Shown one piece after another: positions 1-64,000 of a DNA stretch of 64,000 bases. Both the position numbers and the translations under genes were made by a program. Below the pieces are notes generated by a model. The model ran no database searches. It was not told the origin of the DNA and saw only the letters and a program-made list of their open reading frames with translations. Source of the DNA: Paracoccaceae bacterium (GTDB taxonomy: Bacteria; Pseudomonadota; Alphaproteobacteria; Rhodobacterales; Rhodobacteraceae); the NCBI GenBank assembly GCA_026417295.1, contig JAOADN010000002.1, positions 1 through 64,000 on the forward strand, in the 5' to 3' direction. Every line of letters starts with the position of its first letter. Position 1 is the first letter of the stretch.

Positions 1-16
1 TGTGTATAAGAGACAG
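1..16. other. Residual Nextera transposase adapter end (sequencing artefact)
   Basis: Bases 1-16 read TGTGTATAAGAGACAG, which is identical to the 3' part of the Nextera/Tn5 mosaic-end adapter. It is much more AT-rich than the rest of the window and sits exactly at the end, as expected for an adapter left on a contig terminus. It also puts a stop codon (TAA, 7-9) in the frame of the adjoining gene fragment, so that gene's apparent 5' end is not biological. Confidence 0.93.
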
Positions 17-414
17 CCCGGAAGGACACCTACATCGACCTGATGTATGCTGTGTCGGCGCGGGGCGAGTGGGAGAACTGGGTGAACTTCTTTCTTGAGG
101 TCGCTGAACTGAGCGCGCAGCGTGCCACCCGCACCATCGACAAGATTCTGACCCTGCACGCCAAGTATGTCCAGCAGGTCAAGGCGGTCAGCAGGAGTTC
201 CAACCTGTTGTCGATCGTTGACATGCTGTTCCGAACCCCGGTGGTGCAGGCAAAGACCATCGTCAGCGAAATCGGTGTAACGGACGCTGCGGCCCGCAAC
301 ATGCTCAGGCAGCTTACCGAACTCGGAATCATTGAAGAAAGCAAAGCGTACTTTCCCACAGCCTGGATAGCGCGAGAACTCATCGAGGTATCCCGACCCG
401 GACCACCGGCGTAG
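17..414 (+). CDS. Fic family protein, C-terminal fragment
   Basis: This is the C-terminal end of a Fic (filamentation induced by cAMP) family protein, usually an AMP-transferase. The catalytic HPFxxGNGR motif lies off the window. What remains is the conserved tail: a segment reading AVSARGEWENWVNFFLE, a helical stretch, and a winged-helix-like C-terminus (VVQAKTIVSEIGVTDAAARN) typical of the larger stand-alone Fic proteins. The native reading frame is open from base 17, and the first ATG (43) is internal. The gene ends at 414 with no gap before the convergent sdhB stop at 415. Base composition is visibly less GC-rich than the sdh genes, hinting at acquired DNA or a chimeric contig end. Family assignment rests on the tail alone. 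Confidence 0.72.
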
Positions 415-1194
415 TCATACCATCCGCTCGACCATCATCTTCTTGATCTCGGCGATCGCCTTCGCCGGGTTCAGCCCCTTGGGGCAGGTCTTGGCGCAGT
501 TCATGATCGTGTGGCAGCGGTAGAGCCTGAAGGGGTCCTCGAGCTGGTCGAGCCGCTCGCCCGTCGCCTCGTCGCGGCTGTCGATGATCCAGCGGTAGGC
601 GTGCAGAAGGGCCGCGGGGCCGAGGTAGCGGTCGCCGTTCCACCAGTAGGAGGGGCAGGCGGTCGAGCAGGAGGCGCACATGACGCATTCGTAGAGCCCG
701 TCGAGCCTGCGGCGGTCCTCGACCGACTGGCGCCATTCCTTCTGCGGCGTGTTCGACCGCGTCTCGAGCCAGGGCATGATCGAGGCATGCTGGGCATAGA
801 AATGCGTCAGGTCCGGGACCAGGTCCTTGATCACGGGCATGTGCGGCAGGGGGTAGATGGCGATGTCGCCGCGGCTCTCGTCGAGCCCCCTGATGCAGGC
901 CAGCGTGTTCGACCCGTCGATGTTCATCGCGCAGGAGCCGCAGATGCCCTCGCGGCAGGACCGGCGGAAGGTCAGCGTGGGGTCGATCTCGGTCTTGATC
1001 CAGATCAGCGCGTCAAGGACCATCGGCCCGCAGCTGGCGGTATCCACGAAATAGGTGTCCAGGCGCGGGTTCTGCCCGTCGTCGGGGTTCCAGCGGTAGA
1101 TGCGCAGCTTGCGCAGCGACGTCGCGCCTTCCGGCGCCGGCCAGGTGCGGCCGACGCGGACCTGCGAGTTCCTCGGAAGCGTGAACTGGACCAT
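415..1194 (-). CDS. sdhB: Succinate dehydrogenase iron-sulfur subunit SdhB
   Basis: SdhB is the electron-transfer subunit of respiratory complex II, carrying electrons from the SdhA flavin to ubiquinone at the inner face of the cytoplasmic membrane. The 259-residue protein has all three cluster motifs: the [2Fe-2S] set in [13 protein letters not shown] plus a downstream Cys, the [4Fe-4S] set [13 protein letters not shown], and the [3Fe-4S] set [14 protein letters not shown]. Length is normal for the family. It is the last gene of the minus-strand operon sdhC-sdhD-sdhA-lipoprotein-sdhB and starts 3 bp after the lipoprotein gene ends. Confidence 0.97.
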
Positions 1195-1197
1195 GGA

Positions 1198-1509
1198 TCA
1201 GCCTTTCCAGTCGGGCCTGGCATGAAGCGGGACCGCGGGCGGCTGCCCCGATCGCGCGAGGACGCAGGAGGCGTAGACCTCGGACGGGTCGCGCCCCTGG
1301 ATGTATTCGGCGGAGACGTGGATGTCGGCGGAGGCATAGGGCCCCCGGTTCGAGGCGCCGACCGCGACCGTGCCGCGCGGGCCCGCCGCAAGGCGCGCGC
1401 GCTCGAGGCATTCGCGTTCGGCCTGTTCGCGCGTGACCGGCCCGCAGGCGGCGAGGACCGGCATCAGCAGCGCCGGCGCAAGGCAGGTGAGGACGCGCGC
1501 ACGGGGCAT
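1198..1509 (-). CDS. Small predicted lipoprotein inside the sdh operon
   Basis: A 103-residue protein of unknown function. The N-terminus is a lipoprotein signal: a short basic start, a hydrophobic stretch and a lipobox LAAC with the acylated Cys at residue 22. The mature part has two further Cys residues (in ERECLERA and YASCVLARS) that could form a disulfide in the periplasm. Its ATG overlaps the sdhA stop (ATGA, 1507-1511) and its stop is just before the sdhB start, so it is translated with complex II. The position suggests a link to complex II assembly or to the envelope, but nothing in the sequence proves this. Confidence 0.8.
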   Translation of the reverse strand: MPRARVLTCLAPALLMPVLAACGPVTREQAERECLERARLAAGPRGTVAVGASNRGPYASADIHVSAEYIQGRDPSEVYASCVLARSGQPPAVPLHARPDWKG

Positions 1510-3314
1510 CAGTAGACCCTCGCCTTGGGCGCGATCCGCTTCAGGCTGATGCCGCCCTCGGCTTCGGGCGTCAGCGGCATGACATGGACGGGCCGCGTGG
1601 ACAGCGTGACCCGCGTTCCCTCGACCCGGGCCAGCGAATGCACGCGCCAGTTGACGTCGTCGCGCTCGGGATAATCCTCGTGGGCATGGGCGCCCCGGCT
1701 TTCCTTCCGCGCCTCGGCGGCGACGATCGTGGCCAGGGCATTCGGCATGAGGTTGGTGAGTTCCAGCGTCTCCATGAGGTCGCTGTTCCAGACCAGCGAG
1801 CGGTCGGTGACCCTGAGATCGTCGAGCCGGGCGGCGACGGCGGTCATCTTCGCCACCCCCTCGGCCAGGGTCCTGGAGGAGCGGAACACCGCCGCGTCGG
1901 CCTGCATCGTCTTCTGCATCTCGAGCCGCAGCGCCGCCGTCGGCACCGCCCCCGAGGCATGGCGCAGCGCGTCGAATCGGGCGAGGATCGCGTCCACCGC
2001 GGCCCGGTTCGTCGGCGGCACGGCCGCGCGCGGATCGACCACCTCGCGGGCGCGGATCGCCGCCGCCCGGCCGAAGACCACGAGGTCGATGAGAGAGTTC
2101 GAGCCGAGCCGGTTGGCGCCGTGGACCGAGGCGCAGCCGGCCTCGCCCACGGCCATGAGGCCGGGGAAGACGCGGTCGGGATCGTCCGGCCGCGGGTCCA
2201 GCACCTCGCCCCAGTAGTTGGTGGGGATGCCGCCCATGTTGTAGTGCACCGTCGGCAGGACCGGGATCGGCTGCCGCGTCAGGTCCACCCCGGCGAAGAT
2301 GCGCGCGCTCTCGGTGATTCCCGGCAGGCGTTCGTGCAGCGTCTCGGGCGGGATGTGGCTGAGGTTCAGGTGGATGTGGTCGCGGTCCTTGCCGACGCCG
2401 CGGCCCTCGCGGATCTCGATCGTCATGCAGCGGCTGACGACATCCCGCGAGGCGAGGTCCTTGTAGGTGGGGGCGTAGCGTTCCATGAAGCGCTCGCCCT
2501 CGGAATTCGTCAGATAGCCGCCCTCGCCGCGCGCCCCCTCGGTGATCAGGCAGCCCGATCCGTAGATGCCGGTGGGATGGAACTGGACGAATTCCATGTC
2601 CTGGAGTGGCAGGCCGGCGCGCGCCACCATGCCGCCGCCGTCGCCGGTGCAGGTATGGGCCGAGGTGGCGCTGAAATAGGCCCGCCCGTAGCCGCCCGTG
2701 GCCAGCACCGTCATCTTGGCGTTGAAGACGTGCAGGCTGCCGTCGTCGAGCTTCCAGGCGACGACGCCCGTGCAGGCGCCGTCGGTGATGATCAGGTCGA
2801 TGGCGAAGTACTCGACGAAGAACTCCGCACTGTTCTTGAGGCTCTGGCCGTAGAGCGTGGGCAGGATCGCGTGGCCCGTGCGGTCGGCGGCGGCGCAGGT
2901 GCGCTGCACGGGCGGGCCCTCGCCGAATTCTGTCGTGTGGCCGCCGAAGGGGCGCTGGTAGATGCGCCCGTCCTCGGTGCGGCTGAAGGGCACCCCGTAA
3001 TGCTCGAGCTCGTAGACCGCCGCGGGCGCCTCGCGGGCGAGGTACTCCATGGCGTCCGCGTCGCCCAGCCAGTCGGACCCCTTCACGGTGTCGTACATGT
3101 GCCACTGCCAGTTGTCCGGCCCCATGTTGCCGAGGCTGGCGGCGATCCCGCCCTGGGCGGCGACGGTGTGGCTGCGCGTCGGAAAGACCTTGGTGATGCA
3201 GGCCGTCCTGAGGCCGCGTTCGGCCATGCCGAGGGTGGCGCGCAGGCCGGCGCCACCGGCGCCGACGACCACCACGTCGTAGTCATGCGTCTCGATCGGA
3301 TAGGCGGCGGTCAT
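1509..3314 (-). CDS. sdhA: Succinate dehydrogenase flavoprotein subunit SdhA
   Basis: SdhA oxidises succinate to fumarate in the TCA cycle and passes electrons to SdhB. The 601-residue product has the N-terminal dinucleotide-binding motif [12 protein letters not shown], the segment [16 protein letters not shown] that contains the His covalently binding FAD, and the catalytic-domain segments typical of the fumarate reductase/SDH family (for example [20 protein letters not shown]). Length is as expected. It lies 12 bp downstream of sdhD and overlaps the start of the lipoprotein gene by 1 to 4 bp, which implies coupled translation. Confidence 0.97.
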
Positions 3315-3326
3315 CCCGGCAACCCC

Positions 3327-3698
3327 TCACAGCGCAAGGCGGATCAGCGCGAAGAGGCCCGTTGCCATCGCGCCGTAGCTGACCCAGGCGACGGCGAGGA
3401 TCAGCCACCTGCGGGCCGCGCCGTGGACGTAGTCCTCGATCATCACCTGGGCGCCCATGCGGAAGTGCAGGAAGCCGACGACGATCGTGAGTGCTGCGAC
3501 GATCGCCGGGAAGGGGCGCGCATAATAGGCCGCGACCGCCTCATGGGAGGCGCCGAGGACGTGCCCGAAGGTGAAGACGAAGAGCGGCAGCAGCACCGCG
3601 AGCGTCGCCGCGGTAAGCTGCATCTGCCAGAAATGCGCGGTCCCTGTCCGGGCCGAGCCCAGGCCCGTGGCGCGCTTGCGGTCGGTCAGGAAAGCCAT
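3327..3698 (-). CDS. sdhD: Succinate dehydrogenase membrane anchor SdhD
   Basis: A 123-residue membrane protein with three predicted transmembrane helices (about residues 30-50, 58-80 and 97-120). It fits the hydrophobic anchor that, with SdhC, holds haem b and the quinone site of complex II. The segment FGHVLGASHEAVAAYYARPF contains His residues compatible with haem ligation. It is placed directly between sdhC and sdhA, the usual order in alphaproteobacteria. The ATG at 3696-3698 is 7 bp after the sdhC stop. Confidence 0.92.
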   Translation of the reverse strand: MAFLTDRKRATGLGSARTGTAHFWQMQLTAATLAVLLPLFVFTFGHVLGASHEAVAAYYARPFPAIVAALTIVVGFLHFRMGAQVMIEDYVHGAARRWLILAVAWVSYGAMATGLFALIRLAL

Positions 3699-3705
3699 CG
3701 CGCCC

Positions 3706-4089
3706 TCACAGCACCAGGATCGTGATCACGGTCAGGAGCGCCGATCCCAGGATCACGCCCCAGCCCAGCCGTTCGGCCGTCGGGATGTCGAGTCCGCGCC
3801 CGCTGTCGTACCAGAGGTGCCTCAGCCCGGCCAGGAAGTGATACCAGGCGGCCCAGAGCGAGCCGAGCAGGACGAGGCGGCCGAACCAGGACCGCAGGAT
3901 CCCGTCGACGAAGGCGAAGTAGTCCGGTCCCGTCGCCGCGGCGAGGAGCCACCAGACGACGAGAAGCCCCGCCACGACGAGGCCGTTGCCCGTGATCCGC
4001 GTCAGGATCGAGGTCAGCATCGGGATGTGCCAGCGATAGATCTGCAGATGCGGCGACAGGGGCCGGTCGGCGCGTCGGGTCTCTGCCAT
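3706..4089 (-). CDS. sdhC: Succinate dehydrogenase cytochrome b556 subunit SdhC
   Basis: A 127-residue cytochrome b subunit of complex II. It has the family signature RPLSPHLQIYRW near the N-terminus and the haem-ligand region HFLAGLRHLWYDSG, with three membrane helices. The ATG at 4087-4089 was chosen over longer in-frame starts because the protein then begins MAETRRADRPLSPHL as in homologues, and a GGAGAG ribosome binding site lies about 9 bases upstream. It is the first gene of the operon, so the sdh promoter should lie in 4090-4280. Confidence 0.95.
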   Translation of the reverse strand: MAETRRADRPLSPHLQIYRWHIPMLTSILTRITGNGLVVAGLLVVWWLLAAATGPDYFAFVDGILRSWFGRLVLLGSLWAAWYHFLAGLRHLWYDSGRGLDIPTAERLGWGVILGSALLTVITILVL

Positions 4090-4169
4090 GGGGCGTTCTC
4101 TCCTGCGGGCTCTCTTGCGGGCGCGGGCACCGCCGATGCGGCGCGTCGCACGGTCTGCCTTGCGCCTCC

Positions 4170-4197
4170 TGAATAGCGGTTTTCGGCCCGCTGTCAC
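4170..4197 (-). promoter_or_regulatory. Weak sigma-70-like promoter candidate for the sdh operon
   Basis: On the minus strand a GTGACA element (4192-4197) is followed after 16 bases by TATTCA (4170-4175), about 80 bases before the sdhC start. The -10 match is poor, so this is only the best candidate in the region. Confidence 0.25.
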
Positions 4198-4244
4198 GCG
4201 CCGAATGCCGCGCCGGGGCCGGGCGCGGCGCCGGGCGCGCAAGA

Positions 4245-4275
4245 CGTGATCACGCAATTCCGCGGCGTGATCACG
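4245..4275. promoter_or_regulatory. Tandem palindromic operator upstream of sdhC
   Basis: The perfect palindrome CGTGATCACG occurs twice, at 4245-4254 and 4266-4275. The two start points are 21 bp apart, which is two helical turns, so two dimers of one regulator would sit on the same DNA face. The site is about 155-185 bp upstream of the sdhC start. The regulator is not identifiable from the sequence. Confidence 0.55.
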
Positions 4276-4491
4276 GGCGCCGGCATCAGGCAGGCGCGGG
4301 CCCGGGCTGCCCCCCGGCGGCCGGGCACGGGGCGCGCCGGCCTGACGCCCTGTCCCGCCGGGCGCCGCATCGATCCGGTGGCCGCAGGGGCGGCGGCGGC
4401 AGGGGAGCGAAAGGGGGCGCGCACGGGGGGGGCGCGACGCGACGGCCCGCGGGATCCGCCCTGCGGGGAGGCGGATGCGGCCGGCCCGGGC

Positions 4492-5046
4492 CTAGACGCC
4501 GGCGAACAGGCTGTGGCCGAGGATCCACTGGTGGATGAGGACGATCACGGCATAGGCGACGGCGGTCCCGACAAGGTTCATCGCGTCCCCGCGCAGGCCG
4601 CGCCCGTCGGCCGGCACCGGGCGGGGCCCGGCCCGATTGATCAGCACCATGGCCATGATCGCCCACAGGCCCATGCCCCCGAACAGCACGATCGCGGCGA
4701 GGTCGCCCCTGACAAGCAGATGCGCGACCGCCCAGACGACGACGCCCGTCAGCATCGGGTGGCGCATCCGCGGGTAGAGGATGCCCTTCGTGCCGCCGAC
4801 GCCCAGGAGGAAGACGGCGACCAGCATGAGCGCCGCGGTCAGATGGCCGAGGCCGGGAACCGGCGTGTAGACGGGCACGAAATCCGCCTGTCGGTAGCCG
4901 TAGACCATCAGCACGATCGCCGCCAGCGAGAGCACGGCGACGAAGCCCTTGCCGGCCTCGCCCATCGCGGCGCGCCGTTCGGGCGCGATCCGCTTGAACA
5001 GGTGCGCCGCCCACCACAGCGCCACACCGAGGATCAGGATCGTCAT
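4492..5046 (-). CDS. NnrU family membrane protein
   Basis: A 184-residue polytopic membrane protein (about five helices) of the NnrU/isoprenoid-methyltransferase-like fold. The family is named after a gene near nitric oxide reductase genes in Rhodobacter, but its biochemical role is unsettled. The segment PRMRHPMLTGVVVWAVAHLLVRGD is the recognisable core shared with the NnrU and ICMT-like families. The ATG at 5044-5046 gives a start directly in the first membrane helix (MTILILGVALWWAAHLF). No denitrification genes are seen nearby, so an NO-related role here is not supported by context. Confidence 0.85.
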   Translation of the reverse strand: MTILILGVALWWAAHLFKRIAPERRAAMGEAGKGFVAVLSLAAIVLMVYGYRQADFVPVYTPVPGLGHLTAALMLVAVFLLGVGGTKGILYPRMRHPMLTGVVVWAVAHLLVRGDLAAIVLFGGMGLWAIMAMVLINRAGPRPVPADGRGLRGDAMNLVGTAVAYAVIVLIHQWILGHSLFAGV

Positions 5047-5182
5047 CGCCTTCCAGCCTTTCCCCTGCCAGCCACCCTGCCGCTCCGCCGGGCCCTGCCG
5101 GCCCCGGCCCGTCCCGCGCCGGGCAGGGGCAGAATGCGGCCGCCCGGACGGGTTTTCAACCCGGTGGCCGGGGCCGGGCGGC

Positions 5183-5223
5183 GGGCGCGCGCGCGCCCGC
5201 GCCGCGCGGCCCGCGCGGGCCGC
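5183..5223. repeat. Two adjoining GC-only palindromes, alternating CG tract
   Basis: A 16-bp palindrome at 5183-5198 (GGG, five CG steps, CCC) is followed by an 18-bp palindrome GCGGCCCGCGCGGGCCGC at 5206-5223. They lie in the divergent region between nnrU and the small secreted protein gene. Alternating purine-pyrimidine CG tracts can adopt Z-form or cruciform structure. A TTAACCAT element, resembling a CtrA half-site, follows at 5234-5241. No function is demonstrated. Confidence 0.5.
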
Positions 5224-5313
5224 GCCCCCGGCGTTAACCATGCCTTTGCCAAACTGGCGGAGCCTTCCCCCCGGATGCGGCCGACGGCGCCGCCAGCGGG
5301 AAGGATCTCGCCG

Positions 5314-5652
5314 ATGCCCAGGACCACCACCACGACCATGCCGATGCCCGGGCCGCTGGCGCTCGCCCTGCCGGCGCTCCTCGCCCTCGCCCCGCCCCTC
5401 GCGGCCGGGGACGGCGCGCAATGCGCCGCCCGGGATCAGGTGGTCGCGTTCCTCGCCGCCCGTTACGGCGAGACGCGGCGCGGCATCGGCATCGCCGGCC
5501 GGGATGCGGTGATGGAGCTCTTCGCCTCCGATTCCACGGGCACCTGGACGATCGTCGTCACCACCGGCGACGGGATGACCTGCCTGCTCGCCTCGGGCGA
5601 ACGCTTCCGCGCGCTCGCCGGGGGCGCCCCCGTGCCGGGCGATCCGGTCTGA
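5314..5652 (+). CDS. Small secreted protein of unknown function
   Basis: A 112-residue protein with a Sec-type signal peptide (Thr-rich start, then a long Ala/Leu hydrophobic stretch ending LAAGDG around residue 33). The mature part of about 80 residues contains two Cys (in GAQCAAR and GMTCLLAS) that could form a disulfide. The segment GTWTIVVTTGDGMTCLLASGERF looks like a beta-rich fold. Start is uncertain between 5314 and the internal ATG at 5338; both keep the signal peptide. It is transcribed alone and converges on the TauE gene across a short hairpin. Confidence 0.65.
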   Translation: MPRTTTTTMPMPGPLALALPALLALAPPLAAGDGAQCAARDQVVAFLAARYGETRRGIGIAGRDAVMELFASDSTGTWTIVVTTGDGMTCLLASGERFRALAGGAPVPGDPV

Positions 5653-7521
<1,869 letters not shown>

Positions 7522-7528
7522 GGCGCGG

Positions 7529-7576
7529 GCAAGGGTTTTCGAAAACCCTTGCGCAAGGCCCTTCGAAGGGCCTTGC
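7529..7576. repeat. Pair of adjoining 24-bp perfect palindromes (REP-like)
   Basis: Two perfect 24-bp palindromes lie back to back, 7529-7552 and 7553-7576. Both follow the pattern GCAAGG-nnn-TTCGAA-nnn-CCTTGC; the variable triplets are GTT/AAC in the first and CCC/GGG in the second, so differences on one arm are compensated on the other. They begin 8 bases after the mdh stop and could act as an mdh terminator or mRNA stabiliser. The arrangement is that of a REP-type doublet. Confidence 0.8.
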
Positions 7577-8370
7577 TGCGGCCATGGCCCGCCCCTGCCC
7601 CCGCCCCTGCCCCGGCGCCCCCGGCCGCCGCGCCGCAGGGCATGTCGGCCGAGACGGTACGGAAGATCTATGCCGACCGCGAGTTCGAGGAGGTCGCGCT
7701 GGACGGCATGCGGCGGACGATCGCCGCGCGCCTCGGCGAGGCCAAGCAGACGATCCCGCATTTCTACCTGCGCCGGTCGGTGCGGCTTGACGCGCTGCTG
7801 GCCTTCCGCGAGGAGATCAACCGCCAGCTCGAGCCGCGCGGCGTGAAGCTCAGCGTCAACGACTTCGTCATCAAGGCCTGCGCCATGGCGCTGCAGGCGG
7901 TGCCGGACGCCAATGCGGTCTGGGCGGGCGACCGCATCCTGAAGCTCCGCCCCTCGGACGTGGCGGTGGCCGTGGCGATCGAGGGCGGGCTCTTCACCCC
8001 GGTCATCCGGGATGCCGACAAGAAATCGCTCTCGGCGCTCTCGGTCGAGATGAAGGACCTGGCCCAGCGCGCCCGGGCGCGCAAGCTTGCGCCGGCCGAA
8101 TACCTTGGCGGGACCTTCGCGGTCTCGAATCTGGGTATGATGGGGATCGAGAACTTCGACGCCGTCATCAACCCGCCCCATGCCGCCATCCTGGCGGTGG
8201 GTGCGGGGCTGCGGCAGCCCGTCGTCATGGATGACGGATCGCTGGGCGTGGCCACCGTGATGTCGCTGACGCTGAGCGTCGATCACCGGGTGATCGACGG
8301 GGCGCTGGGGGCGGAGCTCATGAAGGCGATCGTCGGCAATCTCGAGGCGCCGCTGGCCATGCTGGCCTGA
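7549..8370 (+). CDS. 2-oxoacid dehydrogenase E2 catalytic core lacking lipoyl domain
   Basis: The product matches the C-terminal acyltransferase domain of pyruvate dehydrogenase E2 (PdhC-like): IYADREFEEVALDGMRRTIA, KQTIPHFYLRR, and the active-site segment SVDHRVIDGA with catalytic His and Asp. A normal E2 has about 430 residues with lipoyl and E1/E3-binding domains; here only a Pro/Ala linker remnant (PAPAPAPAPP) precedes the core. The open frame starts from a TTG inside the palindrome pair (7549); the first in-frame ATG is 7642, giving 242 residues. The frame is the same as that of mdh, separated by the mdh stop. It has no internal stop, so it is either a recent truncation or a retained stand-alone domain. 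Whether it is translated is unknown. Confidence 0.7.
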   Translation: MRKALRRALLRPWPAPAPAPAPAPPAAAPQGMSAETVRKIYADREFEEVALDGMRRTIAARLGEAKQTIPHFYLRRSVRLDALLAFREEINRQLEPRGVKLSVNDFVIKACAMALQAVPDANAVWAGDRILKLRPSDVAVAVAIEGGLFTPVIRDADKKSLSALSVEMKDLAQRARARKLAPAEYLGGTFAVSNLGMMGIENFDAVINPPHAAILAVGAGLRQPVVMDDGSLGVATVMSLTLSVDHRVIDGALGAELMKAIVGNLEAPLAMLA

Positions 8371-8501
8371 GGCGCGGCGGCGGGGGGCGCCCTGCCGCCC
8401 GCCCTTTCCCGCCCCCCTTCCTTCCCGGGCCCGGGCACGGGCGGAAGGCATGGAAACCGGGCTTTGGGGCGGGCGCGACATGCGCTAAGGTCGGGCGCGC
8501 G

Positions 8502-8513
8502 GCGCAATTGCGC
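8502..8513. promoter_or_regulatory. Palindrome upstream of the T6SS cargo module
   Basis: GCGCAATTGCGC is a perfect 12-bp palindrome, flanked by further partly complementary GCG/CGC bases, 48 bp before the TIGR02270 gene. It is the only AT-containing symmetrical site in the 190-bp gap and could be an operator or the base of an RNA hairpin. Confidence 0.3.
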
Positions 8514-8560
8514 GCCGCAGGAAACCGGGGCCGTCCTGCGGGTCCGGCGGGACAGACCGA

Positions 8561-9820
8561 ATGAATTGGAACCGGCCGCTTTTCAGCCCGCGCGTCCTTC
8601 GGCTTCACGCCGAGAACGCGGCCTTCCTGGCAAGGCTGGTCGAGCTGTCGCGCGACGGTCCGATGACGCGGATGGTCGATCTGTACGACATGGAGGCACG
8701 GCTGGACGGGCATCTCGACGCCCTGGTCCTGGCCGGGCAGGCCGGCGCGGAGGCGGCCGGCGAGGTGCTGGCGGCGGCGCAGGGCTGGGGCGAGGTCTTC
8801 ACGGCGGCCCATGTCCTGCTGCGGCACCGGGCCGAGGTCGAGCTGGCCGACCTGCTGCCGGAAGGGGTGCTGGTGGCGGAGAATGCCGGGGCCATCGCGG
8901 CCGGCGCGGCCGCCTGCCCGCCCGAGCGCATCGCCGCGCGGATGCGGCGCTGGATCGGTGCCGCCGACCCCCTGCAGGCGGCCGTGGCGCTGGGCGTCTG
9001 CCTGCGGCGCGGCACGGATGCGAGGGATCACCTTCTGCCGCTGACGCGACACCGCGACGAAGGCGTGGCCGCCCTTGCCCTGCGGCTGGCCGGCGAGACC
9101 GGGCGCAGCGACCTGCTGGCTGCGGCGCAGGCGCGCATCGGCGCGGAGGATGCGCCGGGGTTCGAGGCGGCGCGGGCGGCGACGCTTCTGGGCGATCGCG
9201 GCGCAGGGCCGCGGACGCTGGCGGCCGCGGCCGCCCTGCTGCCGCCGCGACAGGCGCGGGAGGCGGCCGAGCTGTTCCCGCTTGTCCTGCCGGAGGGCGA
9301 GGTCCGCCGAGCAATTGGCGCGCTGCACGAGCGCCCCGCATCGCGCCGCTGGGCGGTGGTGGCGGCGGGCGCCTTCGGCCGCAGCGACAGCTTCGACTGG
9401 CTGCTGCGGCAGATGGCCGAACCCAGCCTGGCCCGGGCGGCGGGGCTGGCCCTGTGCCAGATCACGGGCATCCGCCTGGGGGCGGAGAACCTGGAACTGG
9501 CCACCTTTCCCGAGGACCCGCCGGACCCCGTGGTCGAGGCCGATCCGCTGGAATCCTTCATCGAGGGGCAGGCCTACTGGCCCGATCCGGAGAAGCTGGC
9601 CCCGTGGCTGGAAGCACGGCGCGGACGTTTCGCCGCCGGCGAGCGCCATCTGGCCGGGGCGGCCGCCTGGACGCACCAGCCCCCCGCCGAGGACCGCGAC
9701 CGCACGCAGCTTGTCCAGCGGGCGCTGGCGCTGGAATTCGCCTGCCGCAGCCCGGAGGCCCCGCTGCCGAACTGGCGCGCACCGGTCAGGCCCACCGACC
9801 GGGGGTTCACGCGAACATGA
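8561..9820 (+). CDS. TIGR02270 family protein (T6SS-associated, HEAT-like)
   Basis: A 419-residue, Ala/Leu/Arg-rich, helical-repeat protein that fits the TIGR02270 family, found next to type VI secretion genes and of unknown function. The repeat-like blocks (for example DPLQAAVALGVCLRRGTDARDHLLPLTRHRDEGVAALALRLAG, given here only as residues about 145-185) resemble HEAT repeats, which usually bind proteins. The C-terminal part contains WPDPEKLAPWL and PNWRAPVRPTDRGF, typical closing motifs of this family. It opens the cargo module and is followed 37 bp later by a DUF2169 gene. A role in loading cargo onto the spike is an inference from context. Confidence 0.78.
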   Translation: MNWNRPLFSPRVLRLHAENAAFLARLVELSRDGPMTRMVDLYDMEARLDGHLDALVLAGQAGAEAAGEVLAAAQGWGEVFTAAHVLLRHRAEVELADLLPEGVLVAENAGAIAAGAAACPPERIAARMRRWIGAADPLQAAVALGVCLRRGTDARDHLLPLTRHRDEGVAALALRLAGETGRSDLLAAAQARIGAEDAPGFEAARAATLLGDRGAGPRTLAAAAALLPPRQAREAAELFPLVLPEGEVRRAIGALHERPASRRWAVVAAGAFGRSDSFDWLLRQMAEPSLARAAGLALCQITGIRLGAENLELATFPEDPPDPVVEADPLESFIEGQAYWPDPEKLAPWLEARRGRFAAGERHLAGAAAWTHQPPAEDRDRTQLVQRALALEFACRSPEAPLPNWRAPVRPTDRGFTRT

Positions 9821-9857
9821 CGGCGCGACCGCGCGGCAGGTCGGGGGTGGCGGCCCG

Positions 9858-10892
9858 ATGCTGATCGAGAACACGACGCCGTGGCCGGCGAACTTCACCG
9901 TGGCGCACACGCGCGAGGGGCACGAGCAGGTCGTCTTCGTCACCAAGGCGACCTTCGCGCTGCCCACCGCCCCCGGGGCGCCCTGCGCGCGCGTGCCCGA
10001 TCCCCTGCCCCTGATCGAGGCAGACGTGCCGGGCGCGGACCCGGCGCTTGACGCGACCGTCTTCGAAAGCGACTTCGCCGCCCACAAGCCCTTCTGCGAG
10101 GTGCTGGTGCACGGGCAGGCCCATGCGCCGGAGGGCCGGCCGGTCACCGAGCTTGGCGTCGGCGTGCGGCTGGGGGGCTGGTCGAAGCGGTTCACCGTTC
10201 ACGGCCCGCGCATCTGGCTGAAGGGGGCGGCGGGGTTCGTGCTGTCGGACAAGCGGCCCTTCGTCCGCCAGCCCCTGAGCTACGACATCGCCTATGGGGG
10301 GGTCGATGCCGATCCGTCGGACCCGTCGCGTCAGGCCTGGTACGAGGGCAACTTTGCCGGCATCGGCTATTACCCGCTGCGCGCGGACCGCGAGGGTGCC
10401 GAGGTGGCGCGGACCTCGGCCTTCGGGACGGATGCCACCGATCCGGCGGGCCGCTACGCGCCGATGGGCTTCGGGCCGCTGGGCCGCGCCTGGGCGCAAA
10501 GGCGGCGCTTTGCGGGCACCTACGACGCGGCCTGGATCGAGAACCGGATGCCGTTCCTGCCCGACGATTTCGACGACCGCTACCACATGGCCGCGGCCGA
10601 GGATCAGCACCTGCCCTATCCTGTCGGGGGCGAGCCCGTCGAGCTGGTGAACCTGTCGGCTTCCGGCCGCATCCAGACCTTCCTGCCCCGGATGCAGATC
10701 GTCGTGGTCTTCGAGCGCAGGAGCGGCCGCGTCACCCAGCGCGTCGCGAATCTCGACACGATCCTGTTCCTGCCCGACGAGGGCCGGGTGACGATGACCT
10801 TCCGCACCCGCATCGCTGCCGAGCGCGACATCTTCGAGTTCGCGCAGGCGATCGTGTCGATGCGCGGACCCGAGGGGGTGGCGGATGGCTGA
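9858..10892 (+). CDS. DUF2169 domain protein, probable T6SS effector adaptor
   Basis: A 344-residue protein with the DUF2169 domain across most of its length (N-terminus IENTTPWPANFTVAHTREG; central YDIAYGGVDADPSDPSR; later FGPLGRAWAQRRRFAGTYDAAWIE). DUF2169 proteins are encoded beside VgrG, PAAR and effector genes, and one in Agrobacterium is tied to delivery of a specific DNase effector, so they are considered loading adaptors. Here it precedes a ketosynthase-like gene and the DUF4150-deaminase gene, overlapping the former by 8 bp. Its likely client is that DUF4150 protein (inference). Confidence 0.85.
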   Translation: MLIENTTPWPANFTVAHTREGHEQVVFVTKATFALPTAPGAPCARVPDPLPLIEADVPGADPALDATVFESDFAAHKPFCEVLVHGQAHAPEGRPVTELGVGVRLGGWSKRFTVHGPRIWLKGAAGFVLSDKRPFVRQPLSYDIAYGGVDADPSDPSRQAWYEGNFAGIGYYPLRADREGAEVARTSAFGTDATDPAGRYAPMGFGPLGRAWAQRRRFAGTYDAAWIENRMPFLPDDFDDRYHMAAAEDQHLPYPVGGEPVELVNLSASGRIQTFLPRMQIVVVFERRSGRVTQRVANLDTILFLPDEGRVTMTFRTRIAAERDIFEFAQAIVSMRGPEGVADG

Positions 10893-11994
10893 GCGCGAGC
10901 CCCTGCGCGGATCGGCCCCGGGCCTGGCCGTCGTCGGCTACGGCATGTGGACGGCGCTCGGCCCCGACGGGCCGTCGACGGTGGCGGGGCTGCGTTCGCG
11001 GCTGATCGTGTCGGAGGCGGGGAACCTGTGGGACCCCACGGCCGGGGCGAACCTGCCCGCCTTCCGCGTGCATGCGCATCAGTGGTGGAGCGGGCCGACC
11101 TTCCTGCCCGAGCTGATCGTGCCGGTGATCGAGGAATGCCGGGCCGAGATCGGCCGGCTGAAGCCGGAATCCCTGCGCCGCGATCCCGCGCGGGTCCCGG
11201 TCCTGATCTGCCTGCCGCCGCCGCACCGCCCGGGCCGGGCGGAGGGCATCGAGGCGCTGGTCATGGAGGGCGTGGCGCGGCGGCTGGGGCAGCCGCTGCC
11301 GCCGGGCAGCGGGGTCATCGGGGCCGGGCGCGTGGGCCTGCCGCACCTTCTGGCAGAGGCCGGCCGGCAGGCCGGGGCCCACCCGCTGCAGATCATCGTC
11401 GGGGCCGAGAGCTTCCTCAGCCAGCCCCTGGTCGAGCACTACATCGGCCGGATGCGGCTGCTCTGCGGGGCCAATTCCTCGGGCTTCGTGCCCGGCGAGG
11501 CGGCCGCGGGCCTGGTCGTCGCCCCGCCCGGCCTGGTCGAGGGCCCCGAACTCGTCATCGCCGGGATGGGCGCGGGGACCGAGGCCTCGCGGGACGGCGG
11601 ATCGCGCGAGGCCCCGGTCACCGCGCGCGGCCTGACGAACGCGATGAAGGCGGCGCTGGCCATCGCCGGGCGCGCCTACATGGACATCCCCAACCTCTTC
11701 GGCGACCTGAACGGCGAGCATTTCAAGTTCAAGGAGGCGGCCATGGCGACGATGCGGGTGGACGCGGCGCCGCCCGAGGGACGCTCGCGCCGGCCGCGCG
11801 GCCATGTCGAGCACTGGAACGTCATCGAGGGGACGGGCGAGATCGGCGCGGCGCTGATGCCGGCCCAGGCGGGATGGGCCTTCGCGGCAGGCTGCGCGGG
11901 CCGGCTGCAGCAGGGGCGGGCGATGATCTTTGCGGGCGAGGACGACGGCCAGCGCGTGGCGATGGTCGTCGAGATGAGGGGGAACCGGTCGTGA
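10885..11994 (+). CDS. Ketosynthase-fold protein of the T6SS cargo module, likely inactive
   Basis: A 369-residue protein that follows the beta-ketoacyl synthase (thiolase) fold: N-terminal VVGYGMWTALG, central LQIIVGAESFLSQPLVEHY followed by GFVPGEAAAGLVV (the GxxxGExAA landmark), and a C-terminal NVIEGTGEIGAA where true enzymes carry a GH motif. No Cys is found where the nucleophile should be (region around VIGAGRVGLPHLL), and the catalytic His positions are not evident, so it is probably non-catalytic. Its start overlaps the DUF2169 gene and its end overlaps the GTG of the DUF4150 gene, which implies tightly coupled expression. A structural or adaptor role is inferred. Confidence 0.72.
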   Translation: MAEREPLRGSAPGLAVVGYGMWTALGPDGPSTVAGLRSRLIVSEAGNLWDPTAGANLPAFRVHAHQWWSGPTFLPELIVPVIEECRAEIGRLKPESLRRDPARVPVLICLPPPHRPGRAEGIEALVMEGVARRLGQPLPPGSGVIGAGRVGLPHLLAEAGRQAGAHPLQIIVGAESFLSQPLVEHYIGRMRLLCGANSSGFVPGEAAAGLVVAPPGLVEGPELVIAGMGAGTEASRDGGSREAPVTARGLTNAMKAALAIAGRAYMDIPNLFGDLNGEHFKFKEAAMATMRVDAAPPEGRSRRPRGHVEHWNVIEGTGEIGAALMPAQAGWAFAAGCAGRLQQGRAMIFAGEDDGQRVAMVVEMRGNRS

Positions 11995-13001
11995 CGGATG
12001 TCTACGCAAACGGTCGCGAGGTCTCGGGCAAGGCGACGCCGAACAAGACGATCGCGGCCTTCCCGGACGTGTGCCTGTCGCCGCCCTCGCCGCCGGCGGG
12101 ACCGATCCCCATCCCCTATCCCAATTTCGGCATGGCCTCGGACACGACCGACAGCTGCACCACCGTGTTCGTGAAGGGGAAGGAGGCGGGCAAGAAGAAC
12201 GCCTCGAAATACGCGAAGATCACCGGCGACGAGGCGGCGACCAACAGCTTCGGCGCCAGTGTCCTGAGCCACAAGATCAACGGGCCGCTCTACTTCGCGG
12301 CCTATTCGTTCGACGTGATGTTCGAGGGCGGCGGTGCGGACCGGTTCGGTGACATCACGACGACGAACCACATGAACACGCCGACGACGATGGCGCCGAC
12401 GCCGAGCCTGGCAAAGCCGGACCCGCCCCGACCGCCGTCGCGGGACGACTGCAAGGCGATGAAGGCCAAGAATGCGGAGTTCCGCGAGAAGCACGGCCGC
12501 AAGATCATCAAGAAGCGGAAGGGCTCGGGCACGGGCGTCCAGTTCAACACGGCAGGCACGGTCTCGCAGGGCCAGATCACCACGACCGGGGGCGGACCGA
12601 GTTTCGCCGGCGTCAGTGCCACGAAGCAGCTGAAGAAGGCCGGCGTGCCCGGCCTTTCGCAGCCGGTGAATTCCAACCGCAAGAAGAAGCCCCGAGGCAA
12701 GTTCAAGGGAAAGAAGAAGGTCAAGATGGACTTCTGCGGCGGCGAATGCGCCCACGAGGTCGGCCTTCACGCGCATGCCGAACTGAACATCCTGAACGAC
12801 ATCGGCCGGAAGTTCGCGACGACCAAGAAGACCAACGTGCTGCTGGCCATCGACTGGAACGGCAGGGAGGGCAAGGGCAGCCCCAATCCCTGCACGAACT
12901 GCAAGAAGATGATCGCCTGCGCCTGCCAGTGCATGACGATCTATATCTGCGACGCCAAGGGGAACCCCAAGAATGCCTGCGAAAGTCCCGCCAAGAAGTG
13001 A
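11991..13001 (+). CDS. DUF4150 (PAAR-like) protein with predicted C-terminal deaminase toxin domain
   Basis: A 336-residue two-part protein. Residues 1-135 are a DUF4150 domain (PDVCLSPPSPP, IPIPYPNFGMASDT, GDEAATNSFGASVLSHKI), a PAAR-like tip that caps the VgrG spike. A Lys-rich linker (about 155-245) follows. Residues 250-322 carry HAE at 262-264 and PCTNC at 300-304, the zinc-binding and catalytic signature of the cytidine-deaminase superfamily (HxE ... PCxxC), with extra Cys residues in MIACACQC. The start is GTG at 11991, overlapping the previous stop (GTGA). Two acidic proteins follow at once, as in effector-immunity pairs. The deaminase reading is from motifs; the substrate (DNA, RNA or nucleotide) is unknown. 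A structural zinc-finger domain is the alternative. Confidence 0.75.
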   Translation: MTDVYANGREVSGKATPNKTIAAFPDVCLSPPSPPAGPIPIPYPNFGMASDTTDSCTTVFVKGKEAGKKNASKYAKITGDEAATNSFGASVLSHKINGPLYFAAYSFDVMFEGGGADRFGDITTTNHMNTPTTMAPTPSLAKPDPPRPPSRDDCKAMKAKNAEFREKHGRKIIKKRKGSGTGVQFNTAGTVSQGQITTTGGGPSFAGVSATKQLKKAGVPGLSQPVNSNRKKKPRGKFKGKKKVKMDFCGGECAHEVGLHAHAELNILNDIGRKFATTKKTNVLLAIDWNGREGKGSPNPCTNCKKMIACACQCMTIYICDAKGNPKNACESPAKK

Positions 13002-13002
13002 G

Positions 13003-13785
13003 ATGAGCACCAGCATGCGGGGGCTGCTTGAATCCTTCGGCCTGCCCGAAGGGCTTTCCGTGGCGCCCCTCGACTTCAAGTGGGAGGGACCCGACGCCCA
13101 TCTGGCGCCGACGCGCGTCACGCCGCTGTCGAGAGCCCTGCACAACAAGACGGGCGCGGCCCTGTTCGTTCTCTGCGCGGGATCATTGCTCTGGGCAGCC
13201 CGCCGCCTCGAGAACCATGCCGACGTGACACCCGCCGTCGCGAATGCAGAGGTCCTCTTCTGCTATCAGGCGGATGCGCGATACTTCAGCCTAGACGGAC
13301 CGGCGCACCTCAAGTCCAAGCTGCCGGTTGCGCGCGAGGTGATCGAGACCCTTTGCTACGAGACATCCGGCATCTTCTTCGAAGTTGCGGGCGAACACAG
13401 CCCGCGGCCGCCGATCACGGCCGTCGAGAACGTGATCTCTGTCACGCGACATGTGATCGGGCAACAGTTCCTGCCGAGCTTCAGGTCCTGGGTCAGTGAC
13501 ATGCTCGGGCAGCTTGCCCGGATCGCGGCCAATCCGCGAGACGAGTTCCTTACGGTCCACGATTTCGATGGCGAGGATGCCTATCAGGACTATGTCCGGC
13601 GGAATGTCGGGCATCCGTTTCCGCCATCCGTGCTGAATGTCGGCCCCGACCGTCCGGCCGAGGACTATGTGGCGGAATTCAGGGCCTATCTTCCGACGGT
13701 GGACTGGAGATCAAACCCTTATCTCGCGCCACCAGACGTGATGATGGGGCTGGGATCGACCCGGCCCTACACGTATGCGGGTTGA
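13003..13785 (+). CDS. Unknown protein, candidate immunity protein 1
   Basis: A 260-residue soluble protein with no family I recognise. ATG 13003 was chosen because it lies 1 base after the effector stop; a longer in-frame start at 12973 would overlap the effector. It has no signal peptide, so it should be cytoplasmic, where a deaminase toxin would act. The C-terminus is rich in aromatic and acidic residues (DFDGEDAYQDYVRRN). Base composition is lower in GC than the T6SS core genes, as is typical for exchangeable toxin-immunity cassettes. Assignment as immunity rests on position only. Confidence 0.6.
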   Translation: MSTSMRGLLESFGLPEGLSVAPLDFKWEGPDAHLAPTRVTPLSRALHNKTGAALFVLCAGSLLWAARRLENHADVTPAVANAEVLFCYQADARYFSLDGPAHLKSKLPVAREVIETLCYETSGIFFEVAGEHSPRPPITAVENVISVTRHVIGQQFLPSFRSWVSDMLGQLARIAANPRDEFLTVHDFDGEDAYQDYVRRNVGHPFPPSVLNVGPDRPAEDYVAEFRAYLPTVDWRSNPYLAPPDVMMGLGSTRPYTYAG

Positions 13786-13791
13786 CCCCAG

Positions 13792-14475
13792 ATGGCCCTG
13801 CCAAGGCTTTGCCCCGAAATCCTCACGCTGCCGGTCGATGCGCCGGTGGACTATGAATGGAACGACTGGGACGCGCTGGCCTATTTCGACTATGCCGATA
13901 CCGACCTTTTCGCGCGCCTCGAACGACTGACCGGCAAGGCCAACATCGCTCTGGCGCTGGCGGTCTGCGAATGGATCCTGCGGCGCTTTGCGGGGATCGA
14001 GCCGCTCGAGGATGCGTCGGAATATGTCGAGGCGGGCTGGGCCGCGCTGCTGGACCCTGAATACTCCGGATGGATCGAACTTGATTACGAGGACAATCCC
14101 GGGCCTGTCCTTCGCCCGCAGGTCATCGTGATGGGCATTGTCAACGACGCGTTCTACGAGAACGACGACGATCCCGAAATGGCGTGGCGCCCGTGTTACG
14201 CGGTCAACCTTGCGCGTTACGTCCTGCCGGATGGAACAGCATTCGAGGACTGGCTTGAAAGCGGCATTTCTCGCCTCGAGCGTTTCCACACATGGGAGAT
14301 CGAAGGGCACGGGGACGATCTGTTCGCAGAGGAGATCTATCAGGGCAGACCTGTCGCACGGGAGATCTTCGATGCGACCTTCCCCTACCGGCCGGAAGAG
14401 GCCGAAATGCTGCTTCATCGGCTGATCGGACAAATCGATCCAGGGAACGAGTTCCTGAACCTTCCAGGTGCCTGA
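13792..14475 (+). CDS. Unknown acidic protein, candidate immunity protein 2
   Basis: A 227-residue, strongly acidic cytoplasmic protein (DYEWNDWDALAYFDYADTD near residues 20-38 and ENDDDPEMAW near 122-131). No family is recognised. It starts 6 bases after the previous gene and ends 8 bases before the convergent DUF6484 gene. Acidic proteins paired with basic toxins often work by occupying the nucleic-acid-binding surface, and the upstream effector has a very basic linker and toxin domain. Either this or the preceding protein could be the cognate immunity factor, or they may act together. Confidence 0.6.
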   Translation: MALPRLCPEILTLPVDAPVDYEWNDWDALAYFDYADTDLFARLERLTGKANIALALAVCEWILRRFAGIEPLEDASEYVEAGWAALLDPEYSGWIELDYEDNPGPVLRPQVIVMGIVNDAFYENDDDPEMAWRPCYAVNLARYVLPDGTAFEDWLESGISRLERFHTWEIEGHGDDLFAEEIYQGRPVAREIFDATFPYRPEEAEMLLHRLIGQIDPGNEFLNLPGA

Positions 14476-14483
14476 AGCACCCC

Positions 14484-14915
14484 TCAGTTCAGCTGCACGC
14501 TGGCGCCCTGCACCCGGTTCGCCCCCTCGGCAAGGCTGCGCACCTCGGTGCCGCGGATGGTGATGCGGCCGTCGGCGGTGAGCGTGACCGAGGCCTTGCC
14601 GCAGCGCAGCGTCACCTGCCGGCGGCCGGAAAGGACGATGCTTTCCCCGTCGATCACCGCCTCGACGGCCGCCGCCGGCCCGGCCGCGGCCCCCTGGGCG
14701 GGAGGGGCGAGGAGGCCGAGGACAAGGGGGGCGCCGTCGAGGCGGCCGACGACCGCTGTCCGGCCGACCTCGGCCGCACCGAGGGCGACGAGGGTCTCGG
14801 CCCAGACCGGCGGCGCGCCGGCGATCCCGACCAGCACGCGCCCGTCGCTACCGATCCCTGCCACGACCGCCCGCTCAAGGCCGCCGAGCACCGCCTCGAA
14901 TCCGCCGTCATGCAT
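14484..14915 (-). CDS. DUF6484 domain protein (T6SS-associated)
   Basis: A 143-residue protein of the DUF6484 family, found in T6SS loci. The N-terminal half (VVAGIGSDGRVLVGIAGAP ... VGRTAVVGRLDGAPLVLGLL) is a small beta-barrel-like unit resembling the OB/gp5 module of spike proteins. The C-terminal half (SGRRQVTLRCGKASVTLTADGRITIRG) parallels the tail of the VgrG in this window (EITLKCGSAQITLKKDGTIS). It may therefore be a spike-related or cargo-docking piece. It lies 11 bp downstream of tssH and is presumably co-transcribed with it. Confidence 0.75.
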   Translation of the reverse strand: MHDGGFEAVLGGLERAVVAGIGSDGRVLVGIAGAPPVWAETLVALGAAEVGRTAVVGRLDGAPLVLGLLAPPAQGAAAGPAAAVEAVIDGESIVLSGRRQVTLRCGKASVTLTADGRITIRGTEVRSLAEGANRVQGASVQLN

Positions 14916-14926
14916 TCCTGCCCCTC

Positions 14927-17695
14927 CTATTCGAACGCATAGGCGAAGCCGTCCGGCCCGCCGGTCACCGTGACCTTCGTCAGCGCCTCGCCGCCGAGGC
15001 GGCGGTTGAGCACCTGTCGGCTGAGTTCGGGCAGGAGCGTGTTCGTGAGGATGGCGTCGATCATGCGCCCGCCCGACTCGATCTCGGTGCAGCGCGCCTT
15101 GATCGCGTCCATCACCCCCTCGCCCACGACCAGCTCGGCGCCGTGCCCGGCCTCGAGACGGCGCGCGATGCCGCGGAGCTTGTGGCCCGCGATGGCCTCT
15201 ATCATCGCGTCCGAGAGCGGGTAGTAGGGGATGGTGACGACGCGGCCGAGAAGTGCTGCCGGAAACACCTTGAGGAGCGGGGCGCGCAGGGCCTGGGTCA
15301 GTTCCTCCATGTCGGCCGGCGATTTCCCGTCATCGGTCATCGCCATGATCTCTTCCGAGCCGACGTTCGAGGTGAGCAGGATGAGGGTGTTCTTGAAGTC
15401 GATCCGGCGGCCCTCGCTGTCGTCCATCATCCCCTTGTCGAAGACCTGGAAGAAGATCTCGTGGACATCGGGGTGGGCCTTCTCGACCTCGTCGAGGAGC
15501 ACGACCGAATAGGGCCGGCGGCGCACCGCCTCGGTCAGGATCCCGCCCTTGCCGTAGCCCACGTAGCCCGGGGGCGCGCCCTTGAGCGTGGAGACGGTGT
15601 GCGCCTCCTGGAACTCGCTCATGTTGATCGAGATGAGGTTCTGCTCGCCGCCGTAGAGGGTTTCGGCGAGCGCCAGCGCGGTTTCGGTCTTGCCCACGCC
15701 CGAGGGGCCGCAGAGCATGAAGACGCCGATGGGCTTTTCCGGCGCGCCGAGGCCTGCATAGGAGGTCTGGATGCGGTTCGCGATCATGCCCATCGCGTGG
15801 TCCTGGCCGACGACGCGCTCGGCGAGGATGCCGGCGAGCGCGAGCGCGCGTTCGGTCTGGCTGGCGAGCATCCGGCCCATCGGGATGCCCGTCCAGTCCT
15901 GCACGACGCTTGCCACCGCGTTGCGGTCGACCGAGGGCAGGATGAGGGGGCGTTCGCCCTGGGCCGCGGCAAGCTCGGCCATCTTCGCGCGCAGGTCCGA
16001 GAGCGCGGCGGCGCGTTCCTCGGGGGAAAGCGGCGGGGGTTCGGCGCTGCCGGTGTCGGCGGCTGACGCTTCGCCGGCCGGTGCGTCGGCGGGGGCGTCG
16101 GTGTCGGCGGGGGCGGCCTGGGGTTCGATGTCGCCGACCGCGCCGGTCCCGTCCACCGCGGCCCCTGCCCCGCGCAGCTTCGCGCGCAGATCGAGGATCG
16201 CCTCGACAAGCGCCTTCTCGGCCTCCCACCGCGCCTTCGCGGCCTGAAGCTCCTCGGCGGCCCTGGCCTGTGCGGCCTCGACCTCGGCCTTGCGCCCGGC
16301 CACGTCGATGCCGATCGCCTCCTCGCGCTCGATGATCCCGGCCTCGATCTCGAGCGCCTGGGCGCGCCGCTCGATGTCCTCGACCTCGGCGGGGGTCGCG
16401 TGCTGGCTGACGGCCACGCGGGCGCAGGCGGTATCGAGAAGGCTGATCGCCTTGTCGGGCAGCTGGCGGCTGGGGATGTAGCGGTGCGACAGCCGCACGG
16501 CCGCCTCGAGCGCCTCGTCGAGGATCTCGACCTTGTGGTGCTTCTCGAGCACCCCGGCCACGCCGCGCAGCATGCGGACGGCGGCCTCCTCGCCCGGTTC
16601 CTCGACCTTGACGACCTGGAAGCGGCGGGTGAGCGCGGGGTCCTTCTCGATGTGTTCCTTGTATTCGGCCCAGGTCGTGGCCGCGACGGTGCGCAGTTCT
16701 CCCCGGGCGAGCGCGGGCTTGAGAAGGTTCGCGGCATCGCCCGTTCCGGCCGCGCCGCCCGCGCCGATGAGCGTATGGGCCTCGTCGATGAAGAGGATGA
16801 CGGGTTTCTCGGAGGACTGCACCTCGTCGATCACCGACTTCAGGCGCTTTTCGAACTCTCCCTTGACGCTTGCGCCCGCCTGCATCAGCCCGATGTCGAG
16901 CATGTGCAGGTCGACGTTGCGAAGCTGCGGCGGCACGTCGCCCCGCGCGAGGCGGAGCGCGAAGCCCTCGACCACCGCGGTCTTGCCCACGCCCGCCTCG
17001 CCGGTGAGGATGGGGTTGTTCTGGCGCCGCCGCATCAGGATGTCGATGATCTGGCGGATCTCCATGTCGCGGCCGATCACCGGGTCGATCTTGCCGGCCT
17101 TCGCCCGCTCGGTCAGGTTGGTGGCGTACTGCTGGAGGGCGGACTGGCCGCCCGGCTTCTGCTTCGGCCGGTCCTCGGCCGCGGGCGCACGGGCCGGGGC
17201 CTCGACGGACTGTTCGAGGAGCCCGCCAAGCTGGCCCTTCAGGGAATCCGGGTCGATCCTGTCGAATTCGAGGCTCATCCGCAGCAGAAGCCCCTCGAGC
17301 ACGGGGGTCTTCATTGCGGCGAGCAGGATGTAGGCCGAACGCACCTGGTCGTCGCCGAATTCCAGCGAACCGAAGGTCCATGCCTCCTGGATCGCGCGGA
17401 AGATGTGGTCGGAGAATTCCTCGACCGCACTTGCCCCGTGGGGCAGCGCGTCGAGGGTACGGGCGATGTCGCCCTCGAGGCGGCCCTCGTCCACGCCGGC
17501 CGCCTGGAGCAGGATCTCGAAATCCGAGCGCGGCGAATGGGCGAGCTCGAAGATGAAATGGGCGAGTTCGACATAGGGGTTGCCACGCGACTTGGCCGCC
17601 TGGGCGGCTGCCGAGAAGGCCTTGAGACAGACCGGGTCGAGCTTGCCGACAAGCTCCTTGCGCTTGACCGTCTCCTGACTGCCGCGCTGGGCCAT
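14927..17695 (-). CDS. tssH: Type VI secretion ATPase TssH (ClpV)
   Basis: ClpV is the AAA+ unfoldase that disassembles the contracted TssB/TssC sheath so that its subunits are reused. The 922-residue protein has an N-terminal Clp domain (1-150), the first AAA+ module with Walker A GEAGVGKT at 232-239 and FIDEAHTLIGAGG, a coiled-coil middle domain, and a second AAA+ module with GPSGVGKT and VLLDEVEKAHPDV. The middle domain carries an Ala/Pro/Asp-rich insertion of about 55 residues (APADTDAPADAPAGEAS region), which explains the extra length compared with the usual 860-900. It is divergent from ppkA across 158 bp. Confidence 0.97.
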   Translation of the reverse strand: MAQRGSQETVKRKELVGKLDPVCLKAFSAAAQAAKSRGNPYVELAHFIFELAHSPRSDFEILLQAAGVDEGRLEGDIARTLDALPHGASAVEEFSDHIFRAIQEAWTFGSLEFGDDQVRSAYILLAAMKTPVLEGLLLRMSLEFDRIDPDSLKGQLGGLLEQSVEAPARAPAAEDRPKQKPGGQSALQQYATNLTERAKAGKIDPVIGRDMEIRQIIDILMRRRQNNPILTGEAGVGKTAVVEGFALRLARGDVPPQLRNVDLHMLDIGLMQAGASVKGEFEKRLKSVIDEVQSSEKPVILFIDEAHTLIGAGGAAGTGDAANLLKPALARGELRTVAATTWAEYKEHIEKDPALTRRFQVVKVEEPGEEAAVRMLRGVAGVLEKHHKVEILDEALEAAVRLSHRYIPSRQLPDKAISLLDTACARVAVSQHATPAEVEDIERRAQALEIEAGIIEREEAIGIDVAGRKAEVEAAQARAAEELQAAKARWEAEKALVEAILDLRAKLRGAGAAVDGTGAVGDIEPQAAPADTDAPADAPAGEASAADTGSAEPPPLSPEERAAALSDLRAKMAELAAAQGERPLILPSVDRNAVASVVQDWTGIPMGRMLASQTERALALAGILAERVVGQDHAMGMIANRIQTSYAGLGAPEKPIGVFMLCGPSGVGKTETALALAETLYGGEQNLISINMSEFQEAHTVSTLKGAPPGYVGYGKGGILTEAVRRRPYSVVLLDEVEKAHPDVHEIFFQVFDKGMMDDSEGRRIDFKNTLILLTSNVGSEEIMAMTDDGKSPADMEELTQALRAPLLKVFPAALLGRVVTIPYYPLSDAMIEAIAGHKLRGIARRLEAGHGAELVVGEGVMDAIKARCTEIESGGRMIDAILTNTLLPELSRQVLNRRLGGEALTKVTVTGGPDGFAYAFE

Positions 17696-17853
17696 AATTC
17701 CTTCGCCCCTCCTGCTATCGCCCTGAAATCACGCCCGTAACCGGGCCGAAACACCGGACAACACTTCCGGCGAGACGACTATGCCTCAACCGGACCTTGT
17801 GCGATAGTCCCCGCAGGCAGGGGCAGGAAAAGAACGGATCGGGAGCCTGAGTC

Positions 17854-19995
17854 ATGATCGAGCCGCGGCCCGGCGACATCTTCCATCGCGGGCAGGTCCT
17901 GAACAACACCTACGAGATCGAGGGCATCCTCGGTCGCGGCGGGACGGGCGAGGTCTATTCGGCGCGCAACCTGATCTCGGGCCGGGTGGTGGCGATCAAG
18001 GCGCTGAACCAGCAGTTCTCGGGCAACGACGCCTATGTCGACCTGATGCGCCGCGAGGAGCAGATGCGCGACGTCATCCACGATGCGGTCGTGCGCTATT
18101 CGGAATGTTCCCGGTCGGACCAGGGCCAGGTCTTCCTGGTGATGGATTTCGTCGACGGTCCGTCGCTGGCCGATGTCATGGCCCAGCGGCGGCCGGAGCC
18201 GCGCGAGCTGCTGATCATCGCGCACAGGGTGGCCGAGGGGCTGGTCGCCGCGCATGGCCACGGGATCGTCCATCGCGACCTGAGCCCGGACAACATCATC
18301 CTGCGCGGCGGCAACCCCGAGCGGGCCACGATCATCGACTTCGGCATCGCAAAGGACACCGCGGCGGGGGCGCGCACGATCGTCGGCAACGATTTCGCGG
18401 GCAAGTACGAATACGCCTCGCCCGAACAGCTGGAGGGCCGGGCCGAGGCGCGGTCGGACCTCTATTCGCTGGGGGCGGTGCTGCTGGCGGCCTGGCGCGG
18501 CGAGGTGCCCTTTGCCGGCGCGACCCCCGGCGAGATGGTGCGCCGCAAGCAGCAGCCGCTGGACACGACCGGCGTGCCCGAGCCGCTGAAGGGCATCATC
18601 GGCTGGCTGGCGGCACCCCGGGCGGAGGACCGCCCCCCCGATGCGCAGACGGTAGTGGCGCGGCTTGAAGCGCTGCTTCGCCCGGCCTCGCAGAAGGGCC
18701 GGCGCCCGACGACCGTGCCGGGAAGCGGCCGCGGGGCGAAGGCGGCCGGCGGGCGGGAGCGGGGCCGGGGCGGGCTGGTGGCCCTGCTGCTGGTGCTGCT
18801 GCTGGCCGGGGCCGCGGGCGGGGCCTGGTATGCCGGCTACCTTGACCGGTTCATCACCAAGCCGCTGCCCGTGGCCGCCCCCTACCGCCTGGAGGCGGCG
18901 GCGCCGAAGGACGGCAGGGCGGTCCTGTCCGGCAATGCCCCGGATGCCGAAACGGCGGCCCTGCTGCGGCAGGGCTATGCCGCGGCGGCGGGGGCCGTTC
19001 CGGCCGAGACGGCGCTGACCCTGGCCTCGGGCATGCCCTTGCCCGACTGGCCGCGCCTTGCCACCGAGGGGCTGGGCCTGGCGGCGAAGTTCGAGGACTG
19101 GAGCTTCGCACTTTCCGACCGGACGGTGCGGATCGGCGGCATCGCGGCCGACAGCGCGGCGAAGGCGACAGCGGTTGCGGCCCTGACCGACTGGGCGGGG
19201 CGCAACGGGCTGACCCCCGAGATCGCCCTGCAGGCCGGGCCGGCCGTGCTGCCCCGCGACAGGGTTTCGGGGATCCTCAAGGCGGCGGAGGACTGCGGCC
19301 CGCTGGTCCAGAAGTCGCCGCCCGGCAAGGACTATGCCCTGGGCGAGACGATCGCGGTCAGCGGCGAGGTCGCGACGCAGGCGACGGCCGATGCCCTGAA
19401 GGCCGACCTGGCGGCGATCGCCGGCGACCGCGGGATCGAGGTTGCGCCGGTGGTGATGAACCCGACGATCTGCACCTTCCGCTCGCTCTTGCCCGAAGTC
19501 GGCGACATGGGCGTGCAGATCCGGCTGCGCGAGAGCAAGACGGGGGCGGCGCGGCTGGACGGGGCCTTCCGCCTGGGCGAGCAGCTCGGCATCGACGTGC
19601 TGGTGCCCGACAGCCTGAAGGGGCAGACCCTGTGGGTCGTCATGGCCGCGGAAGTGGGCAACATCGTCACCCATCACCCCAACCCGCTGGCCGCCGAGGA
19701 CCGCGTGGACGCGATCGGCACGGTGGCCGACGGGGTGCGGGCGATCCAGATCCTGCCGATCCCGCGCAAGATCGTGGTGGACGGGGTGCCGATGGACCCG
19801 TCCTATGTCCTGGAGGCGGCGGATCTGGGGCGGTCCGAGATCCTGGCCATCCTGTCGGACGGACCCCTGTTCGCGGAACGCCCGACATCGACGATCTCGT
19901 TGCAGGGGTTCCTTGAATCCTATGGCGAGGCGCTGAAATCGGGGGGGCCGCGGATCACGGCGATCAGCGCCAGGGTAATGGATGTCAGACCTTGA
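17854..19995 (+). CDS. ppkA: T6SS serine/threonine protein kinase PpkA-like
   Basis: A membrane-bound Hanks-type kinase that would activate the T6SS through phosphorylation of the FHA protein (TagH). Kinase domain: residues 20-275 with glycine loop GRGGTGEVY (28-35), Lys49 in VAIK, HRD at 140-142, and DFG at 162-164. One transmembrane helix (about 308-328) is followed by a periplasmic domain of 385 residues with no family I recognise. Odd feature: the catalytic loop reads HRDLSPDN, with Ser in place of the usual Lys (HRDLKPxN), as in some atypical bacterial kinases; activity is likely but not certain. It starts the main T6SS operon and is paired with phosphatase PppA at the far end. Confidence 0.88.
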   Translation: MIEPRPGDIFHRGQVLNNTYEIEGILGRGGTGEVYSARNLISGRVVAIKALNQQFSGNDAYVDLMRREEQMRDVIHDAVVRYSECSRSDQGQVFLVMDFVDGPSLADVMAQRRPEPRELLIIAHRVAEGLVAAHGHGIVHRDLSPDNIILRGGNPERATIIDFGIAKDTAAGARTIVGNDFAGKYEYASPEQLEGRAEARSDLYSLGAVLLAAWRGEVPFAGATPGEMVRRKQQPLDTTGVPEPLKGIIGWLAAPRAEDRPPDAQTVVARLEALLRPASQKGRRPTTVPGSGRGAKAAGGRERGRGGLVALLLVLLLAGAAGGAWYAGYLDRFITKPLPVAAPYRLEAAAPKDGRAVLSGNAPDAETAALLRQGYAAAAGAVPAETALTLASGMPLPDWPRLATEGLGLAAKFEDWSFALSDRTVRIGGIAADSAAKATAVAALTDWAGRNGLTPEIALQAGPAVLPRDRVSGILKAAEDCGPLVQKSPPGKDYALGETIAVSGEVATQATADALKADLAAIAGDRGIEVAPVVMNPTICTFRSLLPEVGDMGVQIRLRESKTGAARLDGAFRLGEQLGIDVLVPDSLKGQTLWVVMAAEVGNIVTHHPNPLAAEDRVDAIGTVADGVRAIQILPIPRKIVVDGVPMDPSYVLEAADLGRSEILAILSDGPLFAERPTSTISLQGFLESYGEALKSGGPRITAISARVMDVRP

Positions 19996-20020
19996 CGATG
20001 CGGGAAAAGTTGCAAGAATC
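19992..20020 (+). promoter_or_regulatory. Sigma-70-like promoter candidate upstream of tssA
   Basis: TTGACG (19992-19997) is followed after 17 bases by AGAATC (20015-20020). The elements overlap the end of ppkA and enter an AT-richer gap of 76 bases before tssA, unusual in this GC-rich locus. It could drive tssA onward independently of ppkA. Confidence 0.4.
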
Positions 20021-20071
20021 GCAGGCATCTGACAGCGTTATTTGATAAGTTCATTGGATGGCCCGACTGGG

Positions 20072-21256
20072 ATGACAGAGCTGCAGGCCTTTCTCGATCC
20101 GGTGGACGGACCCAACATCTCGGGGACCGAGCTGCGGAACGACCTGCGGTTCCATGCGCTGGAGAGGGAGCTCGAGGTCGCCTCGCGCGAGAGCCGGGCA
20201 GAGGCCGCGAAGAACGGCACGACGGTCCAGATCGACTGGTCCTCGATCCTCGATCAGTGCGCGGCCCTTGCCGCCAGCGGCCGGGACCTGCGGCTTCTCG
20301 TCATCGTCGTGCGTGCGCTTGCCGGAACGAACGGCCTTGCCGGGCTGGCCGAAGGGCTGGGCCTGCTGCGCGAGACGGTGGTCCGCTTCTGGGACAGCGT
20401 GCATCCCGAGCTGCGCCCCGCCCCGACGAAGGGCGAGGCCGCGATGCGCCGGATCAACGCGATCCGCCAGATCGAGAACGCCGACAACGGCCTTCTGTGC
20501 GACCTGAGCTACGGGGTCCTGATGTCGGCCCGGATGTTCGGGCAGGCGACGGGCAGCGACCTGTCGCGGGCCTCGATCGGCTGGGCCACGGCCGAGGCCG
20601 AGGGGCCGAGCGGGCTGGGCGAGAAGGAGCGCGCCGCAGCGCAGGAAGCCTACAACCAGATGGTGGCGCGGGTCACGGGCATCTGCCGGGCGACGGCGGC
20701 CGAGCGGCCCGAGGATTATGCCGCGGTCCTGGACGGGGCGGGCGCGGCGCTGCATGCGCTGGCCTCGCTCGAGGCGGCGCTCGACGCCCAGGTGGCCGAG
20801 AACGGCGTCGGCGTGAAGTTCGACAGGCTTGCCAAATTTCTGACACGGATCGAGGCCACGCTGAAGGCCCATCGTCCGGCAGAGGCCGGTGCGCCTGCCG
20901 CCGCGGCGGAGGCAGCGCCGGCCGCGCCGGCCGCCGCGCCGCCGGAGGCGAGCATGAACGGAACCGCGCAGGCCGCCCCCCCGGCCGCGCCCGCCGCCGC
21001 GTTTGCTGCCGCCGCCGCGCCGGCGGCGCCGGCAGCCTTTCCGCCGCGGATCACCAGCCGCGACGAGGTGATCCGCTGCCTCGACCTGATCATCGACTTC
21101 TACGAGCGGACAGAGCCTTCCTCGCCCATACCGCACCTCGCCCAGCGGATGCGCAAGATGGTTCCGATGAACTTCATGCAGCTGATGGAAGAGATCGCGC
21201 CGTCCGGAATGAAGGAGTTCCGCAGCATCGCCGGCGTGCTGGACGACAAGAAGTAG
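20072..21256 (+). CDS. tssA: Type VI secretion protein TssA (ImpA family)
   Basis: TssA primes assembly of the tail by binding baseplate, tube and sheath. The 394-residue protein has the ImpA N-terminal domain (GPNISGTELRNDLRFHALERELEVA at about residues 15-39; the segment LAEGLGLLRETVVRFWDSVHPELRP follows later), an Ala/Pro linker (about 275-325), and a short conserved C-terminal domain (SRDEVIRCLDLIIDFYERTEPSSPIP). ATG 20072 is preferred; a TTG at 20042 would add ten residues not typical of the family. Confidence 0.94.
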   Translation: MTELQAFLDPVDGPNISGTELRNDLRFHALERELEVASRESRAEAAKNGTTVQIDWSSILDQCAALAASGRDLRLLVIVVRALAGTNGLAGLAEGLGLLRETVVRFWDSVHPELRPAPTKGEAAMRRINAIRQIENADNGLLCDLSYGVLMSARMFGQATGSDLSRASIGWATAEAEGPSGLGEKERAAAQEAYNQMVARVTGICRATAAERPEDYAAVLDGAGAALHALASLEAALDAQVAENGVGVKFDRLAKFLTRIEATLKAHRPAEAGAPAAAAEAAPAAPAAAPPEASMNGTAQAAPPAAPAAAFAAAAAPAAPAAFPPRITSRDEVIRCLDLIIDFYERTEPSSPIPHLAQRMRKMVPMNFMQLMEEIAPSGMKEFRSIAGVLDDKK

Positions 21257-21280
21257 GATTGGACAGGAGAGACGCGTGCC

Positions 21281-21811
21281 ATGAGCGAGAGCAAGGCCAA
21301 GGTCATCGAGCGCAACCGCGCGCCCCGCGTGCAGATCGCCTATGACGTCGAACACTACGGCAGCCCGACCACGATCGAATTGCCCTTCGTCATGGGCGTG
21401 ATGGCGGACCTCGCCGGGCAGTCCGAGACCAAGGAGGCGACGCGGCCCGCGGCGGAGCGCAAGTTCACCGAGATCGATGCCGGCCGCTTCGGCAAGTTCA
21501 TGGAGGCGCTCGCGCCCCGGGTGAAGGCGCGGGTGAAGAACAGGATGCCGGCGAAGGAGGGGGAGACGGCCGACGAGGAGATGTTCGTCGATCTCACCTT
21601 CAAGAGCATGGCGGACTTTGCGCCCGACAGGATCGCCGAGCAGGTGCCGCAGCTTGCCGAGCTGCTGAAGATGCGCCGCCAGCTCGAGGAGCTGCTCAGC
21701 TACATGGACGGCAAGGTCAATGCGGAGAAGCGCATCGCGCAGCTTCTGAACAACGAGCCGCTGCTGGCGCAGGTCGCCGAAGAGGCGATGAAGACAGGCA
21801 AGGAGGGCTGA
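21281..21811 (+). CDS. tssB: Type VI secretion contractile sheath small subunit TssB
   Basis: TssB (VipA) pairs with TssC to build the contractile sheath. The 176-residue protein shows the family hallmarks: N-terminal RNRAPRVQIAYDVE, the central LPFVMGVMADL and the helical C-terminus with LAELLKMRRQLEELL, the part recognised with TssC. An AGGAGA ribosome binding site precedes the ATG. It is 4 bp upstream of tssC, whose own ribosome binding site lies in the tssB end. Confidence 0.97.
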   Translation: MSESKAKVIERNRAPRVQIAYDVEHYGSPTTIELPFVMGVMADLAGQSETKEATRPAAERKFTEIDAGRFGKFMEALAPRVKARVKNRMPAKEGETADEEMFVDLTFKSMADFAPDRIAEQVPQLAELLKMRRQLEELLSYMDGKVNAEKRIAQLLNNEPLLAQVAEEAMKTGKEG

Positions 21812-21815
21812 GCCC

Positions 21816-23327
21816 ATGGCCGAGGAGCAGAAACAGGGCGCCGCCGGCGCCGCCGAGGCTCAGGCGCTTGACCTGGGCGAGTTCAGCGACCTGCTGGAGA
21901 AGGACTTCCGCGTCAAGGAGGACCAGAGCGCCAAGCTGAAGGCGCTGGTCGCCAACCTTGCCATCGCGGCGAAGGAGAAGTCGGGCACGGCGACGATCAG
22001 CGGCAACGCGGTGAAGTCGATCAAGTCGCTGATCGCGGGGATCGACAGCCTGCTGACGACGCAGATGAACGAGATCCTGCACTGCCCGGAACTGCGCCAG
22101 CTGGAAGGCACGTGGCGGGGCCTGCATTACCTGGTCAACAACACCGAGACGGACCAGAAGCTGAAGATCCGGGTGATGAACATCACCAAGGACGAGCTCA
22201 GCGACCAGCTGGAGGATTACGAAGGCCAGATGTGGGACCAGTCGCCCACGTTCAAGAAGCTCTACACCGAGGAATACTCGATGCTGGGCGGCGAACCCTA
22301 TGGCTGCATCATCGGCGCCTACGAGTTCAGCCACCATCCGAAGGACGTGAAGCTGCTGCGGAACATGTCGGGCATCTGCGCCTCGGCGCATGCGCCCTTC
22401 ATCGCCGCGGCCGCGCCGCAGCTTTTCCGCATGGAAAGCTGGCAGGAGCTGCCCAACCCGCAGGACCTGCAGCAGATCGTGTCCTCGCCCGACTATGCGA
22501 GCTGGCAGAGCCTGCGGGAGAGCGAGGATGCGCGCTACATCGGGCTGACCATGCCGCGCGTGCTTGCCCGCCTGCCCTACGGCGCGGCGACGGTTCCGGT
22601 GAAGGGCTTCGCCTTCGAGGAGGAGATCGACGGCAAGCACGACCACTATGTCTGGATGAACGCGGCCTTCGCGATGGGCGTGAACATCAACCGCAGCCAC
22701 AAGCTGTACGGCTGGGGCACGCAGATCAGGGGCGTGGAGTCGGGCGGTGCGGTGCTGAACCTGCCGGTCCACACCTTCCCCACCGACGACGGCAGCGTGG
22801 CGATGAAGTGCCCCACCGAGATCGCCATCGACGACCGCCGCGAGGCCGAGCTTGCGAAACTGGGGATGATGCCGATCCTGCACCGCAAGAACACCGACAT
22901 CGCCGCCTTCATCGGCGCCCACAGCCTGCAGGACGACGAGGCGCGGGCCGGCCGTCTGGTGGACCCGGACGCGCAGGCCAACGAGCGGCTCAGTGCCAAC
23001 CTGCCCTACCTGTTCCCGGTGAGCCGGTTCGCGCACTACCTGAAGGCGATCGCCCGCGACAAGGTCGGCACCTTCAAGGAACGCGACGACATGCAGAAGT
23101 GGCTGACCGAATGGATCAACCGCTACGTCCTGCAGAACATGGCCGGGGCGGACGACAAGGCCAAGGCGCGCAGGCCGCTGGCCAAGGCCGAGGTCCAGGT
23201 GGACAGCGTGGAAGGGCGCCCCGGCTATTACAACGCGCGCTTCTACCTGCGCCCGCACTATCAGCTGGAAGGCATCAACGCGAGCCTGCGGCTGGTGTCC
23301 GAACTGCCATCGGTCAAGAGCAAGTGA
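21816..23327 (+). CDS. tssC: Type VI secretion contractile sheath large subunit TssC
   Basis: TssC (VipB) is the large sheath subunit. The 503-residue protein is of normal length, with LEGTWRGLHYLVNNTETDQKLKIRVMN-type conserved text (about residues 97-123), the DWEFSH-like position reading GAYEFSHHP, and the C-terminal RPHYQLEGINASLRLVSELPS that is the most conserved end in the family. It is followed by a small hairpin and a strong ribosome binding site for hcp. Confidence 0.97.
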   Translation: MAEEQKQGAAGAAEAQALDLGEFSDLLEKDFRVKEDQSAKLKALVANLAIAAKEKSGTATISGNAVKSIKSLIAGIDSLLTTQMNEILHCPELRQLEGTWRGLHYLVNNTETDQKLKIRVMNITKDELSDQLEDYEGQMWDQSPTFKKLYTEEYSMLGGEPYGCIIGAYEFSHHPKDVKLLRNMSGICASAHAPFIAAAAPQLFRMESWQELPNPQDLQQIVSSPDYASWQSLRESEDARYIGLTMPRVLARLPYGAATVPVKGFAFEEEIDGKHDHYVWMNAAFAMGVNINRSHKLYGWGTQIRGVESGGAVLNLPVHTFPTDDGSVAMKCPTEIAIDDRREAELAKLGMMPILHRKNTDIAAFIGAHSLQDDEARAGRLVDPDAQANERLSANLPYLFPVSRFAHYLKAIARDKVGTFKERDDMQKWLTEWINRYVLQNMAGADDKAKARRPLAKAEVQVDSVEGRPGYYNARFYLRPHYQLEGINASLRLVSELPSVKSK

Positions 23328-23339
23328 TCCTGCGGGATC
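23326..23339 (+). promoter_or_regulatory. Short hairpin between tssC and hcp
   Basis: GATCC (23326-23330) pairs with GGATC (23335-23339) around a TGCG loop, starting within the tssC stop codon. With no U-tract it is more likely an mRNA processing or stability element than a terminator. It would allow hcp to be expressed at a level different from the sheath genes. Confidence 0.4.
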
Positions 23340-23352
23340 GTTCATTTTCTGC

Positions 23353-23359
23353 GAGGAGG
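23353..23359 (+). promoter_or_regulatory. Strong ribosome binding site of hcp
   Basis: GAGGAGG, continued by AAAGGA, lies about 14 bases before the hcp ATG (23374). It is among the best Shine-Dalgarno matches in the window and fits the high demand for Hcp. Confidence 0.6.
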
Positions 23360-23373
23360 AAAGGACTTAGAGA

Positions 23374-23856
23374 ATGCCGATTTACATGAAGATCGACGGG
23401 ATCAAGGGCCAGGTGAAGACGACCGGGTTCGAGGACGAGATCTCGCTGGAGAGCGTGCAGTGGGGCACCAACCGTCACGTGGCGTCCTTCACGGGAACGG
23501 CGCGCGAGGTGTCGGCCCCGACGCTGAGCGAGGTCGTCTGCACGAAGTTCCTCGATTCGTCCTCGATGGCGCTGCAGAAGAACGCCCTGTTCGGCGACCC
23601 GCTGCCGCTGGTCGAGCTGCATTTCGTGCGCGACAAGGGCGGCGGCGAATCCGAGGCCTACCTGACCTTCAAGCTGGGTCAGGTTCTGGTGACGAGCTAT
23701 TCGATCTCGCACAGCAGCGGGTCGGACGTGCCGATGGAGTCGCTGTCGCTGAACTTCCTGACGATCGAGAACAAGCAGTCCTGGCGCGCCGACGATTATG
23801 GCGGTGGCGGCGAGGACGACGCGAGCTACGACCTCCGCACGAAGGCGTCGGTCTGA
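23374..23856 (+). CDS. hcp: Type VI secretion tube protein Hcp (TssD)
   Basis: Hcp forms the hexameric inner tube that is expelled together with the spike and can carry small effectors. The 160-residue product begins MPIYMKIDGIKGQVK and contains FTGTAREVSAPTLSEVVCTKFLD and SISHSSGSDVPMESLSLNF, all typical of the family. It ends with a short Gly/Asp-rich tail (GGGGEDDASYDLRTKASV), so it is not an effector fusion. It lies between tssC and tssE with its own strong ribosome binding site. Confidence 0.97.
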   Translation: MPIYMKIDGIKGQVKTTGFEDEISLESVQWGTNRHVASFTGTAREVSAPTLSEVVCTKFLDSSSMALQKNALFGDPLPLVELHFVRDKGGGESEAYLTFKLGQVLVTSYSISHSSGSDVPMESLSLNFLTIENKQSWRADDYGGGGEDDASYDLRTKASV

Positions 23857-23898
23857 CCTGCCTGAACGCCCCTCGACGCAGACGGAGGTAGCCCCACC

Positions 23899-24609
23899 GT
23901 GGCCGATGCGGGGACACAGTCACGCAGCGAGGCGGTCCAGCCCAGTCTCTGGGACCGCCTCGTCGACGATCTGCCCGGGCTGGCGGCCGATACCGACCGG
24001 CGCCGCAGGGAACTGGGCGCCGAGATCGGCGCCGAGCGGCTGGAGCGGCTTCTGGCCGGCGGGCGCCGCGAGATCGAGCAGGACACGGAGCTGACGGCCG
24101 AGATCAGGGCGGCCCTGCGCATCCTGATCGGCCAGATCGAACGGCTGGACTTCCTGCGCCAGCGCGACGTGGTGGTGACGCCGGAGGTGCTGAAGCAGGC
24201 GGTGCGCCGCGACATCGAGGCGCTGTTCAACACCGAGAGGATGGAGGCGCGGCTGTTCGCCACCGACATCGAGCGGCTGACGCACGAGGACCCCGCCGAC
24301 ATCGTGTCGGAATTCCCCGAGGTCAGGCGCAGCGTGCTGAACTATGGCGTCCCGGCCTTCTCGGGGCGCCGGGCGGCGGACATCGATGCGGAAGCCCTGG
24401 CACGGGAACTGCGCGAGGTCATCGCCACCTTCGAGCCGCGCTTCAAGCGCGAGGGCATGAAGGTGACGGTGGACACCACCGACAAGCGCGGGATGCGGGT
24501 TTCCATCGACGGCATCCTGATGCTGTCGCCGGTGCCCGAGCGTATGCGGTTCGCCACGACCATCGACCTCGACAACGGGCGCGCGGCCACGACGATCGAG
24601 GACGGCTGA
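23899..24609 (+). CDS. tssE: Type VI secretion baseplate subunit TssE, N-terminally extended
   Basis: TssE is the gp25-like wedge protein of the baseplate. The 236-residue product is longer than the usual 130-180. The gp25 core lies in the C-terminal two thirds (VRRDIEALFNTERMEARLF, then FPEVRRSVLNYGVPAFSG and REVIATFEPRFKREGMKVTVD). Some 90 N-terminal residues (ERLERLLAGGRREIEQDTELTAE) form an added, apparently helical region. Start is GTG at 23899. The stop overlaps the tssF ATG by one base (TGATG). Confidence 0.88.
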   Translation: MADAGTQSRSEAVQPSLWDRLVDDLPGLAADTDRRRRELGAEIGAERLERLLAGGRREIEQDTELTAEIRAALRILIGQIERLDFLRQRDVVVTPEVLKQAVRRDIEALFNTERMEARLFATDIERLTHEDPADIVSEFPEVRRSVLNYGVPAFSGRRAADIDAEALARELREVIATFEPRFKREGMKVTVDTTDKRGMRVSIDGILMLSPVPERMRFATTIDLDNGRAATTIEDG

Positions 24610-26489
24610 TGGACCGCACCTTCCTTGCCTATTACGAGAACGAGCTTGCCCATATCCGGGCGATGGCAGCGGAATTCGGTGCGATCCATCCGAACGTGGC
24701 GCGCAGCCTGGCGCTGGATTCGGTGCCCTGCCCGGATCCTTACGTCGAGCGCCTGCTGGAGGGGGTGGCCTATCTTGCCGCGCGGACGCGGCTGAAGGTC
24801 GATGCCGAGAGCACGCGCCACGTGCGCGGTGTGCTCGACGCGCTCTATCCCGATCTGGTCGGCCCGGCGCCGGCCGTGTCGACCGTGATCCTGCATCCCG
24901 GGCCGCAGGTGCAGACGATGCTGGACGGGCACCACGTCGCACGGGGCACGCGCATGGTGTCGTCGATCCGCGAGGGGCTTTCGACGCGGGCCACCTATTC
25001 GACCGCCCAGGGGGTCACGCTGTGGCCGGTGGCCCTGGACGGGGCGGAGTATCTGCAGGACCGCGGCGCGCTGGCGGCGGCGGGGCTGACCGAGGCCGAC
25101 ACGTCGGGCGCCGATGCCGGCCTGCGGATCACCCTGCAGCGCGCCGGTCCGGGCGCCCTGGCCGAGCTTTCGCTGGACCGGCTGGACCTGTGCTTTGCCG
25201 GCAGTGCGCGGGCCGGCGCGATCTTCGATGCCGTTCACGGCTGGGGGCGCGGGGTCCTGGCGCGGCCGCAGAAGCCGGGCAGCCCCTTCCTGCGCGCGGG
25301 CCCGGTCGGGACCGTCGGCATCGGCGACGGCGAGGGCCTGTTCCCGCGGCTGCGTCCGTCCTTCGAGGGTTACCGCCTTCTGCGCGAATACTTCCTCATG
25401 CCGGACCGGTTCCATTACCTGCGCCTGGAGGGGCTCAATCCGGCCGTCCGGCTGTGCAGGGCCGGCAAGCTGGAGATCGTCATCCTGCTCGAGCGGGCGC
25501 GGCCGGAACTGGCGGACCTGAGCCAGCGCGACTTCAGGCTTTTCGCAACGCCGGTCGTGAACCTGTTCGAGAAGGAGTGCAGCGTCGTCGAGCTGGACGG
25601 GCGGTCGCATGCCCATGTCGTTCATGCCGACCGCGCCCGTCCGCGGGATTTCGAGATCGTGCGGCTGGTCCGCGTGGAGGACGCCGAGAGCGACGGGCCG
25701 GGATCGGTCCTGCAGGAGCTCTACTCGCTGGGCCAGTTCCGCGGCTCGGGCCTGATCTACACGACAGAACGCCGGCCGCGCCGTCCCGCCGAGGACGAGG
25801 TGCGGCGCGGACAGACGCGCACGAGCTATCTGGGCGACGACCTCTTCATCTCGGTGGCGCGGCCGCAGGGTGCCGTCGTCGACCGGCCCGTGCGGCGGCT
25901 GGACATCCGGGCCCTGTGCACCAACCGCGACATCCCGATCCTCGACGACACGCCGACCCTGACGCTGGAATCGGGCGACCCGGTGGGGCGGGTCGAACTG
26001 ACGGGCGCCTTCCGCCGGCCGCGGCCGTCGCTGTCGGCGGCCCTGCCGCAGCTTGGCCAGGGCGGCGAGAACCGGCTTGACGACCTGGCCTGGCGGTTCG
26101 TCGCGCAGCTCTCGCTCAATCACCTGTCGATGGCAGACGATGCGCGCGACGCCGAGCCGCTGCGCGCGATCCTCGACCTCTATGCCGACCGCGGCGATCC
26201 GGCGCTGGCGCGCCACGCCCGGGCGATCGGCCGGGTCGGCGCGCGGCAGGTCATCGAGCGCCTGCCGATCGCGGGGCCGGCCTGCTTCGGCAAGGGCGTC
26301 GAGATCACCCTGGATGTCGACGAAGGGGCGATGGCGGGGTCGAGCGCGCTTCTGCTGCCCCTGCTGCTTGACCGGGTCTTCGCCCGGCATGCGGCGATCA
26401 ATTCCTTCGTCCGATCACGGACGCGGCTTCTGCAGCGACAGGAGGAGGTGACATGGCCCATGTCGCCGGGCAACCGCGCCCTGATCTGA
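24609..26489 (+). CDS. tssF: Type VI secretion baseplate subunit TssF
   Basis: TssF (VasA) is the major baseplate wedge protein and works with TssG and TssK. The 626-residue protein starts with the family signature FLAYYENELAHIRAMAAEFG and continues with DPYVERLLEGVAYLAARTRLKVD. The rest has normal length and content, including a C-terminal GKGVEITLDVDEGAMAGSSALLL. The ATG overlaps the tssE stop, and the 3' end overlaps tssG by 37 bp. Confidence 0.96.
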   Translation: MDRTFLAYYENELAHIRAMAAEFGAIHPNVARSLALDSVPCPDPYVERLLEGVAYLAARTRLKVDAESTRHVRGVLDALYPDLVGPAPAVSTVILHPGPQVQTMLDGHHVARGTRMVSSIREGLSTRATYSTAQGVTLWPVALDGAEYLQDRGALAAAGLTEADTSGADAGLRITLQRAGPGALAELSLDRLDLCFAGSARAGAIFDAVHGWGRGVLARPQKPGSPFLRAGPVGTVGIGDGEGLFPRLRPSFEGYRLLREYFLMPDRFHYLRLEGLNPAVRLCRAGKLEIVILLERARPELADLSQRDFRLFATPVVNLFEKECSVVELDGRSHAHVVHADRARPRDFEIVRLVRVEDAESDGPGSVLQELYSLGQFRGSGLIYTTERRPRRPAEDEVRRGQTRTSYLGDDLFISVARPQGAVVDRPVRRLDIRALCTNRDIPILDDTPTLTLESGDPVGRVELTGAFRRPRPSLSAALPQLGQGGENRLDDLAWRFVAQLSLNHLSMADDARDAEPLRAILDLYADRGDPALARHARAIGRVGARQVIERLPIAGPACFGKGVEITLDVDEGAMAGSSALLLPLLLDRVFARHAAINSFVRSRTRLLQRQEEVTWPMSPGNRALI

Positions 26490-27505
26490 CAGGCGATCTG
26501 GCGCCGCCCGAGACGATGGACTTCTTCGAGCTGCTCCGCCGGCTGGAGACGCCCGAGGCGCGTTTCGGCCGGGCCGGCGGACCGGAGCGGGAACCCGCCC
26601 GGCTGGGACAGCGTGCGCGACTTGCCTTCGCCACGCGCGACGTGGCCGAGTTCCGCCCCTCGACGGGGAAGCGGCCCGCCGAGGTGGATGTCGAGGTCCT
26701 GGGGCTGCTCGGCCCGGAGGGCGCGCTGCCGCTGCACCTGACCCGCTGGGTCATGGCGCGGCTGTCGGAGCGCTGGTTCGCCGGCGGGGACGGACGGGCG
26801 ACGGCCGACACGACGTTCCTCGACTTTGCGAACATGCTGCAGCACCGGATGCTTGCGCTTTACTGGCGCGCCTGGGCGGATGCGCGCGGCGAGGTCCAGG
26901 CCGAGCTGGGAACCGGCGGGCGCATCGCGGCGATGATCGACGCGCTGGCCGGAATCGGCCTGCCGGGCACGAAGGGGGCGCCGGCCATCGACGCGGTCAG
27001 GCGGCGCCATGCCTCGGCCCTGGGTCACGAGGTCAACGGGCCCGAGCGGCTGACCCGGCTGGTGGCCGACATCGTGGGCGCGCCGGTGGAGCTGGTCGAA
27101 TTCGTCGGCGACTGGATGGAGATTCCCCAGGGCCTTCAGACGCGGGTCGGGACGGCGCATGCGCGGCTCGGGGCCGGCGCCGTGGCCGGCCGGCGCGTCT
27201 TCCAGCGCCAGACCCGGGCCGAGCTGCGGATCGGGCCGGTCGGCCTTGACCACTATCTGCGGATCATCGGGGATGGCGAGCTGCGCCGCGACCTGCGCGA
27301 GGCGATCCGCTTCGCCGCGGGCCGCGAGATCGACTTCGACATCCGCCCGGTGCTGTCACGCGAGGCGGTGCCGCCCCCCGCGGTCGGCAGGGTCCAGCTT
27401 GGTCGCACGGCCTGGCTGGCCGGGCCGCGGCAGGACGATGCGGCGGACTACCGCATGGCCCGCGTCACGGCCGGGACGGGCGAAGCGGAGAGGCGCGCCG
27501 CATGA
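26453..27505 (+). CDS. tssG: Type VI secretion baseplate subunit TssG
   Basis: TssG (VasB) links TssF and TssK in the baseplate. The 350-residue protein contains FFELLRRLETPEARFGRAGGPEREPARL near the N-terminus (residues about 23-50), the FLDFANMLQHRMLALYWRAWAD block, and the late GPVGLDHYLRIIGDGELRRDL. ATG 26453 is well supported by a GGAGGAGG ribosome binding site at 26441-26448, although it overlaps the end of tssF by 37 bp. The 3' end overlaps tagH (ATGA). Confidence 0.95.
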   Translation: MAHVAGQPRPDLTGDLAPPETMDFFELLRRLETPEARFGRAGGPEREPARLGQRARLAFATRDVAEFRPSTGKRPAEVDVEVLGLLGPEGALPLHLTRWVMARLSERWFAGGDGRATADTTFLDFANMLQHRMLALYWRAWADARGEVQAELGTGGRIAAMIDALAGIGLPGTKGAPAIDAVRRRHASALGHEVNGPERLTRLVADIVGAPVELVEFVGDWMEIPQGLQTRVGTAHARLGAGAVAGRRVFQRQTRAELRIGPVGLDHYLRIIGDGELRRDLREAIRFAAGREIDFDIRPVLSREAVPPPAVGRVQLGRTAWLAGPRQDDAADYRMARVTAGTGEAERRAA

Positions 27506-28932
27506 GCCTGCGCATCGTCATCGAGAATTCGCCCCACCCGCAGCCGGTGCGGGAGATGCGCCACGCCGGCGGCGACCTGACGATCGGGCGCGCGCCGGAC
27601 TGCGACTGGCAGATCGACGACCCCGACATGTACATCTCGCGCCGTCATGCCGTCATCTCGGGGCGCGACGGGCAGTGGACCGTCACGGATGCCAGCCGCG
27701 GCGGCCTTTTCGTGGACGGCGCGACGACGCCCCTGGGCGCGGGCAACTCGGCCCGGCTAGAGCACGGGACGCGGCTGCGCATGGGCGATGTCGTCCTGCG
27801 GGTGGAGTTCGAGGAGGAGGCCCCTGCACGCGCCGGCGCACCGCCCGCGCAGGCCCGTGCGGCGCAGGACGACTTCTTCACGCGGCCGGTCGCAGCCGAG
27901 CCGCGGGTCGAGCGCCCGAAGTCGCTGCCCGAGCCCTTCGACGCGCCGCGCCCGTCGATGGCGCCCGAACCGGCCCGCCGGGCCGCGGCACCGCCGCCGC
28001 AGTTCGACGATCCCTTCACGCTTGACCCGGTGCGCCCCGGCGCGTCGCCGGCCCTGCCCCCGGGTCCGCCCGGCCCCGCGCCGGCGCCGGCCGTGGAGGA
28101 TTTCAGGTTCGACGACTTCTTCGGTCCGCGACCGCAGCCCGAGCGTCCGGCGCCGCGCGTCGCGGTCGAGGCGGATTTTTCCTTCGGCCCCGCGCCGGTC
28201 GCGCCGGCCCCGGCCGGGCCCGCCGTCAGCCCCGAAGCCCCCCCGGCCGTGCCGCCCGGTCCGGCCGGCCCCGCCGCACCGGCGGCCGCGGCTGCGCAGC
28301 CCCTGCCCGCACCGCAGCCCCCGCCGCAACCGCAGCAGCCGCCGCAGCCCGACCTGCGGGATGCCGCCGCGGCCTTCCTGCGCGGGGCGGGTCTTCCCGC
28401 GGCGGCGCTTTCCGAGGAGGAGCTGGAGGCGCTCGGGCGGCGTTTCCGCCTGCTTGTCGAGGGGCTGGTCGTCCTGCTGAGGACGCGCGCGAAGGAGAAG
28501 GGCAGCGCGCGCGTGGCCCAGACGGTGATCGGCAGCGCTGATGTCAACCCGCTGAAGTTCCTGGCGACGACGGAAGAGGCGGTTGCCGCGCTGGTCGCGC
28601 CGCGCGGCCCCGGCTATCTGGCGCCGGATGCGGCGATCGACGCGGCCTTCCGCGACCTGTCGGACCATCACGTCCGCACCTGGGCCGCGCTTCAGGCGGC
28701 GCTGCGGCGGATGATCGACCGATTCGATCCCGAGGGATTCGAGAAGGAGGCCGAGGAGGCCGGGGCCCTGCGGTCGCTGATTCCCGGCAGCCGCGGCGCG
28801 CGGCTGTGGCAGTACTACGTCGAGCGCTACCGCGAGATCGCCAAGGCGGCGGAGGACCGTTTCCTGGGCGATGTCGGCGCGGATTTCAGGGATGCCTATG
28901 AAGGCAGACGACGGGAGGAGAGGACGAAATGA
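27502..28932 (+). CDS. tagH: FHA domain protein TagH
   Basis: TagH (Fha) recognises phosphothreonine and is the usual substrate and partner of PpkA in post-translational activation of the T6SS. The 476-residue protein has an N-terminal FHA domain (about 1-100) with LTIGRAPDCDW and ISRRHAVIS, a long Pro/Ala linker (about 110-290), and the C-terminal TagH domain (about 295-476) with FLRGAGLP and EGLVVLLRTRAKEKGSARV. Candidate phospho-sites are not obvious. It overlaps both neighbours by 4 bp (ATGA), so it is tightly coupled to tssG and tssJ. Confidence 0.93.
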   Translation: MSLRIVIENSPHPQPVREMRHAGGDLTIGRAPDCDWQIDDPDMYISRRHAVISGRDGQWTVTDASRGGLFVDGATTPLGAGNSARLEHGTRLRMGDVVLRVEFEEEAPARAGAPPAQARAAQDDFFTRPVAAEPRVERPKSLPEPFDAPRPSMAPEPARRAAAPPPQFDDPFTLDPVRPGASPALPPGPPGPAPAPAVEDFRFDDFFGPRPQPERPAPRVAVEADFSFGPAPVAPAPAGPAVSPEAPPAVPPGPAGPAAPAAAAAQPLPAPQPPPQPQQPPQPDLRDAAAAFLRGAGLPAAALSEEELEALGRRFRLLVEGLVVLLRTRAKEKGSARVAQTVIGSADVNPLKFLATTEEAVAALVAPRGPGYLAPDAAIDAAFRDLSDHHVRTWAALQAALRRMIDRFDPEGFEKEAEEAGALRSLIPGSRGARLWQYYVERYREIAKAAEDRFLGDVGADFRDAYEGRRREERTK

Positions 28933-29384
28933 CATTCAGTCGCAGGGTCTTTCTGGCCGGCGCCGGTGCCACGGCGGCGCTGGCAGCGTGCGGGCCCACG
29001 GGGCCGGGTTCGGTGACGATCGTGGCGCAGGCCACGGCCGGCGCGAACCGGGGGGCCGACGGCGCGGACCGTCCGGTGACGCTGCAGGTCATCCAGATGC
29101 GCGGCACGGGGGCCTTCGATGCCGCCGACGCGCTGGCCCTGCAGAACCCGGCCGCCGCGCTGGGGGGCGACTTCATCCGGGTGGACCTGATCTCGCTGCC
29201 GCCGGGCGGCAAGGCGACCAAGACGATCGGCCTTGATCCCGGCGTGGCGGCGATAGGCGTGGTGGCCGGATTCATCAACCCGGCGGGCAAGGCCTTCCGC
29301 GCGAAGAGCGCGGTGTCGCCGACCGACAACGTGACTTTTTCGGCGGCGGTCGGGCCCGGCGGGCTGGTGCTGAGCCCCGCCTGA
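28929..29384 (+). CDS. tssJ: Type VI secretion lipoprotein TssJ
   Basis: TssJ is the outer-membrane lipoprotein of the TssJLM membrane complex. The 151-residue protein has a signal peptide starting MTFSRRVFLAGAGA, with a twin-arginine-like RR, and a lipobox LAAC (Cys near residue 21). The mature part is a transthyretin-like beta sandwich, with the conserved N-terminal VTLQVIQMRGTGAFDAAD as in known TssJ proteins. It is followed by a 70-bp gap with a strong hairpin before tssK. Confidence 0.92.
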   Translation: MTFSRRVFLAGAGATAALAACGPTGPGSVTIVAQATAGANRGADGADRPVTLQVIQMRGTGAFDAADALALQNPAAALGGDFIRVDLISLPPGGKATKTIGLDPGVAAIGVVAGFINPAGKAFRAKSAVSPTDNVTFSAAVGPGGLVLSPA

Positions 29385-29398
29385 GTGACACAATGGCG

Positions 29399-29428
29399 GC
29401 GGGCCGCCCGGCCAGTCCGGCGGCCCGC
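29399..29428 (+). promoter_or_regulatory. GC-rich hairpin between tssJ and tssK
   Basis: GCGGGCCGCC (29399-29408) pairs perfectly with GGCGGCCCGC (29419-29428) around a 10-base loop in the only sizeable gap (70 bp) of the late T6SS operon. No U-tract follows, so attenuation or mRNA processing is more likely than full termination. Genes tssK to tagF have no other visible promoter. Confidence 0.5.
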
Positions 29429-29454
29429 GCGAGGGGAGAGCGGAAGGGGCGCGC

Positions 29455-30789
29455 ATGTCGGACGCGAACAGGGTGGTCTGGACCGAGGGGCTGTTCCTTC
29501 GCACCCAGCACTTCCAGGAACAGGACCGCCATACCGAGGCCCTGATGCGCGCCGGCCTGAGGGCGGCGCCCTTGCAGGCCTGGGGCTTCACGCGCATCGA
29601 ACTGGACGAGGCCGCGCTTGGCGCCGGGCTTCTGGGCATTGCCCGGGCAGAGGGCATCCTGCCGGACGGCACGCCCTTTGCCATGCCGGGCGACGCGGCC
29701 CTGCCCGCGCCGGTCAGGATCCGCAACGACCAGCCCGCGGGCGTCGCCGTGCTGGCCGTTCCGGCCGAACAGCCGGGGGCGGCGAGCATCGACCCCGCAC
29801 ATGCCGAGCCGAGCGGGGCGCGCTTTCGCGGCCGCCCGAAGACGGTGCGCGACACCGTGCGCGGCGGGGCGGAGGCCGAGGAGATCGAGGTTGCCGAACT
29901 GCAGACGCGGACCTTCCTGCCGGGTGAGCCGACGGCGGGTTTCGTCACCCTGCCCTTCGCGCGGATCGACGGGGTCAGGGCGGACGGATCGGTGTCGCTT
30001 GCCGACGGCTATCTGGCGCCCGCGCTGACCATCGGCGCGGTGCCCTGGTACGGCGCCTTCCTTCAGGAGGTCGTGACCGGGCTGGACCGCATCGCCGAGG
30101 CGCATGGCGGGCTTGTCCTCGGCGGGGCGGGCCGATCGGTCGAGAACCTGCTGATCCTCGAACTCGCCAATGCGGCGCGGCCGCGCTTCGCCCACCGCCA
30201 CGCGCAGAACCTGATGCATCCCGGCGAGCTTTATGCCGAGCTGGCCGAACTGGCCGGCCGGATGGCGACCTATGGTTCGTCCTCGCGCCGGCTGAGCGAG
30301 CTTCCGGTCTACGATCACGCCGATCCGCAGCCCGCCTTCTCGGCCCTGGCCGACACGCTGCGGTCGCTGATCCTGACGCTGCGCCATGTCGAGCCGAAGT
30401 CGCGGGCGCTGCCGGTGGCCCGCCATTCGCAGAACATCTGGAAGGTCCGCATCGACAATCCCGAACTGCTGAAATCCAGCAGGATCGTCATCCGCGTCGG
30501 TTCGGAACTGTCCGACGAGAGCCTGCGGCGGCTCTTCGTGGATCAGGCCACGGTCGGGGCGGCCGATGCCTTCGAGGCGCTGTGGAAGTCGCGCCTGCCG
30601 GGGATACCGCTGAAGCCGCTGCACTCGCAGCCCCGCGAGATCCCCTATGACGGGGAACGCCTGTGCCTGGAGCTTGACCAGAAGTCGGAGCACTGGGCGC
30701 AGCTTCTGGAGGCGCCGGGCTTCGTGCTGGGCGTCTCGGGCGTGCTGGAGCGCGAGCCGCAGATCGACTGCTATGCGGTGAGCCGCTGA
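29455..30789 (+). CDS. tssK: Type VI secretion baseplate subunit TssK
   Basis: TssK connects the baseplate to the membrane complex. The 444-residue protein has the N-terminal signature VVWTEGLFLRTQHFQEQDRH, the middle LFVDQATVGAADAFE (residues about 360-375) and the C-terminal QLLEAPGFVLGVSG, all as in the family. Length is typical. It is followed by tssL with a 1-bp gap. A GGGGAGAGCGGAAGGGG stretch upstream serves as ribosome binding region. Confidence 0.96.
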   Translation: MSDANRVVWTEGLFLRTQHFQEQDRHTEALMRAGLRAAPLQAWGFTRIELDEAALGAGLLGIARAEGILPDGTPFAMPGDAALPAPVRIRNDQPAGVAVLAVPAEQPGAASIDPAHAEPSGARFRGRPKTVRDTVRGGAEAEEIEVAELQTRTFLPGEPTAGFVTLPFARIDGVRADGSVSLADGYLAPALTIGAVPWYGAFLQEVVTGLDRIAEAHGGLVLGGAGRSVENLLILELANAARPRFAHRHAQNLMHPGELYAELAELAGRMATYGSSSRRLSELPVYDHADPQPAFSALADTLRSLILTLRHVEPKSRALPVARHSQNIWKVRIDNPELLKSSRIVIRVGSELSDESLRRLFVDQATVGAADAFEALWKSRLPGIPLKPLHSQPREIPYDGERLCLELDQKSEHWAQLLEAPGFVLGVSGVLEREPQIDCYAVSR

Positions 30790-30790
30790 G

Positions 30791-32251
30791 ATGGGTCAGG
30801 ACGACGATCCCTTCGGCCTGTCGAACGACGCGGGTCGGACGCGGATCCGCCCCATCCGCAGCGGTCAGGCGCAGGGCGCGGGGACGGCGGCGGTGCCGCC
30901 GGCGACATCGCAGGGGGGAACGGGCTATGGCGGACAGGGCGCGACGCTGAGCGGCGGCGCCCAGTCGACGGCGGCGCGCGGCACGGGCGGCTACGTGCCC
31001 GAATACGTGCCGCAGGGCGCGCCGCGGCTGCGACGGTCGCGTCTGCATCCCAATCCGCTGGTCTCGGCCTTTGCGGGCCTTCTGGAGATCGCGCCGGAAC
31101 TGGAGCGGGCCGCGCCGCCGGCGCAGCCGCAGGCCCTGCGCCAGCGGATGTTCGACAGCCTGATCGACGCGCGGGACGCTGCCGTCGGCATGGGAATTCC
31201 GCTGAGCCGTGCGGAGGCCGCGGCCTGGTTCGTCGGGGCGCTGATCGACGACATCGCGCTGAACACGCCCTGGGGCGGTCATTCGGACTGGCCGCGCCAG
31301 CCCCTGGTGACGCAGCTCAAGGGCGACGTGGATGCCGGCACGAAGTTCTTCGACCGGCTCGACGAGTTGCTGCGATATCCGAACCGAGACCCGCAACTGC
31401 TTGAAATCGCCTATATCTGCCTGGGGCTCGGTTTCCGCGGGAAATTCCGCGTGCGGCCCGGAGGCGGCGAGGCCGAGCTTCTGAACCTGCGGATGCAGGC
31501 GGCCCGTGCCCTTCGTGACCGCGAGGCCGAGACCGCCCCCCTGTCGCCCAACTGGCAGGGCGTCACCGCGCCGGACGGGCCGCGCCGCTTCGTCGTGCCG
31601 ATCTGGACCGTCTTCGTGGGCGCGGTCGCGCTGGTGACGGGCATCTATGTCGCGCTGTCGATGCAGCTTTCGAACAAGGCCGAACAGCTTTACGCCCTGG
31701 CCGGCCTCGTCCCCCCGCCCGAGCGGGCCGCCATCTACCGCCCCGTGCGCGAGACCGTCGCACCACCGCCGGAGATCAAGATCGAGCCCGTGGTGATCGA
31801 GCTTCTGCCGACGATCGAGGCGCTGCTGCCGCCGGACACGGCCGGCGCCTTCCGCGGCAGCGAGGACACGTCCTTTGCCGACATCATCCTTCAGGGCACC
31901 AACCCCGAAGTGTTCCGTTCGGCCAAGGCCGACCTGAACGATGTCTATCTGCCCCTCGTCCAGGCCATCGGCGCGGGCATCGCCGGCAATGTGGAGGTGA
32001 TCGGCGGCGTCACCGTGATCGGGCATACCGACAACGTGCCGGTGCAGCGCTCCAACCCCTTCGGCACCAACCAGGGCCTGTCGGAGGCGCGCGCCGCGAC
32101 GATCGCGGCCTTGCTGGTGGCGGCGGGGGTGCCGGCGGAGCTGGTGAAGTCGGAAGGCCGGGCCGACAGCGAGCCCATCGCGGACAATTCGACCAAGGAC
32201 GGGCGCGCGCAGAACCGCCGCGTCGAGATCAAGATCCAGAAGAAGCTCTGA
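30791..32251 (+). CDS. tssL: Type VI secretion protein TssL with C-terminal OmpA domain
   Basis: TssL (DotU/IcmH) is an inner-membrane component that contacts TssM and the baseplate. This is the long form of 486 residues: a disordered Gly/Thr N-terminus (1-80), the cytoplasmic DotU domain (about 85-245, with NPLVSAFAGLLE, LIDDIALNTPWGGHSDW and LEIAYICLGLGFRGKFR), one transmembrane helix (269-290), and a periplasmic OmpA-like peptidoglycan-binding domain (about 340-486) with VIGHTDNVPVQ and NRRVEIKI. The OmpA part anchors the complex to the cell wall. Confidence 0.96.
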   Translation: MGQDDDPFGLSNDAGRTRIRPIRSGQAQGAGTAAVPPATSQGGTGYGGQGATLSGGAQSTAARGTGGYVPEYVPQGAPRLRRSRLHPNPLVSAFAGLLEIAPELERAAPPAQPQALRQRMFDSLIDARDAAVGMGIPLSRAEAAAWFVGALIDDIALNTPWGGHSDWPRQPLVTQLKGDVDAGTKFFDRLDELLRYPNRDPQLLEIAYICLGLGFRGKFRVRPGGGEAELLNLRMQAARALRDREAETAPLSPNWQGVTAPDGPRRFVVPIWTVFVGAVALVTGIYVALSMQLSNKAEQLYALAGLVPPPERAAIYRPVRETVAPPPEIKIEPVVIELLPTIEALLPPDTAGAFRGSEDTSFADIILQGTNPEVFRSAKADLNDVYLPLVQAIGAGIAGNVEVIGGVTVIGHTDNVPVQRSNPFGTNQGLSEARAATIAALLVAAGVPAELVKSEGRADSEPIADNSTKDGRAQNRRVEIKIQKKL

Positions 32252-32253
32252 CC

Positions 32254-35200
32254 ATGCGCGTGCTCAAGGCCATCCTGCGCTTCCTGTTCTCTCGCGGCCT
32301 GTGGATCTTCATCGGCCTGGCGATCCTCAGCGCGCTGATCTGGCTTTTCGGGCCGCTGGTCAGCGTGGGCGAGGTCGAGCCCCTGGCCAGCGAGCTGGTG
32401 CGCGGAATCGTCATCGGGGTCATCGCCGTCCTTTGGCTGTTCTCGCTGCTGCTGGCCCAGCTGCGGGCGGCGCGGAAGAACCAGCTTTTCGTGACCGAGC
32501 TGGCACGGCCCGAGGAGAAGGCGCCCGCGAAGCCCGGCGAGGCGAACATCGCCGAGGTGAGCGGACGCTTCCAGTCGGTCATGGCCGAGATGAAGCGCTC
32601 GAAACTCGGCAGCAAGAAGTTCCTGCGCGACATGCCGTGGTACCTGCTGATCGGGCCGCCCGGCACCGGCAAGACGACGGCGCTGAAGCAGTCGGGCCTG
32701 CATTTCCCGATCGATCTTTCGGACGACATCAAGGGCGTCGGCGGCACCCGCAACTGCGACTGGTTCTTCACCGAACAGGCGGTGCTGGTGGACACGGCCG
32801 GACGCTATGTCCAGCAGCAGAGCAACCCGGAGGTGGATGCGGCGGAATGGGCCGGGTTCCTGGAGATGCTGAAGAAGCATCGCGGGCGACGGGCGCTGAA
32901 CGGCGTCATCGTCGCGCTGTCGATGAAGGAGCTTCTGGGGCCGGAACAGGAGCTGCGCGCCCACGGGCGCGAGATCCGCAAGCGGCTTGCGGAACTGGGC
33001 GAGCGGCTTCAGATCCACCTGCCGGTCTACCTGATGATAACGAAGGCCGACCTGGTGCCGGGGTTCGAGCCCTTCTTCGCCGATCTGACGACGCGCGACC
33101 GCGAGCAGGTCTGGGGGGCGACCCTGGCGACGGATGCGCGCATCGACAGCGTGACGGTCGAGCGCGAGACGCGGGCGCTGCTCGGTGCGGTGGAACAGCG
33201 GCTGTCGGCGCGGATGGCCGAGGATGTGCCCCTGCCGCGGCGGGCCGAGATCTTCCGCTTCCCGGCGCAGATGGAGCGCGCGGAGGGGCCGCTGAAGATC
33301 CTGATCGACACGATCTTCGGCGAGAGCCGCTACGAGGAGAGCCCGTGGCTGCGCGGGTTCTACTTCACCTCGGCCACGCAGGAAGGCTCGCCCATCGACC
33401 GGATGCTGGGCGAGATGGCGGGAAGCTTCGGCCTGCAGGCCGATCCGCCCCCGCGCCGTGCCCATGGCGAGACGCGCTCGTACTTCCTGCGCAACCTGAT
33501 GACCGACGTCATCTTCCCGGAGGCGGGCCTGGGCCAGTTCGACCGCGCCGCGGAGGAACGCCGCAAGTGGGTCTGGCGCGGCTCCTTCGCGGCGGCGGCC
33601 CTGGCCGCGACCATGGCGGGGCTGATGTTCCTGTTCTCGTTCCTGCGCTATTCGGGGGCGATCGACGACCAGGAACGGCTGACGGCGGACCTCTCCGGGC
33701 GGCTGGCCAACGTGGCGGCGCGGCAGGCGCCGACCGATCCCCTGGACCTTGACGTGGCGCTGGACGCCATGACCGCGGTCGATGCCGCGCGCACCGAGGT
33801 GCCGCAGAACCTGCTGACGATCGCCGGCCCGCGTGCGGATGCCGAACTGGCCCGCGCCCAGACCATCGCCTACGAGCGGACCCTGCGCAACGTGCTGGAG
33901 CCGCGCATGGTGGCCCTTCTCGAGGCAACGATGTGGCGCCACATCCGCGACCCGGAATTCATGCTGGGCGCGCTGAAGGCCTATTACATGATGACCGGCC
34001 TGCCCGATCACCCATCGGGCCTTGCCCCCTACGACACGGAATTCCTGGCCGGATGGTGGCAGGGCACCCTGCCCGACCAGGCGGTGATCCCGCCCTTCCC
34101 GACCGAGGCTGCGCTTGTCCATCAGGTGGCCGCGATCGAGCGGCTGGGGACCGAACAGGTGAAGGTGCCGGGCGATCCCGAGCTGATCGCCGCGGCGCTG
34201 GAAACGGTATGCACGATCCCCCTATCGGTGCGCGCCTATTCGGCGCTGCTGTCGCATCCCGAGGTCGCGGCCCTGCCGGAATGGACGCCGGCCGAGGCGG
34301 CCGGGCCGAACGGACTGCGCGTCTTCACCCGCGTCTCGGGCAAGACGCTGCGCCAGGGCCTGCCGGGGGCCTTCACCTATGCGGGTTTCCACGACACGGT
34401 CCTGCCGCTGATCCCCGAGGTGGCCGAACAGGCGGCGCTGGACCGCGCCCTCTTCGCGGGCGGCTGCGCGGAGAGCGCGCAGGTCTCGGTCGACCAGCTT
34501 CAGGCCGACATCCTGAAGCTCTACACCGACGACTTCATCTCGCAATGGGACGTGCTGCTGCGGGACATCCGGCTGGCGCCGGTGAAGGACCTGACGACTG
34601 CGGCGGCGAACCTCAAGGACCTGTCGGGCCCCTCGAGCGCGCTCAAGCGGCTGCTCGAGGGCGTGGTGAAGGAGACCGACCTGACGGCCGTCCCGGCCGA
34701 TGACGGGGCCGAGGTCCCGCCCGGCGCGGTCGGCAAGGCGGCCTCGAAGCTGGGCAAGCTCGGCAAGCTGATCAAGACGGGCACCAAGATCGCCGCGTCG
34801 AGCGGCGGCGCCGCGGCCGGACCGCCGCCCGGCGAGGACATCGCCCGCCATTTCGCGGGGCTGAAGGCGATCATCGCCGAGGTCGACGGCGTGCCGCCGC
34901 TGCTGACCGATACCGAGACGGCGATCACCGCGCTGGTCGACGTGCTGAACACGGTGGCCTCGACGCCCAATCCCGAGGCATCGCTTGCCGAACAGGGCGG
35001 GATTGCCACCTTCACCGGGCGGCTGGTCGACGTGGGCGCGACGCTGCCCGATCCGGTCGACGACTGGATCACCGGCCTGACCGCCGACATCGTGGCGCAG
35101 GCGAAGGGCGCGGTCCTCGACCAGCTGAACAGCCGCTGGAAATCGGACATCCTGCCCTTCTGCAGGTCGGCGACGGCGGGGCGGTTCCCCTTCGAGCCGG

Positions 35201-35808
35201 GCAGCAACATCGATGTCAACACGGCGGACTTCCAGCGCCTGTTCGGACCGGGCGGGATGTTCGACAAGTTCTTCACCGAGACCCTGTCGCCGCATCTTGC
35301 CAGCAAGACCCCGCCGCTGGCCTGGCGCGCCGATTTCGGCCTGTCGGACGAGGCGCTGAAGCCCTTCGAGCAGGCGATGAAGATGCGTGACGCGCTGTTC
35401 CCCGGGGGGGCCGGCCCGATCATGGCCTTCAACCTGCTGCCGACGGCCCTGTCGGCGGGGGCGGCGCGGGTGACGCTGAACCTGGACGGGCAGGTGCTGA
35501 CCTACATGAACGCGCAGGTGCCGCCCCTGGCCATGTCCTGGCCCGGCAAGGACGGGACGAACCTGATCACGCTGTCCTTCACCCCGGCCGACGGCTCGCC
35601 CGACGTGATGACGTCGGAGAGCGGGTCCTGGGCCTGGCTCAGGCTTCTGCGGAAGGGCCGCCTGTCGCCCACGGACCTGCCCGAGAAGTTCAAGCTGGGG
35701 CTGGCCGCGGGCGGCCATTCGGCAAGTTTCGACCTGATCGCGAATTCGGTGGACAACCCCTTCGACCTGACGATGTTCGGCAACTTCCGCTGCCCCGAGG
35801 GGTTCTAG
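32254..35808 (+). CDS. tssM: Type VI secretion membrane subunit TssM (IcmF)
   Basis: TssM spans the inner membrane and periplasm and contacts TssJ. The 1184-residue protein has two N-terminal membrane helices (about 15-35 and 50-70), a cytoplasmic NTPase domain with Walker A GPPGTGKT (134-141) and VLVDTAGRY (177-185), a third membrane helix near residue 450, and a long periplasmic region. The C-terminal motifs GRFPF, GPGGMFDKFF and NPFDLTMFGNFRCP recur in the second IcmF-like protein of this window. The Walker motif is intact, unlike in some TssM proteins. Its stop overlaps the tagF GTG start. Confidence 0.96.
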   Translation: MRVLKAILRFLFSRGLWIFIGLAILSALIWLFGPLVSVGEVEPLASELVRGIVIGVIAVLWLFSLLLAQLRAARKNQLFVTELARPEEKAPAKPGEANIAEVSGRFQSVMAEMKRSKLGSKKFLRDMPWYLLIGPPGTGKTTALKQSGLHFPIDLSDDIKGVGGTRNCDWFFTEQAVLVDTAGRYVQQQSNPEVDAAEWAGFLEMLKKHRGRRALNGVIVALSMKELLGPEQELRAHGREIRKRLAELGERLQIHLPVYLMITKADLVPGFEPFFADLTTRDREQVWGATLATDARIDSVTVERETRALLGAVEQRLSARMAEDVPLPRRAEIFRFPAQMERAEGPLKILIDTIFGESRYEESPWLRGFYFTSATQEGSPIDRMLGEMAGSFGLQADPPPRRAHGETRSYFLRNLMTDVIFPEAGLGQFDRAAEERRKWVWRGSFAAAALAATMAGLMFLFSFLRYSGAIDDQERLTADLSGRLANVAARQAPTDPLDLDVALDAMTAVDAARTEVPQNLLTIAGPRADAELARAQTIAYERTLRNVLEPRMVALLEATMWRHIRDPEFMLGALKAYYMMTGLPDHPSGLAPYDTEFLAGWWQGTLPDQAVIPPFPTEAALVHQVAAIERLGTEQVKVPGDPELIAAALETVCTIPLSVRAYSALLSHPEVAALPEWTPAEAAGPNGLRVFTRVSGKTLRQGLPGAFTYAGFHDTVLPLIPEVAEQAALDRALFAGGCAESAQVSVDQLQADILKLYTDDFISQWDVLLRDIRLAPVKDLTTAAANLKDLSGPSSALKRLLEGVVKETDLTAVPADDGAEVPPGAVGKAASKLGKLGKLIKTGTKIAASSGGAAAGPPPGEDIARHFAGLKAIIAEVDGVPPLLTDTETAITALVDVLNTVASTPNPEASLAEQGGIATFTGRLVDVGATLPDPVDDWITGLTADIVAQAKGAVLDQLNSRWKSDILPFCRSATAGRFPFEPGSNIDVNTADFQRLFGPGGMFDKFFTETLSPHLASKTPPLAWRADFGLSDEALKPFEQAMKMRDALFPGGAGPIMAFNLLPTALSAGAARVTLNLDGQVLTYMNAQVPPLAMSWPGKDGTNLITLSFTPADGSPDVMTSESGSWAWLRLLRKGRLSPTDLPEKFKLGLAAGGHSASFDLIANSVDNPFDLTMFGNFRCPEGF

Positions 35809-36314
35809 TGGACGAGGACGCAAGGCCCGTCGCGGGCTTCTTCGGCAAGATCCCCGCGACGGGAGACTTCGTGTGGCGCGGCCTGCCCGACAGGTTCCGC
35901 CAGAGCTGGGATGCCTGGATCACCCGGCATGTCGCCCCGGCCCTTCGCGCGGGCGACGGCCCGGCGGCAGGGGGGCTGCGGTTCCGCCTTGTGTCGGGGG
36001 GGCGCGCGGCGGCGGGCGTGATCCTGCCATCCGAGGACAGCGCGGGGCGCCGTTTTCCCCTGAGCCTGGTGCTGACGGCAGACGACCTGCCGTCCCCGGA
36101 GGCCCTGGATCCCTGGTGCGATGCGGCAGCCGCAGCGCCGCGCGACAGCGCCGACGGCCTGTGGGAGGCGCTCGACGCCCTGCCCGCCCCCGAGGGCCCG
36201 CCACCCGCCGGCGCCCCCGCCCTGTGGCTCTGGCGCCGCGGCGGGGCACCCGTCGAGGCCGATCCGGCCGATCCGTCCGCGGCCCTTGCGGCGCTGTCGG
36301 CAGAGGTCAGTTGA
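35808..36314 (+). CDS. tagF: TagF domain protein, post-translational T6SS regulator
   Basis: TagF represses T6SS assembly independently of, or opposite to, the PpkA kinase. The 168-residue product has the family start GFFGKIPATGDFVWRGLPDRFRQSWDAW-type region (residues about 8-35) and RFPLSLVLTADDLP. It starts with GTG at 35808, overlapping the tssM stop. The last 8 bp overlap the end of the convergent vgrG gene, so the two transcripts are antisense to each other at their 3' ends. In this organism TagF is stand-alone rather than fused to PppA. Confidence 0.92.
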   Translation: MDEDARPVAGFFGKIPATGDFVWRGLPDRFRQSWDAWITRHVAPALRAGDGPAAGGLRFRLVSGGRAAAGVILPSEDSAGRRFPLSLVLTADDLPSPEALDPWCDAAAAAPRDSADGLWEALDALPAPEGPPPAGAPALWLWRRGGAPVEADPADPSAALAALSAEVS

Positions 36315-38613
36315 GGTTGATCTTCGATCCCTTGCCGTTGATCTTGCCGTCGGCCTTGAGGTTGATGTCGCCCGATCCCTTGACGCTGATGTCCTTGCCC
36401 TGGATCGAGATCGTCCCGTCCTTCTTGAGGGTGATCTGCGCCGAGCCGCACTTGAGGGTGATCTCGTCGGCCACGTCGAGGACATACTTCTTGCCGACCT
36501 TGATGCCCATCTGACCGTCGGCCTTTAGCATGTCGTCCTTGGTGATGGCGCTGGCCCGGCCGCCGCTGATGGTGAGGGACTGGTCCTTGCTGATCGTCAC
36601 CCCCTGGCTGCCGGCGATGCCGACGGTCTGGTCGCCCCCGACCGTGACCGACTGCGATCCGCCGACCGTCCATTCGTCGTCGGCACCGACCGAATGGGAC
36701 TGCCCGGCCCCGACCGAGACGCTGCGCGAGGCGCCGATCGTGTTGGTCTGGACGGCACCGACGGAGCGCGTCTCCTCGCCGCCGACGGAGACCGTCCGGG
36801 CCGCGCCGACCGTGAGTGTCTGCGAAATGGCCACGGTATGGGCGTGGTTCTTGCTGATGGTCTTGGTCGAATTGCCGCCGATGGTGATCGTCTCGTCCAG
36901 CGAGACGGACAGCTTGCGGTTCTGGCCCACCGTCTCGTCATCGTTGGCGACGATCTTGACGAAGCGGTTGTTGCCGACGGTGACCGACTTGTCGTTGCCC
37001 ACGGTCTCGATGCGGTCGTGGCCGATGTCCTGCCGGGCGTCGTGGCCGACATCCTCGGCGAAATCGTTGCCGATGGTCCGCGTCTCGTTGTTCTTCACAA
37101 GCTCGTTGTGGTCCTTCTCGGCCTGGAAGTAGACCTCCTCGGCCCCCTTCTTGTCCTCGAAGCGCAGTTCGTTGAATCCGCCGCCGCCGGGCGTGGAGTT
37201 GGACTTCCAGCCCGACTGGGTCGCGCTGCCGGGAAGCCCGTAGGGTGGCATGTTCTCGGCATTGTAGACGCGGCCCGTGATGATCGGCATGTCGGGATCG
37301 CCCTCGAGGAAGTCGACCACGACCTCGTGACCGATGCGCGGGATCTGGATGAAGCCCCAGCCCGCCCCGGCCCAGGTCTGGCTGACGCGCACGAAGCAGG
37401 TCGTGTTCTCGTCCTTCCTGCCCTTGCGGTCCCAGTGGAACTGCACCTTCACGCGCGCGTGCTTGTCGGTGTAGATCTCTGCCCCGGCCGGGCCGACGAC
37501 CCGCGCCGTCTGCGGCCCGCGCATGACCGGCTTCGGCGTCCGCCGTTCGGGACGGAAGGGGACGGCCTTCGGCGCCAGGGTCAGTTCGGCCCTGAAGCCG
37601 CCGGCGGATTCGGCTTCGCTGCGCTGCTCGAGATGGCGCGCAAGGCTGTAGTCGCAGCGCAGCACGAGATAGTCGCCGTTCTCGGCCTCGCGCGGGTGCC
37701 CGTCGAAGGTGAAGGTATGGCCCGACCAGATCGGGCGGGTGCGCCCGATGGCATGGACCCGGGCAAAGGGATGCTGCAGCTCCTCAAGCCGCACCGCGGC
37801 CAGCGCGTCGCCGCGGTCGTGCTCGATATAGGCGCCGGGATAGTGGTAGACCTCCATCGCGTCGGAACTGTGGCCGAGCGGGTTCTCGGCCAGGGCCATG
37901 AGGTCGGTCGACGGCTTCTTGAAGTGATAGTCGGTGTGGGTGAACTTGCCCGAGCGCACGGCCGCGCCGGGCGTCCAGGCCGAGATGAAGTCGATGTCCT
38001 CGGCCGAGCCGCCGCGATCGGCCGCGAACTCGATCGTCGATGTGCCGGGCGGGGGCTTCAGATCGCTGGACATGTCGAACAGGACGAGCCTGTGCCCGTC
38101 CTCGGCATGTTCGAAGAAGTAGCCGATCCCCTCGTGCTCGAAGAGCCGCTGGACGAAATCGAGGTCGCTTTCGCCATACTGGACGCAGTATTCGCGCTGC
38201 GGATACTTCTTCTTGAGCCGGCCATGATCGAACTTGCCGGCGGAAGGGTCCTTGTAGACTTCCTCGACGATCTCGATGACCGTCTTGTTCTGGAATATCC
38301 GGTTGTCGGACCTCAGCGACAGGAACCACAGCCAGGGACGGGCGACGACGCGGTAGTCGGTGACCTTGTCACGCACCGAGACCACCGAGAACTCGCTGAC
38401 GAAGCCGTGGAAGTGGCGTGGCCTGTCGCCGGGCACGGTGACGGTGACGGGCTTGCCCAGGACATCCGTCGCCTTGATGTCGGGCGCGTCCGAGGTGAAG
38501 GAGATCTCGTACCGGAAGGGACGGCTGATCTCGTCAAAGCCGGAGAGCGCCGCGAACTCGATCTCGCCCTTGCCGCCCTTGACATCGACGGTGAAATGCT
38601 TGGCCTCGGCCAT
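36307..38613 (-). CDS. vgrG: Type VI secretion spike protein VgrG (TssI)
   Basis: VgrG forms the trimeric spike that carries effectors through the target membrane. The 768-residue protein has gp27/gp44-like domains (1-380: FTVDVKGGKGEIEFAALSGF, DLDFVQRLFEHEGIGYFFEH), the gp5 OB fold (about 385-470: VKVQFHWDRKG, GWGFIQIPRIGHEVVVDFLEGDPD) and a long repeat needle (about 508-690). It ends in a plain DUF2345-like tail (KINGKGSKINLN), so there is no fused toxin. ATG 38611-38613 is chosen because GGAGGACTTGAGG precedes it; a longer start would add 22 residues of non-family sequence. No PAAR gene is adjacent. Confidence 0.96.
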   Translation of the reverse strand: MAEAKHFTVDVKGGKGEIEFAALSGFDEISRPFRYEISFTSDAPDIKATDVLGKPVTVTVPGDRPRHFHGFVSEFSVVSVRDKVTDYRVVARPWLWFLSLRSDNRIFQNKTVIEIVEEVYKDPSAGKFDHGRLKKKYPQREYCVQYGESDLDFVQRLFEHEGIGYFFEHAEDGHRLVLFDMSSDLKPPPGTSTIEFAADRGGSAEDIDFISAWTPGAAVRSGKFTHTDYHFKKPSTDLMALAENPLGHSSDAMEVYHYPGAYIEHDRGDALAAVRLEELQHPFARVHAIGRTRPIWSGHTFTFDGHPREAENGDYLVLRCDYSLARHLEQRSEAESAGGFRAELTLAPKAVPFRPERRTPKPVMRGPQTARVVGPAGAEIYTDKHARVKVQFHWDRKGRKDENTTCFVRVSQTWAGAGWGFIQIPRIGHEVVVDFLEGDPDMPIITGRVYNAENMPPYGLPGSATQSGWKSNSTPGGGGFNELRFEDKKGAEEVYFQAEKDHNELVKNNETRTIGNDFAEDVGHDARQDIGHDRIETVGNDKSVTVGNNRFVKIVANDDETVGQNRKLSVSLDETITIGGNSTKTISKNHAHTVAISQTLTVGAARTVSVGGEETRSVGAVQTNTIGASRSVSVGAGQSHSVGADDEWTVGGSQSVTVGGDQTVGIAGSQGVTISKDQSLTISGGRASAITKDDMLKADGQMGIKVGKKYVLDVADEITLKCGSAQITLKKDGTISIQGKDISVKGSGDINLKADGKINGKGSKINLN
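36540..37092 (-). repeat. Repeats encoding the VgrG needle
   Basis: This part of vgrG encodes about 20 imperfect repeats of roughly eight residues with the pattern VG-x-x-x-x-x-x (for example ETVGNDKSVTVGNNR, RSVSVGAGQSHSVG). Such repeats form the triangular beta-prism that pierces membranes. At about 180 residues the needle is long for the family. Confidence 0.8.
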
Positions 38614-38718
38614 CCTCAAGTCCTCCGGGGGTGCGAAGAAGCGCGCGGGCGGAAATCCTGCCCCGTCCGGCCACGCCACTATAGCCTGCTTTCGCGTCAG
38701 TCCGATGGGGGAATTCCG

Positions 38719-41217
38719 TCACAGGACCTGCGGACATGCCAGACCCTTCATGAGGCGGAACGCCGCGAGCGGATTGGCGGGGCTGGCGAAGGTGATCTCG
38801 AGGAACAGGCGCGATCCGCCGGCCTTGACGTCCACGAGGAAGCGCTGCCCCTCGTCGCGCTGCCGCACCTTGAAGGGTGCGAGCAGGCGGAACAGGCCCC
38901 AGGGACCGGGCTGGGCCACCCGTGCCGAGCCTTCGGGGGCCGTGAAGCTGACCTCGGCCCCGGCCGCCGGATCGGCGCCCGGCCAGGTCAGGCGCAGGTC
39001 GTCGGCATCCGTCGTCACCGGCCCGCCCTGTCCGCCGATCGAGATGAAGGCCTGACCGCGTTCGGCGAGCGCGGCAAGCGTCATGTCGCTGCCGCCGCCG
39101 CCGACGGGGGCGAGACTGTCGCGGATGGCGCGGGCACGCTCGAAGAAGGCGGCGCTTTCGGGCGAGAGCCCCTCGAAGCGTGCCTCGGGCTTCCATCGCC
39201 AGGGCGACACGGTGGTGTCGAGGTAGGTCTCGGCGCGCCCGGCGAGGAAGCGGTCGATCGCGCCGCCGGGCCCGAGCAGGCCGAGCACGGCGCCGACATC
39301 GGCATCCTCGCCGTCAGGGACGAAGGGGAAGCGGCCCTCGACGCCATTGCGGCAGGCGGCGAGAGCCTCGGTCTGCCAGGCCCGCGTGAGCGGATTGGTC
39401 AGCAGGTCGGCATGGCTTGCCGCGGTCTGGGCGAGCGCGTCCTCGACGATCTGCACCACGACGACGGGCGCCTGGCGCAGGGCGGTGATCGAGGCCGCGC
39501 GGTCCTGGACGCTCATCAGCCGCTGGAGGCCCGCCTCCTCGTCGCGATCCATCGCGCCGAGCGCGACGTTCAGGCTGGCGAAGAGCGCCGAGATCTGCGC
39601 CATCCGGCCCTGTTCGACATACTGGATCATCGGCCCGAAGGTCGCCGCAACACGCAGCTGCTGCTCGTGCGCGCGGCGCCGGTCGGTTCCGCCGGCCTGG
39701 ACCCAGACCTCCCTGAGCAGGGCCACGAGAGGCGAGTCGGTGAGGGCAAGCCGGCCCGAGACGAGAACCGCCGTGTCGGGGTTCAGGAAGGGCCGCACGC
39801 GCAGGTCCGACAGGAAGCCGCTCCACTGGGCGAGGGTCTCGGCCTGGAGGCGGTCCATCACGCGGTCGGGCGCGTCGTTCTGCGGCAGCGGCGTCGCCCG
39901 GGGCCAGAGGCGGGACGCTTCCCTGCGGGCGGTCTGCACGGCAAGACCGGCACCGAAGTCGCGCGCATAGTCCCAGCCCGCCTGGGTGAACAGGCCCGCG
40001 ATCGGGGCGTCGAGCGGCAGTCCGGAGCGGCGCACGAGGACGTCGGCGATGGCGGGCACGGCACGGTCGGGCACCCAGGGCGGAAGGGCGGCGACGGCAT
40101 CGGAACGGCGGAGCTCGAGGAAGGCGCGGGCTTCCTCGGGCGCCTCGGCCGCGAAGGCCGTGGCCTGGGCGAGAAGCTCGGCATCGGGCACCGGCGGCGG
40201 AACGGCCGGAGGGTCGAGGAGGAGGGCGTGGGGCGCCAGCGCGCCGAGCGCGGGATCGGCTGCCGCCTGCGCCGCCAGCCACCCCGCGAGGTAGCCCGGC
40301 GACCAGTCCGCCTGCCCCGACAGGACCGACCAGGCGCGCACGGCATCATAGAGCGTCACGGGATCGCCCTCGCTGGCGATCACGTTGCCGATGGCATCGG
40401 AGATGACGGCAGGAAGCGCCGCGTTCACCGCCGCCCGGTAGACACCGCGGGCATGGGCCGCCGCATCGAAGCCGAGGAGCCCCGCCCCCAGACGGACCGG
40501 CGCCTTCGCGGCCTGCGCGGCCACGCCGGCCGCATCGGCGGCGAGCCGGTCGAGCGTCGGGGCAAGGCCGGCGGCCCCGGCAGGCGCACCGGCCGGCAGG
40601 GCTGCCGCATCGGCATCGAAGACGCGCGAGAGCCGTGCGTGATACTGCCATTCCACCCGCACGGCCCAGCCCGCGACGAGCAGGACGAAGGCGAAGACGA
40701 GCACCAGGGTGATCCCCGTCCAGTTCATCCCGGTCGAGGTGTCGAACGACCTGCGTCCGGCTTCCATCCGGGCCTGGCAGCGCTCGAGGAAGCCGCGCAC
40801 GGGATCGAAATCGTGGCCCGCCTCGGCCGCCCGGCGGATGAAGTCGCGCAAGCTGGCCCCGGAGATGTCGCGCCCGTCGAAGAGATGGCGTGTCGCGCCG
40901 GCCGACCAGGAGAGGGGGTCGAGGTTGCGGTTCGCGCGCGCCTTCTGGTCGATGACGAGCGCGAGCGCGTAACGGGCGGGCGGGATCGTCGAGGCGATGG
41001 CGCCGGCCCGCCGCAGGCTTTCGGAAAATGCATCCAGCGCCCTGACCGCTTCTGCCAGGACGGCCGCCGTGTCCCTCGGGCGCAGGGACGCGAGATCCTC
41101 GGCGAAGGCGAGGACGGGTTCGGCCGCGCGGTCGTAGTATTCCGAGGGGACACCGCGTGTGGACGGTCCGGGCCGCGGCGGCAGCACCGTCCTCGGTCCC
41201 GCGCCATCCTCGATCAT
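38719..41217 (-). CDS. DotU-like/IcmF C-terminal fusion protein without NTPase domain
   Basis: An 832-residue protein in three parts. Residues 25-150 resemble a degenerate DotU (TssL) domain: AEPVLAFAEDLASL, then ARYALALVIDQKARANRNLDPLSW, where genuine DotU has a Tyr/Ala-Leu stretch, acidic IDE and TPWG. Residues 167-187 are one membrane helix. Residues 190-832 match the periplasmic part of TssM: both proteins share GRFPF, GPGGxxD(R/K)F and a closing NP(L/F)xxFxxxxxxxCP. The Walker A and B motifs of TssM are absent. It is encoded between tagX and vgrG, so it should be a T6SS membrane-complex component or regulator. The DotU assignment is by eye and less certain than the IcmF part. Confidence 0.8.
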   Translation of the reverse strand: MIEDGAGPRTVLPPRPGPSTRGVPSEYYDRAAEPVLAFAEDLASLRPRDTAAVLAEAVRALDAFSESLRRAGAIASTIPPARYALALVIDQKARANRNLDPLSWSAGATRHLFDGRDISGASLRDFIRRAAEAGHDFDPVRGFLERCQARMEAGRRSFDTSTGMNWTGITLVLVFAFVLLVAGWAVRVEWQYHARLSRVFDADAAALPAGAPAGAAGLAPTLDRLAADAAGVAAQAAKAPVRLGAGLLGFDAAAHARGVYRAAVNAALPAVISDAIGNVIASEGDPVTLYDAVRAWSVLSGQADWSPGYLAGWLAAQAAADPALGALAPHALLLDPPAVPPPVPDAELLAQATAFAAEAPEEARAFLELRRSDAVAALPPWVPDRAVPAIADVLVRRSGLPLDAPIAGLFTQAGWDYARDFGAGLAVQTARREASRLWPRATPLPQNDAPDRVMDRLQAETLAQWSGFLSDLRVRPFLNPDTAVLVSGRLALTDSPLVALLREVWVQAGGTDRRRAHEQQLRVAATFGPMIQYVEQGRMAQISALFASLNVALGAMDRDEEAGLQRLMSVQDRAASITALRQAPVVVVQIVEDALAQTAASHADLLTNPLTRAWQTEALAACRNGVEGRFPFVPDGEDADVGAVLGLLGPGGAIDRFLAGRAETYLDTTVSPWRWKPEARFEGLSPESAAFFERARAIRDSLAPVGGGGSDMTLAALAERGQAFISIGGQGGPVTTDADDLRLTWPGADPAAGAEVSFTAPEGSARVAQPGPWGLFRLLAPFKVRQRDEGQRFLVDVKAGGSRLFLEITFASPANPLAAFRLMKGLACPQVL

Positions 41218-41220
41218 GGT

Positions 41221-42114
41221 CTAGAGCTTCCCCTCCGCCACCCAGGCCCTCAGGGTTTCCTCGCCGACCTCGAAATGCATCGAGTCCTCGCGGTTGTAGG
41301 CCGCGCCCCAGTACCAGCCTTCCTTGTTGAAGTAGTCGGCCAGCACCACCAGTCCCGCCTGGGTTCCGCCGTCGGCGAAGGGGTCGAGCTCGCCGGCGAG
41401 CGTCAGGTCGATGGCCGTGCCCCAGGAATGGTTCGAGACCGCGGTCGTCGAGCCGCGGATGAAGCGCGCGCAGAAGGCCCCGGCGGTGCCGATCGCCTTG
41501 TAGATGTCCGGCTCTTCGGCCTTGAGCCGCGCCAGCACCCTCTCGAGGCTGTCGAGCGCGGGCTTCAGCATGGTCACGGTGATGGGGCCTACCGTCCGCG
41601 TCTCCATCTGCCCCTTCAGCCGTTCGTTCGTGACCTGCTGGCAGGCGGTGGAATAGCTGTCGCGAGGCTCGCCGAGGATTTCCTTCATCGTGCTGTTGCG
41701 CGGTTGCGTGATGCCCTTGTTGAAGCGGGTCTTGGCCAGCTTCATGGCCTCGGTCATGCCTTCCTCGGGCTGGGTCTCGAAATCCTCGTCGGGCAGGCTG
41801 GGATCGGCCCCGGCAGGGTCCTGGAAGACGACCGGCGCGCTGCTTTCCTGGACGGCGGGCGCCGGCGCGCGATTGGCAAGCAGGCTCATGTCCTCGCGCA
41901 GGCGTGCCAGATCGGCGCGCAGGCCGGCGACCTCGGCCTCGAGGGCCTTGCGCGCCTCGGCCTCGGCGGCCAGCGCAGCCTCGCCGCGCTGCAGGCGCAT
42001 GTCGGTGGCGCTGTCGGCCGTCTCGAGTAGCGTCGTCACGACGGCGAAGGCCATCGCCGCGACGATGACGCCGATCGCCACGATGATCGGGCCGATGACG
42101 TTGGCCTGACGCAT
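41221..42114 (-). CDS. TagX-like M15 family (VanY-type) peptidoglycan peptidase
   Basis: A 297-residue membrane-anchored peptidase. One N-terminal helix (about 7-28) is followed by a coiled-coil region (AEAEARKALEAEVAGLRADLARLRED), a linker, and a C-terminal D,D- or L,D-peptidase domain with the zinc motif SNHSWGTAIDLTLAG (His and Asp ligands) and EDSMHFEVG (catalytic Glu/Asp and third His). TagX of Acinetobacter, a VanY-like L,D-endopeptidase, is needed to open the cell wall for T6SS assembly; the position in this cluster suggests the same job. It starts 2 bp after the pppA stop. Confidence 0.85.
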   Translation of the reverse strand: MRQANVIGPIIVAIGVIVAAMAFAVVTTLLETADSATDMRLQRGEAALAAEAEARKALEAEVAGLRADLARLREDMSLLANRAPAPAVQESSAPVVFQDPAGADPSLPDEDFETQPEEGMTEAMKLAKTRFNKGITQPRNSTMKEILGEPRDSYSTACQQVTNERLKGQMETRTVGPITVTMLKPALDSLERVLARLKAEEPDIYKAIGTAGAFCARFIRGSTTAVSNHSWGTAIDLTLAGELDPFADGGTQAGLVVLADYFNKEGWYWGAAYNREDSMHFEVGEETLRAWVAEGKL

Positions 42115-42116
42115 CC

Positions 42117-42872
42117 TCAGGACTCCCGGATGTCCACGACGATGGCCGAGACGTTGTCGGGCGCGCCGCTCTCGAGTGCCTCGGTCAGAAGGAGCCGGCA
42201 GGCCTCGTCCGGGTCCGCCGCCTGCCGCAGGAGCTGTTCGATCGTGCTGTCGTAGACGCAGCGCGGCAGACCGTCCGAACACAGAAGCAGGCGGTCGCCC
42301 GGATAGAGCGGGACCGAGAGGCTGTCGATCTCGATCTCGGGCCCGCCGCCGACGGCGCGGGTCACGACATGCGACTCGGGGTGGTTCCCGGCCTCTTCGG
42401 GCGTGATCTGGCCGGCATCGACCAGGGCCTGCACGAAGGTGTGGTCGCGGGTGAGCTGGCGCAGGCGCCCCGCCCTGAGCAGGTAGGCGCGGCTGTCGCC
42501 GACCCAGGCCACATGCGCGATGGCGCGCACGATCATCACGGCGACGACGGTCGCACCCATGGTTCCCTTGCCATGCGCCGCGGCATGGGCGAGGACGGCC
42601 GCATTGGCCGCCTCGATCGCGGCGGCAAGGGCCGGCCCCGGGGCCGCGTCGTCGGGCACCGAACCGAGATGGTCGATGACGATATCGGCCGCCACGTCGC
42701 CGTTTCCGTGGCCGCCCATGCCATCGGCAACCGCCCAGAGGAACCCGGACGGATCGGTGAGGATGGCGTCCTCGTTGCGCGAACGGATGCGCCCCTTGTG
42801 GGTCAGGCCGGCCCCGCTGGCGACAGGGACCCCGCGGGACATTGCGGGAACGACGGTCGTGATCCCGCTCAT
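42117..42872 (-). CDS. pppA: PP2C family protein phosphatase PppA
   Basis: PppA removes phosphates placed by PpkA and turns the T6SS off. The 251-residue protein has the PP2C metal-binding motifs NEDA, VADGMGGHGNGDVAAD and GAPDNVSAIVV, together with WVGDSRAYLLR and LLCSDGLPRCV. Length is normal and no TagF domain is fused. The start at 42870-42872 follows the domain; an internal ATG (MSRGVPVASG) is possible. It is the first gene of the minus-strand set pppA-tagX-fusion gene-vgrG and shares an AT-richer divergent promoter region with the OmpA-family gene. Confidence 0.93.
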   Translation of the reverse strand: MSGITTVVPAMSRGVPVASGAGLTHKGRIRSRNEDAILTDPSGFLWAVADGMGGHGNGDVAADIVIDHLGSVPDDAAPGPALAAAIEAANAAVLAHAAAHGKGTMGATVVAVMIVRAIAHVAWVGDSRAYLLRAGRLRQLTRDHTFVQALVDAGQITPEEAGNHPESHVVTRAVGGGPEIEIDSLSVPLYPGDRLLLCSDGLPRCVYDSTIEQLLRQAADPDEACRLLLTEALESGAPDNVSAIVVDIRES

Positions 42873-42947
42873 CTTGCGCCCGCCCGGAGCGGGCCGCAGC
42901 GGCTGGGCAATCCGTGTCCGATCATCGTGCCGTTCCAAAAGCGTGAA

Positions 42948-42976
42948 TTGAATGCACGGGGATGATAGCCTACAAT
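42948..42976 (+). promoter_or_regulatory. Sigma-70-type promoter of the OmpA-family gene
   Basis: TTGAAT (42948-42953), then 17 bases, then TACAAT (42971-42976): a near-consensus promoter, five of six matches in the -10 box and four of six in the -35 box, with ideal spacing. It lies 33 bases before the start codon in an AT-rich stretch. This is the clearest promoter in the window. Confidence 0.7.
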
Positions 42977-43008
42977 TCCCGCAGTTTAATCCATTTTCTG
43001 GTGCCGCC

Positions 43009-43773
43009 ATGCGTATCGCTCCTGCCGTTGCCGGCCTGCTTTGCATTTGCGCGACCCCTGCGGCCTTCGCCCAGGAACGGACGGACGAGGAGCTTCTGGC
43101 GATCTTCGCAAGGCAGGTCGAACTCTTCCGGGCGCAGGCAGCAGGCGAAGAGGTGGCGACGCGCGGGCTGAAGCTGGTGGCCGGGGACACGATCCTTGAA
43201 CTCGACGGCAGCCCCTTCGCCGGACAGACCGGCCCGTCGCTGATGGCCGGCGTGGGATCCGAGGAGGTGGGCACCGGGCTTGCGGCGACGGACGGAAGCG
43301 TCACCGTGACGGCTGCGCCGGGCGGTCTTGCGGCGCCGGCGGGCGATGGCGTGGACATGGCAGCGGCAACCGCGACGGCCGCGCCGCCGGTGCAGGCGGC
43401 GCCGCCGCAGCCGGTGACGGTTGCGCAGTTCTCCGACGAGCTCACGATCGACGTGAACATCCGCTTCGGTTACGATTCCGCCGCGCTGACGCCCGACCAG
43501 ATGCCGCGCCTCGCCCAGATGTGCCGGGTCATGCTGAAGAGCAGCGTCAACATGTTCGAGATCAGCGGACATACCGATGCTGCCGGCCCGGAGGACTACA
43601 ACAGCCGCCTGTCGCTGCAGCGGGCGCAGGAAGTCGCGCGCTACATGGTCAACGACTGCGGCATCGACCCGGCACGGATCCGCACCGTCGGCAAGGGCGA
43701 GGCGGTCCTGAAGAACCCGGCCGATCCCCGTGGGGCCGAGAACCGCCGCGTGGAGTTCCAGGCGCTGAGCTGA
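43009..43773 (+). CDS. OmpA family envelope protein
   Basis: A 254-residue periplasmic or outer-membrane-associated protein. It has a Sec signal peptide (MRIAPAVAGLLCICATPAAFAQ), a low-complexity Ala/Pro/Thr middle (about 80-145), and a C-terminal OmpA-like peptidoglycan-binding domain (about 145-254) with ISGHTDAAG, NSRLSLQRAQEVARYMV and NRRVEFQ. It lacks a beta-barrel domain. It sits at the right edge of the T6SS cluster, divergent from pppA, and may help anchor the apparatus, in parallel with the OmpA domain of TssL. A near-consensus promoter lies just upstream. Confidence 0.9.
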   Translation: MRIAPAVAGLLCICATPAAFAQERTDEELLAIFARQVELFRAQAAGEEVATRGLKLVAGDTILELDGSPFAGQTGPSLMAGVGSEEVGTGLAATDGSVTVTAAPGGLAAPAGDGVDMAAATATAAPPVQAAPPQPVTVAQFSDELTIDVNIRFGYDSAALTPDQMPRLAQMCRVMLKSSVNMFEISGHTDAAGPEDYNSRLSLQRAQEVARYMVNDCGIDPARIRTVGKGEAVLKNPADPRGAENRRVEFQALS

Positions 43774-43817
43774 CCGCGGGGCATCGCGGGATCCTGTTCC
43801 GACATCGCCGCTTCGCA

Positions 43818-43835
43818 ATTGACTGCGCAGTCAAT
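43818..43835. promoter_or_regulatory. 18-bp palindromic operator (TetR type) upstream of acyl-CoA dehydrogenase
   Basis: ATTGACTGCGCAGTCAAT is a perfect 18-bp palindrome, 41 bp before the acyl-CoA dehydrogenase start. Length and TTGACT...AGTCAA arms are typical of TetR/AcrR repressor sites, which commonly control acyl-CoA catabolic genes. The TTGACT arm could double as a -35 box, so binding would block RNA polymerase. No regulator gene is present in the window nearby. Confidence 0.6.
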
Positions 43836-43876
43836 GCGCGGATAGGCATCATCCGCCATGACAGGGGGAGGCTGAG

Positions 43877-45040
43877 ATGGACTTCGGACTGAACGACGAG
43901 CAGCGGATGATCGTCGAGACGACGCGGGCCTTCGTCGAGGCCGAGCTCTATCCCCACGAGCGGGAGGTCGAGCGCACCGGCAGGCTCGACCCCGGCCTCG
44001 TGAAGGACATCCAGAAGAAGGCGATCGCGGCCGGCCTCTATGCCGCGAACATCCCGGCCGAATACGGGGGCGCGGGCCTCGACACGCTCTCGTGGCTCCT
44101 CTACGAGCGCGAACTCGGGCGGGCGAACTATGCGCTTCACTGGACCTGCGTGGCGCGGCCCTCGAACATCCTCTGCGCGGGCAACGAGGACCAGCGCCGG
44201 CGCTACCTCGATCCTTGTGTCCGGGGCGAGACCTGGGACTGCCTCGCCATGACCGAACCCGGCGCCGGGTCGGACCTGCGCGGCATGAAGGCGAGCGCGG
44301 TGCAGGACGGCACCGACTGGGTGCTGAACGGCACCAAGCACTTCATCAGCCATGCCGACATCGCGGGCTTCACCATCGCCTTCATGGCCACCGGCGAGGA
44401 GGAGACGGCACGGGGCAGGAAGAAGCGCATCACCGCCTTCTTCGTCGACAAGGGCACGAAGGGCTTCACCGTGCGCGAGGGCTACCGCAACGTCAGCCAC
44501 CGCGGCTACACCAATGCGATCCTCGAGTTCGACGACTGCCGGGTTCCGGCCGAGAACGTGCTAGGGGAGCCGCACAAGGGCTTCGAGGTCGCCAACCAGT
44601 GGCTCGGCGCGACGCGGCTGCAGGTCGGCGCAACCTCGCTCGGCCGGGCCGAGCGCGCCTTCGCGCACGCCGTCGAATGGGCGGCCACGCGCGAGCAGTT
44701 CGGCCAGAAGATCGGCAAGTTCCAGGGGGTGAGCTTCAAGCTCGCCGACATGGCGGTGCGGATCCGGGCGTCGGAACTGCTGCTGCTGGAGGCGGCGTGG
44801 AAATACGACCGGGGCACGGTGACCGACGCCGACATGGCGATGGCCAAGCTGCACGCGACCGAGACGCTGGCCTTCGTCGCCGACGAGGCGATCCAGATCC
44901 ACGGCGGCATGGGGCTGATGGACGAGCTGCCGCTCGAGCGGATCTGGCGCGATGCACGGGTCGAGCGGATCTGGGAAGGCACTTCCGAGATCCAGCGCCA
45001 CATCATCAGCCGGGCGCTCCTGAGGCCCCACGGCGCGTGA
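43877..45040 (+). CDS. Acyl-CoA dehydrogenase (CaiA-like)
   Basis: A 387-residue FAD-dependent acyl-CoA dehydrogenase that would introduce (or, in CaiA, remove) the alpha-beta double bond of an acyl-CoA. Motifs: N-terminal MDFGLNDEQRMIVE, the FAD loop AMTEPGAGSDLRGMKASA, the C-terminal IQIHGGMGLMDELPLERIWRDARVERIWEGTSEIQ region (residues about 345-378) in which the Glu of WEGTSEIQ is the usual catalytic base. With the CaiD-like gene and the CoA ligase downstream, a role in carnitine, crotonobetaine or gamma-butyrobetaine catabolism is likely; the exact substrate cannot be fixed. A GGGGGAGG ribosome binding site precedes the ATG. Confidence 0.88.
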   Translation: MDFGLNDEQRMIVETTRAFVEAELYPHEREVERTGRLDPGLVKDIQKKAIAAGLYAANIPAEYGGAGLDTLSWLLYERELGRANYALHWTCVARPSNILCAGNEDQRRRYLDPCVRGETWDCLAMTEPGAGSDLRGMKASAVQDGTDWVLNGTKHFISHADIAGFTIAFMATGEEETARGRKKRITAFFVDKGTKGFTVREGYRNVSHRGYTNAILEFDDCRVPAENVLGEPHKGFEVANQWLGATRLQVGATSLGRAERAFAHAVEWAATREQFGQKIGKFQGVSFKLADMAVRIRASELLLLEAAWKYDRGTVTDADMAMAKLHATETLAFVADEAIQIHGGMGLMDELPLERIWRDARVERIWEGTSEIQRHIISRALLRPHGA

Positions 45041-45047
45041 CCGCAGG

Positions 45048-45104
45048 CCCCGGGGGTTTTCCACCCCCGGACCCCCGGAGGATATTTCCGGACAGAAGAT
45101 GAAG
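45048..45104. repeat. Intergenic repeat, left copy
   Basis: A GC-rich element starting with a C/G run and a hairpin and ending CAGAAGATGAA (45093-45103). A second copy in inverted orientation lies at 45216-45273. Elements of the form cccccgga-gga-tat...cagaagatga follow many genes in Rhodobacter-like genomes, so this is probably one family member. The 260-base gap 45041-45300 holds only these two copies and about 110 bases of unassigned sequence between them. Confidence 0.6.
45051..45069 (+). terminator. Hairpin after the acyl-CoA dehydrogenase gene
   Basis: CGGGGGT (45051-45057) pairs with ACCCCCG (45063-45069) around a TTTCC loop, 10 bases after the gene stop. It is the outer end of the left intergenic repeat. 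No U-tract follows; partial termination before the CoA ligase gene is possible. Confidence 0.45.
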
Positions 45105-45215
45105 GACCGATGAACGCTTTCTTTACCATGCGCCCCGAGGATAGGACTGCGGTACAGGCTGGGAAGCCGATGACCGCGGCAGGAGATGGCACGCCGTTCC
45201 GGGGTCCGGGGCGGC

Positions 45216-45273
45216 GTGCTTTCATCTTCTGCCCGCAAGTATCCCGGGGGGTGCGGGGGGCAGAGCCCCCCGC
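45216..45273. repeat. Intergenic repeat, right copy (inverted)
   Basis: An inverted, imperfect copy of the element at 45048-45104: TTCATCTTCTG (45221-45231) is the reverse complement of the left CAGAAGATGAA, followed by CCCGGGGGGT. It ends with a perfect 8-bp hairpin, GCGGGGGG (45253-45260) with CCCCCCGC (45266-45273), loop CAGAG. The pair could form a long stem across the gap. Confidence 0.6.
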
Positions 45274-45300
45274 CCGGGTCCGGGCGCCGGAGGCGGCCGG

Positions 45301-47346
45301 ATGAAGGACCTATCGCGCCTCCTGCGGCCGGCCTCGGTCGCCGTCTTCGGCGGCAGCTGGGCCGTCAATGTCGTCGAGCAGCTGAAGAAGGCGGGCTTCA
45401 CCGGCGCGATCTGGCCGGTCAACCCGAAGCGGGCGGAGATCCTCGGGCTTCCCTGCTTCGCCTCGGTCGAGGCGCTGCCGGGGCCGCCCGACGCGGCCTG
45501 GGTGGGCGTGAACCGCGAGGCCTCGGTCGATGTCGTCGCGGCGCTGGCGCGCATGGGCGCGGGCGGGGCCACCTGCTTTGCGAGCGGCTTTGCCGAGAGC
45601 GAGGCGGAGGGCACCGGCGGCGCGGCGCTGCAGGCGCGGCTCGTCGCCGCCGCCGGGGCGATGCCGATCGTCGGGCCGAACTGCTACGGCCTCCTGAACT
45701 ACCTCGACCGGGTGACGCTCTGGCCCGACCAGCATGGCGGCGTGCCCGTGGCCTCGGGCGTGGCGATCGTCGGGCAGTCGTCGAACATGCTCATCAACAT
45801 GACGATGCAGGCCCGCGCCCTGCCGCTCGCCTATGTGCTCGCGGCCGGAAACCAGGCGCAGGTCTCGCTTTCCGAGCTCGGGATGGCGGCGCTGGCCGAC
45901 GACCGGGTGACCGCGCTCGGCCTCCACATCGAGGGGTTCGGCGACATCCGCTCCTTCGAGCGGCTCGCGGCCTTCGCGCGCGCGCGGGGCAAGCCGGTCG
46001 TCGTGCTGAAGGCGGGGCGCAGCGAGGCGGCGCAGGCCGCCACGATGACGCACACGGCCTCGCTCGCCGGCGGGGCGGCCGCCGCCTCGGCGCTGATCAC
46101 GCGGCTCGGCATGGTCGAGGTGACGGGGCTTGCGGCCTTCCTCGAGACGCTGAAGCTTCTCCACTTCGGCGGCCCCCTGCGCGACGCGGGCATCGGGTCG
46201 GTCTCCTGCTCGGGCGGCGAGGCGAGCCTGATCGCCGACCTCGCCATGGGCACCGCGATCGAGTGGCCGGCCTTCTCGGCCCCCGGCAAGGCGCGGCTCA
46301 ATGCGGTGCTCGGGCCGATCGTCACGGTGGCCAACCCCTTGGACTACCACACCTTCATCTGGGGCGACACGGAGCGGATGACCGAATGCTTCACGGCCGT
46401 CCTGGCCGAGGGTCGGGCGCTGACCGTCTTCATCCTCGACGTGCCGCGGCCCGACCGCTGCGACCGGTCCTGGTACCAGTGCGCCCATGACGCGATCCTT
46501 GCCGCGGCGAAGGCCACGGGCGCGCGGACGGCGGTCCTCGCCTCGCTGCCCGAGAACCTGACCGAGGATCTCTCGGCCATGTTCGTGGCGGGCGGCGTGG
46601 TGCCGCTGCACGGGATCGAGGCGGGGATCGCGGCGATCGAAGCGGGCATCCGCGCGGGCCGGCTGGCCGCGGGCGCGGTGCCCGCGCCGGTCCTGCTGCG
46701 CGGGCCCGCACCTGCGGGTGGCGTGACCCTGGGCGAGGCCGAGGCGAAGGCGCGCCTTGCCGCCTGCGGGCTTGACGTGCCGTGGCGGGTGACGGGGGAG
46801 ACGCCTGAGGCGGTGGCCGCGGCGGCGGCGGCGGGCCTGACCTTCCCTGTGGCGCTGAAGGGCCAGGGCATCGCCCACAAGACCGAGGCGGGCGCGGTGC
46901 GGCTGAGCCTGCCCGACGCCGCGGCGGTGGCCGAGGCGGCGCGGGCCATGGCGGGGGCGGAGGGCTTCCTTGCCGAGGAGATGGTCACCGGCGCGGTGGC
47001 CGAGATCCTTGTCGGCGTCACGCGCGACCCGACGGGGCTGATGCTGCTCACGCTCGGCGCGGGGGGCGTGATGGCCGAGCTTCTGGCCGACACGGCCTCG
47101 GTCCTTCTGCCCGCGGGGCGCGAGGAGATCCGCGCGGCGCTGGGGCGGCTGCGGGTGGCGCGGCTTCTTGCCGGCTGGCGCGGCGGGCCGGCGGCCGACC
47201 TCGGGGCGCTGGTGGACGCGGTCTCGGCGATCGCGGCCTATGCGGAAGCCGAGCCGCGGCTTCTGGAGCTTGACGTGAACCCGCTGATCGCGACGCCCGG
47301 CCGGGCCGTCGCGGTCGATGCCCTCATCCGGCTGACGGAGGACTGA
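45301..47346 (+). CDS. Acetate-CoA ligase family protein (NDP-forming acyl-CoA synthetase)
   Basis: A 681-residue fused acyl-CoA ligase of the ADP-forming type. N-terminal CoA-binding domain (about 1-130: LLRPASVAVFGGSWAVNVVEQL), succinyl-CoA-synthetase-like flavodoxin domains (about 140-440: VAIVGQSSNMLINM, THTASLAGG), and a C-terminal ATP-grasp domain (about 465-681: GLTFPVALKGQGIAHKTEAGAVRL, LELDVNPLIATPG). It probably activates the acid whose CoA ester feeds the neighbouring dehydrogenase and hydratase. It is followed 1 bp later by caiD, so the two are co-translated. Confidence 0.88.
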   Translation: MKDLSRLLRPASVAVFGGSWAVNVVEQLKKAGFTGAIWPVNPKRAEILGLPCFASVEALPGPPDAAWVGVNREASVDVVAALARMGAGGATCFASGFAESEAEGTGGAALQARLVAAAGAMPIVGPNCYGLLNYLDRVTLWPDQHGGVPVASGVAIVGQSSNMLINMTMQARALPLAYVLAAGNQAQVSLSELGMAALADDRVTALGLHIEGFGDIRSFERLAAFARARGKPVVVLKAGRSEAAQAATMTHTASLAGGAAAASALITRLGMVEVTGLAAFLETLKLLHFGGPLRDAGIGSVSCSGGEASLIADLAMGTAIEWPAFSAPGKARLNAVLGPIVTVANPLDYHTFIWGDTERMTECFTAVLAEGRALTVFILDVPRPDRCDRSWYQCAHDAILAAAKATGARTAVLASLPENLTEDLSAMFVAGGVVPLHGIEAGIAAIEAGIRAGRLAAGAVPAPVLLRGPAPAGGVTLGEAEAKARLAACGLDVPWRVTGETPEAVAAAAAAGLTFPVALKGQGIAHKTEAGAVRLSLPDAAAVAEAARAMAGAEGFLAEEMVTGAVAEILVGVTRDPTGLMLLTLGAGGVMAELLADTASVLLPAGREEIRAALGRLRVARLLAGWRGGPAADLGALVDAVSAIAAYAEAEPRLLELDVNPLIATPGRAVAVDALIRLTED

Positions 47347-47347
47347 C

Positions 47348-48151
47348 ATGCCCGAGATGACCATGCTGACCGAGGGGCCGGTGCGCACGCGCCGCGAGGG
47401 CGCGATCCTCGAGGTGACGCTCGACAGGCCGAAGGCCAACGCGATCGACCTTGCCACGAGCCGGATCATGGGCCTGGCCTTCCGCGCCTTCCGCGACGAC
47501 GAGACCTTGCGCGTCGCGATCCTGCGAACCGCGGGAGGCCGGTTCTTCTGCCCCGGCTGGGACCTGAAGGCGGCCGCCGCGGGCGACGCGGTGGACGGCG
47601 ACTATGGCGTCGGCGGCTTCGGCGGACTGCAGGAGCTGCCGAACCTAAACAAGCCCGTCATCGCAGCGGTGAACGGCATCTGCTGCGGCGGCGGGCTGGA
47701 GCTTGCCTTGTCCTGCGACCTGATCCTCGCCTCGTCGAACGCCACCTTCGCGCTCCCGGAGATCCGGTCGGGGACGGTGGCGGACGCGGCCTCGATCAAG
47801 CTGCCGAAGCGCATCCCCTATCATGTGGCGATGGACCTTCTCCTGACCGGGCGCTGGTTCGATGCCGAGGAGGCCTTGCGCTGGGGGCTCCTGCGGGAGA
47901 TCACGACCGAGGAGGACCTGATCCCCAAGGCCTGGGAACTGGCGCGGCTACTGGAATCGGGGCCGCCGCTTGTCTATGCAGCGATCAAGGAGATCGTGCG
48001 CGAGGCCGAGGACATGCGCTTCCAGGACGCGCTGAACCGCATCACCAAGCGGCAGTTCCCCACCGTCGACCGGCTCTATTCCAGCGAGGACCAGCTCGAG
48101 GGCGCCCGCGCATTCGCCGAAAAGCGCGATCCGGTCTGGAAGGGGCGCTGA
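47348..48151 (+). CDS. Enoyl-CoA hydratase/isomerase family protein, CaiD-like
   Basis: A 267-residue crotonase-fold protein resembling carnitinyl-CoA dehydratase CaiD, which interconverts crotonobetainyl-CoA and carnitinyl-CoA. Shared text with CaiD includes LDRPKANAID, GWDLKAAA, NGICCGGGLELALSCD in the oxyanion-hole region and the C-terminal AFAEKRDPVWKGR. Length equals the family. Together with the CaiA-like dehydrogenase and CoA ligase it forms a compact catabolic set. Other beta-hydroxyacyl-CoA substrates remain possible. Confidence 0.85.
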   Translation: MPEMTMLTEGPVRTRREGAILEVTLDRPKANAIDLATSRIMGLAFRAFRDDETLRVAILRTAGGRFFCPGWDLKAAAAGDAVDGDYGVGGFGGLQELPNLNKPVIAAVNGICCGGGLELALSCDLILASSNATFALPEIRSGTVADAASIKLPKRIPYHVAMDLLLTGRWFDAEEALRWGLLREITTEEDLIPKAWELARLLESGPPLVYAAIKEIVREAEDMRFQDALNRITKRQFPTVDRLYSSEDQLEGARAFAEKRDPVWKGR

Positions 48152-48160
48152 ACGCCGCCC

Positions 48161-49330
48161 CTACCCCGCTGCGGTGACGTCGTGCCCGTAGAGCCAGTCG
48201 AACCGCCCCAGGAGGGCATTCGGCGCGAGGCGCGACAGGATGCGCAGGCCGAGATGCCCGACCTCGCGGCGGATGCCGCTCAGGTGGTAGTTGCGGGCAT
48301 TGGCATTGGCCGCATCGACGACCTGCCGGGCGCGTGACTGGCGGCGCGCCTGATAGGAGGCCAGCGCGGCGTCGCGGTCGGGGTCGGCAGACAGGCAGTC
48401 GGCCAGGACCCAGGCGTCCTCGAGCGCCATGTTCGCCCCCTGCGCAAGGAAGGGCAGCATCGGATGGGCGGCATCGCCGAGGATCGCCAGACCCGGCCCC
48501 CACCAGCGCGACGCAACCTCGTGCCGGAAGAGGCCCCACAGGTTCGGGGCCTCGATACGGTCCAGCCAGCCGCGGACCTCGGGGACGAAATCCTCGAAGG
48601 CCACGCGAAGCGCCAGCGCGTCGTCGGTGAGCGACCAGCTCTCCTCGGCCCACCTGCGGCGTTCCTCGACGGCCACGATGTTGCGCAGGCGGCCGCCGCG
48701 CAGCGGATAGGTCACGACGTGCCGCCCCGGCCCCATGAACACGCGCGCGACAGGCGGCACCGGCGCTTCGGAGGGAATGACGGCGCGCCAGGCGACCTGA
48801 TGGGTGAAGAAGGGGGCCGTGCGCCCGTTCAGGGCCTCGCGCACCACGGAATGGATGCCGTCGGCGCCGGCGATCATGAATGCGCCGATCGTCTCGCCCG
48901 AAGTCGTGATCGCCGTGGGCCGGTCACCGGGGCGCAGCTCGGCCACCCGGACCCCGAGGCGGATCTCGACCCCAGCCTCACGGGCGCCGGCCGCGAGCAG
49001 CTCGATGAGATCGGCCCTGTGGAAGAAGCGGAACATGCCCGCCGTCGGCCCCGATCCGAGCGGCAGGCGGGCGACGGTGCCGCCGCCGGTGCCGTCGACC
49101 AGTTCGACCGACCGGCCCTCGGTGCCCAGGCGCGCGGCCGACTCGCCAAGGCCCAGCGCGTTCAGCACTCGCAGGCCGTTCGGCGAGACCTGGAGCCCGG
49201 CGCCGACCTCGCGGATCGCCTCTGCCTGTTCGAGAACGGTCACCTGCGCACCGCGCAGCGCCAGCGCCCGTGCGAGCGCGAGGCCTGCGACACCGGCGCC
49301 GATGACGACGATCGGCTCACCGATCAGCAT
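48161..49330 (-). CDS. FAD-dependent aromatic monooxygenase-like protein
   Basis: A 389-residue group A flavin monooxygenase, close in form to salicylate or 3-hydroxybenzoate hydroxylases. Motifs: GxGxxG in VVIGAGVAGLALARALALRG, the DG motif in IAGADGIHSVVR, and the GD motif in GLAILGDAAHPMLPFLAQGANMALEDA. The ATG at 49328-49330 is preferred because the Rossmann motif follows at once. A GTG at 49385-49387 that overlaps the dksA stop would add 19 residues and cannot be excluded. Substrate is unknown. It is co-oriented with dksA. Confidence 0.85.
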   Translation of the reverse strand: MLIGEPIVVIGAGVAGLALARALALRGAQVTVLEQAEAIREVGAGLQVSPNGLRVLNALGLGESAARLGTEGRSVELVDGTGGGTVARLPLGSGPTAGMFRFFHRADLIELLAAGAREAGVEIRLGVRVAELRPGDRPTAITTSGETIGAFMIAGADGIHSVVREALNGRTAPFFTHQVAWRAVIPSEAPVPPVARVFMGPGRHVVTYPLRGGRLRNIVAVEERRRWAEESWSLTDDALALRVAFEDFVPEVRGWLDRIEAPNLWGLFRHEVASRWWGPGLAILGDAAHPMLPFLAQGANMALEDAWVLADCLSADPDRDAALASYQARRQSRARQVVDAANANARNYHLSGIRREVGHLGLRILSRLAPNALLGRFDWLYGHDVTAAG

Positions 49331-49383
49331 CGGGGGATCCCGCGGCTGCCGGGCGGCCTTGCCCGGCGGTCCGGGCCTCGGCG

Positions 49384-49806
49384 TCACTCGTCGCGGTGGA
49401 CGCGCTCGCGACGTTCATGCTTCTCCTGCGCCTCGAGCGTCATCGTGGCGATCGGCCGGGCATCGAGTCGCTTGAGGCTGATCGGCTCTCCGGTCATCTC
49501 GCAATAGCCGTATTCCCCGTTCTCGATCCGGCGCAGGGCAGCGTCGATCTTGGCGATCAGCTTGCGCTGGCGGTCGCGGGTGCGCAGTTCAAGCGCACGA
49601 TCGGTTTCCTCGCTGGCGCGATCGGCGATGTCGGGCACGTTGCGCGCTGAATCGCTGAGCCCCTCGATCGTGTCGGCCGACTGCTCGATCAGATCCTGCT
49701 TCCAGGCCAGCAGCTTGCGCCTGAAATATTCGAGCTGTCGATCGTTCATGAAGGGTTCGTCCTCGGCAGGACGGTAATCATCCGGAAGAAAGACCTCTGC
49801 CCGCAT
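49384..49806 (-). CDS. dksA: RNA polymerase-binding transcription factor DksA
   Basis: DksA binds the RNA polymerase secondary channel and works with ppGpp in the stringent response. The 140-residue protein has the N-terminal MRAEVFLPDDYRPAEDEPFMN, a coiled coil (about 20-85, with the DxxDxA tip in VPDIADRASEE) and a C-terminal zinc-finger region. Only one of the four classical zinc cysteines remains (YGYCEMTGEPISLKRL), as in other Rhodobacter-type DksA. ATG 49804-49806 has the ribosome binding site GGAAGGAG 5 bases upstream and matches homologues; longer starts do not. Confidence 0.93.
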   Translation of the reverse strand: MRAEVFLPDDYRPAEDEPFMNDRQLEYFRRKLLAWKQDLIEQSADTIEGLSDSARNVPDIADRASEETDRALELRTRDRQRKLIAKIDAALRRIENGEYGYCEMTGEPISLKRLDARPIATMTLEAQEKHERRERVHRDE

Positions 49807-49995
49807 CTTCGCTCCTTCCCCAGCCGCGCCGGAGCTTTCCGCGATTTGTGTAATGCCCATCGGGTAAGCTCCTCGCGGCGCGCTCATAACCCATGCCTCG
49901 GGGGATGTCACTAGGTGAAGGCCGCAACCTTGCCTCGCCCTGCGCCGGTCGTTAGCCTCGGGACGCAACATCCGGCAGATCGCGACGAATTCCTC

Positions 49996-50838
49996 ATGAA
50001 GTTCAATGGCTCGGCCCGCTATGTGGCGCCACCGGACCTGACCGTGGCCGTCAATGCGGCCATCGTCCTTGAACGCCCGCTGCTGGTGAAGGGCGAGCCC
50101 GGCACGGGCAAGACGGAGCTGGCCCGCGAGATCGCCGCGAGTCTCGGCCTGCCGCTGATCGAATGGCACGTGAAGTCCACGACCAAGGCCGTTCACGGCC
50201 TTTACGAATACGACGCGGTGGGCCGCCTGCGGGACAGCCAGCTGGGGGACGCGCGCGTCCACGATGTCGGCAACTACATCCGCCGCGGCAAGCTGTGGGA
50301 GGCCTTCGAGGCCGCGCAGAAGGTCGTCCTGCTGATCGACGAGATCGACAAGGCGGACATCGAGTTCCCCAACGACCTGCTGCAGGAGCTGGATCGCATG
50401 GAGTTCTTCGTCCACGAGACGGGGGAAACCGTGCGCGCCCGGCACCGGCCGATCGTCATCATCACCTCCAACAACGAGAAGGACCTGCCCGACGCCTTCC
50501 TGCGGCGCTGCTTCTTCCACTTCATCCGCTTTCCCGACGAGGAGACGCTGCGCGCCATCGTCGAGGTCCATCTTCCGGGCCTGAGGACGGCCGTGCTGAA
50601 CGAGGCCCTGGCGCAGTTCATGGAGATCCGCGAGACGCCGGGCCTGAAGAAGAAGCCGTCCACCAGCGAGATGCTCGACTGGCTGAAGCTGATCCTTGCC
50701 GAGGACCTGGGACCCGAGGACCTGCGGCGCGGCGCGAAGGACATCCTGCCGAAGCTGCACGGCGCGCTTCTGAAGAACGAGCAGGATGTGCACCTGTTCG
50801 AGCGTCTGGCCTTCATGGCGCGGAGGGATCGCGGATGA
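49996..50838 (+). CDS. MoxR family AAA+ ATPase
   Basis: A 280-residue AAA+ ATPase of the MoxR family, chaperone-like proteins that usually act with von Willebrand factor A proteins to insert metals or mature complexes. Motifs: Walker A GEPGTGKTE, Walker B VLLIDEIDKAD, sensor 1 ITSNNEKDLPDAF and Arg finger LRRCFFHF. The start ATG 49996 fits the family length; a GTG at 49915 would add 27 residues. The stop overlaps the GST ATG (ATGA). No VWA partner follows in this window. Confidence 0.9.
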   Translation: MKFNGSARYVAPPDLTVAVNAAIVLERPLLVKGEPGTGKTELAREIAASLGLPLIEWHVKSTTKAVHGLYEYDAVGRLRDSQLGDARVHDVGNYIRRGKLWEAFEAAQKVVLLIDEIDKADIEFPNDLLQELDRMEFFVHETGETVRARHRPIVIITSNNEKDLPDAFLRRCFFHFIRFPDEETLRAIVEVHLPGLRTAVLNEALAQFMEIRETPGLKKKPSTSEMLDWLKLILAEDLGPEDLRRGAKDILPKLHGALLKNEQDVHLFERLAFMARRDRG

Positions 50839-51464
50839 CCGGCAGCTACAGGCTTTACGGGCGGCGCGGCAGCGGGTCGGCCTGTATCGAGGCCGCCCTG
50901 GCCGAATGCGGAGTGCCGTTCGAGTTCGTCGAGGTACCGCGCGCGCCGGAGAGCGAGGGGATGCGCGCGCTTGTGGCACTCAACCCGCGCGGGCAGGTGC
51001 CCGTGCTGATCCTGCCCGACGGATCGGCCGTCACCGAAAGCACGGCGATCCTGTTCCACATCGCCGATGCGCATCCGGAAAGCCGGCTGGCCCCGGAACC
51101 GGGCAGCTTCGCGCGGGCGCATCACGACCGCTGGCTGCTTTTCCTTCAGGCCAACAACTACGAGGCGGCGCTGCGCTATTTCTACCCCGACCGCTACACC
51201 ACGGCGCCAGGGGGCGCGGACGGCGTGAAGGATGCGGCGCGGGACTACATCCTGCGTCACTTCGGGCTGGTGGAATCGGCGATGGCCGATGGCAGCTATC
51301 CCGTCGGACCCGAGCTGACGCTTGCGGACATCTATCTCTGGATGCTGTTCAACTGGCATCCGGCCGATTTCTTCGGCGAACGGTTCCCGCGCATATCGGC
51401 GCTGGCCGCGCGGGTGGCCGCCCGCCCCGCGATCGCCCCCATCCACCGGCTGAACAACGGCTGA
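50835..51464 (+). CDS. Glutathione S-transferase family protein
   Basis: A 209-residue GST-like protein. The N-terminal thioredoxin-fold domain (1-80) includes RLYGRRGSGSACIEAAL, with Ser at the usual active-site position, and the cis-Pro motif QVPVLILPDGSAVTESTAIL. The helical C-terminal domain has LTLADIYLWML. The substrate is unknown. It is translationally coupled to the MoxR gene by a 4-bp overlap and converges on hflX across 44 bp. Confidence 0.9.
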   Translation: MTGSYRLYGRRGSGSACIEAALAECGVPFEFVEVPRAPESEGMRALVALNPRGQVPVLILPDGSAVTESTAILFHIADAHPESRLAPEPGSFARAHHDRWLLFLQANNYEAALRYFYPDRYTTAPGGADGVKDAARDYILRHFGLVESAMADGSYPVGPELTLADIYLWMLFNWHPADFFGERFPRISALAARVAARPAIAPIHRLNNG

Positions 51465-51508
51465 AGGATGCCCCGGCGGGCCGCCCCGACGTTTTCCCGG
51501 GTGGGTCG

Positions 51509-52744
51509 TCAGGCGGCGGCGAAGCCGCCCTTCTGCCGTGCCGTCCAGCGGACCCGGATGCGGTAGCCGCCGTCCCCGGCCTGTTCACCGACGACGACCC
51601 CCATCTCGTGCAGCCGTGCCCGCGTGCGGCCGTCGGCGAAGGGGACGAAGAGCTCTTCCTCGATACGGTCGGCCGCGAGTGTCGCTGCGACAGCGGCGAG
51701 AAGCGCATCGACACCTTCGCCGGTCAGGGCACTGACCGCAAAGACGCGCGGCGTCCGGTCCTCGCGGACGTCGAGGCTTGCCCGCGCCTCGGGTGCAAGA
51801 AGGTCCACCTTGTTCCAGACCTCGAAGAGCGGGACGTCGTGGGAGACCCCGAGGGAGTCGAGGATCTCTGCGACATCGGCCGCCTGTTCCTCGGTCTCGG
51901 GGTGGGCGATGTCGCGGACATGCAGGATGAGGTCGGCGGACAGCACCTCCTCGAGCGTCGCCCGGAAGGCCGCGACGAGCTCGGTCGGCAGGTCGCTGAT
52001 GAACCCGACCGTGTCGGACAGGATGACCTTCTGTCCGCCCGGCAGGAGGACGCCCCGCATCGTCGGATCGAGCGTCGCGAAGAGCATGTCCCGCGCCAGC
52101 ACCCTTGCGCCGGTGATGCGGTTGAACAGGGTGGATTTCCCGGCATTCGTGTAGCCGACCAGCGCAACGACCGGGAACGGGACCTTCGCCCGCGAGGCCC
52201 GGTGCAGCTCGCGTGTCCTGACCACCCTGGCAAGCTGGCGCCGAAGCTTGACGACCTGTTCGTCGATGGCGCGCCGGTCGCTCTCGATCTGGGTCTCGCC
52301 GGGACCGCCGACGAAGCCGAACCCGCCACGCTGGCGCTCGAGGTGGGTCCAGGCCCGCACGAGGCGCGTCCGCTGGTAGGTCAGCGCCGCAAGCTCGACC
52401 TGGAGGACGCCCTCGCGCGTTCTGGCGCGGTCGGCGAAGATCTCGAGGATGAGACCGGTCCGGTCCAGAAGCTTGACCTTCCATTCCCGTTCCAGGTTGC
52501 GCTGCTGGACCGGCGTGACCGGCCCGTCGACGAGGACGAGGTCAACCCCGGCCGCGGCGAAGCGCTCCTTCAGTTCGGCGACCTTGCCGGACCCGAACAG
52601 AAGGCCTGCCCTGGCCTCGGGCAGGCGCACGACCTCGGCGCCGACGACGGTCAGGTTGGGCAGGGCCGCGGCCAGCGCCACCGCCTCGGCAAGGGCGAGC
52701 TCGGGCGCGCGCCGGCGTGCCCCCCGCATGTCGGGATGCAGCAC
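51509..52744 (-). CDS. hflX: GTPase HflX
   Basis: HflX is a ribosome-associated GTPase that splits or rescues ribosomes under stress. The 411-residue product has the N-terminal HflX domain (EVVRLPEARAGLLFGSGKVAEL), the glycine-rich linker RGGFGFVGGPGETQIESDRR, and a G domain with G1 GYTNAGKST, G3 DTVGFI and G4 NKVD. The start is uncertain: no ATG is available near the expected N-terminus. GTG 52742-52744 is used here, but family-like text (PTRAWVLHP) continues upstream towards the hfq stop, so a CTG at 52787-52789 overlapping hfq is possible. It lies downstream of hfq as usual. Confidence 0.92.
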   Translation of the reverse strand: MLHPDMRGARRRAPELALAEAVALAAALPNLTVVGAEVVRLPEARAGLLFGSGKVAELKERFAAAGVDLVLVDGPVTPVQQRNLEREWKVKLLDRTGLILEIFADRARTREGVLQVELAALTYQRTRLVRAWTHLERQRGGFGFVGGPGETQIESDRRAIDEQVVKLRRQLARVVRTRELHRASRAKVPFPVVALVGYTNAGKSTLFNRITGARVLARDMLFATLDPTMRGVLLPGGQKVILSDTVGFISDLPTELVAAFRATLEEVLSADLILHVRDIAHPETEEQAADVAEILDSLGVSHDVPLFEVWNKVDLLAPEARASLDVREDRTPRVFAVSALTGEGVDALLAAVAATLAADRIEEELFVPFADGRTRARLHEMGVVVGEQAGDGGYRIRVRWTARQKGGFAAA

Positions 52745-52785
52745 CCAGGCCCGCGTCGGCCTGGCGGCGACCGTGACAGGATCGG

Positions 52786-53019
52786 TCAGTCCTCGCCCTC
52801 GTAAAGGCTGATGGGCTGGCCGGGCATGATGGTGGAGATCGCATGCTTGTAGACAAGCTGCGACTGCCCGTCACGGCGCAGGAGCACGCAGAAGTTGTCG
52901 AACCAGGTGATCACACCCTGAAGCTTGACGCCATTGATCAGGAAGATCGTCACCGGAACCTTTGTCTTGCGGACATGGTTCAGGAAGGCGTCCTGGAGGT
53001 TCTGTTTGTCGGCAGCCAT
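52786..53019 (-). CDS. hfq: RNA chaperone Hfq
   Basis: Hfq is the hexameric RNA chaperone that pairs small RNAs with mRNAs. The 77-residue product has the Sm1 motif region ([27 protein letters not shown]) and Sm2 [10 protein letters not shown], and lacks the long C-terminal tail of enterobacterial Hfq, as is normal in alphaproteobacteria. It follows ntrX after a hairpin and precedes hflX, the usual order here. Confidence 0.97.
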
Positions 53020-53127
53020 TATCTTTCGCTTCTTCTTGTTCTGAATACCGTTCCGCGCCCCTCGTCGTCGCGTGGCTGCTTGACGGAGACTTGGACGAAG
53101 GATTGCAAAGAAACGCGCAGAGTTCCA

Positions 53128-53145
53128 CCCCGTTTTTCAACGGGG
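53128..53145 (-). terminator. Hairpin between ntrX and hfq
   Basis: CCCCGTT and AACGGGG form a 7-bp stem (53128-53134 with 53139-53145). Read on the minus strand the loop is GAAA, a stable GNRA tetraloop. The position in the 156-bp gap upstream of hfq relative to transcription suggests that it insulates hfq. Wait-free U-tract is absent; only a TTTCTTT run follows about 16 bases later, so termination may be partial. Confidence 0.5.
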
Positions 53146-53175
53146 CGCGGAAGGGGCGGGCAGACCGTCGCGCGA

Positions 53176-54609
53176 TCAGGCGGCCTGCTCGCTTTCCTCG
53201 GCCGCGTCGTCGAAGTCGTCCTCGAGATGGGCGATCCGCGCGCCCGATTTCGACGTCGTGACGACCCCGAGGGACTTGAGCTTGCGGTGCAGGGCCGATC
53301 TTTCCATCCCGACGAAGGTCGCCGTCCGGCTGATGTTGCCGCCGAAGCGGTTGATCTGCGTGAGCAGGTATTCGCGTTCGAAAAGTTCGCGCGCCTCGCG
53401 CAGGGGCAGCGTCGCCAGCGCCCCGGAGAGGACAACCTTTCCGTCGTCGCCTGCGGAATCGCCCTGCCCCGGCAGTTCGCGCACCTCGATCGGTCCGGTC
53501 CCCTCGCCGAGGATCAGGATCATTTCGACGGTATTGCGCAACTGCCGGATGTTGCCCGGCCAGGGCATCGTCTGCATCAGGGCGATGGCCTCGTCCGAGA
53601 GCGGCCGCAGGGGAAGGCCCTGCGTCTTGTTCAGCACCTCGATGAAATGGCGGGCGAGTTCGGGAATGTCCTCGCGCCGCTCCTCGAGGGCGGGAACGGC
53701 GATGGGAACCACGTTCAGGCGGTCGTAGAGCTCCTGCCTGAAGCGCCCTTGGGCGATCTCGGCGGGAAGGTTGCGCGTGGTGGACGAGATGACGCGGAGG
53801 TCAACGCGCACCTTGTCCGTGCCGCCCACGCGCGCGAACTGCTGTTCGGTCAGCACGCGCAGGATCTTGGACTGCGTGCCGAGCGGCATGTCGGCCACCT
53901 CGTCGAAATAGACGAATCCGCCATGCGCCTGTTCGAGAAGGCCCTTCTCGACGCCGCGCTCGGGTGTCTCGCGTCCGAAGAGGACTTCCTCCATGCGCTC
54001 CGGCTCGATCGAGGCGGAGGAGACGGTGACGAAGGGGCCGCTCGCGCGGTTGGAATGGACGTGGATGTAGCGCGCGGCCACCTCCTTGCCGGAGCCCGGC
54101 TGGCCGGTGAGCATCACCCGCGCATTCGACTTCGTCACCTTGTCGAGGTTGGCGCGCAGCGTACGGAAGGCCGTCGAGGATCCGATCATGTCGGAGGACG
54201 TCACATCCTTGCGGCGCAGGGCCGCGTTCTCGCGCCTGAGCCGCGAGGTCTCCATCGCCCGGGCGATGACGACGAGGAGATGGTCGATGTTGAAGGGCTT
54301 CTCGATATAGTCGTAGGCCCCCTGCTTCATCGCCGCGACGGCGATCTCGATGTTGCCGTGGCCCGAGATGATGATGACCGGAACGTCGGGATTGTCACGG
54401 CGGACGGCCTTGAGGATGTCGATCCCGTCCATCCGGCTGTCCTTGAGCCAGATGTCGAGGATCATCAGCGCCGGCGGCGCGGCATTGAGCTCGGCCATGC
54501 ATTCGTCCGATCCGCCCGCGAGCCGCGTCGTGTAGCCCTCGTCCTTCAGGATGTCCGAGATGAGTTCCCGGATATCCCTCTCGTCGTCCACGATCAGGAT
54601 GTCGTTCAT
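53176..54609 (-). CDS. ntrX: Nitrogen regulation response regulator NtrX
   Basis: NtrX is the response regulator partner of NtrY, linked to nitrogen and redox control and envelope functions. The 477-residue protein has a receiver domain (Asp52, Lys104), an AAA+ domain (Walker A GQPGSGKE at 169-176, EVADMPLGTQSKILRVL), and a Fis-type helix-turn-helix (FGGNISRTATFVGMERSALHRKLKSLG). Where sigma-54 activators have GAFTGA it reads RETPERG (213-219), so sigma-54 activation is unlikely. Its stop is 156 bp from hfq, and its start overlaps the end of ntrY. Confidence 0.95.
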   Translation of the reverse strand: MNDILIVDDERDIRELISDILKDEGYTTRLAGGSDECMAELNAAPPALMILDIWLKDSRMDGIDILKAVRRDNPDVPVIIISGHGNIEIAVAAMKQGAYDYIEKPFNIDHLLVVIARAMETSRLRRENAALRRKDVTSSDMIGSSTAFRTLRANLDKVTKSNARVMLTGQPGSGKEVAARYIHVHSNRASGPFVTVSSASIEPERMEEVLFGRETPERGVEKGLLEQAHGGFVYFDEVADMPLGTQSKILRVLTEQQFARVGGTDKVRVDLRVISSTTRNLPAEIAQGRFRQELYDRLNVVPIAVPALEERREDIPELARHFIEVLNKTQGLPLRPLSDEAIALMQTMPWPGNIRQLRNTVEMILILGEGTGPIEVRELPGQGDSAGDDGKVVLSGALATLPLREARELFEREYLLTQINRFGGNISRTATFVGMERSALHRKLKSLGVVTTSKSGARIAHLEDDFDDAAEESEQAA

Positions 54610-56915
54610 CTGCTCTCCTCCGCTGGTTCGGGGACCTTGTCCTTGGCCTGTCGCGGAACCCTTCCCCGCGGCAGCCTCATTTCCGCCATCGCACCCCGGC
54701 GGCCGCTGTCGTCGAAGGCGGGGGCGTCCGTCAGGATCAGTGTTCCGCCGTGCTCCTCGATGATCTTCTTGACGATGGGCAGTCCGAGGCCGGTGCCCTT
54801 CTCGCGCGTCGTGACATAGGGTTCGAAGAGGCGTGCGCGGTCCTCCGGAAGGCCGATCCCGTTGTCCATGATGCGGATCGTCACGCTGTCCGGGGCTTCC
54901 TCGAGCGTTACCCTGATCTCTGGCGCAAACCCGTCCGGCGGACCCTTCTCGATCAGGGATTCAATCGCTTCGCCGGCGTTCTTTATGAGGTTCGTGAAGG
55001 CCTGCCCGATCATGGTCGCGTCGATCTCGGCCGGAACGGGGCCGTCCGGCAGGGCGGCCACGATATGCGCACCGTGAACCGCGCCGTCCTGGAGAGCCAC
55101 GGCTTCGCGCAGGAGCCGCGCGATGTCGTGCTCGCGGCGGTCGGGGTCCGGCATCCGTGCAAACTTGGAGAACTCGTCGACGATGCGCCGCAGATCGCCG
55201 GTCTGGCGGACGATCACGTCGGTCATCTGTTCGAGGACCGCCGCATCCTCGCCCACCATTGGCGCGAACTTCCGCCGCAGGCGCTCGGCCGAAAGGCGGA
55301 TGGGGGTGAGGGGGTTCTTGATCTCGTGTGCGATGCGTCGCGCGACATCGCCCCAGGCCGCCATGCGCTGGGCCGAGACGAGATCCGTCACGTCGTCGAA
55401 GGCGACAACATAGCCCTCGAGGCGGCCGTCGGCGCTGCGACGCACGGCGATCCGCACAAGCAGGCTTTCCAGCTTGCCGCCACGGCTGAGCCGCACCTCC
55501 TCCTGCACGGCGTCGGCCGCGCCGTCCTTCAGCCGGTCGAAGAGCGGCGCGAATTCCGGCACGAGGTCGGCCAGCACGGAGTCCTCGCCGCGGTCCTCGG
55601 CGATGGCGAGGATGCGGCGTGCAGACGGGTTGAGGAAATCGACCCGGCCGCTGGCCGTCAGCCCGATGACGCCGGAGGTGACGGAGGACAGGACGGAATC
55701 GAAGAGGCGGCGCCGCCGGTCGGACTGGCGGTGGCTGTCGATGAGCGCGTCGCGCTGCCCCTTGAGCTGCCGGGTCATGCGGTTGAAATCCCGGCCGAGC
55801 TCGGCGATCTCGTCATCGCCAGGCTCCTCGATCACCTGAACGTCGAGATCGCCGTTGCCGACCCTCTGGGCGGCGCTGGCAAGCCGGCCGACGGGACGCG
55901 CCAGACGTTCGGCGAACCACAGCCCGGCCCAGACGGCCGCAAGGACGAGGATCAGCGCGAAGCCCACGTAGACGAGCCCGAACTCGAACAGGACGCGGCC
56001 CCGCGTCTGTTCGAGCTGCTGGTAGAGGCCGACCGTCTCACGCGTGTCGTCGAGCAGGCTGAGGATGCTGCCATCCACGTTCCGGCTGACATAGAGGAAG
56101 CGGTCCGGAAAGGCCCTGAGTTCGACCAGGGCGCGGAATTCGTTGTTGGCCCAGTCCTCGATCAGGACGGTCTCGCCGCCCCGTGCACGGGCGATGAGGT
56201 CGGCCGGGGGCTGCTCGAAGTTGAACAGATAGCTCCGCTCGCCGCGCGTGCGCAGTGCCCCTGTCCCGTCGATGACATAGGCCTCGCGCAGCCCGCGCTG
56301 GATCTGCGACTGGCCCTGCGTGAGAAGGTCGCGCAGTTCGCCGTCCGACAGGAAGGGCGAGGCACGGCGCGCGGAGTCGAGGAAGCGGCCCAGCGCCTCG
56401 GCATCCTGTTCAAGATCGCGGCGATGCTCGTCCTGGTAGGCCTCGGCCGCGGCAAGCGAGGTGCCGACGACCTGGCGCACGCGTTCGGAAAACCAGCCTT
56501 CGAGGCCGATGTTGATGGAGAGCGCGGCGAAGATCGCGACAAGGATCGTCGGCACCAGGGCGATGCCGGCGAAGACCCCGGTCAGTCGCAGGTGGAGCCG
56601 CGAGCCGGCCGAACGCGCGCGTCTTGCCGCGATCATCGCGGCAAGGCGCGTGACGATGAGCCCCGCGAGAAGGAGGAAATAGACGAAATCCGCGAGCAGG
56701 ACGAGGCGCAGTGTCGTCGAGCTGGCACCCTCGGCGAAGGGGCCGAGGGCGACATAGGTCGCCAGCGCCAGGACCGGACCGGCAGCGATGAGCAATACCG
56801 TGGCCCAAGCCTGGACCCTCCGCTGCTTGCGCAGGCGGCTCAGACGTTCCCAGGGAGCGCTGTGCGCAATCTGCTGCACGGTTCCGCCTTCGCCTGCCCT
56901 TGCCGCCGGCTGCAT
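54606..56915 (-). CDS. ntrY: Sensor histidine kinase NtrY
   Basis: A 769-residue membrane sensor kinase paired with NtrX. It has N-terminal membrane helices (about 30-130), a periplasmic segment, a further helix (about 305-330), a HAMP domain (ERLARPVGRLASAAQRVGNG), a PAS domain (VTSGVIGLTASGRVDFLNPSA), the phosphoacceptor region [21 protein letters not shown]-type motif (His about residue 530), and an HATPase domain (NLIKNAGEAIE, DNGIGLPED, GTGLGLPIVKKI). The order is complete, and length is normal. The 3' end overlaps ntrX by 4 bp. Confidence 0.95.
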   Translation of the reverse strand: MQPAARAGEGGTVQQIAHSAPWERLSRLRKQRRVQAWATVLLIAAGPVLALATYVALGPFAEGASSTTLRLVLLADFVYFLLLAGLIVTRLAAMIAARRARSAGSRLHLRLTGVFAGIALVPTILVAIFAALSINIGLEGWFSERVRQVVGTSLAAAEAYQDEHRRDLEQDAEALGRFLDSARRASPFLSDGELRDLLTQGQSQIQRGLREAYVIDGTGALRTRGERSYLFNFEQPPADLIARARGGETVLIEDWANNEFRALVELRAFPDRFLYVSRNVDGSILSLLDDTRETVGLYQQLEQTRGRVLFEFGLVYVGFALILVLAAVWAGLWFAERLARPVGRLASAAQRVGNGDLDVQVIEEPGDDEIAELGRDFNRMTRQLKGQRDALIDSHRQSDRRRRLFDSVLSSVTSGVIGLTASGRVDFLNPSARRILAIAEDRGEDSVLADLVPEFAPLFDRLKDGAADAVQEEVRLSRGGKLESLLVRIAVRRSADGRLEGYVVAFDDVTDLVSAQRMAAWGDVARRIAHEIKNPLTPIRLSAERLRRKFAPMVGEDAAVLEQMTDVIVRQTGDLRRIVDEFSKFARMPDPDRREHDIARLLREAVALQDGAVHGAHIVAALPDGPVPAEIDATMIGQAFTNLIKNAGEAIESLIEKGPPDGFAPEIRVTLEEAPDSVTIRIMDNGIGLPEDRARLFEPYVTTREKGTGLGLPIVKKIIEEHGGTLILTDAPAFDDSGRRGAMAEMRLPRGRVPRQAKDKVPEPAEESR

Positions 56916-56989
56916 GCCGGCGGCCGCCGAAACGCCCGGTCTCGTTCTTCACCGGCTGACGCCGATCGGACACAGGTTCTGTTGCCAGA

Positions 56990-58363
56990 TTACATCAACT
57001 TGCGGCGGCGTGTCACGCGAAGATCGAGGTCGGTGATCTTCTTGCGCAAGGTATTGCGATTGATGCCGAGAAGTTCGGCGCATTTCACCTGGTTTCCGCC
57101 CGTCGCCTCGAGCGCGATGGTGAGCAGCGGCATCTCCAGTTCGCGCAGCACCCGGTCATAGAGGCCCGGAGGCGGCAGTCCGTCACCATGCAGGTCGAAA
57201 TAGCGCTGCAGGTGCTGGGCGATCGAGGCCGAAAGCTGCGCCGCCTCTCCCGGCCGCGGCGGGGCAGCACCCTGCTCTGCCCCGCTGGCGCCGATTGCGG
57301 CCATGACCTCGCGCGCGGAGAGTTCGGGCGCCTCGGCGGTCATGCAGAGGCGCTTCACCGTGCCCTCGAGCTGTCGCACATTGCCCGGCCAGGAATGCGC
57401 CCGCAGCACCTGCATCGCTTCTGGGCCGATCCGGAGGGATGTTCCTGCATCGCGCGAGAATCTGGCGGCAAATGCCTCTGCCAGAAGGGGAATGTCGTCC
57501 GACCTGTCGCGCAGGGCTGGCAGGGCCAGCGTCACGCCGCCCATCCGGTAGAGCAGGTCGCGACGAAGGGCGCCGGACTCGGCGAGCGCATCGAGATCTG
57601 CCTGGCTGGTGGCGATCGGGCGCACGCCGAGGTCGGGCGCACGATCAAGCATCCAGACGATCCTGGCCTGAGCGTCGAGGTCGAAATCGCCGACTTCCTC
57701 GATCAGGACGGTGCCATTCGCCGCCTGGGCGAGCATCCGCCCCGGGCCGTCCGCCCCGGCGAGATCGGGTGGACGGATCACCGTCAGCGGCATCGCCCGG
57801 CGGTCCGAAAGCTCATGCAGGGTGCGGGCAAGGGCCGTCTTGCCGGTGCCGCTTGCCCCGGTGATCAGGACGGGAATGTCGGCATTCATCACCTTGGCGA
57901 CGATGCGGTAGACGGCCTGCATCGCCGGCGTGCGCCCGATCAGCGGCAGTTCGTCGCCGCCGTCCCGGCGGACGGGCGCCGGTTCCGGCCCTTCGGCCCG
58001 GCGCTGTTCGAGCGCGCGCGCCGCCCGCTTCATCAGGTCGGGCAGATCGAAGGGCTTGGGCAGGTAGTCGAAGGCCCTTGCCTCGCTTGCCTGGACCGCG
58101 GTGATGATCGTGTTCTGGGCCGAGATGACGATGACGGGCAGACCGGGGCGGACCATGCGTATCTGGGGAAGGGCCTGGATTCCATTGCCGTCGGGCATCA
58201 CGACATCGGTGATGACCAGATCTCCCTTGCCCTCCTCGACCCAGCGCAGAAGGGTCATCATCGAACCCGTCGCATGAACCTTGCAGCCCGCGCGGGTGAG
58301 GGCCTGGGTGAGGACCGTCCGGATCGTCCGGTCGTCGTCGGCGACAAGGATGGTTCCGTCCAT
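56990..58363 (-). CDS. ntrC: Nitrogen regulation response regulator NtrC (GAFTGA-less)
   Basis: NtrC activates nitrogen-assimilation genes when phosphorylated by NtrB. The 457-residue protein has a receiver domain (Asp53 in [12 protein letters not shown], Lys103), an AAA+ domain with Walker A GASGTGKT (169-176) and a Walker B VLIEEVGD, and a C-terminal helix-turn-helix ([16 protein letters not shown]). The GAFTGA loop is missing: the segment between Walker A and B is shortened. Rhodobacter capsulatus NtrC has the same deletion and works with the housekeeping RNA polymerase. The ATG overlaps the ntrB stop. Confidence 0.96.
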
Positions 58364-59438
58364 CAGGGCACCTCGTCTGTCGTCTGGGCTGCGGGAAGCG
58401 AGACGCGAAAGACCGTGCGGCCCGGCGCCGACTCGACGCTGATCCATGCGCCATGGTCAGCCAGGATTCGCGACACGAGGGCCAGGCCAAGACCCGTGCC
58501 GTTCTCCCTGCCGGACACGAAGGGTTCGAAGATCTGGCCGGCGATGGCCTCGGGAATGCCGGGGCCGTCGTCGGCGATCTCGACCTGGAGGGGGAGCGGC
58601 TGTTCCGTTCCGTCCGGGCGGCGCAGTCTGAGCGCGACATCGTAGAAGGTGCGCAGCCGGATGGTTCCTCCATCCTTTCCAGCCGCTTGTGCGGCGTTCT
58701 TCAGGATGTTCAGGAAGACTTGCAGAAGCTGGTCTGCGTCGCCGCAGGACAGGGGAAGCGACGGGTCGTAGTCCTCGACGAAGTGCATGTGCGCCGCGAA
58801 GCCGAGTTCCGCCGACCGGCGCGCCCGGTCGAGAAGGTTGTGGATGTTCACAGCGCGCCGTTCGGGGGGGCGCAGCTTGCCGAACTGGTCGACCTGATCG
58901 AGGAGCTTCACGATGCGGCGCGTCTCGGCCACGATGAGGTCGGTGAGTTCGCGATCCTCTGCGCGCAGGGACATCGACAGCAGCTGGGCCGCCCCCGCGA
59001 TCCCGGCGAGCGGGTTCTTGATCTCGTGCGCCAGCATCTCGGCCATGCCGACGGCGGACCTTGCCGCCGCACGCGGCTGGCGCCCGAGCCCGAGCCGTTC
59101 GGCATTGTCGGCCGGCTGGACGAGCAGCATCACCGCCCCGTCGCCGCCATCGACAGGAGCCGCCATGAGGCTGCAGCGCACCTGCCGGCCCCCGGAAGCG
59201 ATCACGCCGACATCATTGACGAAGAGATCCGACCGGTTCGCCCGCACCCGCGCAAGGACATTCGCAAGATCGACACCGGCCGCCAGGCGCCCGGAGAGCG
59301 GCGTCCGGCACAATGCGCGCTCGGACAGGTTGAAGAACGCCTCGGCCGCAGGATTGGCGGCAACGGTCCTGTCGTCGGCGCCGATCAGGAACGTGGGCAC
59401 CGGAAGCGTCGACCAGATTGCGGCGGCCTCGGGAAGGG

Positions 59439-59442
<4 letters not shown>
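58363..59442 (-). CDS. ntrB: Nitrogen regulation sensor kinase NtrB
   Basis: NtrB is the soluble kinase/phosphatase of NtrC, governed by PII proteins. The 359-residue protein has a PAS domain (about 8-110: [25 protein letters not shown]), the His motif [20 protein letters not shown] and an HATPase domain ([37 protein letters not shown]). No membrane helix is present. It overlaps dusB upstream by 4 bp (ATGA) and ntrC downstream by 1-3 bp, forming the dusB-ntrB-ntrC operon. Confidence 0.96.
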
Positions 59443-60452
<1,010 letters not shown>

Positions 60453-60554
60453 GGCGATGCGCGACCTCCTTTCCTGCAGCTAGTGGGACAGGCCGGGCGG
60501 GGCAACCTTTCGCCCCGGCGTACCATGGCGAGAAATGCAGCATTGCACAAAAAA

Positions 60555-60568
60555 CAGGCAATTGCCTG
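60555..60568. promoter_or_regulatory. Palindrome in the dusB/ispDF divergent region
   Basis: CAGGCAATTGCCTG is a perfect 14-bp palindrome in an AT-rich patch (TTGCACAAAAAA precedes it) of the 194-bp divergent region. It could be an operator for either direction, perhaps autoregulation of the ntr operon. No regulator can be named. Confidence 0.4.
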
Positions 60569-60646
60569 CCCGTCAGCGGAAGGCGCGGCCATTGTCAGTT
60601 CACCGGCCCTTCCCTAGCCTGCCAGATGCCGGGGACAGAAAGGCAC

Positions 60647-61774
60647 ATGGACACAGCAATCATCCTTGTCGCCGCGGGGCGCGGCAGCCGGGCGGGCGGC
60701 GGGGTTCCGAAGCAGTGGCGCCCCCTGGGCGGGATGCCGCTGGCATTGCACAGCGCGCGGACGCTGGCGCCGCTCGGCCGTCTTGTCGCGTCAGTCCATC
60801 CCGACGATTTCGCCGTCGCGTCCGGGGTCTTCGCGGGCGGTGCCACGCTGGTCGCCGGGGGAGAGACCCGCGCCGCGAGCGTGCGCAACGCGCTGGAACT
60901 TCTGGACGGCGGGGACGTGCAGCATGTCCTGATCCACGATGCCGCACGCCCCTTCGTCACCCTGGCGCTGGCGCAACGGGTGCTGGCCGCGCTGGACAGG
61001 GCACCGGGTGCGGCGCCCGCCGTTGCGGTGACCGATGCGCTGTGGCGGGGCGAGGACGGGAGGGTCAAGGCGGCAGTGCCCAGGGCCGGGCTTCTGCGTG
61101 CGCAGACGCCGCAGGGCTTCCGCTTCCCCGACATACTTGCGGCACATCGCGGCTTTCGCGGCGAGGCGGCAGACGATGTGGAAATAGCGCTTGCCGCAGG
61201 GCTTGACGTGGAGATCGTCGATGGCGAGGAGTCGAACTTCAAGGTCACCTTTCCAGAGGACTTCGCGCGGGGCGAAAGGCAGATCGGAATGAGCGACGGG
61301 ATCCGCGTCGGGCAGGGTTATGACGTGCATGCCTTCACGCAGGGCGATCATGTCATGCTCTGCGGGGTGCGGGTGCCGCATGACCGCGGGCTACTGGGCC
61401 ACTCGGACGCCGATGTCGGCATGCACGCGCTGACCGACGCGATCTATGGCGCGCTGGCGGACGGCGACATCGGCCGGCATTTCCCGCCTTCGGACATGCA
61501 GTGGAAGGGCGCGCCGAGCGAGACTTTCCTTGCGCATGCCGCAGGGCGCGCGCGGGACCGCGGATTCAGGGTGGGGAATGCCGATGTCACGATCGTCTGC
61601 GAACGCCCGAAGATCGGCCCGCATGCCACGGAAATGGCACGGGAACTGGGCCGCATCATCGGCGTGGACCCGATGCGGGTCAGCGTGAAGGCGACAACTT
61701 CGGAGGGGCTGGGTTTCACCGGTCGCGGCGAGGGAATCGCGGCGATGGCAATCGTCACCCTGGTGCGCCCGTGA
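60647..61774 (+). CDS. ispDF: Bifunctional IspD/IspF (MEP pathway)
   Basis: A fused enzyme of isoprenoid synthesis: IspD (MEP cytidylyltransferase, about 1-215) and IspF (MEcPP synthase, about 220-375). IspD motifs: [18 protein letters not shown] and IHDAARPFV; IspF motifs: [25 protein letters not shown] with metal ligands, and [10 protein letters not shown]. The fusion is common in alphaproteobacteria. ATG 60647 has an AAAGG ribosome binding site; an upstream ATG at 60626 adds seven residues. The stop overlaps the pgpA GTG start (GTGA). Confidence 0.96.
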
Positions 61775-62274
61775 GCCTGGCGCGGATCGTGGCGACAGTG
61801 GGGGGGATCGGCCGCCTGCGGCCTGCGCCCGGCACCTGGGGATCCGCCGCTGCGGTGATCCTGGGCCTGGCGATCGACCGCTTCCTCGGCTTTCCCGGCC
61901 TGGCGGTCGCCACGGCCATTGCCGTTGCGGCGGGGTTCTGGGCCACACGCATGCTCCTGCATGGACGGCCGGGCGAGGACCCTGGCGAGATCGTCATCGA
62001 CGAACTGGCGGGCCAGTGGATCGCCCTGCTCTTCCCCTCGGCCGCCTTCTGGCAGCGGGACATCCCCGACTGGGCCTTCGTCGCATGGCCCGGCTGGGTC
62101 GCGGCCTTCCTGTTCTTCCGCCTGTTCGACATCTGGAAGCCCGGCCCGATCGGACGGGCGGACCGGCGGGGGGATCCGGCCGGCGTCATGATCGACGACC
62201 TGTGGGCGGGGATCTTCGCCGGACTTGCGACAATCGTTGCCGCCGGGATCGCGCACGGGATCCTGATGCGATGA
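61771..62274 (+). CDS. pgpA: Phosphatidylglycerophosphatase A
   Basis: PgpA removes the phosphate from phosphatidylglycerophosphate in phospholipid synthesis, in the inner membrane. The 167-residue protein has the conserved N-terminal [14 protein letters not shown], the acidic [18 protein letters not shown] motif with metal-binding residues, and [18 protein letters not shown]. Four membrane segments are apparent. It starts with GTG at 61771, overlapping the ispDF stop, and its end overlaps the cinA ATG. Confidence 0.94.
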
Positions 62275-62771
62275 CGCTGGCCGAGAGGCTTCTGGCAACG
62301 GCCCGGGCGAAGGGCGCCACGATCGCCACGGCGGAGAGCTGCACGGGCGGCCTGGTCGGGGCAGCGATCACCGATGTGGCAGGATCCTCGGAGGTCTATC
62401 TCGCCGGCTTCATCACCTACTCGAACGCGGCAAAGATCCGCGACCTGAACGTGAAGCCGGCCAGCCTTGCCGCACATGGGGCGGTGTCCGAGGAGGTGGC
62501 CCGCGAGATGGCCGAGGGCGCGCGCACCCGCAGCGGCGCGACGCTTGCGGTTTCGGTCACCGGGATCGCCGGGCCGGGCGGATCCGAGTTCAAGCCCGAG
62601 GGACGTGTCTGCTTTGCCGTAGCGGCGCAGGGACGCCCGACCCTGAGCGAGACGGTGGATTTCGGGGCTGCGGGCCGTGCCCGGGTGCGGGAGCGCGCGC
62701 GCGACCATGCCCTGACGCTTCTCCTGTCGGCGCTGGGCGGGCCCGAGGCGGACGGCCATGGCCGGGGCTGA
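62271..62771 (+). CDS. CinA family nicotinamide-nucleotide amidohydrolase
   Basis: A 166-residue single-domain CinA C-terminal (PncC-like) protein, which deamidates NMN for NAD recycling. Motifs: ATAESCTGGLVGAAITDVAGSS with the active-site Ser, FITYSNAAKIRDLNV and SVTGIAGPGGSEFKPEG. Length is as for stand-alone PncC. It overlaps pgpA by 4 bp, completing the ispDF-pgpA-cinA run. Confidence 0.92.
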   Translation: MTLAERLLATARAKGATIATAESCTGGLVGAAITDVAGSSEVYLAGFITYSNAAKIRDLNVKPASLAAHGAVSEEVAREMAEGARTRSGATLAVSVTGIAGPGGSEFKPEGRVCFAVAAQGRPTLSETVDFGAAGRARVRERARDHALTLLLSALGGPEADGHGRG

Positions 62772-62801
62772 CCGCGCAGAAGGGTGGAGGCGGAGACCGG
62801 G

Positions 62802-63131
62802 ATGAGGATCGTGACCCTCACCGGGTTCCTTGTGGCCCGTTCGCTGGACGAGGCCGACCGGATCTCTGTCCTCGTTCCCGATTATGTCCGGGAGACACTG
62901 GCCGAACCGGGATGCCTGACATGCGAGGTCTGGCGATCCCGGGCCGATCCCGTGCGCTTCGCCCTGCGCGAGGTCTATGCCGGCCAGGGGGCCTTCGAGG
63001 CGCACCGGAGCCGGATAGAGGGAAGGCCCTGGGGCAAGGCGACGGCCAACGTGCCCTCCGACCTGCGGATCACCGAGGGTCTGGCGCCTGCAAGCCTCAA
63101 GGGCGACGCTGACGAGGGCCGCGGGGCCTGA
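62802..63131 (+). CDS. ABM-type (antibiotic biosynthesis monooxygenase-like) small protein
   Basis: A 109-residue protein with a ferredoxin-like ABM domain: EPGCLTCEVWRSRADPVRFALREVYAGQGAFEAHR resembles the central motif of this family (residues about 43-77). Such proteins act as quinone or haem-related monooxygenases, or have no known activity. The ATG at 62802 is preceded by GGAGGCGGAG; a GTG at 62784 would add six residues. It follows cinA and converges on the lytic transglycosylase gene. Confidence 0.7.
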   Translation: MRIVTLTGFLVARSLDEADRISVLVPDYVRETLAEPGCLTCEVWRSRADPVRFALREVYAGQGAFEAHRSRIEGRPWGKATANVPSDLRITEGLAPASLKGDADEGRGA

Positions 63132-63164
63132 AAGCCACCGCGGCGCCCAGCCGGACCGGCGGCG

Positions 63165-63788
63165 TCACCCGCCGAGGATCGCCACGACGTAGGCCTGCGT
63201 CTCGTCATAGGGCGGGATGCCGTCATGTTCGTCGACGGCGAGCGGCCCGGCATTGTAGGCGGCCAGCGCGAGGCGCCATGTTCCGAACCTGTCATACATC
63301 ATCCGGAGATAGCGCGCCCCACCGTCGAGGTTCTGGTGCGGGTCGGTCGCGTCGACGCCCAGAAGGCTTGCCGTTCCGGGCATGAGCTGGGCAAGGCCCG
63401 TGGCGCCCTTGACCGACACCGCACCGGGGTTCCAGCCGCTTTCGCGCTGGACCAGCCGCAGGAAGAGGTCCTCGGGGATGCCGTATTTCCGCGCCGCTGC
63501 CCTGGCGGCCTCGAGGAACTCGCCACGGTAGGATCCGGCGTAACGCGGAATGGGGCCGTCGGCACCGGCTGCCGCATCCTGGTAATGGGGCGTCAGCCGC
63601 ACCGAATTCGCGTATTGCACGGCTGCGCGACTGTCGAGAACGGCTGTCTTTGCTGCAAAATCGGCGAAGCGCGACTTCTTCTTGCCGGAGGTCGACAGGA
63701 CCAGCCCCTCGGCCGAAGCCGGGGCCGGAAGGGATGCCAGACCGATCACGGCGGAAAGCGCCGTCGCCACGAGGATACGAAGGAACAT
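63165..63788 (-). CDS. Lytic transglycosylase (SLT domain) family protein
   Basis: A 207-residue exported peptidoglycan lytic transglycosylase. It has a Sec signal peptide (1-26, ending PAPASA) and a C-terminal SLT domain with the catalytic Glu in [29 protein letters not shown] (residues about 113-141) and [10 protein letters not shown]. The enzyme cleaves the glycan strand to 1,6-anhydro products. Length and domain order fit family 1 of the transglycosylases. Confidence 0.9.
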
Positions 63789-63853
63789 CAGGCCCCCGGC
63801 CGATCAACTGCACGATCGCCGACTATATCGCATCGGACGGCCAGCACCAGCCC

Positions 63854-64000
63854 TCAGGCCGCATCGGGCCTTGCCGCGACGCCGCCGTCGAGCAGATCCT
63901 CGATGAGCACGCTCACGAGCTGTCCGCGGCCCTGGACGCCGGCCTTTCGGTAGATCGCGTTCAGGTGGGTCTTGACCGTGCCTTCGCCCGAGTTCCTCAG
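63854..64000 (-). CDS. LuxR-type DNA-binding regulator, C-terminal fragment
   Basis: The last 48 residues of a protein whose start lies beyond the window. The sequence GEGTVKTHLNAIYRKAGVQGRGQLV is the recognition half of a LuxR/FixJ-type helix-turn-helix, usually the output domain of a response regulator. A receiver domain would be further right and cannot be checked. Confidence 0.8.
   Translation of the reverse strand: MRNSGEGTVKTHLNAIYRKAGVQGRGQLVSVLIEDLLDGGVAARPDAA

Follow-up and report, generated by a model that had tools for sequence, protein, structure and literature searches.

The locus and its gene content

The window, the 64,000-nucleotide stretch of Paracoccaceae DNA analysed here, comes from a genome whose assembly is incomplete (76.7%). 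It carries a T6SS cluster in which genes for the usual membrane-complex proteins face a group of genes on the opposite strand that includes an intact open reading frame joining a DotU-like part to the periplasmic half of IcmF (Table 1). The same cluster also encodes an FHA protein, sheath and Hcp proteins, and an AAA protein consistent with ClpV/TssH. Because complete TssJ, TssL and TssM genes adjoin it, the chimera is an addition to the normal TssL/TssM pair, not a replacement for it. A first-pass annotation of the locus had read the protein as the functions of TssL and TssM joined in a single polypeptide; the joined architecture stood.

Table 1. Coordinates of the chimera, its parts and the neighbouring genes, in window positions.
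Feature	Coordinates	Strand	Evidence
TssJ lipoprotein	28929..29384	plus	TIGR03352 67 bits (cut-off 31.6)
Canonical long-form TssL (DotU + TM + OmpA)	30791..32251	plus	PF09850 E 3e-50; PF00691
Canonical TssM/IcmF with P-loop, 1184 aa	32254..35808	plus	TIGR03348 1143 bits; Walker A LLIGPPGTGKTT in translation
TagF (N-terminal domain)	35808..36314	plus	PF09867
VgrG (TssI), directly downstream of chimera	36307..38679	minus	TIGR03361 629 bits; order same in Rhodobacterales loci
DotU-IcmF chimera ('mini-TssM'), 832 aa	38719..41217	minus	Intact ORF; Pfam, NCBIfam, AlphaFold2, Foldseek
Periplasmic IcmF/TssM half of chimera, residues 220-832	38722..40560	minus	PF06761 220-507; IcmF_C beta domain 740-811; closing NP...CP
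Single transmembrane helix of chimera, residues 168-186	40660..40716	minus	Hydropathy 2.59
Truncated DotU/TssL-like cytoplasmic domain of chimera, residues 27-160, six predicted helices	40738..41139	minus	PF09850 in 37/42 orthologues; PDB fold and sequence-profile matches
M15 peptidase (TagX catalytic domain), N-terminal TM then coiled region	41221..42114	minus	PF13539 E 2.2e-12
PP2C phosphatase, PppA-like (approximate start)	42117..42902	minus	NF033484 Stp1/PP2C E 2.8e-64
OmpA-domain protein, divergent, cassette edge	42952..43773	plus	PF00691 E 5.8e-18; position kept in most loci

Three parts make up the chimera: a truncated DotU/TssL cytoplasmic fold (residues 26-160), one membrane helix (168-186) and, over residues ~220-832, the periplasmic half of TssM/IcmF. 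The HMM and structure checks that had been proposed for a DotU fold at residues 25-150 and an IcmF core at 190-832 thus found both, with somewhat shifted boundaries. The full-length AlphaFold2 model, computed with an orthologue alignment, has a mean pLDDT of 88.5 and contains a long helix at residues 166-205. Counts for the family refer to an alignment of 42 full-length sequences, in which one membrane helix is predicted for 37 members and two for five. Taken at the level of sequence profiles and predicted models, the chimeric architecture of this reading frame is confirmed.

The same protein family appears at NCBI as 'ImcF-related family protein' (e.g. WP_096787836.1, WP_260001383.1 and WP_183601856.1), a name that covers the IcmF part only and comes with no mention of the DotU part or the operon. 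No description of the DotU-IcmF architecture or of its cassette was found in the open-access literature under two tssM genes, TssM-like proteins, TssL-TssM fusions or ImcF-related proteins, an absence that is not proof, subscription papers lying outside that scope.

The periplasmic half of IcmF without its NTPase

In the window chimera, Pfam models identify an IcmF-related domain (residues 220-507, E 1e-35) and IcmF_C (740-811, E 3e-12), each of which is present in all 42 family members. The TssM equivalog model TIGR03348 is likewise matched by 42/42 at E<=0.01; on the window protein its match is confined to the periplasmic part and, at 212.8 bits, misses the cut-off of 388. Profile-profile comparison aligns chimera residues 229-831 to TssM 506-1183 (E 1e-42), and a Foldseek search with the full-length model retrieves the structures of EAEC TssM (6ixh, E 1.9e-13; 4y7l/4y7o, TMt 0.79; and 4y7m). 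The similarity to TssM is only ~25-30%, and the region matching TssM 815-930 is ~60 residues shorter in the chimera. From the membrane helix to the start of the homologous periplasmic region there are 42-43 residues in chimera and TssM alike; therefore, the periplasmic part begins equally far from the membrane in both.

Several motifs of the tail had been described as shared with the TssM of the same cluster. GRFPF and LGPGG/FGPGG were borne out; the closing NP...CP is shared too, but with a spacing of 11 versus 10 and with the phenylalanine elsewhere. The TssJ interaction of TssM has been assigned to its last 150 residues (PMC4256274), and the region corresponding to this C-terminus is present in the chimera.

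What is missing is the cytoplasmic half. The IcmF NTPase domain (IcmF-related_N, PF14331) was found in none of the 42 chimeras by Pfam profile search, and Walker A is absent from all 42, as opposed to its presence in 46/46 neighbouring TssMs. Agreeing with the original reading, the IcmF part is a periplasmic half that lacks the P-loop across the family.

A truncated DotU domain at the N-terminus

The first-pass annotation had also placed a degenerate DotU domain ahead of one membrane helix, and several lines of evidence bear this out. On the window chimera, PF09850 covers residues 30-93 with 22.7 bits (E 8.6e-5), below the cut-off of 27, which the Rhizobium chimera passes with 27.7 bits; at E<=0.01 the model is matched by 37 of the 42 orthologues, with a best value of 5.9e-8. 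Comparing the N-terminal alignment of the chimeras with that of the co-encoded TssLs by hhalign gave P 1.6e-4, against 0.27 for reversed TssL and 0.45, 0.81, 0.76, 0.25 and 0.014 for five column-shuffled controls; the corresponding values for M15 and TssM were 0.88 and 0.8.

The fold agrees. An AlphaFold2 model of residues 27-162 (pLDDT 93, pTM 0.87) has six helices, and when it was compared by Foldseek with 350,542 PDB chains, ranks 1-5 were all TssL/DotU cytoplasmic domains (6y4r, 7thw twice, 4v3i and 3u66; TMq 0.59-0.71, probability 0.92-1.00). The E-values of these matches are 0.24 or worse and not significant alone, so that rank and probability carry the argument for the DotU fold. The full-length model also matches the same TssL structures with probability 0.99-1.00, ranked below the TssM structures, and a sequence-profile search of 177,635 PDB sequences has DotU proteins as its top two hits, at weak E-values of 0.07 and 0.29. 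A chance match to DotU was considered and is ruled out by the 37/42 members, the shuffled and reversed controls, the model and the fold search.

The domain is incomplete at its C-terminal end. The distance from a conserved Trp to the membrane helix is ~62 residues in the chimera versus ~105 in TssL (~43 fewer), and the GFxG motif, present in 32/32 TssLs, occurs in 0/42 chimeras. Judged by alignment, the missing part is helix 7 together with the H6-H7 loop. In EAEC TssL, the partners of the H6-H7 and L3-L4 loops are TssE and TssK, respectively, and a groove binds the cytoplasmic loop of TssM (PMC6730261). Since the H6-H7 region is absent, TssE docking is predicted to be lost in the chimera.

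Distribution, selection and gene order

The closest named relatives of the window chimera are in Rhodobacterales. Among 84,980 species genomes, the chimera was found in 42 loci, the names being those of Rhodobacterales or unspecified alphaproteobacteria; a sample of 393 genomes from the order yielded 17 with full-length relatives, and the gene is also carried on Rhizobium and Sinorhizobium plasmids. In 398 genomes drawn from the phylum, no chimera was found besides the window's own and that of one genome of another alphaproteobacterial family, where it has M15 and OmpA neighbours and is accompanied by a TssJKL cluster.

Nine pairs of chimeras give dN/dS values of 0.06-0.23, indicating purifying selection. 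A quick tree built on the periplasmic region groups the chimeras in one clade (SH-aLRT 99) and the accompanying TssMs in another (100), with TssMs from chimera-free clusters falling elsewhere; long branches meet between the first two clades, and their exact relationship is to be read with that caveat. The single clade rules out a recent duplicate of the local tssM. A pseudogene, a frameshift or an artefact of gene fission is ruled out by the intact chimeras of ~40 genomes and the low dN/dS. Two copies are interrupted, one in Rubellimicrobium mesophilum, where tssM is interrupted too, and one in a Tabrizicola MAG (L074); these interruptions may be sequencing errors or decay.

The conserved order is OmpA / PP2C (PppA-like) / M15 peptidase / chimera / VgrG / TagF-TssM-TssL. 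Wherever the contig is long enough, PP2C, M15 and chimera directly follow one another, which extends to the family the initial observation that the chimera is encoded with a TagX-like peptidase and PppA. In most loci, the divergent OmpA gene lies before and VgrG after, facing TagF-TssM-TssL-TssK. In the Rhizobium cluster, OmpA, phosphatase, M15 and chimera adjoin TssH, and TssJ is present.

Three loci add to this picture. Both tssM genes of Paracoccus lutimaris lie elsewhere in the genome, away from the OmpA-PP2C-M15-chimera-VgrG cassette, which can thus move or separate as a unit. In Sulfitobacter sp. DFL-14, only the C-terminal 193 aa of TssM adjoin the cassette (15428-16006 of locus L050), and the IcmF NTPase is encoded in a 1010-aa open frame at another site of the genome; a rearrangement possibly split tssM. 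On a plasmid of Rhodobacter sp. CZR27, genes for DUF4150, DUF2169, 3-oxoacyl-ACP synthase, caspase-like and M14 peptidase proteins adjoin the cassette (~2437-14336 of locus L087), a block of possible effector or adaptor genes.

The N-terminus of TssL (window 30791-30860, plus strand, and related loci) bears a near-invariant DPFGLxxDAGRTRIRP (27/31), which may be a PpkA/FHA phosphothreonine site comparable to Thr14 of Agrobacterium TssL. An N-terminal RTVLP that resembles its RTRIRP is found in five chimeras only (window 41160-41217, minus strand; loci L082, L046, L047 and L074 among them), and such a motif is therefore ruled out as a feature of the chimera family.

The M15 peptidase and co-occurrence with the T6SS

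The M15 peptidase has the metal and base residues of the PF13539 domain: His224, Asp231, Asp272 and His275 (aligned-sequence numbering) are invariant in 27 relatives. One TM helix is predicted before the catalytic domain, versus two in TagX, an L,D-endopeptidase that has a PF13539 domain, is required for the T6SS and binds TssM (PMC5061870; PMC10564176). The chimera starts 3-5 nt past the M15 stop in most loci, which suggests that the two are translationally coupled.

Co-occurrence was assessed in 198 genomes of the order, 49 of which have an IcmF (TssM-type) match; nine of these carry the chimera. TssJ is present in 9/9 carriers versus 4/40 of the other TssM-bearing genomes (Fisher p 3.5e-7), and the M15 peptidase in 9/9 versus 20/40 (p 0.0067), neither value being corrected for kinship. 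Given the 20 chimera-free genomes with M15, the peptidase occurs without the chimera, never the reverse, in this sample. An obligatory pair of M15 and chimera is thereby ruled out in one direction, and the co-occurrence with peptidase and PppA, the constancy of which had been put forward for checking, is one-sided: it holds for the peptidase in carriers, but most of those 20 genomes also have the phosphatase nearby. The tighter partner, unforeseen at the outset, is TssJ. As the T6SS of the chimera is one lineage in the tree, the TssJ association may be a marker of that lineage; many roseobacter T6SS clusters are without TssJ (PMC9515649), which agrees with the present sample.

The expectation that the chimera would not be found without a T6SS was upheld: TssM is in the same locus or genome for every carrier checked, and 5/5 genomes searched with the IcmF NTPase model, four of them chosen because their locus showed no tssM or only part of one, encode an NTPase-bearing TssM.

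In most of the chimera-free Rhodobacterales T6SS clusters (L103-L120, L041 and L042), an M15/OmpA/PP2C block recurs next to TagF-TssM, so that TagX-like peptidases are common in the order also where the chimera is absent. This block includes a gene of ~720-750 aa, a Ser/Thr kinase where tested. No hidden chimera was found beside M15 in L041 and L042, where the neighbours tested were histidine kinases, a Ser/Thr kinase, a glycosyltransferase and a sugar enzyme.

Discussion

In the usual view, one subunit, TssM, crosses the envelope, consumes ATP, docks the baseplate and holds TssJ. A second TssM-like protein, conserved and having the envelope part without the ATP and docking part, would separate these functions in nature. 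With it, the purpose of the TssM NTPase, the reason for two kinds of pillar in the ring and the passage of the machine through its own cell wall could be tested directly. Under a vague name, the gene is found in dozens of genomes of Rhodobacterales and on plasmids of Rhizobium; its carriers are some marine and soil bacteria, where its product seems to be one more component of the envelope channel.

We propose that the chimera is probably an accessory subunit of the T6SS membrane complex, one that lacks the NTPase and acts with the co-translated M15 peptidase. The reasons for reading it as an added subunit are the TssM periplasmic half, the equal spacing from the membrane and the strict association with TssJ-bearing T6SS in the sample. 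The identification of each half by independent methods, the single clade under purifying selection, the intact active site of M15 and the presence of TssM wherever checked also speak for it. The protein would sit in the inner membrane and have its DotU part facing the cytoplasm and its IcmF part facing the periplasm, a topology on which the charges flanking the helix are indecisive. Through the IcmF beta domain, which binds TssJ in TssM, the chimera would associate with TssJ and TssM in the structure that spans the envelope. Lacking the NTPase domain and the DotU H6-H7 region, it would neither dock the baseplate nor bind ATP as TssL and TssM do, and the DotU remnant would contact TssL or TssM instead. 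By analogy with TagX in Acinetobacter, the M15 peptidase is probably the working partner, which would open the peptidoglycan where the chimera-containing complex inserts. Counting against an accessory subunit are the Rhodobacterales clusters that have peptidase and PP2C but no chimera, which make the chimera dispensable for the peptidase and for the T6SS generally, and the Paracoccus lutimaris cassette apart from any tssM.

That the chimera replaces some TssM copies in the ring, as first suggested, is plausible; that it regulates the channel, the other early suggestion, is less so. A bolder extension, which we put forward tentatively, is that the membrane ring of this lineage is a designed hetero-oligomer, its pillars part chimera and part TssM, so that ATPase and docking domains would form a partial set, the DotU remnant would take a TssL position, and the peptidase would travel along.

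Other readings have to be weighed against the accessory subunit. The chimera could be a brake: by taking up TssJ or TssM sites while unable to dock the baseplate, it would restrict how many complexes form or when they do so, and it would be switched by the phosphatase encoded with it, which belongs to the threonine phosphorylation pathway. Loss of the NTPase and of H6-H7 fits an incomplete competitor, the operon is shared with PP2C, and in Agrobacterium, phosphorylation of TssL controls the conformation of TssM (PMC3953482). However, PP2C also occurs in T6SS clusters without the chimera, and the RTRIRP motif is kept in TssL and has no general equivalent in the chimera, so we regard a regulatory role as unlikely. 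Somewhat less likely again is an anchor that would localise the M15 peptidase (and the OmpA protein) for wall cutting at T6SS sites, outside the channel. The close junction of the two genes would suit this, but the peptidase has a membrane helix of its own and is found in 20 TssM-bearing genomes without the chimera, and an anchor would not require the whole periplasmic half of IcmF, including the beta domain that binds TssJ. The missing NTPase half and low similarity to TssM might also be taken as signs of a functionless relic, left over from a second T6SS or a decaying duplicate of tssM. Such a relic is very improbable: the gene is intact and syntenic in ~40 genomes, its dN/dS contradicts decay, and the chimeras form an old clade of their own instead of being recent copies of the neighbouring tssM.

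Having set out these alternatives, we compare the proposed accessory subunit with known systems. Like TssM/IcmF (TIGR03348; PF14331+PF06761+PF06744), with which its periplasmic half is colinear over ~600 residues, the chimera has the beta domain fold of EAEC TssM (4y7l/4y7o) and the closing NP...CP; unlike it, the chimera is without the N-terminal helices, the cytoplasmic NTPase and the P-loop, and has one TM helix where TssM has three. With TssL/DotU (PF09850), it shares the first six helices of the cytoplasmic fold and a single TM directly after them, whereas the seventh helix and the GFxG region are lacking and the TM is followed by the IcmF half, in place of OmpA or nothing in TssL.

Two further systems serve as precedents. 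Citrobacter rodentium has two TssM forms of differing length in one T6SS, both needed and in a fixed ratio (PMC4256274). There, the short TssM1 arises by transcriptional slippage, keeps the N-terminus and lacks the TssJ-binding C-terminus; the chimera, in contrast, has a gene of its own and retains the C-terminus but not the NTPase. In the TagX-TsmK-TslA complex of Acinetobacter (PMC10564176, PMC5061870), TsmK is a pseudo-ketoacyl synthase, TssJ is absent and no DotU-IcmF chimera has been described. The likeness lies in a PF13539 peptidase that acts with TssM and in accessory membrane proteins that extend the TssLM complex.
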